Shown: positions 1-32,035 of the stretch, piece after piece
Layout: every line of letters begins with the position of its first letter
Numbering within the stretch: the stretch's first letter is position 1
Origin: Verrucomicrobiota bacterium
GTDB taxonomy: Bacteria > Verrucomicrobiota > Verrucomicrobiia > Limisphaerales > UBA8199
Reading direction: 5' to 3'
Assembly: GCA_029974925.1 (NCBI GenBank)
Contig: JARKQH010000030.1
Coordinates: 1-32,035, forward strand
DNA: 32,035 bases
Made by a program: the position numbers and the translations under genes
The notes under the pieces: model-generated
Seen by the model: the letters and a program-made list of their open reading frames with translations, nothing else
Database searches by the model: none
Told to the model about the DNA's origin: nothing

Positions 1-16
1 AGCCGGAACGATTCAG
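1..16 (+). repeat. IS left terminal inverted repeat
   Basis: AGCCGGAACGATTCAG is the exact reverse complement of 1479-1494. It lies 31 bp before the first possible transposase start codon. It could extend further left, outside the window. Confidence 0.88.
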
Positions 17-47
17 ATTGAAATTGTAATGCACCGTATGGCGAACT

Positions 48-1445
48 GTGGGATATATGAAAAACTCACGTTCCGAGCCTCGACAGGAGGCAAACCAAAC
101 GGTGCGGCTTCAAGTTGATACCAAAGACGGGGAGTCGTCCATCCGGATTTCGTTTACGGATCAGCGTCTGACCGCTTACGGCGGCATGGCGATTTGGTCG
201 CAACATCTCAAGCAGCGAGCGGTCCGGCAGCAACTGCGGGAGGTGCTGCCCCATGAGCCCAGCAGTCCCAATGCTTACGATCCAACCGACGTGGCATTAG
301 GCTGCTTGGGAGGGATTGTTTGCGGGGCCGACAAACTTTCGCGGGTAGCCTGGCTGCAAAGCGACGGCGCGATTGCTCCCGTGCTGGGGATTGAAGCGGT
401 GGCCAGCCAGTCGACCTTGAGCCGGTTTTTCGGGGTGTTTAAGCAGAGCGATTGCAACCGTCTCAACGGGTTGCATCCGAAAGCCGTGCACGCTCTGCCT
501 TCCCGCGCCGAAGGCTACACCCTGGATCTGGATTCCTGGGCGCTGCTGCATGAGGATGGGCATCAGGAGGGGGTGCGCATTGGCTATACGCGGCAGGGGC
601 TCAAGCCGTGTCATCGTCCTTTGATCGCGGGTTTGGCCGAGCCGAAAATGATTGCCGGTTACTGGTTGCGGCGAGGGGATAGTGCTTGCGTAAACGGGGC
701 GGCAGAGTTTCTGCGGCAAACGGTTACGAACCTGCCCAAGCACCTTCGGATTGGGCTGGTGCGTGGGGACAGTGGCTTTGGCGATAATTCCGTGGTGGAA
801 AGTGCGGAGAAGTTGGGGTTGCGTTACATCTTTGTCGCCCGGCTGACCCAGAAGGTGCAGAGCCTCTGCCGGCATGATGATCCGGCGTGGGACAGGACCC
901 AAGTGGATGGCTTGGAGGTCCAGGAGGTGCCGTGGCATCGAGTTGGCCAACGGCTTATCGTGGTGCGGCAGCGGATTGCACAACGGCCTGAGGCAGGCGG
1001 CAAGGAGTTGCTGGAGGTTCCGGGCTACCGGTTTCAGGCTTTCATTACAAACCTGCCCGCAGCGGTGAGCCCTTTGGAAGTGTGGCGGCGCTACAATGGG
1101 CGAGCCGATTTGGAAAACCGCATCAAAGAGCTTGGGGATCAGTTCGGGATCAAGCGGCTATGCGTTTCAAACTTCTGGGGCACTGAAGCGCTGCACCATC
1201 TGGCGATCCTGGCTTACAATCTCTGCGTGCTGCTCCAACGCAAGCTGGGACAGTTGGAAGTCTGCCAGCTCAGCACCCTGCGTTGGCGATTGTTTTCACG
1301 AGCAGCGGTCTGGAGCCGCCCACAGGGCAAACCCACCCTCAAACTGGCGGTTCATGGTAAGGAGAATCGGAACTGGTTTCGCGAAATCCTTAACAAATTG
1401 CTGGCTTTGCCGAACTGCAATGCAGTTGGGTCACTTAAAGCATGA
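48..1445 (+). CDS. IS1380-family transposase (DDE_Tnp_1)
   Basis: This is the transposase of the surrounding insertion sequence. The DDE catalytic triad is visible. The first Asp lies in LDLDSW (residues 159-164, probably D162), and the second is D241 in RGDSGFGDN. The Glu is E356 in YNGRADLENRIKELGDQFG, the characteristic Y-N-x-R-x-x-x-E-x-x-I-K-E signature of the IS4/IS1380 groups. At 465 aa the length is normal for the family. GTG at 48 gives the longest frame; ATG at 57 (MKNS) is an equally good start. The frame is intact, so the element may still be mobile. The protein acts in the cytoplasm on the element's own inverted repeats. Confidence 0.9.
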   Translation: MGYMKNSRSEPRQEANQTVRLQVDTKDGESSIRISFTDQRLTAYGGMAIWSQHLKQRAVRQQLREVLPHEPSSPNAYDPTDVALGCLGGIVCGADKLSRVAWLQSDGAIAPVLGIEAVASQSTLSRFFGVFKQSDCNRLNGLHPKAVHALPSRAEGYTLDLDSWALLHEDGHQEGVRIGYTRQGLKPCHRPLIAGLAEPKMIAGYWLRRGDSACVNGAAEFLRQTVTNLPKHLRIGLVRGDSGFGDNSVVESAEKLGLRYIFVARLTQKVQSLCRHDDPAWDRTQVDGLEVQEVPWHRVGQRLIVVRQRIAQRPEAGGKELLEVPGYRFQAFITNLPAAVSPLEVWRRYNGRADLENRIKELGDQFGIKRLCVSNFWGTEALHHLAILAYNLCVLLQRKLGQLEVCQLSTLRWRLFSRAAVWSRPQGKPTLKLAVHGKENRNWFREILNKLLALPNCNAVGSLKA

Positions 1446-1478
1446 ACCTTGGAAAGACGTAAAAAAATGAGGGCTCAA

Positions 1479-1494
1479 CTGAATCGTTCCGGCT
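1479..1494 (-). repeat. IS right terminal inverted repeat
   Basis: CTGAATCGTTCCGGCT pairs perfectly with 1-16. A TGA at 1480-1482 inside the repeat is the only thing that stops the ParB-like frame from reading back into the element, so the repeat marks the break point of that gene. Confidence 0.88.
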
Positions 1495-2625
1495 AAGACG
1501 AGCACTAAACCAAAACAGCCTTCAAATTCGAGGCTGCGGGAGGGCAAGCCACAGCCAATCGAGCTCACCAGTCTTGAGTTCGATCCCGACAACCCTCGAA
1601 CGGTGGAGCGATTGGGCCGGGCGGCGTCACAGGCTCGGATAGAGGAATTCCTCCTCGGCGGCGAAATGAGGGCTCAGGAGCTCGTTCCGTCGTTTATCGA
1701 AAACGGCTTCATTCCTTATGAGCCCCTAATTGTACGACGGGGGAAACCGGGCACTAACTTTGTGGTCGTGGAAGGCAACCGCCGTCTTGCGGCTTTGCGC
1801 TCCATGCGCGTTTCCAACGACCAAGAGATTAAAGCGGCTTTCGCTCGCCACGGACTTGCCCGTGTCCCATGCCTCGTTTTCGAGGGGGATGAGCGCCAAC
1901 TGCTTGCTTACCTTGGCTTGCGCCACCTTTCGAAAACGAAGGATTGGACTACGGCAGCAAAGGGCGCTTTCGTCGAGCGCGTCCTACGGGCAAGCAAAGA
2001 CAACGACCCCGCCGCCCGCTTGCGCGAGGCCGGCAGACTCACCAATACAAGTACTCCTGCGCTCCGTCTTACCCTTCTTACTCGGAGGTTATTCGAAAAG
2101 GCTCATGAGCTGGGGCTCTCCCTGCCAACCTCCGGCGCTGACAGCGAAACCATATTCTGGCATCTGGGTGACGCTATTCGACGCAGCAACACGAAAGCAT
2201 ACTTGAAGCTTACAGAGAACGCGGACCCACTCGAGTCGCCGGGCTTTGATGAGGACCGCTTCGAGAAGCTGGTCACTTGGCTGTATGGGAACCCCAAAAC
2301 GAAACAAGGACCGGTCATCAATAGCATCCGCGACATCCCGGATCTCAACAGGTGCCTTGGAGACCCCCGGGCAACCAATGCCCTTGAGAATGGTTCCAGT
2401 TTGAGCGAAGCCTTGGAAGAACTCGAGGCTGCGGGTGCCACCGTCATCGCTCACCTGCAGCGAGCAAAGAAATCAATTCAGCGAGCCGGCACCGGACTAT
2501 CCGAAGTTGACCAAAAGGGCCTCGAAGAAATCCGGGGTGCGCACAAGGAGCTAGAGAGTGCGCTGCAGCAATTTACAGGCAGCCTCGAGGTGCGGGCCAA
2601 AAGCATAAAGGCGAGCCAGGCATAA
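1495..2625 (+). CDS. ParB/Srx-fold nuclease-like protein, 5' end removed by the IS
   Basis: The only start-like codon downstream of the IS is GTG at 1603, but the frame stays open from there back to the IS boundary. The upstream part (about 1555-1602) encodes IELTSLEFDPDNPR, which is the usual N-terminal motif of ParB-like domains (I..L..dp.NPR). The true N-terminus is therefore lost to the left of the element, and GTG 1603 is an artefact or at best a salvage start. The ParB core continues with VVEGNRRLAALR (about 1762-1800; GxRRxxA box), followed by a helical region and a Lys/Glu-rich, probably coiled-coil tail. Stand-alone ParB-fold proteins act in DNA partition, as nucleases/NTPases, or in defence systems. 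The stop TAA overlaps the next gene's ATG (TAATG), implying coupled translation. The gene is probably inactive or produces a shortened protein. Confidence 0.72.
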   Translation, partial: KTSTKPKQPSNSRLREGKPQPIELTSLEFDPDNPRTVERLGRAASQARIEEFLLGGEMRAQELVPSFIENGFIPYEPLIVRRGKPGTNFVVVEGNRRLAALRSMRVSNDQEIKAAFARHGLARVPCLVFEGDERQLLAYLGLRHLSKTKDWTTAAKGAFVERVLRASKDNDPAARLREAGRLTNTSTPALRLTLLTRRLFEKAHELGLSLPTSGADSETIFWHLGDAIRRSNTKAYLKLTENADPLESPGFDEDRFEKLVTWLYGNPKTKQGPVINSIRDIPDLNRCLGDPRATNALENGSSLSEALEELEAAGATVIAHLQRAKKSIQRAGTGLSEVDQKGLEEIRGAHKELESALQQFTGSLEVRAKSIKASQA

Positions 2626-3524
2626 TGGCTACGCTGGACTTGTCATTCATTGACGAGGCGCGGGCTTTGGAAGTTGAAGCCATCGACACCGGCTGCACCA
2701 TGAGCGAGTTTACCCTCGCCCCGGGGCCGTCAAACTTCGCGACTGATGTCGGTGAAGGAGAGGAGGAAGCGCTCCACGGACGTCCGGTTGACGACGTCCT
2801 GGAGATAGGCGAGCGACTCAAGGACCTTCCGCGGTATACTGACCTCGCTAAACGAGCATTCCAACAGCGAGGGCTCAGTTATCCTTTCGAAATCGACGAC
2901 TCTCACCAAGCCCTCACTGTCAGTCCAGGGCAGTTTCAGCTCGCCATCCAGGTGGCAGGCCTCAGCCGCGTCATCCGGCAGGGGAATCCCGAAGCATCTA
3001 AATTCGAAAAGCGAGCCTTTCGTGCGCTCCACAAGCTGATCGGAGGCTGGGGCGTGTGCGTTGGCTCACCACGCGAAAACCCCGGCATGGGCGCTGAAAG
3101 GACCATCCGACATTATCGGTCGCAGTTGCTCCCTTACGAGCAAGGTGCTGCTTGGCCGAGAGACTTCAGCCGCAACGGAGACTCTGGTGCCGATGGCTTT
3201 ATTATCCTGGGTCGGGGATGGGGCGGGCCCATCGCTTTTTACCAGTCGAAGAATACAGGGTTCGATCTTGAGGCACACCCGGAAGAGTTCAGCCGCATCC
3301 CCTCAATCGCGGAGGATTGGTTCGGCAGGAGGATCAACACATGTCGCCGGATCATTCCCGTGCTAGCCCTCAACACGGTTTTAACTATTGAGCTCAAGGA
3401 GAAGATTTACACAGGGCGGGGGGAGCTCTGCGGGGTCCATATCCTCGACGCAGTTGACATCTTGGCCGCTGAGAATCTGCCAACAAACCACGGAACTTTT
3501 CGCAGCACCTGCCACGTCCTGTGA
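2625..3524 (+). CDS. Probable PD-(D/E)XK (Mrr-like) restriction endonuclease-type protein
   Basis: This 299-aa protein has no signal peptide and overlaps the ParB-like gene by 1 bp (TAATG). The middle resembles a restriction-endonuclease fold. A helix contains FEKRAFRALHKLIGGWG (about residues 126-143), as in the 'FE..v..ll...Gw.v' start of Mrr-type domains. It is followed by GADGFIIL with D190, and then FYQSKN with Q207 and K209. D-X16-Q-x-K matches the D...(E/Q)-x-K active site, with Gln replacing Glu as in Mrr relatives. The N-terminal 110 residues are acidic and unrecognised. Coupling to a ParB-like gene suggests a two-gene DNA-targeting unit, possibly phage defence. The nuclease call is inference from motifs only. 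Confidence 0.55.
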   Translation: MATLDLSFIDEARALEVEAIDTGCTMSEFTLAPGPSNFATDVGEGEEEALHGRPVDDVLEIGERLKDLPRYTDLAKRAFQQRGLSYPFEIDDSHQALTVSPGQFQLAIQVAGLSRVIRQGNPEASKFEKRAFRALHKLIGGWGVCVGSPRENPGMGAERTIRHYRSQLLPYEQGAAWPRDFSRNGDSGADGFIILGRGWGGPIAFYQSKNTGFDLEAHPEEFSRIPSIAEDWFGRRINTCRRIIPVLALNTVLTIELKEKIYTGRGELCGVHILDAVDILAAENLPTNHGTFRSTCHVL

Positions 3525-3620
3525 GCAGTCGCCCGTGAATCAGACGGTCGTTGTCGCGGACGGTTCATTAGTTCAGTGCCGTGGAAGTCATGAGTGGGGC
3601 TCCTGCGTGGCGCCGCGGGA

Positions 3621-6600
3621 TTACCGCCCGGATTCGGCGACCGGGGCGAGGAGAATCCGGCCCAGTTGAATGGAGCCGCGCGGGGGGCCGGCCAGCCACT
3701 CCAAGCGAAGGCGCTCCACCGGTCCCCGCCACGTTTCCTCCTGACCGATGGCGAAGGCATATTGTCGCAACCGCGCGTCATTCTGCACCAGCGGCAGCAG
3801 CGCGGAACGGGCGGGGGTGAAGGATTGCTCCCGGCCGGCCCAGAATACGCGGCACAAGGGAACGCCGGAATGATTAGCCAGCTCGAACCACAACGTGTCG
3901 CCGGGCCGGGCGGTGAACGGCTCAACGGGAGTGAATTCCAGTGCGGCGGGGGCGTCCTGGATTTCGAAAGTCATCGCCGGGGAAGTCGTTTGGCGGAGCC
4001 TCAGGGCCTGCGGCTTGAGGGAAAAGGCCTCGGCGCCGGCGGGTTCGAACAACACTCTGCCGCCGGCCGGGGGCGTGAGCGTGGAGGGAGCGGGTGGGAG
4101 GCGCCGGACCAGTTCCAGAATCTCGAGCGTGGCGCCGTCCATGCCGGGAGCGGTCGAGGCTTCCGGGCGCAGGGGGAGCAGGACGAGTTTGTAATCCCCG
4201 GCCGTCTGCGGTTCAAACCAGAGCTCAAGAGCGCCGCCGCGGTGGTTTCCGGCACAAGTTTGACGGGTGATCGGCAAGGACCATTCGTTCCCGCCGAGCC
4301 GACGATGGACTTGAGCGCTGCGCCCTGACACGGCGTCGGCGGGGATGCTCAGGCGCAGGCCGGCAAACGGGGCCGCGGCAGCAAACACCATTTCACAGGC
4401 GCCACCCGATTCGCGGCGAGCACCCTGCTCCAGGGGCTGGACGGGGTTGACAGCATACTGCCACGCCCGGTAGGCGAGCTGGTCCTCGTTGTCGAGATAA
4501 ACGCCCACCTGGCCGGCAGGGTTGGGCAGCTCGAGACGAAAACGCCGGCAGTTGGGGACGGGGGTAAGGGGCAGCTCGAACCAGTCGCCGTCCGCCGGCA
4601 GGGGATAGTCCTTCTCGCTGGCCACCACCTCGCCGGATTCGGCGAGCGCCACGATTCGGCCGCGCAGGGCGGCGCGCTCCCAGCCGCGGGTCCAGAGGGG
4701 CACCGCGAGCCAGTGCAGGGTCGCGGAGGAAGGAATTTCGATTTCGCAAGCCAGCGGGGCAGTCAGCACCGCATGTTTTGCCGACGGCTCGCGCGACTGG
4801 ATCAGCTTGCGGCCCCATTCGCGCGCGGGAACAAAAGCCAGGTCCACACCGGCGATATGTTCAACGCCGTCCCCGAGGTCGTTGACCACCAGATCGGCGT
4901 GAACATCCTCGCCATCTCCGCGCGGGCTGCGACACCAATCCGGCTTCAGAAAGGAAGCCCGCTTCCAGGAGCCGGTGCCGGTCTTGCGGACGTGACCGAG
5001 CTTTTCCCAGGCGCGGGAGAATTGGTTGAAGCAATTGACTTCGAACTGATCGTGGCCGTCATCGAGGTATTCGACGGAGCAGACGACGCCATACATGCCG
5101 TGATATTGCTGGCGGTCGTCCACATCGAAAACCAGGTGCGGCGCGCCGGGGCGGGTCGCGGCGCAGGCCTGTCCGCCGACCGAACTGAGCGCGGGCGCGG
5201 CTCCCTCGGTCGGATATTCCCGCAAGCCGAGCCATTGGTTGCGATACTCCTGCGGCGAGGGGCTGTGTTCCATGACCAGGGAGAAGTCGCCCAGACGCGA
5301 GTAAAAGGTGGTCAACAACGGCGCGCCCAGCGTGTCGGCCGTGTAGGCCAGGTATTTGTGAACATGGCGCGAGTGGATATCGGTGCCGTAGAGGAAGAGG
5401 AAGTGCGCGCCGTCAATGAGAGCGCGGTTCAGCACGGACAGGGGGTGCCCTTGGGCGTAATGCGGGGAAACGCGCGAAATCTGTCCGCCGGTTTCATAGG
5501 TGAGCGAGATGCCGGGGTGAAACCGATAGCGGTTGAACAGGTAGGGGGCGCTGGTAATGTCGTCCCATGCCCCGTACTTTTCACTGAGGCCGTTTTGTTT
5601 GAGACCGATTCCGCGCGCCACGGCGGCCTGCGCCACGCGGCGATAGACCAGGTCCTGATCATTCTGGCGTTTCAGCCCATAGGCGAGGCAAATGCGAAGC
5701 GGATGGGGGGGGAAGAGGCGTTGGTACAGGTCCATGCACCAGGAAATGTGCGCGAGGTATCGTTCGGTGCTGAAACCGCGGGCGAGCCACTGGGCATCCA
5801 GCAGGCCCGGAACGTCGTCGTCGAGAATGACCTCCTCCCAGCGGCCGAATCCGCCCACCGAGATTCTGCCCACGCCAGGATGGCCGGCATAGCGCCGCGC
5901 AAACGCGGTCACGAATCGTTCCCATTTTTCGCGAAAGAGGGGATTGAAGTAATCGGGGTAGCACGTGACGCGGTCGCTCCAACGCGCCCAGCGCAGGTCA
6001 TCAATGACCACCTGCCCCGGCCCATTCAGGCCGAGTTCCAGCCGGGTTTCGTCGCGCCAGACAAACGCGGGATAATGCCACCGCTGCTGGCCGGTGTCGC
6101 CGGCTCGGAGCGTGATGACCTGCTCATCCAGCAGATCGAAGGGCGGCGCGTGCGAAATCAGCCGCAGGCGGACGGTGGCGTCGGTGAGAGCCTTGAACTG
6201 GAACGTGGCACTGTAGCCCTGGCCGCGCAGAATCGGGAAGGTCTGCGGATGGTTCAACAGCCCGGCCACGTAACCCGGCGCCTGGTTGGAGAGCAGAACG
6301 GCGGCGCTGCCTGCAAGCGCCAGGGCGGGATCGCGCGTCACCCGGGCGATCTCGGTCGGAACCCAGTACCGCAGGCCCGCCTCCGCACCGTCGGAATGCA
6401 AGGGCGGTTGATTCACCACCGGCAGCAGGTTGAGATTATCCAGGCTCAAGTGGCCCGGGCCAGCCAGGCCCCACAGCAGATGCGCGTCCGGCGCCGCGGG
6501 CGTGGTGAAAGGAAAGGAGTAGCTGCCGCGTTCCCCGGCGGCGGCCCTGAATTCGCGGCGGTTGGTCAGGCCGATGGAAGCGCTCGCCAGCGCCACCCAC

Positions 6601-7220
6601 CCGGTGGCTCCCGTGGTCGAATAATAATCAAACTGAAGGGAGTAAAGAGTCTCGGGAGCGAACAGGCCCGGCTGCTGCAGCAGCAACACCGGCTCCTCCT
6701 CGCGGCCACCGACAGCCGAGGCGAGGGAAGCGCGGCCGGCAATCACCTCGCCGGGCTGCTCGGTGCGCCGTCCTCGCGGGCCCAGGCTGTAGAGGCCGAG
6801 GCCGTCTTCGGCATCGCACCAATGGCCCCGGCCGATGCGGCGGACGTGGTATTGGTCGTAAAGCCAGGCGGGGCTGTGGTTTGGCCCGATGTGGGCGGTG
6901 CCCAGACGGATGTCCAGTTGCTTGCCGGCGCCCTGCCAGCGCTGGAGTTCCCGATCCACCCGCGACCACTCGTAAGCGCCTTCCCGCGGTTCGAGGTCGC
7001 CCCACCAAAAAACGGCTTCAGCTCCCGCGATCACGGGATCGTTCAGGTCGGCGGGAGGACGGTCAGTCGGCTTGGGTTCATAGAAATGAATGATGCCGTG
7101 CGCCGCGGGGACCCCGGCGGCCGAGCCACGAGGCGGGCCCAGGACGACGAACACGGCCGCCAGCCAGACCCCCGGGACGAGCTTCAGCCAAAATCCCGTC
7201 AGTGGGGCGAGGCTTTTCAT
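3621..7220 (-). CDS. Exported TIM-barrel glycoside hydrolase-like protein (GH42/GH-A clan-like)
   Basis: The 1199-aa protein starts with a signal peptide (about residues 1-35). A glycosidase-type barrel begins with AVFWWGDLEPREGAYEW and a PAWLYDQ segment. About 280 residues of beta-sandwich sequence (about 150-430) interrupt it. It resumes at FNPLFREKWERFVTAFARRYAGHP, a phrase typical of GH42 and related beta-galactosidases. Candidate catalytic residues are E462/E463 in GRWEEV and E576 in LTYETGG. The usual Asn-Glu at the acid/base position is not present, so activity and family are uncertain. The C-terminal half (about 700-1199) contains further jelly-roll modules, probably carbohydrate-binding. 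Its ATG overlaps the stop of the upstream beta-helix gene by 4 bp (ATGA), so the two are co-translated. It converges on the nuclease gene with 96 bp between them and no clear terminator. Confidence 0.66.
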   Translation of the reverse strand: MKSLAPLTGFWLKLVPGVWLAAVFVVLGPPRGSAAGVPAAHGIIHFYEPKPTDRPPADLNDPVIAGAEAVFWWGDLEPREGAYEWSRVDRELQRWQGAGKQLDIRLGTAHIGPNHSPAWLYDQYHVRRIGRGHWCDAEDGLGLYSLGPRGRRTEQPGEVIAGRASLASAVGGREEEPVLLLQQPGLFAPETLYSLQFDYYSTTGATGWVALASASIGLTNRREFRAAAGERGSYSFPFTTPAAPDAHLLWGLAGPGHLSLDNLNLLPVVNQPPLHSDGAEAGLRYWVPTEIARVTRDPALALAGSAAVLLSNQAPGYVAGLLNHPQTFPILRGQGYSATFQFKALTDATVRLRLISHAPPFDLLDEQVITLRAGDTGQQRWHYPAFVWRDETRLELGLNGPGQVVIDDLRWARWSDRVTCYPDYFNPLFREKWERFVTAFARRYAGHPGVGRISVGGFGRWEEVILDDDVPGLLDAQWLARGFSTERYLAHISWCMDLYQRLFPPHPLRICLAYGLKRQNDQDLVYRRVAQAAVARGIGLKQNGLSEKYGAWDDITSAPYLFNRYRFHPGISLTYETGGQISRVSPHYAQGHPLSVLNRALIDGAHFLFLYGTDIHSRHVHKYLAYTADTLGAPLLTTFYSRLGDFSLVMEHSPSPQEYRNQWLGLREYPTEGAAPALSSVGGQACAATRPGAPHLVFDVDDRQQYHGMYGVVCSVEYLDDGHDQFEVNCFNQFSRAWEKLGHVRKTGTGSWKRASFLKPDWCRSPRGDGEDVHADLVVNDLGDGVEHIAGVDLAFVPAREWGRKLIQSREPSAKHAVLTAPLACEIEIPSSATLHWLAVPLWTRGWERAALRGRIVALAESGEVVASEKDYPLPADGDWFELPLTPVPNCRRFRLELPNPAGQVGVYLDNEDQLAYRAWQYAVNPVQPLEQGARRESGGACEMVFAAAAPFAGLRLSIPADAVSGRSAQVHRRLGGNEWSLPITRQTCAGNHRGGALELWFEPQTAGDYKLVLLPLRPEASTAPGMDGATLEILELVRRLPPAPSTLTPPAGGRVLFEPAGAEAFSLKPQALRLRQTTSPAMTFEIQDAPAALEFTPVEPFTARPGDTLWFELANHSGVPLCRVFWAGREQSFTPARSALLPLVQNDARLRQYAFAIGQEETWRGPVERLRLEWLAGPPRGSIQLGRILLAPVAESGR

Positions 7221-10200
7221 GGGGTGAGCAAACGGTAATACCGTTGAGGTTCGGCGGGATGGACCGGCAGGAGCGTTTGGAAGGAGCCGTCGGGGTTAAA
7301 AAGATTGGTAAGCATGGGCTGCCAGAAGGGCGGTGGCGCCGCCGGATTGGTCGTGGAAAGGACTTGAAACAGGCCGCCGGGAGGCCCGTGGGTTCCGTTG
7401 AGCATGAGGGAGTTGGCGACGCGGCCGACGGACGTGATGCGCGGCGGCTGCGAGGCAAAGATGCCGTTGACCGTGCGGAAGCTGAGCTGGCTTCCACTCC
7501 AGAGGGGCAGCCCGCGGGCACTCAGGGCGTTGGCAGCAGTGAGAATGGCGGTGCCCCCATTCATGGCGCCGGAATTCCAAGTGAGCCGGTAAACCGGTCC
7601 GTTGGTTGTGGCGAGCAGGGAGATCGAGGAGGGCTGGCTGGCGAGGGTGCCGCGGCCGGGGCCGGCAAGCGTGAAGTTCGCCGGATCAAAGACTCCGCCC
7701 GAAGGCAGCATGGGCTGGTTGAAGCGCACATCCAGCTCGCGGGCCGAGACGGCGGTGACGGCGGCCAGATAAGGGCTGGCTTCGGCGGCAAACGCATCAA
7801 TCGCCATGACCGAACCGGGCGTGTCCGTGGGGTCCAGCCGCCATTGGATGACCACGCCCTGGTAAGCCGCGCACTGGCCCATGTCCACCACGTAATCGCG
7901 CAGGAGCCCATCGGCGATGAGGGGGAAGAAGACCGACTTGGACTCGGTGAAGGTGGCATCGGTTTCGAGCCGGAAGAACACCTGAGCCCAATGGCCCGCG
8001 GTCTGGCTCATGCGGACACGCACCCAGCGCCGCTCGCGCGTGTTGACCCACGTGGGGGGGCTTTCGGCCCGGGGGTCCGCGCCGCTGGAGACGCCCACCA
8101 GCGCGCCGCCGCTGGCAGCGAAGCCGTCCCACTGGCTGGCGCTGCCCCACCCTTCGACGGAACTGGTGAAATCCCACTGTCGCGGCCGCGCGTTCACCAC
8201 CGCGTAGGAGGTGCCGGTGCGGGTGGCCGCCCCGCCGGTGTAGCTGATCCAGCGGGTCACGTCATTGTAGATGGCCGGGGTGCCGACGGAGTTGGGGGCG
8301 CCGCGGTAAACCCCGTTGTTGCTGAACGAGCCGCTGTTGCCGGCGCTGGCTCGCAGTTCGCTGTTTTGCCCGCTGTCCTTCGGGTTGCGGCAGTTGTTCC
8401 AGAACGTGTTGCTGTTCATGACGAAGGCCTGGTTGCCCCCGCCGGAGTTGATGAGCAGCATGCCCGAGCCGTCGTTGTCGCGCACGACGTTGTTGAGGAA
8501 CCACACGTTTTCGGTGTTGCCCTCGTAATCGAAACCGCAGCCGTCGTTGCCGCTGCCGTTCCGTTGGTTGCCGGCGAACTCACAGTTTTCGATGACCACG
8601 TTCCGGCTGTGCTGGATGAAACCGCCCGTGGTGCCGGTGGCATAAAAACCGGCGCCGCCCCGCCAGGTGTCCACGCGCCGGACGGCGCCGCCATCCACGT
8701 AAAACAACGCGAACGACCCGTTTTCGCAGCCGGTGACCCAGGAATCCTCGAAGCGGAAGTTGGTAAAGCGGCTGCGGTAAATGGCGGGATAATAGAAATT
8801 CATGCCCAGGCCGGTGCTGCAATCCTCGAATCCGCAGTGCGTGACCGAGAAGTCATCGAGAATCCGGGTGAACTCCGAGGGCCAGGGGCCGCCGGGTGGG
8901 GCCGGGACGGTCCCGCCCAGCCAGATGCCCGCCCCCCAGGAAAGCTCATAAGGCGGGGGCACGGTGATGCTGCCGTCAGGCGCACTCCACACCGCGTTCA
9001 TGTTCTGGAAGTGACACGCGGTCACCTGCACATCGCGGTTGTTGAACATGGGCCCGGTCCCGTCGGTGTTGCCGCCGCTGAACCGCAGGTAGAGGCCCAC
9101 CTTGGCATCCCTGCAGTGCAGGGATTGGATGCGGACGTGCGAAGGGTTTTCCCAAACAACGCACGCGGCGTTGGTCCGGTTCAGTCCGGTGAGGACCGGA
9201 CTGGGGCCCTCGCCATAGGCGCTGAGTGTGATGGGACTCCCCGGCGCGCCTTTGCCGGTCAGCCGCAGTTGGCCTGGGTTCCACGTGTCGCCCCGTTTGA
9301 GCAGCACGGCGGAGCCGGGCCCCAGCGTGAGGCCGTCGAGGTTTGTAAATGTCGCCCAAGGCTGGGACGGCGTGCGACCGGAATTGAAATCGCTGCCACT
9401 GCTGGAACTGAGGTAGTAAACCGGAGGGCTGGCAGCGCCCGAAGCGACCACCGTCGGGCTGGGTCCCCAGGGCGCGGCCGGAGCCAGCCGGATGTAATCC
9501 ACTTCCGCAAACTCACCGGCGGCCGCGGCAAAGAAGGGGACAAAGGCTTCCTGCGGAAAGTTGAGCGTGGCTCCCCCACCCGCCCCCCAAGGGTTCCCAT
9601 ACAGGGGCGTACCGCTCAGGTTCAGGACAAGTTCAAGCAAGCTGCCGTTCGCGGCCATGCCGCTCTGGAAACCGCCGGCAGCGTAATTGGCGGGGTTGCT
9701 GAAATAATTCCAGCCAAACAGATTCGGCTGGCTGGCGGTGACCACTCGAAAGCGGGAGACCAGGCGCGTGAAATGCCCGGAGTCTATGTTTCGGAAAGGA
9801 CGGGACATGGCGACGCTGCCGGCCGCAGTTGACTCGAGCCGCAGGAGGCCCGGGGCGCCCGGTGTCAGCACGGTGCGGCTGTTGCCCTGCCACTCGGCCC
9901 AATCGCCCGCGGTGTCGAAGCCCCAATCAAAGAGCTCGGACAGGCGGATGAAATCAATTTCGATGGCATCGCCAACCGCCGTGTTCGGGACGTAGAAACT
10001 GATGCTGAGGGGAGGGGACCCATCCCCCCAGCAGGTGGCGGCCCCGGCGTGGTCAATCCCCAAATCAAACATCAGCGTCTGGAAGGCGGTCGTCGGCGCC
10101 CAAGTGAAAGTGTTGAGAATGGCCGAACTGCGGTCGTCTCCGCCGCCCGCCACCCCGTTGGGACCGGCGCTTTGCAGCACCAGGCTGCCGGTCCGGCTGG

Positions 10201-10660
10201 CGGCGCCGTGAAACCTCAGGCGAATTTCCAGCACGCGGGAGAGGGTCCGGACAAGGCCATCGCCATAAAGCGTGAGGGACAGGTCCGTGCCGGTGGAGTT
10301 GGTCATCCGCAACGTGCCGCCGGCCACAACCAGCGCATCGCCGGCCAGCGCGCCCCAGGCCTCGGAGTCGCCGAGAGTGTTGAAGTGCCACACCTGCGAG
10401 GCGGTGACATAAAAGGCGTCGCCGGCCGCGGCACTCTGGTTGGGGATGTTGAACTGGCCATGGGCGGTTGTCGGGAAGGAACCCACCGACGCCCCATTCT
10501 TGAACAGTTCCACCGAGGCAAACGGGGGAGCCCCGCCTCCCGTGACGGTGATCACCGGTCCGGTGCCAATCGGGTCCAGAAAGAGGGTCTGCGCTGCGCC
10601 AGCCCAGGCCAGGGCCAGGCAGCATCCGCCCACCCAGAACCTGGGAAGAACACCAGTCAT
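7217..10660 (-). CDS. Exported right-handed parallel beta-helix protein (pectate lyase-like)
   Basis: I place the start at ATG 10660, where the product begins with a signal peptide (MTGVLPRFWVGGCCLALAWAGAAQ-type, cleavage near residue 24), giving 1147 aa. The frame is open 52 codons further upstream, but that stretch contains the operator-like palindrome at 10724-10745 and looks non-coding. Two jelly-roll modules precede the helix: WHFNTLGDSEAWG and WGFDTAGDWAEW. The beta-helix spans about residues 415-800 and opens with YYLSSSSGSDFNSGRTPSQPW, a common opening in PL9-like and other polysaccharide-acting beta-helices. A third jelly-roll (WDFTSSVEGWG), an Ig-like domain and a tail ending YYRLLTP follow. 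No catalytic residue can be assigned. It is probably secreted and glycan-directed, and it is translationally coupled to the glycosidase downstream. Confidence 0.72.
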   Translation of the reverse strand: MTGVLPRFWVGGCCLALAWAGAAQTLFLDPIGTGPVITVTGGGAPPFASVELFKNGASVGSFPTTAHGQFNIPNQSAAAGDAFYVTASQVWHFNTLGDSEAWGALAGDALVVAGGTLRMTNSTGTDLSLTLYGDGLVRTLSRVLEIRLRFHGAASRTGSLVLQSAGPNGVAGGGDDRSSAILNTFTWAPTTAFQTLMFDLGIDHAGAATCWGDGSPPLSISFYVPNTAVGDAIEIDFIRLSELFDWGFDTAGDWAEWQGNSRTVLTPGAPGLLRLESTAAGSVAMSRPFRNIDSGHFTRLVSRFRVVTASQPNLFGWNYFSNPANYAAGGFQSGMAANGSLLELVLNLSGTPLYGNPWGAGGGATLNFPQEAFVPFFAAAAGEFAEVDYIRLAPAAPWGPSPTVVASGAASPPVYYLSSSSGSDFNSGRTPSQPWATFTNLDGLTLGPGSAVLLKRGDTWNPGQLRLTGKGAPGSPITLSAYGEGPSPVLTGLNRTNAACVVWENPSHVRIQSLHCRDAKVGLYLRFSGGNTDGTGPMFNNRDVQVTACHFQNMNAVWSAPDGSITVPPPYELSWGAGIWLGGTVPAPPGGPWPSEFTRILDDFSVTHCGFEDCSTGLGMNFYYPAIYRSRFTNFRFEDSWVTGCENGSFALFYVDGGAVRRVDTWRGGAGFYATGTTGGFIQHSRNVVIENCEFAGNQRNGSGNDGCGFDYEGNTENVWFLNNVVRDNDGSGMLLINSGGGNQAFVMNSNTFWNNCRNPKDSGQNSELRASAGNSGSFSNNGVYRGAPNSVGTPAIYNDVTRWISYTGGAATRTGTSYAVVNARPRQWDFTSSVEGWGSASQWDGFAASGGALVGVSSGADPRAESPPTWVNTRERRWVRVRMSQTAGHWAQVFFRLETDATFTESKSVFFPLIADGLLRDYVVDMGQCAAYQGVVIQWRLDPTDTPGSVMAIDAFAAEASPYLAAVTAVSARELDVRFNQPMLPSGGVFDPANFTLAGPGRGTLASQPSSISLLATTNGPVYRLTWNSGAMNGGTAILTAANALSARGLPLWSGSQLSFRTVNGIFASQPPRITSVGRVANSLMLNGTHGPPGGLFQVLSTTNPAAPPPFWQPMLTNLFNPDGSFQTLLPVHPAEPQRYYRLLTP

Positions 10661-10723
10661 GGTCGCATGACAGGAACTACTGCTTTGTGCTGCGAGCAAG
10701 GTAATCCGGCCAGCCCTTCTTTC

Positions 10724-10745
10724 AATACCCGCAAATGAGTGTATT
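10724..10745 (-). promoter_or_regulatory. 22-bp operator-like palindrome, copy A
   Basis: On the - strand the arms are AATACACTC and GCGGGTATT around ATTT. The site lies 64 bp upstream of the beta-helix ATG. Copy B (24768-24789) shares both the palindrome and the flanks: CCCCCGTT, two variable bases, then GCTC before the left arm. The TAC...GTA ends resemble opposed NarL-type half-sites, which fits the LuxR regulator encoded in this window. Binding is inferred. Confidence 0.55.
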
Positions 10746-10828
10746 GAGCCGAACGGGGGGCGCCGCGGGGCGGGCCGTTGCAGCCGCGCCCCAAGGCCCG
10801 TCACGCCCGTGCCCAACCGCCGTCCGGA

Positions 10829-10862
10829 ACCCGAGCCACCGGGGGAGCGGCGTGGCTTGGGT
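10829..10862 (-). terminator. Hairpin after the carbon-nitrogen hydrolase gene
   Basis: ACCCGAGCCAC (10829-10839) and GTGGCTTGGGT (10852-10862) form an 11-bp stem around a 12-nt loop, starting 23 bp beyond the stop codon. One pair is mismatched in the - strand transcript. No U-tract follows, so it may be a Rho-independent terminator of low efficiency or an mRNA 3'-end stabiliser. It separates the metallohydrolase run from the beta-helix unit. Confidence 0.38.
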
Positions 10863-10885
10863 GGACCGACGAGGGGTTTGGAGTC

Positions 10886-11908
10886 TCAGTGGGCGGCGGC
10901 AGCCGGTGAAGGATAGGCGAAGGGCTTGAGCTGGGGATACGCTTTCCAAGGCTCCCATCTTTCCACCAGCGTTTGATAGGCTTCCGGCCGGCGCTGATGG
11001 AACATGCGGTTGTTAAGGCGCTGCGTTCGCAACTGCGCCAGGTTCAAGGTGGCGGTGATCAGCGCCTCGGAGCCCAACACCGGCGCCACGGCGTCCAGCT
11101 TCCAACCGGGGTAGGAGCAAATGGCCGAACCACAGCCGTGGGACGAGTTGGCGGCGACCACATGGGTGCAGGTGATGAAACTGGCGGCCTGGATGATGTG
11201 GGGTTCCACCATGCCGCCGCGCGAGTTGACCCACACCAGCACTTCGGCCCCGCGCAGGGACGGCATTTGAAAACTCTCAAAGAAGTAGCCGTCGTAACAG
11301 GTGAGCAGTCCCACGCGGCCAAAGTCCAGCTCGACCAGTCCGTTTTCCGCTCCCAGGACCATCGTGTTCTCGCCCCGCTCGCCCGGCTCGGGCGGCCAGA
11401 AATACGGGGAAGACGCCCCCACTGCGGCGTGCATCTTGCGGTGTTTGCCAGCGATTTTGCCCTCCCGAGCAACCACCAGGACGGTGTTGGCGTAGGTGCC
11501 CGGCTCGGGCGGATGTTGCAGCACCGTGCCCGGCAGCCGTTCCCAGCCTCCGACAATCACGTTCAGGTCATGGCGTTTGGCTTCCCGGCACAGCTTGTCC
11601 GTCAGCCGGTCGGGCAGATAAAAGTCCCCCAGGAGATATTCCGGGAATACGAGCAAGTCCGCCTTTTCCCCGGCGGCGCGTTTCATCCAGGGAATCAACG
11701 CGTCCACGGTGTCTTCGCCGGGTTTCAGCGCCTCGGCTTTGAGGGTCATTTGGGCCACAGCCACCCGCACCGAGTCTTTGAACTGCCGGAGGGGCGGCAC
11801 CGCCCGGGGCGGGGCGGAGGCGGGGCTGGCGGCGGCGGCAGGAAGAGCGCCGGCGCACAGACTGAGGATGCACAGGTTGAGGAGGGGAAGCTTTTGGATG
11901 TTCATCAT
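10886..11908 (-). CDS. Exported carbon-nitrogen hydrolase (nitrilase superfamily)
   Basis: The start at ATG 11908 (MMNIQKLPLLNLCILSLCAG) gives a signal peptide and a 340-aa protein. The longer open frame upstream runs back into the preceding metallohydrolase gene and is not used. The nitrilase-superfamily triad is visible: E90 in FPEYLLG, K158 in KHRKMH and C204 in LTCYDGYF. Members hydrolyse amides, N-carbamoyl compounds or nitriles, usually in the cytoplasm; an exported form is less common. ATG 11905 is an alternative start. It lies 22 bp after the upstream metallohydrolase gene and is the last gene before a hairpin, so it is probably the end of a polycistronic unit. It may act on an amide or carbamoyl product of the neighbouring enzymes, but that is inference. 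Confidence 0.85.
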   Translation of the reverse strand: MMNIQKLPLLNLCILSLCAGALPAAAASPASAPPRAVPPLRQFKDSVRVAVAQMTLKAEALKPGEDTVDALIPWMKRAAGEKADLLVFPEYLLGDFYLPDRLTDKLCREAKRHDLNVIVGGWERLPGTVLQHPPEPGTYANTVLVVAREGKIAGKHRKMHAAVGASSPYFWPPEPGERGENTMVLGAENGLVELDFGRVGLLTCYDGYFFESFQMPSLRGAEVLVWVNSRGGMVEPHIIQAASFITCTHVVAANSSHGCGSAICSYPGWKLDAVAPVLGSEALITATLNLAQLRTQRLNNRMFHQRRPEAYQTLVERWEPWKAYPQLKPFAYPSPAAAAH

Positions 11909-11930
11909 AAGGAATAAAGCGGATAAAGCC

Positions 11931-14222
11931 CTAACGCTTCGGAGGCGCGAGCGCCTCGCCGGCCGCCCCCGGATGTGGGCGCGGCGTCCGGGCGGCGCGT
12001 TCCGAGTCGAGCGTGGCCAACAGGCCTGTGTACACCTGCCGGGTCGTTTCAATTCGACGGCGAATCTGGACCGCTTGCTCCGCGGGCCAGCGGTTCCAGT
12101 AATCAAGCGGCTGCCGCGCCGTGGACATGACGCGCACCGCCTCGGCGACGGCAGTCTCGATCTCATCCAGCACCGCGAGTTGTTTCTGAATCAGCATGGC
12201 AGCCTGGGTCACGTCCCAAAAGCGAAAACCGTCGCGGAGCACATAAACCGGGGTGGAATGCGCCTCCGACCCATCCTGCCCCGTGGCGTGAGCCGCCAGC
12301 CAGCAGCCGAACCCGCCGTCCACTTTCGCCTCGAGGCGCAGCTCGGTTTCCTCGGCGGACGAGGCTTCAACCTCACGCAGGACCCGGCCAAATTGCACCA
12401 GGCGCAACTTCGCCGGAGCGGAAGCGCCGGGCCGGCCCCAGGCCCGGGCCTTGACCCGCACCGGCCGGCCCGGCTTGAGCCGGACCTCGTCCCCGGGGAG
12501 GGCATTGTCCACGGTGAATTCCAGCATCGGGCCGGTGGTGACAAACGTGTGGCCGCGCCGGAGCGCCTCGAACCAGCGGTCCGGCGTGAATTCGCGGCGG
12601 CCGCACCAGGCATAGAGCCTCACACAGCCCACCGTGCCCCCGTAGGGGGTGTCACTGCCGGCGCTGGCCGTCATTTTGAACCCGAGATTGAGGAAATCGT
12701 AAAAGAGGTCCAGTCCCAGTTTGGTCTGCAGGATGCTGTTGAAATCCACGATGTTCATGGGCGTGAACAGCGCCATCTGGCGCTCCGTGAAGAGGGTTTT
12801 GACTTCACTGTTGCCAACGTGGGTGTGGCCGTACAGGCCGCCCTGGCGGTGAATTTCCTCCGCGATCCAGTCGTTGAGGTAGTAGCGGTCCAGATCGCGC
12901 ACCTTGGCACGCAGGTTCAAACCGATGGCATGACCGAGTTGCGAGCGCGGGTCCTCCTGGCCGGGCACCAGCCAGTGGAGGCCGTCCCGCACGCGGAACT
13001 CGGGGCCGAAACCCCGCTGGGCATACCAGGTGCGCATCTCGTTGCCCATTTCCAGCACGTTGGACACATGGATATCCGCCGCGCGGGTAAAGGCCATCAA
13101 CCGGTCCGCATCTTCGCTGCTCATCAAGCGCGAATGCACGTGGTCATCGCCCGAATACCAGCCCCGGCGCGGCATGTGCACCCATCGCCGCAACCGAACC
13201 GTCTTGCGCGTCCAGCCTCCCGGTTCGATCCGGAGGCGCTCCCGCACCGGCTCGTACTCCAACCCGTGGAGAACATGAATTTCGTACTCGCCGGCGGGCA
13301 GGGGCATCTCAAAAGCCTTGGGCACCACCCAATAGCGCCCTTGAAAAGGCCCGGGAATATAAACCATGTAGCCGCGGCCGGGTCCATAAATGGGCAGGCC
13401 CGTGACGGCATTCATCATTTCACGCAGGTCGCACGCGCCGGCAGGCTCGATCAAGCGCTGGCTGGCGCGCGCCGTGAGGCGCAGCAGCACGGGCGTCGGC
13501 CGTCCGTTCTCATCCAGGACCGCCAAAGCCAGTTGACCGGAGGGGCGGAAGACAAACTTGAGGGCGTGCCGATACCCCGGGCTGCCCGCTCGGTCGCTTT
13601 GAAAGACAAGGTGAGTCACCGCCTGATCCGTGCGCGTGTGCTCCAAGCGGAGCAATACATACGTTGTGCCGCGGGCACCAATGGGAATCGTGCAGGCCTG
13701 CGGGTCCCGTTCGCCGGTCAGGTCCATGTCGTGCACCACGAACCGGACCGCCCCGTCTCCCGTGACGACTTTTAAGAGCACGAGATTGAACTGCTGATCC
13801 ACCTCGACCGGCGAGTCGGGGTTATGCGCCGGCCGGCCCGGCTGAAAGTCGAGGGCCACAACGTCGGGCAACTGCTCGATGAGACGCAGCAGGTGGGCGT
13901 CGGCGCGCCAGCGGTAATACTCGGCGTCTTTCGGGTCGAGCCCCTGCGCCTGGCCCGCTCGAATTTGCTCTGCCAGCCGCAGGCTGCCGCCGAGCTCGTC
14001 CAGCGTCCGCATTTGTTCAGCGTCCAACTTGTTCCGATAGGTTTCCAGCAACACACGGGCAAAATGCTCCGCGCCCGGCAACGGGGGTTGCACGCGGGCC
14101 AGGTCCGCGGCCGTGGGCTTGGGGACATCCACGCCGTGGGCGAACAGCAGCACGGCCGTTCCTGGCAGGGCCAGCCAGCACACCGCCAGCCACGTCAACC
14201 GGACTGAGGAATTGCCTTTCAT
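11931..14222 (-). CDS. Exported CehA/McbA-family (PHP-like) metallohydrolase
   Basis: ATG 14222 (MKGNSSVRLTWLAVCW) is preferred over TTG 14231. It gives a 763-aa protein with a signal peptide and mature start near AHGVD. The N-terminal half contains beta-rich modules (NPDSPVE, PAGEYEIHVLHGLEYEP). The PHP-like metal-binding domain follows: D360-H361-x-H363 in SGDDHVH, H466 and H468 in YGHTHVG, and D524 in SAGSDTPY. This set is consistent with a di- or tri-metal hydrolase. CehA itself is known as a carbaryl (carbamate ester) hydrolase; the natural substrate here is unknown. FVTTGPML near the domain's end is shared with the other three paralogues in the window. Its closest relative here is the 29519-31858 product, along the whole length. 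Confidence 0.8.
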   Translation of the reverse strand: MKGNSSVRLTWLAVCWLALPGTAVLLFAHGVDVPKPTAADLARVQPPLPGAEHFARVLLETYRNKLDAEQMRTLDELGGSLRLAEQIRAGQAQGLDPKDAEYYRWRADAHLLRLIEQLPDVVALDFQPGRPAHNPDSPVEVDQQFNLVLLKVVTGDGAVRFVVHDMDLTGERDPQACTIPIGARGTTYVLLRLEHTRTDQAVTHLVFQSDRAGSPGYRHALKFVFRPSGQLALAVLDENGRPTPVLLRLTARASQRLIEPAGACDLREMMNAVTGLPIYGPGRGYMVYIPGPFQGRYWVVPKAFEMPLPAGEYEIHVLHGLEYEPVRERLRIEPGGWTRKTVRLRRWVHMPRRGWYSGDDHVHSRLMSSEDADRLMAFTRAADIHVSNVLEMGNEMRTWYAQRGFGPEFRVRDGLHWLVPGQEDPRSQLGHAIGLNLRAKVRDLDRYYLNDWIAEEIHRQGGLYGHTHVGNSEVKTLFTERQMALFTPMNIVDFNSILQTKLGLDLFYDFLNLGFKMTASAGSDTPYGGTVGCVRLYAWCGRREFTPDRWFEALRRGHTFVTTGPMLEFTVDNALPGDEVRLKPGRPVRVKARAWGRPGASAPAKLRLVQFGRVLREVEASSAEETELRLEAKVDGGFGCWLAAHATGQDGSEAHSTPVYVLRDGFRFWDVTQAAMLIQKQLAVLDEIETAVAEAVRVMSTARQPLDYWNRWPAEQAVQIRRRIETTRQVYTGLLATLDSERAARTPRPHPGAAGEALAPPKR

Positions 14223-14255
14223 GGGGGTCAAAAGCGGATGGGCGAACGCCGGGCT

Positions 14256-17200
14256 CTATGGGGCATTGGCCCTGGCGGCCCGGTCCAGCCAGAATTGTTC
14301 AGTCTCGCGATAAACTTGAAGCACTTCCCGTTGCTGTTGCGGGTCCGGCAGGGCGATTTGCGCGATGCGTTGGCGCGTCCAGTCCAGAAAAAAGGCCGCG
14401 GCGGCCGGGCTCGAGCGGTTTGGCCGGTCCTTCACTTCCACGTAGAACGGTCCCGTCGAGGCAAAGCGAAAGGTTTGGGGGACGTCCGCGATGGCGCGCA
14501 CCAAAAACCAGCCACTCTCCGCCAGCCGCAGCCGCCCCAAGTCTTGCACCGCCGCGTCGGAACGAAACGGCACCCGGCGCGCAACCACGCCGTTGTGAAT
14601 GATCTCGAGGTGGCTCACCGGGTCGCGGGAACTGAGCCGCGCCTCGAGGTCAACCTCCAACCCGCCATGCTCGCCCCGGAAGACTTCGCCCGGCAGGCGT
14701 CCATTGGCGCGGCAGCGAAGCAACGGGCCGTTCGAAACGAACACCCGCCCGGCGCGCAGGCCGTCCCACCATTTTTCCCAGGTCAGCCCGCCGTCCACTT
14801 GAACATACACGCGGTTGTAACCCAGGGGGTTGGGCAGCACGCCGCTGGCGCTGCCGGCGCTGGGCGGCAGCCGGAAACCGGCATTCAAAATGTGGTGGTA
14901 AATTTCCTGCGACCAATGGCCGTTGCCGTGAGGCGGCGGGTATTTTGCGCGGTCGCGCGGCTTGCCCCAGGCTTCATTGTCGAGCATGCCCTCACGCTGC
15001 TGGTGGTTGTTGGCCAGGCCGACGGAGTCTCCCACACCCGCCGCCAGCCACGCCGGCACGTCCCACCAGAACGGCTTCTCAATGTCAATCCAGGCCCCCG
15101 CCTGCCGCCGAATCTGCCGGGCATAAACCAGCGAATGCGGGTAATGCCGGGTCGCGCCGGTGATGTCGAAGGGCCGCGGCAGGTTGAAATAGAGCAGGGC
15201 GCCGCCGTCGCGCTCATCCTCTCCCGCCAGGAGGTGGACAAACCGTTGGTCCGCGAACCGCCGCAGGGGCTGCTCGGGCAACGGTCCGCCGGCCCACACG
15301 TTTTGCTGGTTCCACCACGTCGTGAATTGCGCGAGGTGCAGGTCCTCGGCCGCCAGCAAAAGTTCCGCCTCGGCCGGGTCGCGATGCACATGCAAATCGC
15401 CACTCCACCACCCCTCCGCCGCCAGATGAGCAATGCGAGGCAGGATATTGGTCAGCAACAATCCGGAACCCGCCCGGACACTGAAGTCGCCCGTCGCCGC
15501 CCGGTATTCCGGGCCGCGCTCGATTTCAAAGCGGTAGTCGCCGGGCGCCAGCTCCAGCTCCACGCGACCGGCGCAAACGAAATGGTCGTGCCAGAACGGC
15601 AATCCGGGGGCCTTGACGGGCTGGCCGGCGGCATCCTTGAGGTGAACGCGGGCCGCCAGAGGCTGGGCGCTGCCTTGCTCCTGAATCGTGATGCCCACCC
15701 GTCCGGTCCGCGGTTCCCCGGCCCGCCTCCAGGATTGCTGGTCCGCCCGATAGCGCCGCAGCAACTCGTCCGGGTTGTTGGGCAGCAGATAAATTTTCCC
15801 CCGCCAGGTAAAGGAACCGCCGGGCGGGATTTCCGGACTGAAGCCGGTGCCGGTGTGGAGGCAGGGGTTGCCGCAGTTGCTCATCAACGCCGCCGGTTCG
15901 ACGCTCCAGGTGTATCCGACCAGCCACTTGCCGTTGCGGCTCACCGCGCCCATCAGGTTCTCGGTATGATGCTGGTCAATCCGCCACCAGGTGGGACTGA
16001 TGCGCGGCAGGTCGGTGGTTTGCGCCGCCTCTTTGCGCAAGGAAAGGAACCAGGGCTGGCGCCCCACTTGAGCCGCCGTCGGAGTCGCTTTGTCGAACGA
16101 AGTCCATTCTCCGTCAAGCACGGCGTAAATCATGCCGGGGTCCCACCGGGCGTTGAGCTCGGGACAGTCGTTCAGCGCGAGGCAGCAATTGGCCTCCACG
16201 CGCGCGAGGGGCCGCGGGCGGCGGTTCTCGACGGTGAACTCCAGGAGCACTTCGTCTCCCAGCGGCGTGGCAGCCCCCATCAGGCGCAAGCCGTCCGGGG
16301 TGACAAAATCATAGTGCAGGCGGCCGGTTTGCGGATGCTGCTGCCATTGGGGAAACGGGTCCCACTCCGCCAGCGGGGTGACCGCGCTGGAATAGTGGTC
16401 CAGGAAATGGAAGCCGGCGGAGGAGCGGAGGACCTCGGGGAAGCGCAGCTCGATGGGGCCGGTCATCCACGGCGCCTGCACCCGGAACGCCAGCCGGCTC
16501 AAGTCCTGCCCCTCGCGCATGCCCGCCTGGCGGGGAATGGCTTTTTCCACCGTCACCGGCCGGAGCACGACACCCGCGGATGGCGAAGGCTGCGGGGCGG
16601 GGGGCCGGCCTTCCGGTCTGGCAGGCCGTTGTCCGTGGGCCGCCAGCAATCGCCGGTAGGCTTCGATGCCGCTGCGGACATGGCTCACGGCTTCCTCGCG
16701 CTGGGCATCGGTGGCAAAGACCCCGTGCTGCGCCAGGTCCTCGGCATGGCGGGTCATGCGGCGGATCCATTCCTCGGCGGCGGCGGGGGTGAAGCGCGGC
16801 TGTCCGTCCACGTGCACATAAATGGCGCTGGTGTGGGCGGCGTGGGGATTGGTCTCCGGCCCGCTGAGCGGAGCGAACTGCTCGTTTTGAGAGCAGCGCG
16901 CCACGATCCAGCGCGGTTCGCCGGCCGCCAGTTCAAAGTCCAGTTCCGCCTCGGAGTTGGGGGTCCGCTTCTCCGCCAGCACCCGGCCGTTCGACACGAT
17001 CTGCAGCGTGCCGATCGGAAATCGCGAGACGGCGCGCGCCCGGATGCGCAGCGGCGTGGCGGGTTGCTCCTCGAGCACGTCGCCCACGTCGTGGCCGTTG
17101 ACGTCGAGAAACAGGAGCGGGCCGCTGGTGGTGAACGTGCGGTTCGAGCGGATGCCGTCAATCCAGCGGCCGTAGGTGAAGGGCATTTCGGTCTTGACAT

Positions 17201-18857
17201 ACACCCGCGCCGACCCGGCGACGCGGGCGGGATGGTCGCTGCCGTTGCTCAAGGGAAGCTGAAAGCCGCAGTCCAGAAAGCGGTAGTAGTCCTCGGCCTC
17301 AATCTGGTCCAGGGAATCGGTGAGGTCCTGAGACACGTTGACGGGCACGTCATTGTTCCGGCCCAGGCCATGGGCTTCGATGCTGATGCCGCCCTGGGCG
17401 CGGGCCTCGAGGATGGCGGGCCGGTTCGGGGGATAATCCAGGAACGGCGGCCCGCCCATCGAGCCGGTGGAGATGGGTTGAATCAGGCGCTGGATGTTCA
17501 GGAAGATGAGGTGGCCGTAAAACTCCTCGTTGCGGTATTCCTCGGCCATTTGAATGTGCCAGTTGGCGGAGCAGCGGCCGGGAACCGGTCCCATCGGAAA
17601 CTGGGTCGGGGCAATGAAATTCGCGTCCCGGGTGTGGTGTCGCAGGGTGAGATTGTTGGCGACGCGCAAGTCTTCGGCGCGCTGCACCACCGCCAGCAGG
17701 TCTATGTCCTCATCCACATCCCACGAGTTTTTCGCCCAATGAATGTGCGTGTCGCCGCTGATCCACCCGCGCGCCTGCATGTCCAGGAACCGGCGGGAGG
17801 CCAGCGCAAGGTCGTGGGTCTGCCCGGCGGCAAGCACCAGATTGGTCGAAACCAGCGGATGTTCAAAGCCGCGCTCGAGCGTGATTCGGGTCTCGCCGGG
17901 GGGCAGCAGCAGATCAAACCGCCCGTCGCTGTAAAAGAAGGGCAGGGTGTGGCTGGCACCCCGGCCGGCAAAGACAAAGTTCAGAAGCGGCTTGGTTGAG
18001 AGCGTGTCATTGGCCCCGAGACGCGTGTCCCGCCGCAGCAGGCCGTCCGCGGCGCGGACATAAACGCGGCCGGGGAACAGTTCCTCCGTGCTGCCCTCCA
18101 GCAGGCGTCCGCGTAAACGCGCCGGCTCGCGGATACGCGCCGGCACGCTGACCTCCAGGGCGGGAACGCCGGGCGTTTCGGCCACCAGACGCAGCGTCAC
18201 CGTCTCCGCCCGGGAATCCTCCGGTTTGACCCGCGCCCACAACACCCGCTGTGCGCCCGGGCCGAGGTGCACCGGGGCCTGCGCCGGAGCCGCCGAGCCG
18301 GCGAACCGGGCGGCGAGCTGAACGGCGGCGGTCGAGCGGTTGGCAAGCTCGATCAGAACGAGGGTTTCCAGGCCGCGGGTCAGCCGCAGCGGCGACGGCG
18401 GGGTCGCCAGACTCGCGGAGCCCGTTTCCAAAGCCACCGCCACCACCGGATGCAGCTCCCGCAGTTCGGCGTAATGCCGCTCGCAGTCGGTCAGCAGCCT
18501 CTGCCGCGTCTCGGGTGGCGGATCCGCTTCGAGCCGCAGCCAGTCCCGGTAGGTGTTCCAGGCCACCCGAATCGTGTCGGCCTGCCGTTCAGTCGGCGCC
18601 AGATAAACCAGGTCCAGAAACAGGTCCACCCAGTCTCGCGCCGCCGACCGCGAGGCGAAGGCGGGCGTCGGCGAGGCCGGGGGAACAAATTCGCTTTGAT
18701 GACCCCGCGCGACCGCCAGCGCCACCAGTCCCAGCCCGAACACACCGAATCGGAGGGCGGCTTTGCAAACGCTCCAGCGGCCCCGTCCCGGCCGCGCCCG
18801 CGGGAAGGCCGCCTCCCCGCGCGGGGCGGACGCCGGTGTGACGATTGGCGGCTTCAT
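14256..18857 (-). CDS. Exported protein with two tandem CehA/McbA-like metallohydrolase domains
   Basis: This 1533-aa protein starts with a basic, Pro/Arg-rich leader and a hydrophobic segment (about residues 33-50; signal peptide or anchor). The first PHP-like domain has D369-T-H371-x-H373 (SGDTHIH), H496 in EAHGLGRNN and D541 in NGSDHPAR, so its ligands look intact. A middle domain of about 350 residues (about 740-1090; FLDHYSSAVTPLAEWDPFPQW, ANCCLALNDCPEL) is unlike the paralogues and I do not recognise it. The second PHP-like domain has H1156 and H1158 (SGDLHVH) and ANNHQQREG. At the position of the late Asp it reads AGSASG, so that ligand is missing. The gene follows the 853-aa paralogue by 6 bp, with an AGGAG-like ribosome site. 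Fusion of an apparently complete and an altered domain suggests division of labour, with one catalytic and one binding. Confidence 0.74.
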   Translation of the reverse strand: MKPPIVTPASAPRGEAAFPRARPGRGRWSVCKAALRFGVFGLGLVALAVARGHQSEFVPPASPTPAFASRSAARDWVDLFLDLVYLAPTERQADTIRVAWNTYRDWLRLEADPPPETRQRLLTDCERHYAELRELHPVVAVALETGSASLATPPSPLRLTRGLETLVLIELANRSTAAVQLAARFAGSAAPAQAPVHLGPGAQRVLWARVKPEDSRAETVTLRLVAETPGVPALEVSVPARIREPARLRGRLLEGSTEELFPGRVYVRAADGLLRRDTRLGANDTLSTKPLLNFVFAGRGASHTLPFFYSDGRFDLLLPPGETRITLERGFEHPLVSTNLVLAAGQTHDLALASRRFLDMQARGWISGDTHIHWAKNSWDVDEDIDLLAVVQRAEDLRVANNLTLRHHTRDANFIAPTQFPMGPVPGRCSANWHIQMAEEYRNEEFYGHLIFLNIQRLIQPISTGSMGGPPFLDYPPNRPAILEARAQGGISIEAHGLGRNNDVPVNVSQDLTDSLDQIEAEDYYRFLDCGFQLPLSNGSDHPARVAGSARVYVKTEMPFTYGRWIDGIRSNRTFTTSGPLLFLDVNGHDVGDVLEEQPATPLRIRARAVSRFPIGTLQIVSNGRVLAEKRTPNSEAELDFELAAGEPRWIVARCSQNEQFAPLSGPETNPHAAHTSAIYVHVDGQPRFTPAAAEEWIRRMTRHAEDLAQHGVFATDAQREEAVSHVRSGIEAYRRLLAAHGQRPARPEGRPPAPQPSPSAGVVLRPVTVEKAIPRQAGMREGQDLSRLAFRVQAPWMTGPIELRFPEVLRSSAGFHFLDHYSSAVTPLAEWDPFPQWQQHPQTGRLHYDFVTPDGLRLMGAATPLGDEVLLEFTVENRRPRPLARVEANCCLALNDCPELNARWDPGMIYAVLDGEWTSFDKATPTAAQVGRQPWFLSLRKEAAQTTDLPRISPTWWRIDQHHTENLMGAVSRNGKWLVGYTWSVEPAALMSNCGNPCLHTGTGFSPEIPPGGSFTWRGKIYLLPNNPDELLRRYRADQQSWRRAGEPRTGRVGITIQEQGSAQPLAARVHLKDAAGQPVKAPGLPFWHDHFVCAGRVELELAPGDYRFEIERGPEYRAATGDFSVRAGSGLLLTNILPRIAHLAAEGWWSGDLHVHRDPAEAELLLAAEDLHLAQFTTWWNQQNVWAGGPLPEQPLRRFADQRFVHLLAGEDERDGGALLYFNLPRPFDITGATRHYPHSLVYARQIRRQAGAWIDIEKPFWWDVPAWLAAGVGDSVGLANNHQQREGMLDNEAWGKPRDRAKYPPPHGNGHWSQEIYHHILNAGFRLPPSAGSASGVLPNPLGYNRVYVQVDGGLTWEKWWDGLRAGRVFVSNGPLLRCRANGRLPGEVFRGEHGGLEVDLEARLSSRDPVSHLEIIHNGVVARRVPFRSDAAVQDLGRLRLAESGWFLVRAIADVPQTFRFASTGPFYVEVKDRPNRSSPAAAAFFLDWTRQRIAQIALPDPQQQREVLQVYRETEQFWLDRAARANAP

Positions 18858-18863
18858 ACCGGT

Positions 18864-21425
18864 TTATGGCTCCTTCGCGCCGCGTCGCCAGCCCGTCGCG
18901 TCAATCCGCGCCAGTTCCCCATCGAGGTCGGTTCCTTCGTAGAACGAGAGCCAGCCGCGGGCCCGCACCGTCTGGCCCGGGGGACAATCGGCCAGCCGGG
19001 CGTTGGAATGCATGCAAGGCACCGGAGGATTCTGCCATACCCCGTCCACCGGGTCCCAGGCCGTAATGATCCAGCGGCGGCCATCCTCGGACCGGCAGGC
19101 GGCATACGGCGCGCGAAGCACCTTGTTCTGGCCGGTCTGAGCGTGGAACCCCCTGGCCGCTTTGAGCATGACGCAGTTCTGCAGGCGCAGCCCGGTGAGG
19201 GGGCTGCCGCTGCCGTTGCGCAGCCAGCTTTCCAGACGCACCGCATCCCGTTCCGGAACAACTTTTGTCCCGAAGACGATGCCGTTGGGCAGGGCGCGCT
19301 CAAAATCCAGCGAGCCGTCCGGATGGCGGTTCCATTCCAAGGGATCGAGCGTGGTGCCTTCGCGCGTCCAAATCGTTTCCACGTGCTCGTGGGCCAGATA
19401 CGTCAGGCCGAGGCTCGACCAGAGGGCCTCCGGCACGTCCACGACCACGTAGCTGCGGTCGTCCCAGGGCGTGAAAACGCTGAACTTGGTGTCGCGCTGC
19501 GGATGGAGGGCGCCATCGAGAAAGCCGCTGCGGGGATGGCGGCCGCCGGGGTAGGGCAGCACGCGCAGAGGCCCGCCGCCAGCCAGGGCGGGCCGGTTGG
19601 AGGCCTGGACCTCGTGGCGTTGCTGGGCGGCCCGGATTTCCTCGATTGTCAAGCCGGTGGCGGCGCGAACCTCCTCGAGCGAAAAGCCGTGATGCCAGAT
19701 CATGTTCTCGAGCCAATACCGCAACTCGCGATCATTTTTCGGCGGACGGGCATCCCGCGCCACGTCGGCGGAATCGTCCCGCGGCGCCAGTTGCTCGTAG
19801 GCGGCGAGCGCGGTTCGATTTTCAGCCTGGGCCTCGGGCGGCAGCACATTCTGACTCCGCTCGATTTCAAGCCGCATCCGGCTCACCAAAAACTCCTTTT
19901 CCTCCCGCCGCAGTTGCCGGGGTTTGCCCGGGATTTCAATATGCCACGGCGCGGTGTGGGCCCACCGAAAGCGGCCGTGGGGGCGGTCCTCCCAGCACCG
20001 GACGGCCACCCACCCGCTCCGGTCGGCCAAAACCGTGGTGTCAAAAACCGATTCCCGGGCGCCTTCGGGTGTCTCGCGGTTTTGCGGCATGAGGGTCCGC
20101 ACCGGAACGCCGTCCTGCACCACCTCGATGAAGGACAGGGGCGCTTCGCTCACCACCACGCCGGTCACGTGGTATGAGGCGGGAGTGGCGGCCGGCCGGA
20201 AGGTTTCCCCGGGAAGGGAGTCATTGACCTTGGCAAACAGCATCGGGCCGGTGGTGACGAAACTGCGGCCGTCGGCCAGGCCTTTGAGCCAGGCGTCATA
20301 ATCAAATCCCCCCGCCAGGTGAACATAAACCCGGCTGAAGCCGGCCGGCACCGGATGAACTCCGCTGGCGGTCCCGGCCGTCGGCACGCACCGAAAACCC
20401 GCGTTCAGCAACGTGTAGTACATGCCCCAGGTGTAAAGCGTCCAATCCCGCTCATTCCCGCTTTGGCTGCCGTACGGTGGATGGAGGTACGGCGGGGCGA
20501 AGGAGACATAGTTGGTGAAGGCATACTCGGTCCGCCACATGTGATTATTGGCCAGCTCGTAAAGCTGCGCGCCGGTGACCGGCGGCAGCAGCAGGGCGAA
20601 CGCCCAGTCCAGCTTGTCCATGTCCAGCAGCGCGCCTTCCGCTTTCCCCCGGGACGCCACGGGTCCCCAGGGCGGCACCCCCTCCGTGAACACCGAGCGG
20701 TGGTTCAACAGGAACAAGGCGCCCAGGGTGTGCTGGCGCTCGCCAACGTTGAAAATCTCATATTCCGTGTTGCGCGGCCAAATCACGTGAGTCGAGTCCA
20801 CCCGGACGAGTTCCGCCGGAAAGGCGCCCGCCATGTTCCGGTCGCCGGCCGCCGGCGGCGCGAACGCCCGGGTCACCCAAAAGGAAAGCGGAAACGCCAC
20901 GTTAAGGTCTTCCGCCAACAGGACGGTTTTCAACTCCTCAACGGTGCGGTGCAAGTGCGTTTCGCCCGAGAACCACCCGCGCTCCGCCAGATTGATCCAG
21001 CGGCGCAGGGGCAGGCGGAGCTGGACCGGCTGGTCCCCCACCTCGAGGCGATGCTCGAGGGGAAAGTATTCCTTGCCGCGCTCGGCGGTGAAGGTGTAAC
21101 GGCCTGGAGGCAGGCGAAGGCGGAACCCCTCCGCCGTGAGGGTGGTGTGAACCTCGATGGAGCGCGGGTTGATCCAGTTGGTTTTGGCATAGAAGACCGC
21201 CGAACCTTTCGGCCCGGCCGATCCGGCCTGGAACCCTTCGCCTTGAGTGTTTTCCACATAGAGCCGCGCGGCCAGGGGCTGGCCCGTTTTCTCATCCACC
21301 ACGACTCCGGTCACCTCCGCGGCCGGCGCGTTGGCGGCCAGCAGCGGCCACAGACACAGCGCAATCCGCGCCGCCGATCGTCGGGTTGTCGCCAGAGCCG
21401 GCTGCCGCGGGTCCTGGATTTTCAT
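18864..21425 (-). CDS. Exported CehA/McbA-like metallohydrolase, variant metal site
   Basis: I start at ATG 21425 (MKIQDPRQ), giving 853 aa and a signal peptide ending near ANAPAAEV. The open frame further upstream includes a hairpin and is not coding. An N-terminal carboxypeptidase-regulatory-like domain (VTGVVVDEKTGQPLAARLYVE) is followed by the PHP-like domain. H157 and H159 in SGETHLH are present. The second histidine block is replaced by YELANNHMWRTE, and the late Asp block by TAGTASGVHP, so the usual Asp ligand is absent. The same two substitutions occur in the second domain of the adjacent double-domain protein. SFVTTGPMLF closes the domain. The C-terminal 300 residues (EVRAATGLTIEEIRAAQQR and a beta-rich part) are unassigned. 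It is the first gene of the metallohydrolase unit. Confidence 0.74.
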   Translation of the reverse strand: MKIQDPRQPALATTRRSAARIALCLWPLLAANAPAAEVTGVVVDEKTGQPLAARLYVENTQGEGFQAGSAGPKGSAVFYAKTNWINPRSIEVHTTLTAEGFRLRLPPGRYTFTAERGKEYFPLEHRLEVGDQPVQLRLPLRRWINLAERGWFSGETHLHRTVEELKTVLLAEDLNVAFPLSFWVTRAFAPPAAGDRNMAGAFPAELVRVDSTHVIWPRNTEYEIFNVGERQHTLGALFLLNHRSVFTEGVPPWGPVASRGKAEGALLDMDKLDWAFALLLPPVTGAQLYELANNHMWRTEYAFTNYVSFAPPYLHPPYGSQSGNERDWTLYTWGMYYTLLNAGFRCVPTAGTASGVHPVPAGFSRVYVHLAGGFDYDAWLKGLADGRSFVTTGPMLFAKVNDSLPGETFRPAATPASYHVTGVVVSEAPLSFIEVVQDGVPVRTLMPQNRETPEGARESVFDTTVLADRSGWVAVRCWEDRPHGRFRWAHTAPWHIEIPGKPRQLRREEKEFLVSRMRLEIERSQNVLPPEAQAENRTALAAYEQLAPRDDSADVARDARPPKNDRELRYWLENMIWHHGFSLEEVRAATGLTIEEIRAAQQRHEVQASNRPALAGGGPLRVLPYPGGRHPRSGFLDGALHPQRDTKFSVFTPWDDRSYVVVDVPEALWSSLGLTYLAHEHVETIWTREGTTLDPLEWNRHPDGSLDFERALPNGIVFGTKVVPERDAVRLESWLRNGSGSPLTGLRLQNCVMLKAARGFHAQTGQNKVLRAPYAACRSEDGRRWIITAWDPVDGVWQNPPVPCMHSNARLADCPPGQTVRARGWLSFYEGTDLDGELARIDATGWRRGAKEP
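18870..18875 (-). promoter_or_regulatory. Ribosome-binding site of the double-domain gene
   Basis: AAGGAG on the - strand lies 12 nt before ATG 18857, immediately upstream of the preceding gene's TAA stop (18864-18866), within that gene's 3' end. It supports the chosen start and tight coupling of the two metallohydrolase genes. Confidence 0.45.
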
Positions 21426-21456
21426 GGGTTGATTATGAGGGCTTCGCGCGAGCAGT

Positions 21457-21478
21457 GAAAGACCGGGCTGGAGCCCGG
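21457..21478 (-). terminator. Intrinsic-terminator-like hairpin after the LamG-type gene
   Basis: In the - strand transcript, CCGGGC (21478-21473) and GCCCGG (21468-21463) form a 6-bp stem around a TCCA tetraloop, followed directly by TCTTTC. It lies about 45 bp past the stop of the 21524-23881 gene and 38 bp before the next start, so it probably separates two transcription units. The U-tract is short, so efficiency is uncertain. Confidence 0.5.
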
Positions 21479-21523
21479 CCTTCACCGTTTCCAAGCGTGT
21501 GCGGCACTTCCCTGGTCCGAGGA

Positions 21524-23881
21524 TCACGGCACGCGCAGCCGGTAAAAGCCAGGACTGGCGCCTGCCGGCGCGTTCGTTACCGTCTCCCGTCCCCCCAGGC
21601 CGTAACGCCGGTTCACGTCCGTCCAGGGTGCGGGGGCCAGATCGCTCCGGCTCTCGACCACGTAAAACACATTGGCCAGCGAATCGAAATCGAACGTAAA
21701 GGCGTTCGTCTCACCGGTCACAAAGGTTGGATTGAGCAGCACGGGCGGGGGAACAACCCTCCCAATGTCGAGCGACTCGATTTGCAGGTTGTCAAAGGTG
21801 GCGTAATAGCCCGTGACGTCCGGATTGGCAAAGGACTGCAGGGTGATGAAGTTGCCCGTCTGGGTGGGGGGCAGGGCGAAGGAAGTTTCCCCGCAACCCA
21901 CACTCAGCGTTTCGCCGTTGAGCGTCGCGCGCATCACGTTGTCCCGCACATCCACTTCCAGCGCATAGTCCGCCCCCGGCACGGCCGCCCCTTGGGCGAT
22001 CACCGTGCCGCCGAGGAACATCGCCCAGTTCCCGTTGCCGCGCACGATGAAGCCCACGCCGGGAGTGCTGTTGTTGGCCACGAAGACTCCCGGGAAATTG
22101 TCACGGAAACGGATGCCGGCCCACTCGTTGACGGTGCCGACCGGGCTCAGCGTGCACCGGAGCCGGAAGCTGCTCAGGCGCTCGAGCAGGCGGAAGTCGA
22201 GGTTGGGCGCCGCGATGCCCAGCGAGGGATCGGTGGCCGTCGGTGTGTTGCGCAGCACCAGCCGGTTCCCCTCGATCCGGGCGTCCGCATTGAAGATGCC
22301 CACCGTGCTGTAAGCCACGGCCGCCGCCGCGCCGCTCTGCCGCCCGGCCAGGTTCTCATCCAGATTGGCCGTGTCCGCGGTGTCAAAGGTGTCCGCCAGC
22401 AGCAGAGTGGGAGCCGCCACCAGATCCGGAATGATCTCCGACGCCTTGGGCGACGCCGTGATGTTCAGATTGTCATACGTCACGGTCGTGCCGGCAAAAC
22501 CGCCGATCGAAAGCGAGACGTAATTGCCCACCGGACAGGAAAGCGGGTGGACACTGACCACGTTGGTCGGACCGTATGAGTTGGTGCCGCTCAGGGTGAA
22601 GGTGGCCACGTTGTTGGCCACGGCGATTTCAACCTGGTAGGGGGCGCGGACGGAAAGCGCGTCATACTCGGGGTCGCCGGGCGGCCCGCCGGGGTTGACC
22701 CCGAAGGACTGGGCGCCGTTGAGGAAAATCACGTGCGCGCCGTTGGTGAAGATGATGGCGGCGAGGCCGTCCGGCGACACGGGATTGATCGGCTTCAAGC
22801 TGGAGTTGATCACCACCCCGGCCCAGGTGTCATAGAGCCCGCCTGTCGCTTCAAAACTCGTGATCTCGTAGCGGACCACGAAGTCCTTGCCGGTCAGGGC
22901 GACCAGGTTGGTGTCGGGGCAGAAGGACTGGCCGGTAAAGGGGCCATTGCCCACAGCCAGTTTGACGCCGTTGCCGAAGATCTCCGCCAGGGTCCAGTCA
23001 TACCCGACCGGGGCGGCGTACCCCGACTGCCGCGCCCCCACCTCCTGGTCCAGGTTGGGCGTGTTGGCCGTGTCGAAGTTGTCGGTCAGCACGACGAAAC
23101 CGAATTTCTGGGCCAGGTAATACGTGGTGGCGCCCAGCTCGCCGCCGCTCAGGGCGGTGTCATAGATCAGCACTTCGGCAATGTCGCCATTGAGGCCGTG
23201 GGTGTTCTTGTTCTTGTTGCAGCCCAGCAGCCAGCCCTGGTCGGCGGGGCTGTTTAGCGTGCCGATGGCGGTGCTGTCGATCCACTGGCCGTTCTCATAC
23301 AGCGACAAGGTTCCGGCCACGGCATCCTGAACCACCGCGAAGATGCGCCACCGCCCGCGTTCGTAAGCGTAGGGGGCGGCGAGCGCCTGGGCCGAGGCGA
23401 AGGAATTGAGGGTCGGAGAAGGGGCGGGGGCGGCGTTGGTTTGCAGATAGAGGATGGTGGTGCCGTTGCCCAACTGCTGAACCAGTGTGTCCCGTTCGCC
23501 GCTAAGCTGCGACTCGGCGACGATGACGACGGTGAAGGAATTGCTGTTGGCGCTGAGCGGGAGCGGGCTGACCAGCCAGTCCAGCCCCGGGTTGTTGGGC
23601 ACATTCGAGCCGTTGTCGAGGAACCGCACCACCGGCCAGCCGTTCAACCCGTCGAGCACGACCACCGGTTGATTGGCCGGGATGCCGTTGGTCGCGTCAT
23701 AACCGGTGCCCAGCGCATTGGCCCAATGCGAGACCGGACTCAGGTTGACGGTGTTGGTGAGCCCCTCGGGCTTCAGCCAGAGTTGCAGGCCGGTCAAAAC
23801 CTGCGCCGGGAGGGGGAAACTGCCAAGACGCACCGCGCTCAGCAGCAACAAGGGGAGGAGGATACGATTCATAAGGTTCAT
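21524..23881 (-). CDS. Exported LamG/concanavalin-like repeat protein
   Basis: This 785-aa protein starts with a signal peptide (MNLMNRILLPLLLLSAVRLG; M4 at 23872 is an alternative). The first 250 residues are a LamG/concanavalin-like beta-sandwich (GLQLWLKPEG, RWRIFAVVQDAVAGTLSLYENGQWIDS, GDIAEVLIYD). Two related modules follow, each opening with a DNFDTANT.NLD...RQSG pattern, at about residues 266 and 496. The same module makes up most of the PEP-CTERM protein at 28601. The C-terminus (FYVVESRSDLAPAPW to FYRLRVP) is a small domain common at the ends of verrucomicrobial exported proteins and also present on the beta-helix protein. It is probably a cell-surface or secreted glycan-binding protein with no enzyme motif seen. 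It lies 81 bp downstream of the prepilin-like gene and is probably co-transcribed with it. Confidence 0.72.
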   Translation of the reverse strand: MNLMNRILLPLLLLSAVRLGSFPLPAQVLTGLQLWLKPEGLTNTVNLSPVSHWANALGTGYDATNGIPANQPVVVLDGLNGWPVVRFLDNGSNVPNNPGLDWLVSPLPLSANSNSFTVVIVAESQLSGERDTLVQQLGNGTTILYLQTNAAPAPSPTLNSFASAQALAAPYAYERGRWRIFAVVQDAVAGTLSLYENGQWIDSTAIGTLNSPADQGWLLGCNKNKNTHGLNGDIAEVLIYDTALSGGELGATTYYLAQKFGFVVLTDNFDTANTPNLDQEVGARQSGYAAPVGYDWTLAEIFGNGVKLAVGNGPFTGQSFCPDTNLVALTGKDFVVRYEITSFEATGGLYDTWAGVVINSSLKPINPVSPDGLAAIIFTNGAHVIFLNGAQSFGVNPGGPPGDPEYDALSVRAPYQVEIAVANNVATFTLSGTNSYGPTNVVSVHPLSCPVGNYVSLSIGGFAGTTVTYDNLNITASPKASEIIPDLVAAPTLLLADTFDTADTANLDENLAGRQSGAAAAVAYSTVGIFNADARIEGNRLVLRNTPTATDPSLGIAAPNLDFRLLERLSSFRLRCTLSPVGTVNEWAGIRFRDNFPGVFVANNSTPGVGFIVRGNGNWAMFLGGTVIAQGAAVPGADYALEVDVRDNVMRATLNGETLSVGCGETSFALPPTQTGNFITLQSFANPDVTGYYATFDNLQIESLDIGRVVPPPVLLNPTFVTGETNAFTFDFDSLANVFYVVESRSDLAPAPWTDVNRRYGLGGRETVTNAPAGASPGFYRLRVP

Positions 23882-23962
23882 CAGTGGGTAGGGAACAGGT
23901 TGGGTGTTGACTGGAGACTCAGGGGAAAAATCATCCGGGGGTTCACGATGCGCGCGCGGGGG

Positions 23963-24718
23963 TCAATACCACGTGATGATGAGGTTGTTGGTCCTTCCGG
24001 CGGCACGGTCTTCGATGTGTCCATCCATCATCAGGAAGTTGGCCTTGCCGTTGGGAGTGGCCTGGCCGTGCTTGTAACCGATGTAGTCGTCCCACAGGGC
24101 CTGGCCTTTGCTGTAGCGCGGCACAAAGGCATTGGGCCAGAACCACAGCATGTTCATCTTGTAGGAGGCATCCGCCACCAGCAGCGTCTCGGTCGGCCGC
24201 GGCACGGTCGAAAGCCGGTGGGTTTTGGGATTGAGCAGCGTGTGGGTGTCAAACTGCACATTCACGTTCATCGTAAAACTGATCTTCCACTGGTTGCCCG
24301 GCTGCACGTTCTCCAACGGTTCCTTCATTCGGTTCGGACACACGTAAACGCTGCGCGCGAAGTCGCTTTCCTCGGTGGTCTGCCCCGAATTGAAGCGGTC
24401 GGTGCTCTTGATGTAGCGCGCCAGGAGGCTTTGCCAGTTGTTGGTGTCCGCGAAGGTCAGCACCGTCGTGTTGCCGTAGATGGCGTAGGGGAGGTGGTCC
24501 TCGTTGTCGTCCACATAGAGCCGGGCGGCCAGGCCGATTTGTTTGAGGTTGTTCTTGCATGCCACCGCGTTGGCGCGCTCCTTGGCTTTGGCCAGGGCGG
24601 GCAGGAGCATGGCCGCCAGAATGGCGATAATGGCGATGACCACGAGCAGTTCGATCAACGTGAAAGCGCGCCGCGCGGCCCCGGCCCGGTCACACAGCGA
24701 TCTTTGGGGCGGTTTCAT
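23963..24718 (-). CDS. Prepilin-type N-terminal methylation-domain protein (type II secretion/pseudopilin-like)
   Basis: ATG 24718 (MKPPQRSL) is chosen because it places the prepilin peptidase site [20 protein letters not shown] about 17 residues from the start. The 20-codon upstream extension overlaps the operator-like palindrome. The product is 251 aa. After the hydrophobic helix come [21 protein letters not shown] and an H...MMDGH tail, the pattern of the large verrucomicrobial/planctomycetal pseudopilin-like family (H-X9-DG class). Such proteins are processed at the inner membrane by a prepilin peptidase and often occur singly next to exported glycan-active proteins. Their role is unproven. 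It sits directly downstream of the response-regulator gene, with copy B of the palindrome in the 69-bp gap. Confidence 0.86.
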
Positions 24719-24767
24719 AGGTGTTGGCAATGTCACCCGTACCCAACCACGAACCCCCGTTTTGCTC

Positions 24768-24789
24768 AATACACCCAATCGGGGGTATT
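24768..24789 (-). promoter_or_regulatory. 22-bp operator-like palindrome, copy B
   Basis: On the + strand the arms are AATACACCC and GGGGGTATT around AATC, 8 of 9 positions symmetrical. The right arm overlaps the TAA stop of the response-regulator gene and the site ends 50 bp before the prepilin-like ATG (24718). It is the most symmetrical of three copies. It probably controls the 24718-21524 unit. Confidence 0.6.
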
Positions 24790-25408
24790 ACGGCCGGAAC
24801 TTCATCGCCGCCTGGGTGCGCGAGTGAACGTGCAGCTTGGTGTAGATGGTTTTGAGGTAGGCACGCACCGTCTCCACGCTCAAGCCGAGGGTGTGGGCGA
24901 TCTCCTTGTTGGTATATCCCTGGGCGACATAGGCCAGCACGTCCGTTTCGCGTTTGGAGAGTCCTTCGCTGGCCCGGGCGGGGCCCGGGTGCCGGAAGGA
25001 GTGCACGACTTTGCGGGCGATATAACTGGACATGGGCGCCCCGCCGCGCACCACCGTCTGAATCGCCTCCACAATCTCGTCGGCCGTCGCCCGCTTGAGC
25101 AGATAGCCCGAGGCGCCCATCTGCAGCGCCTGGAAGATGCGGTCACTGTCGTCATAGACCGTGAGCATGACGATTTCCACGCGGGGGAACAGGGTCTTGA
25201 GCTGACGAGTGCATTCGACGCCGGACATGCCCGGCAGGTTGATGTCCATCAGCACCACGTCGGGCGGGCGGCGCCCCAGCCCCTCCAGGGCGGCCTCGCC
25301 GCTGGGATAGGCCCCGGCACACTCAAAGCCCGGCGTGGCGCGGATGAGCCGTTCGAGGTTGGCCCGGGTCTGGGTGTCGTCTTCAACGATGGCAATGCGG
25401 GTCGGCAT
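24788..25408 (-). CDS. LuxR/NarL-family response regulator
   Basis: This 206-aa protein has a receiver domain (residues 1-120) with the acidic pocket E9-D10-D11, phospho-acceptor D55 in VVLMDINLPGMSG and the conserved Thr/Lys region LTVYDDSD...LLKRA. A C-terminal LuxR-type helix-turn-helix follows (LSKRETDVLAYVAQGYTNKEIAHTLGLS, then VETVRAYLKTIYTKLHV). The length is standard. Its gene starts 8 bp after the sensor-kinase gene, so the two form a cognate pair. It presumably binds paired TAC-containing half-sites, and the palindromes at 10724, 24768 and 28502 are the obvious candidates. Confidence 0.93.
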   Translation of the reverse strand: MPTRIAIVEDDTQTRANLERLIRATPGFECAGAYPSGEAALEGLGRRPPDVVLMDINLPGMSGVECTRQLKTLFPRVEIVMLTVYDDSDRIFQALQMGASGYLLKRATADEIVEAIQTVVRGGAPMSSYIARKVVHSFRHPGPARASEGLSKRETDVLAYVAQGYTNKEIAHTLGLSVETVRAYLKTIYTKLHVHSRTQAAMKFRP

Positions 25409-25416
25409 GGCGGGCT

Positions 25417-28410
25417 TCAGTCTTGGCAGGGCGCTTTCAACGGCAGCCGGATGGTCAGGCGGGTGCCCCGGGCGGGCTCGCTGGCGACCGTCACCTGCCC
25501 GCCCAGGTTTTCAATCCGGCGATGGATGTTCCGCAGCCCGTCGCGGCCGGGAGGCAGGGGCGTGCCCGCCAAGCCGCAGCCGTTGTCTTCAATGCCCAGC
25601 CGCAGCTCCCCCGCCTGGCAGCGCAGGCGAATCCAGACTTCGGTCGCGGCGGCGTGCTTGACGATATTGTTCAATGCCTCCTTCGCGGCCAGGAACAGAT
25701 TGTGACGCGCCTCCGTGCCCAGGGGATGGTCCGGCACATCGGAAGGGACCTCGAGGCGGCAGCGAATGTTGGCCGGCTGCAACAGGGTCTCGGCAAAGTG
25801 GGAGAGGTAGTCCGCGAACTTCTCCACCGAATCGTTCTGCGGATTCACCGCCCAGACAATGGCATCCATCGCCTGGACCGCCTGCCGCGCCGTGGTGGCG
25901 ATTTGGCTCAAGTCGGTGGCGACTTCCGCCGGTCGCTCCGCGCACTTGCGCGCCAGATCGGCCAGCAGGCCGATCCGGGTGAGGCTGGCGCCCAATTCGT
26001 CGTGAATGTCGCGCGCGATGCGGGTGCGCTCCTTTTCCACCAGGTGCTGCTGTTCCAGCAAGGCGATGCGGCGGCGCAGACGCCGCACCACCACCCACCG
26101 GGCCGTCAGCGCCAGCACCCCAATCCCCACCGTCGCCGCCACCGCCGGGAACCAGGCCGTCTCCCACACATAAGGCGCGATGGTGAAGCGGAAGCTGGCC
26201 CCCGCCTCGTTCCACACGCCGTCATTGTTGCAGGCGATGACTTGAAAGCGGTAATTGCCCGGAGGGAGCCCCTCGTATCGCGCCTGGCGGCTCGCGCCGG
26301 CTTCGACCCAATCCGCGTCGTAGCCCAGCAACCGGTGCCGGAAGCGGACCTTTTCGGGCGCCACCAGGCTCAAAGCGGTGAAGCGAAACTCCCAATCCCT
26401 TCGCCCGGCGGGCATTTCCGCCACGTCCGTCAGTTCAACCGTCCGGCCCTGGCAAAGGATTTCCTCGATCCAGACGGGGGGCGGTTCGCGGTTGATCTCG
26501 AGCCGGGCCGGGTCAACCACCACCGCCCCCTTGGCGCTGGCGAACCACAAGCGCCCGTCGCGGGCCCGCCAGGCCGAAGGATGGGCGGTGCCGGGGAAGG
26601 TGAAGTCCGCCAGGCCGTCGCTGCGTCCGTAGGTGCACACCTCCAGGCGCGACAGCCGGCCGTCGGCGACGGCATTCAAATCCCGGAGGGAGACGCGGAA
26701 CAGGCCCTTGCTGCTGGCACACCAGAAGTTGTCTGCATCGTCTGGCAGGACGTTGGCGACGAAGTCATCCGGCAGTCCCTGCGCCGTGCTCACGCGCGCC
26801 GCCCATCCCGGCCGCACGCGCACCAGCCCCCCCGCCAGAGTCCCCAGCCAGAGCGTCCCGTCTTCCAGCGGCACAATCGCGTTGACCGCGCCAATGCCGG
26901 GCGGCAAGCGCTCGGGCGACAAGCGCCCCTCCGACCACCGCGTCAGCCCCCCGTCCGCCGTGCCAATCCAAAGGCGGTTCAAACCATCCTCCGCCAGCGC
27001 GCGAACGCTCATGCCGGGCAAACCGTCCGCCGTGGTGTAGCGGAGCAGGCGGGTGCCCTCAAGACAGCCGAGTCCTTCGGCGTGGTAGCCGAGCCACAGC
27101 CGCCGCTGACGATCCTCCAGCAACGCGTCCACCCGCGGCCCGGCCAAGCCCTCGGCGGGCGTCCAGGAACGCGTCTGCCCCTCGCGCCAATAAATCAATC
27201 CATCGTAAATCGTCGTAATCCAGACCCCTCCGTCAGCCGCCGGAGCCACGCCGAGCAGTTGGGTTCCGAACGGCGGTTGGGAGGGCAGGGTGTGCCAGAC
27301 GCCGTTGCTCAGGAACGTCAGGCCGCCGCTCTGCGGCACAAACCACATCCGGCCGGAACGATCCTCTGCCAGCGAATGAACAATGTCGCTGGGCAGTCCG
27401 GAGCGGGCGTCGAACACCTCGAAAGGGGTTTCGCGGATTCGGTTCAAGCCTCCCCCCTGGGTGCCCACCCACAGGCTTCCCTCGCGGTCTTCATAAAGCG
27501 TGAGGATGCTCTGATGCGAGGTGGGCAAGGGGCGCAGTCCGCCGCCGTTCCGCCAGGCCAGCAAGCCGCGCCGGCTGGTCCCGATCCAGAGCGTGCCCCG
27601 CCGGTCTTCCAGCAACTGGCGCGCGTTCGTATCCTCGGCCGGCCACGGCAGCGCCGCCACCTCGCGGCGCGCCCCGCCGGGTTGCACTTCGTAAATCCGC
27701 TGGCCTGCCACCAGCCACAGGCCCCCGGCCCGCCGGGGGGCAATCTCCAGCGGGGGCGCCAGGTTCTCGGCGACGGAGACCCAGTTGTTGCTGCGGAAGA
27801 AGCCGAGGCTGCTGTGGCTCGCCAGCCAGACGGTTCCATCAAGGTCGGCCGCCAGACAGGAAGGTCCACGGGCGCCCTGGCCCGGCCGCCCAAGCTGCCG
27901 CACCTGCCCGGCTTCAATGCAGGCCACCTCGCCCTCCAGCGTCACGGTCCACAACCGGTCCTCCCGGTCGCAGCACATTGAAAAGATCCGACGCGCCCCC
28001 TGCCGGGCATCGGCGGAAAACCGATGCAGCCGGCCATTGCGCCAAAAGCAAAGCCCGCCCTCATCGTCCGCAATCCAGAACCCCCCGCGCCGATCCGGGC
28101 ACAGACGCCAGATGCGCTCGGAGGTCAGGACCGGCTCGTTCTTTGGGGTCAGGACCGTGAACCGGACGCCGTCAAATCGCGCCAGACCGCGGGAAGTGCC
28201 CACCCAGAGATACCCGTCGGCGGCTTGGTGAATGGCCTGGACGCCGTTGTTCGGCAGGCCTTCCTCCGTCTGCCACACCGCCAGGGCATGGCCGTCGCGC
28301 GCCCCGGCGACACGCCAAAGGAGGGCAATCCAGAGCAAGGCCAGGGCGCCGCTCCGGGCCACTCCTGAGAAAGTTGCCGGAGCCGAGTAGGTCGGCCAGT
28401 TTCCTGACAT
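25417..28410 (-). CDS. Beta-propeller sensor histidine kinase (Reg_prop, Y_Y_Y, HisKA_3)
   Basis: ATG 28410 (MSGNWPTYSAP) gives a 997-aa protein with an N-terminal signal or membrane segment (ALALLWIALLW). The open frame extends 71 codons upstream but runs through the divergent promoter and palindrome C, so it is not used. Residues about 40-650 hold repeated propeller blades (DGYLWVGTSRGLARFDG, EDRRGTLWIGTSRRGL, EDRQRRLWLGY). A Y_Y_Y domain lies at about 673-740, a membrane helix at about 745-770, and HisKA_3 carries phospho-accepting H803 in ARDIHDELGASLTRIGLL. An HATPase domain follows (ALNNIVKHA near 913, DNGCGL near 943). This is the periplasmic-propeller architecture of glycan-sensing kinases (HTCS-like), but with a separate LuxR regulator instead of a fused AraC output. 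The ligand is presumably an oligosaccharide. Confidence 0.93.
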   Translation of the reverse strand: MSGNWPTYSAPATFSGVARSGALALLWIALLWRVAGARDGHALAVWQTEEGLPNNGVQAIHQAADGYLWVGTSRGLARFDGVRFTVLTPKNEPVLTSERIWRLCPDRRGGFWIADDEGGLCFWRNGRLHRFSADARQGARRIFSMCCDREDRLWTVTLEGEVACIEAGQVRQLGRPGQGARGPSCLAADLDGTVWLASHSSLGFFRSNNWVSVAENLAPPLEIAPRRAGGLWLVAGQRIYEVQPGGARREVAALPWPAEDTNARQLLEDRRGTLWIGTSRRGLLAWRNGGGLRPLPTSHQSILTLYEDREGSLWVGTQGGGLNRIRETPFEVFDARSGLPSDIVHSLAEDRSGRMWFVPQSGGLTFLSNGVWHTLPSQPPFGTQLLGVAPAADGGVWITTIYDGLIYWREGQTRSWTPAEGLAGPRVDALLEDRQRRLWLGYHAEGLGCLEGTRLLRYTTADGLPGMSVRALAEDGLNRLWIGTADGGLTRWSEGRLSPERLPPGIGAVNAIVPLEDGTLWLGTLAGGLVRVRPGWAARVSTAQGLPDDFVANVLPDDADNFWCASSKGLFRVSLRDLNAVADGRLSRLEVCTYGRSDGLADFTFPGTAHPSAWRARDGRLWFASAKGAVVVDPARLEINREPPPVWIEEILCQGRTVELTDVAEMPAGRRDWEFRFTALSLVAPEKVRFRHRLLGYDADWVEAGASRQARYEGLPPGNYRFQVIACNNDGVWNEAGASFRFTIAPYVWETAWFPAVAATVGIGVLALTARWVVVRRLRRRIALLEQQHLVEKERTRIARDIHDELGASLTRIGLLADLARKCAERPAEVATDLSQIATTARQAVQAMDAIVWAVNPQNDSVEKFADYLSHFAETLLQPANIRCRLEVPSDVPDHPLGTEARHNLFLAAKEALNNIVKHAAATEVWIRLRCQAGELRLGIEDNGCGLAGTPLPPGRDGLRNIHRRIENLGGQVTVASEPARGTRLTIRLPLKAPCQD

Positions 28411-28501
28411 GTTCACACAGGCATGGGGGTCGAGGGCATCAGCCCGCGCGAACCGCCCGCTATCAGTGTGAAGGCCGCCGCCTGAAAAACCAGCTTCAAG
28501 T

Positions 28502-28523
28502 GTTACCCTCATTCGGGGGTATT
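28502..28523 (+). promoter_or_regulatory. 22-bp operator-like palindrome, copy C, divergent promoter region
   Basis: The arms are GTTACCCTC and GGGGGTATT around ATTC. The right arm is identical to copy B; the left arm is less symmetrical. It lies 78 bp before the PEP-CTERM ATG (28601) and 92 bp before the kinase ATG (28410), so it could control both divergent units and give autoregulation. No convincing -35/-10 pair was identified in the 190-bp gap. Confidence 0.5.
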
Positions 28524-28600
28524 GTGGCAAGCCGCCCGGCAAATCAATAATAGAGGCTGAATCGTCATCAACCATAAACGCCCAATCAGAAAGTTCACCT

Positions 28601-29518
28601 ATGCGCAAACTTCCACCCATCATCAGGCCGGCCGCCGCCTCGCTGGCACTGGCGGCAATGCTCGTATTCCCGGGGGCCAGTGCGAGCCATGCTCAATACA
28701 CGCCCGCATGGTTCGATGGTTTTGATACCAGCGCAAATACGCTGGACATCAATTTCGAATACAACGTGCGACAGGGGGGTGTGCCCATTCCCTATGTGGC
28801 AAACGTTTTCAACCCGGCTGCCGACTACCATCAGCAGCTCATCGGCCCGACCGCCCTCAGTGACCGGCTATTGCTGGCCGGTGACGGCGGTCCTCCGGCC
28901 CCCCTCAACACGCTGGTCTCCCCCAATTACAATTTCGTCGGGCCCTTCGCGGGCGGCATTTTGGGCAAACGCGTCACCCTGAGCATGGACGTTGGGGCGG
29001 TCGTGCTCGGCGCGCCCAATTCCTTCGTCCAGGCCGGCATCAGCATTGGGGGCAACTCCACCTTGCTGGCCGCGGATGATCCCGCCGCCCATTTCGGCGT
29101 GCGGTTTATCGAGGACAAGTTCGCCGGCAATCTGAACTTCATTCAACTGTTTGACGGCAACCAGCTCGTTGGGAACCTCATTCCCAACCCGGCGGAATCC
29201 GGATGGCTCGACCTCGACCTGCAAATCAACGACCCCGCGGACGGCAATCCGTGGGACGGCATTGGTTCCACCCGGATTGAGGTGTATGTCAACAACAGCC
29301 TCGTGGGCTCCTACACCAAGGGGGGCGGAGGATACACGGGCAATTACCTTACGCTGGAAGGTTCGCCCAACTTCAACGGATTCGGCCTGGCCACGCACCA
29401 TTTCGACAACTTGACCCTTTGGGCTTCGCCGGTACCGGAACCCTCAACGCTCGCGCTGCTGGGTGCCGCCCTGGCCGGGATGCTCAGTAGCCGTCGGCGC
29501 CGGCAGGCACATCCTTAA
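28601..29518 (+). CDS. PEP-CTERM-sorted exported protein
   Basis: This 305-aa protein starts with a signal peptide (cleavage near SASHAQ, about residue 32). Its C-terminus is a typical PEP-CTERM sorting signal: VPEPSTLALLGAALAGML followed by SSRRRRQ (last about 30 residues). Such proteins are exported, processed by an exosortase and linked to exopolysaccharide or surface display. The body is one beta-sandwich module opening with DGFDTSANTLDINFEYNVRQGG. It matches the two FDT...NLD...RQSG modules of the LamG-type protein at 21524. No enzyme motif is visible. No exosortase gene lies in the window. It is divergent from the kinase gene and is directly followed, with no gap, by a metallohydrolase gene. 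Confidence 0.87.
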   Translation: MRKLPPIIRPAAASLALAAMLVFPGASASHAQYTPAWFDGFDTSANTLDINFEYNVRQGGVPIPYVANVFNPAADYHQQLIGPTALSDRLLLAGDGGPPAPLNTLVSPNYNFVGPFAGGILGKRVTLSMDVGAVVLGAPNSFVQAGISIGGNSTLLAADDPAAHFGVRFIEDKFAGNLNFIQLFDGNQLVGNLIPNPAESGWLDLDLQINDPADGNPWDGIGSTRIEVYVNNSLVGSYTKGGGGYTGNYLTLEGSPNFNGFGLATHHFDNLTLWASPVPEPSTLALLGAALAGMLSSRRRRQAHP

Positions 29519-31858
29519 GTGTTGGAATCGCTTCAAGCCCAAACCAAGGTGGCTCTGGGCGCCCGCGTCCAAAGCCCCAACCTCTTGAGCGCCTTGTCCC
29601 GCAGCTCGCGGGCCCGCAGGCTGGGGTGTCTGGCCCTGCTGCTGGCCGGGCTGGGGCTGCGGGCCCCGGCCCTCTTTGCCCACGGGCTGGACCTGCCCCG
29701 CCCCTCGGAAGCCGGCTTGGCTCTGGTTCAACCCCCGTTGCCCGGCTCGACCCATTTCGCTCGCACCCTGTTTCTGCATCTGCGAAACCAGTTGGACGCG
29801 CAGCAAACCACGCTCCTGGACAACATCGGCCAGATGTTGTTCTTCCAGGATCAGATCGCCGGTGGATTTGTGCCTCAGGCCGGGCCGCGCGACGCGGAGT
29901 TCCACCGCTGGCGCATGGAAACCAACCTGCTCGCCCTGCTGGAGGGGCTGCCGTCGGTTCTGGTTCTGGATTTTCGCGCCGGCCGGCCCACGCACAACCC
30001 GGACGCACCCGTCGAGCTGGACGGCCAGTTCAACCTCGTCCTGCTCAAAACCATTACGGGCGGCGGCCCGCCGCATTTCTTTGTCCAGGAAGTGGACTTG
30101 ATTGGCGAGCAGGCGGGGGACATCCCGTGGCCCGAGGGTTTCAACAAACGCCTGGTGCGGCTGGGCCGCGACGCGGTGACTTACACGGTGCTGCTCCTCA
30201 ACCAGGTGCCGCCGGAAAAGACGATTCTTCACCTGGCCTTTCAGAACGAGGGGGCCGCCCAGCCTCAGCTTTGGCACGGCTTGACTCTTGTGACCCAACC
30301 GCCCGGCCAGTTCGCCCTCCAAATCCGCGACGAGAAAGACCAGCCCGCGCCGGTCATGCTCCGGCTGACCTCCAAAGCGGGCCAGCGCCTCCATGAACCT
30401 GCCGGGGCGATTGACCTCCGCCCGCTGATGAACGAGGTCACCGGGCTTTCCTTCTACGGGCCGGGCCGGGGATACCGCGTTCACATGCCGGGGCCGATGG
30501 CCGGTCATTATTGGTACGTGCCCGCGGATTTCGAAATGGCTTTGCCGCCGGGCGAATGGCTCCTTCACATCTTCCACGGCCTGGAATACGTGCCACGGAT
30601 CGAAACCTTCGAAGTGAAGTCCGGCCAATGGACACGCAAGACCGTCCGGCTCGCGCGCCACACGGACATGGCCGCGCGCGGCTGGTTTTCCGGCGATGAC
30701 CACACGCATGCGCGGCTCATGTCCAGCGACGATGCGAACAAGCTGGTGACCATCGCCCAAGCGGCCGACATCCGGGTCTGCAATGTGTTGGAAATGGGGG
30801 ACTGGATGCGCAGCTACTATCCGCAGCGCGGATTCGGCCGGGAATTCCGGGTTCGCCGTGGCGACCACTGGGTCGTGCCCGGCCAGGAAGACCCGCGCTC
30901 GCTCCTGGGCCACGCCATCGGCCTCAACCTCTCGGCCCGGGTCCGTGATCTGCACCGGTACCTGTTGAACGACTGGTGGGCGGAGCAGATCCACAAGCAG
31001 GGGGGCCTTTATGGCCACACGCACGTGGGGGAAAAAGCCTGCCTGGTGGAACGCGAAATGGCGCTGTTCACGCCGCTGGGCATCGTGGACTTCAACAGCA
31101 TCCAGCAAACCCGCCTCGGCACGGACTACTACTTTGACTTTCTCAACCTGGGTTTCAAAATGACCGCCAGCTCCGGCGAGGACATGCCTTACACCGGCGT
31201 GCTGAGCGCCAGCCGCCTGTACGCCTTCTGCGGCACCAATCAGCCCTTCACCCCCGACCTCTGGTTCGAAGCGGTTCGCCGCGGCCGCACCTTTGTCACC
31301 ACCGGCCCCATGCTCGACCTGCGCGTCGAAGACGCCCTGCCGGGCGACGAGCTGGTCGTCACCAACCCACATCCCCTCCGCGTCCGCGCCCGGGCCTGGG
31401 GTCTGCCGGGACATTCCGCCCCGGCAAAGCTGGCCCTTGTCCGGCACGGCAACCCCTTCAAGGAGGTCTCCGCCACAGGGACGAATCAGGCCGAGCTGAG
31501 CCTGGACCTCGAGTTGCAGCCTGAGTACGGCTTTTGGATTTCCGCCCGGGCCGAGGGGCGGGATGGCTCATCCGCCTTGACCACCCCTGTGTATGTCACC
31601 CGGCCGGGGTTTCGCTTCTGGAACCCAGCCGAGGCCGGCCGGCTCATCGAACGGCAACTGGGGGTCCTGACCGAAATTGACGCCGCCCTTTCCGAGTGCG
31701 AGAAGGTCGTCCGGGCGGGAACCGCCCCGCTGGATTACTGGACGCGCTGGGGCGCCGAACAGGCCGGGGAGGTTCGGCTTCGCATCGAACGGGCCCGCGT
31801 GATTTACCACGAGCTGCACCGCACCCTCGAGCGCGAGCGGTCGTTGCGCGCCTCATGA
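29519..31858 (+). CDS. Exported CehA/McbA-family metallohydrolase, second paralogue
   Basis: The frame opens with GTG at 29519, the base directly after the PEP-CTERM stop. No in-frame ATG lies before the signal peptide (RRLGCLALLLAGLGL), so a non-ATG start is likely, and a start somewhat further in cannot be excluded. The 779-aa product matches the 11931-14222 product from the first mature residues (AHGLDLPRP, QPPLPG, NPDAPVE) to the C-terminus (DYWTRWGAEQAGEVRLRIE). Metal residues are D394-H395-x-H397 (SGDDHTH), H500 and H502 (YGHTHVG) and D555 in SSGEDMPY, where the usual Gly-Ser-Asp reads Gly-Glu-Asp. It overlaps the next gene by 4 bp (ATGA), so the three + strand genes form one operon. 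Confidence 0.8.
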   Translation: MLESLQAQTKVALGARVQSPNLLSALSRSSRARRLGCLALLLAGLGLRAPALFAHGLDLPRPSEAGLALVQPPLPGSTHFARTLFLHLRNQLDAQQTTLLDNIGQMLFFQDQIAGGFVPQAGPRDAEFHRWRMETNLLALLEGLPSVLVLDFRAGRPTHNPDAPVELDGQFNLVLLKTITGGGPPHFFVQEVDLIGEQAGDIPWPEGFNKRLVRLGRDAVTYTVLLLNQVPPEKTILHLAFQNEGAAQPQLWHGLTLVTQPPGQFALQIRDEKDQPAPVMLRLTSKAGQRLHEPAGAIDLRPLMNEVTGLSFYGPGRGYRVHMPGPMAGHYWYVPADFEMALPPGEWLLHIFHGLEYVPRIETFEVKSGQWTRKTVRLARHTDMAARGWFSGDDHTHARLMSSDDANKLVTIAQAADIRVCNVLEMGDWMRSYYPQRGFGREFRVRRGDHWVVPGQEDPRSLLGHAIGLNLSARVRDLHRYLLNDWWAEQIHKQGGLYGHTHVGEKACLVEREMALFTPLGIVDFNSIQQTRLGTDYYFDFLNLGFKMTASSGEDMPYTGVLSASRLYAFCGTNQPFTPDLWFEAVRRGRTFVTTGPMLDLRVEDALPGDELVVTNPHPLRVRARAWGLPGHSAPAKLALVRHGNPFKEVSATGTNQAELSLDLELQPEYGFWISARAEGRDGSSALTTPVYVTRPGFRFWNPAEAGRLIERQLGVLTEIDAALSECEKVVRAGTAPLDYWTRWGAEQAGEVRLRIERARVIYHELHRTLERERSLRAS

Positions 31859-32035
31859 GCTGCGCCTTCGCCCGCACCGTCTGCTCGAGCCAGGCTTTGC
31901 GCCTGCTTTGCATTGCCGCCGCGGGCCTGGTTCAGGCCGCGCAAGCGGAACGCTTCACCCTCACTACCAACCTGCTCGCCCCCAAGCCCATCAGCCCCCG
32001 GCTCTACGGCAACTTCCTCGAGCTGGGCTACGGCC
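31855..32035 (+). CDS. Start of a probable GH51-like alpha-L-arabinofuranosidase (cut by window end)
   Basis: Only the first 60 codons are present. A signal peptide (ALRLLCIAAAGLVQAAQA, about residues 14-31) is followed by PISPRLYGNFLELGYG. This matches the conserved opening of GH51 and related arabinofuranosidases (I-x-P-x-x-Y-G-x-F-x-E-x-x-G). The ATG overlaps the TGA of the metallohydrolase gene. The catalytic part lies outside the window, so the family assignment rests on this motif alone. If correct, it ties the locus to arabinose-containing plant glycans. Confidence 0.6.
   Translation, partial: MSCAFARTVCSSQALRLLCIAAAGLVQAAQAERFTLTTNLLAPKPISPRLYGNFLELGYG

Follow-up and report, generated by a model that had tools for sequence, protein, structure and literature searches.

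A verrucomicrobial genome assembly carries, at the edge of one contig, a ParB-type gene without a start and, coupled to it, a gene for a 299-aa protein with features of a nuclease. What does this pair do, and are the two genes a complete system? The preliminary description of this DNA had put them forward as a candidate two-gene DNA-targeting system, interrupted by an insertion element (IS). The window (the whole stretch analysed, 32,035 nucleotides) corresponds to the entire contig C179; the genome, G000, is fragmented into 487 contigs. The start of C179 falls inside the locus, and the ParB start codon is not on this contig. The features discussed below are as follows.

1-1494, + strand: IS1380-family insertion element with 16-bp perfect terminal repeats; transposase at 48-1445
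1495-2625, + strand: ParB-type gene without a start, its frame running from the IS edge
1771-1785, + strand: EGNRR motif (ParB Box II), invariant in 66 relatives
2625-3524, + strand: gene of the 299-aa PD-(D/E)XK-like nuclease (the partner), its ATG on the last base of the ParB stop
3006-3008, + strand: E128 codon, predicted active-site helix glutamate, kept in 68/72 partners
3192-3194, + strand: D190 codon, predicted metal ligand, invariant (72/72)
3243-3251, + strand: codons of Q207-S-K209; Q207 kept in 66/72 partners, K209 within the window's own clade

A locus split between two contigs

The two ORFs overlap by 1 bp as previously described (ParB stop 2623-2625, nuclease ATG 2625), and the lower GC content attributed to the pair is borne out (ParB 0.574, partner 0.580, against 0.66 in the remainder of the window). 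The adjacent IS is also real. Its 16-bp terminal inverted repeats (1-16/1479-1494) are perfect and its transposase belongs to the IS1380 family (NCBIfam, 7.9e-67). A related copy with 73% identity lies near the end of another contig (G000:C104:12822-14312). The insertion point is codon 3 of the ParB-type gene, with an apparent 3-bp target duplication, TAA. From the stop at 1480 the ParB frame exhibits no ATG, GTG or TTG until GTG 1603, the first standard start codon available to it. Upstream of this codon lies the NTP-pocket box DPDNPR (1582-1599), and the N-terminus with its DxxNPR box is lost because no standard start precedes GTG 1603: D33, N36, P37 and R38 are absent if translation begins there.

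The sole other 100% match to the IS in the genome is the final 141 bp of contig C20. The overlap of C20 and C179 is exactly 141 bp long and terminal on both contigs, as a k=141 assembly graph would produce. The IS flanks read ...ATGGCTA on the C20 side and AAGACG... on the C179 side; after subtraction of the apparent TAA duplication they yield an in-frame ATG for ParB, and the IS therefore sits in the third ParB codon. We infer this join from the assembly graph, which is not read-level proof. Upstream on C20, adjoining the ParB start, is an intact 734-aa DNA methyltransferase (DUF1156 plus N6_N4_Mtase, 9.1e-08). Its best matches are HmaB, DUF1156_MTase and others, and PD-Lambda-5_B is not among the best 25 of its 45 matches. 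C20 also encodes a 309-aa protein resembling, by eye, a PD-(D/E)XK restriction endonuclease (REase; DFII...VIEAK). This REase-like gene (L006:8837-9870), between the methyltransferase and ParB, shifts frame near a C run (~9690); the frame change is either real or an assembly error. Both genes lie beyond the IS and outside the window, which corrects the preliminary description.

The GC contents of all four genes (0.57-0.60, against 0.66-0.68 outside) are consistent with a single acquired cassette divided by the IS. L019 (Verrucomicrobia, ParB 76%), the closest relative, lacks the IS and is arranged as methyltransferase–ParB–partner; a REase-like fragment downstream of its partner (10043-10246) is 84% identical over 68 aa to the C20 gene. 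With the ParB start taken by the IS, the REase-like gene frameshifted and the methyltransferase ORF intact, this metagenome-assembled genome is probably restriction-minus and modification-plus.

Elsewhere in the window, four large related secreted-looking proteins are encoded in tandem and nearby (11931-21527 and 29519-31858). They share similar metal-binding-like motifs (GDTHIH, GDDHVHS), and look like a lineage expansion unrelated to the ParB–nuclease finding.

The ParB-type protein and its partner

Neither window protein reached any Pfam or NCBIfam family. The ParB-type protein matches PHROG 3694 across almost its whole length (8.7e-39), and its N-terminal part is matched by PADLOC PDC-M38A and PD-Lambda-5_A. 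The GNRRLAAL box noted earlier is present; EGNRRL shows no variation among 66 relatives, and was also the motif used in the search for genome and viral loci. The DxxNPR box is likewise invariant (66/66), and the invariant residues comprise D33, N36-P37-R38 and E96-R100. Pfam ParB_N is matched by 16 of the 66 relatives and GmrSD_N by 6. The structural model (pLDDT 92) matches KorB, Noc and ParB over the nucleotide-binding and helix-turn-helix (HTH) domains (Z 9-11), the KorB match reaching Z 11.2 over 204 residues; the Foldseek value is 3.2e-05. As modelled, the protein is of the NTP-binding plus HTH fold, and nucleotide binding is predicted. Box I (NPR), Box II (G-N/E-RR) and the N-domain/HTH architecture of ParB-type proteins are all present.

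A direct query with the 299-aa partner sequence found no match beyond its own genome in Pfam, NCBIfam, PHROGs, PADLOC, phages, plasmids and 387 phylum genomes. A single partner sequence had no match among viral contigs, and eight partner nucleases scanned against PADLOC matched no model; the family is detectable by profiles only, not by direct sequence search. Its best weak profile match is MspJI (E 0.12). The AF2 model of the partner (pLDDT 80) matches the restriction endonucleases FokI, Nt.BspD6I, MspJI, R.BspD6I2, AspBHI and BsmI (Z 6-7; 6.2-6.9 for FokI, BspD6I, MspJI and AspBHI), as the proposed comparison with PD-(D/E)XK folds had anticipated, and the top structural rows are almost all nucleases. 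All these matches have Z < 8 and none has a Foldseek E under 0.001. Z values of 6-7 by themselves fall short of proving a nuclease fold, for which we rely on the structural matches plus residue conservation.

The active-site signature put forward earlier (a helix FE, D190, Q207 and K209) is retained for the most part. D190 is found in 72/72 partners, F127 and E128 in 68/72 each, and Q207 in 66/72. K209 does not hold as a family feature, being K in 15/72 only. The window's own clade keeps QSK, QAK or QVK, and the canonical active-site lysine is absent across most of the family. E128, D190 and Q207 are among the partner's most conserved residues, which predicts catalysis. Thus the partner is very probably a nuclease of the PD-(D/E)XK type, D190 and Q207 lying in the predicted active site. 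The name "Mrr-like" given to it is no more than an approximate label, the closest solved relatives being the nuclease domains of MspJI/AspBHI and FokI/BspD6I/BsmI, at modest Z.

ParB-led scans covered 84,980 species genomes and IMG/VR. They yielded 160 loci, the best 80 matches of each collection, every one carrying the search motif EGNRRL, and in nearly all of these the gene next after ParB matches the partner profile. Clustering of the ParB sequences at 70% identity, phage and plasmid records included, left 107 clusters. In 103 of them the partner profile identifies a partner directly downstream of ParB, at a median spacing of -4 bp (at most 20 bp in 100 of the 102 measured). The other four are L055, with ParB at a contig end; L013, which is of the PD-λ-5 type; L025, whose divergent partner was found with a larger profile; and L087, in which the partner is truly absent. 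Conversely, all four matches of the partner profile among 387 phylum genomes (4/4, the window included) lie beside a ParB match. Within the set linked to C5 methyltransferases, the ParB distance matrix correlates with that of the partner (r=0.89). The neighbourhood search suggested for the pair thus confirms a pairing far beyond chance. Neither outcome that was to count against the preliminary description, an unrelated fold or homologues located apart, was observed.

Two arrangements met in these scans are of separate interest. On a phage contig (L017:245-8648), two oppositely oriented ParB–partner pairs are accompanied by a C5 methyltransferase and a Z1-domain gene. At L187:192-2422, a ParB relative directly follows a gene that is DndB-like by eye, has no partner, and adjoins a helicase-like gene.

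Linked modification genes

Methyltransferases were called by iterated profiles from seven seeds and by motif patterns. Of the 107 clusters, 83 have a DNA methyltransferase no more than 500 bp away; among the 77 with both flanks complete, 69 (~90%) have one within 2.5 kb. Farther out the count drops to 6 clusters (3-5 kb) and 2 clusters (5-8 kb). The linked enzyme is of C5, D12 or N4/N6 type, and stands upstream, downstream or convergent. Because a modification gene is found in ~90% of the fully flanked loci, we reject the stand-alone two-gene system: the cassette nearly always includes a DNA-modification gene. No modification gene was found near L016 and L026.

Mapped on the ParB tree, the methyltransferase class requires 5-6 changes, versus ~28 when shuffled. 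ParB distances correlate with those of the C5 methyltransferases (r=0.29), a value not reached in 999 permutations. A segment-wise Mantel comparison gives 0.32-0.33 for the central ParB domain and 0.19 for the NTP domain, a hint that the central domain tracks the methyltransferase best.

In five loci of Bacteroidota (L038, L040, L042, L053 and L090), dndC-, dndD- and dndE-like genes stand directly upstream, where the contig allows, and replace the methyltransferase. L090 was identified by Pfam (DndE 4.7e-19, PAPS_reduct 1.4e-09) and the other four were assigned by likeness to it. Four dnd-linked loci are present in the ParB tree and form a clade with 100% support. The DndE of L090 is fused to a HerA-like ATPase, and that of L040 is of equal length. 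In L023 and L025 the order is C5 methyltransferase–ParB–partner–Vsr, the last being a Vsr mismatch endonuclease. Vsr is usual beside C5 restriction-modification (R-M) systems.

The module is also found in E. coli and its phages. The P2-like phage WΦ carries it as gp98-gp96-mth, annotated "hypothetical". The WΦ module is matched in 139 of 5,426 complete E. coli genomes (~2%), 103 of which hold at least 80% of it. Between the WΦ type (L009:228-3266) and the type of the O145/12474III prophage (L191:1902-4938), the methyltransferases are 98% identical, the ParBs only 32% and the partners only 25%. Judged by these sequences, the two loci represent a natural swap of the restriction half. With nearly the same methyltransferase beside such divergent pairs, it is not evident that ParB sequence corresponds strictly to methylation site: either one site is recognised by both divergent pairs, or the site is not set by the pair itself.

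The restriction half has also been hit by insertions elsewhere. E. coli JXZ9A32M has IS5 inside the partner gene, the methyltransferase being spared, and a prophage (L115:7065-9206) has a transposase-like ORF inside the nuclease gene, with C5 methyltransferase and ParB intact. Together with the window this makes three independent IS-type insertions in the restriction half with an intact methyltransferase, which fit the asymmetry expected of R-M. The earlier suggestion that the IS inactivated a costly function agrees with these two further cases, as with the intact methyltransferase on C20.

A putative R-M cassette among known systems

We consider it likely that the pair is the restriction half of an R-M cassette, ParB and nuclease jointly cutting unmodified DNA. 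As in type II-like R-M, there is a linked modification enzyme and an endonuclease fold with conserved predicted catalytic residues. The methyltransferase (or dndCDE), as its linkage suggests, would mark the target sites of the host. The ParB-type protein, to go by its fold, would bind unmodified sites via its HTH domain. On the model of ParB and GmrS, a nucleotide, whether CTP, ATP or another, might serve as its switch. The ParB-type protein would recruit or license the partner nuclease, whose fold and residues suggest that it would cut unmodified incoming DNA. Here the modification enzyme would be the N4/N6-type methyltransferase on C20, forming one unit with ParB and nuclease.

The partner resembles FokI, Nt.BspD6I, MspJI, AspBHI and BsmI in its nuclease-domain fold (Z 6.1-6.9) and in the E…D…Q layout of the active site. 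It differs from type II/IIS and MspJI-family enzymes in that Pfam detects no sequence similarity, in that the canonical lysine position is missing from most partners, and in that DNA recognition is proposed to occur via a separate ParB-type protein.

GmrSD, BrxU and SspE likewise couple a ParB/Srx-fold (ParB-superfamily) NTPase to a nuclease. GmrD is an HNH/His-Me nuclease and GmrSD-type systems are modification-dependent (PMC12373910), whereas the window nuclease is PD-(D/E)XK-like and linked to a cognate modification gene. The DUF262 and DUF1524/HNH families of Pfam are reached by neither window protein, and the motif is EGNRR, not DGQQR. We regard it as unlikely that the pair is type IV-like and attacks wrongly modified foreign DNA in the manner of GmrSD and MspJI, the methyltransferase having another role. 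The ParB fold shared with GmrS, the GmrSD_N matches, the weak profile match to MspJI (a modification-dependent enzyme) and the near-identical methyltransferases beside divergent pairs would suit such an activity. However, a cognate methyltransferase stands in ~90% of the fully flanked loci, its class is co-inherited with ParB, and it is replaced by dndCDE in one clade; moreover, a methylation-dependent nuclease beside its own methyltransferase would cut the host.

The nearest tested system to the window cassette is PD-λ-5, found by functional selection and described as a compacted RM+Abi system (Vassallo et al. 2022, PMC9519451). The two share homology in the ParB N-terminal domain (2.1e-12 for the window ParB, 3.4e-24 for WΦ gp98), and in both a DNA methyltransferase is directly linked to the ParB-domain gene. 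PADLOC PD-Lambda-5_A models are mostly 430-610 aa long, with a C-terminus other than that of the window ParB. In the PD-λ-5 loci inspected, the methyltransferase (B) is a D12 enzyme and a separate nuclease gene was not seen. In window-type cassettes the modification enzyme varies, being D12 in some relatives of the ParB–nuclease pair, and the operon encodes a separate PD-(D/E)XK partner. L188 and L013 match several PD-Lambda-5_A models over nearly their full length. In L188, from the same phylum, the ParB-domain protein is followed by a D12 methyltransferase (PD-Lambda-5_B, 8.2e-108), an order identical in L189, and no separate nuclease gene occurs within the stretch of L188 examined. The window ParB aligns to PD-Lambda-5_A only N-terminally (about residues 21-170, at most to 199). 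As it is without the PD-Lambda-5_A C-terminus, the window pair is not a member of PD-λ-5. Fusion of the partner into the PD-λ-5_A C-terminus was considered and rejected, the partner profile not matching the L013 ParB protein. An abortive-infection variant of PD-λ-5, whose methyltransferase would be a guard or antitoxin-like component and whose pair would destroy host DNA once modification fails, is improbable: the limited N-terminal alignment and the PD-λ-5 loci examined, with no separate nuclease gene, argue against it, while the published RM+Abi description and the occurrence in the phylum of a true PD-λ-5 locus (L188) with the same ParB domain and a D12 methyltransferase argue for it.

ParB, Noc and KorB have the same N-terminal NTP-binding domain followed by an HTH DNA-binding domain, and differ from the window-type ParB in that the latter is linked to a nuclease and a modification enzyme. 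A role in partition was set aside as unlikely in view of this linkage and of the inspected neighbourhoods, in which no ParA was recognised by eye. The two R-M systems on a ParB plasmid in PMC3346939, with ordinary partition and ordinary type II REases, are not the same system. The PADLOC candidate PDC-M38A matches the window ParB (1.4e-19) and L023 (4.2e-32) with its N-terminal half; its profile is 715 aa long, and it is among the PADLOC models that none of the eight partners matches.

The 2025 survey of the ParB-CTPase fold includes ParB–methyltransferase and ParB–HNH fusions and binding of ATP, CTP or GTP (PMC12704722), and the reappraisal of Dnd reports diverse nucleases beside Dnd genes (PMC10853773); in neither article was a description of the ParB–nuclease pair found. 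That ParB is a DndB-like repressor of the methyltransferase operon and the partner a non-catalytic, nuclease-like fold recalls DndB, a ParB-superfamily protein reported in the latter article to repress dnd genes, and the lysine missing in most partners, but is very improbable given the conservation of E128, D190 and Q207. No published description or wet-lab test of the cassette was found in open-access PMC full texts; as supposed beforehand, it is not a named defence system, and a DNA-targeting defence system is plausible.

The R-M cassette that we favour is of a kind widespread and apparently undescribed. Tentatively, it may even form a distinct R-M class, in which a nucleotide-gated ParB-type clamp would load at unmodified sites and deliver a PD-(D/E)XK nuclease, this one restriction unit having become coupled, over evolution, to several unrelated modifications: C5-cytosine, D12-type adenine and other N4/N6-type methylation and backbone phosphorothioation. 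The cassette is directly testable in laboratory E. coli, where the 98%-identical methyltransferases with divergent ParB–nuclease halves make the question of specificity answerable. If the R-M reading is true, proteins currently annotated as "ParB N-terminal domain-containing protein" and "hypothetical protein" would constitute a defence family, and a ParB-type NTP switch would be added to the known ways of licensing restriction. It would also join PD-λ-5 and GmrSD in one theme, a ParB sensor with an exchangeable effector, and would suggest a restriction unit for some Dnd loci.
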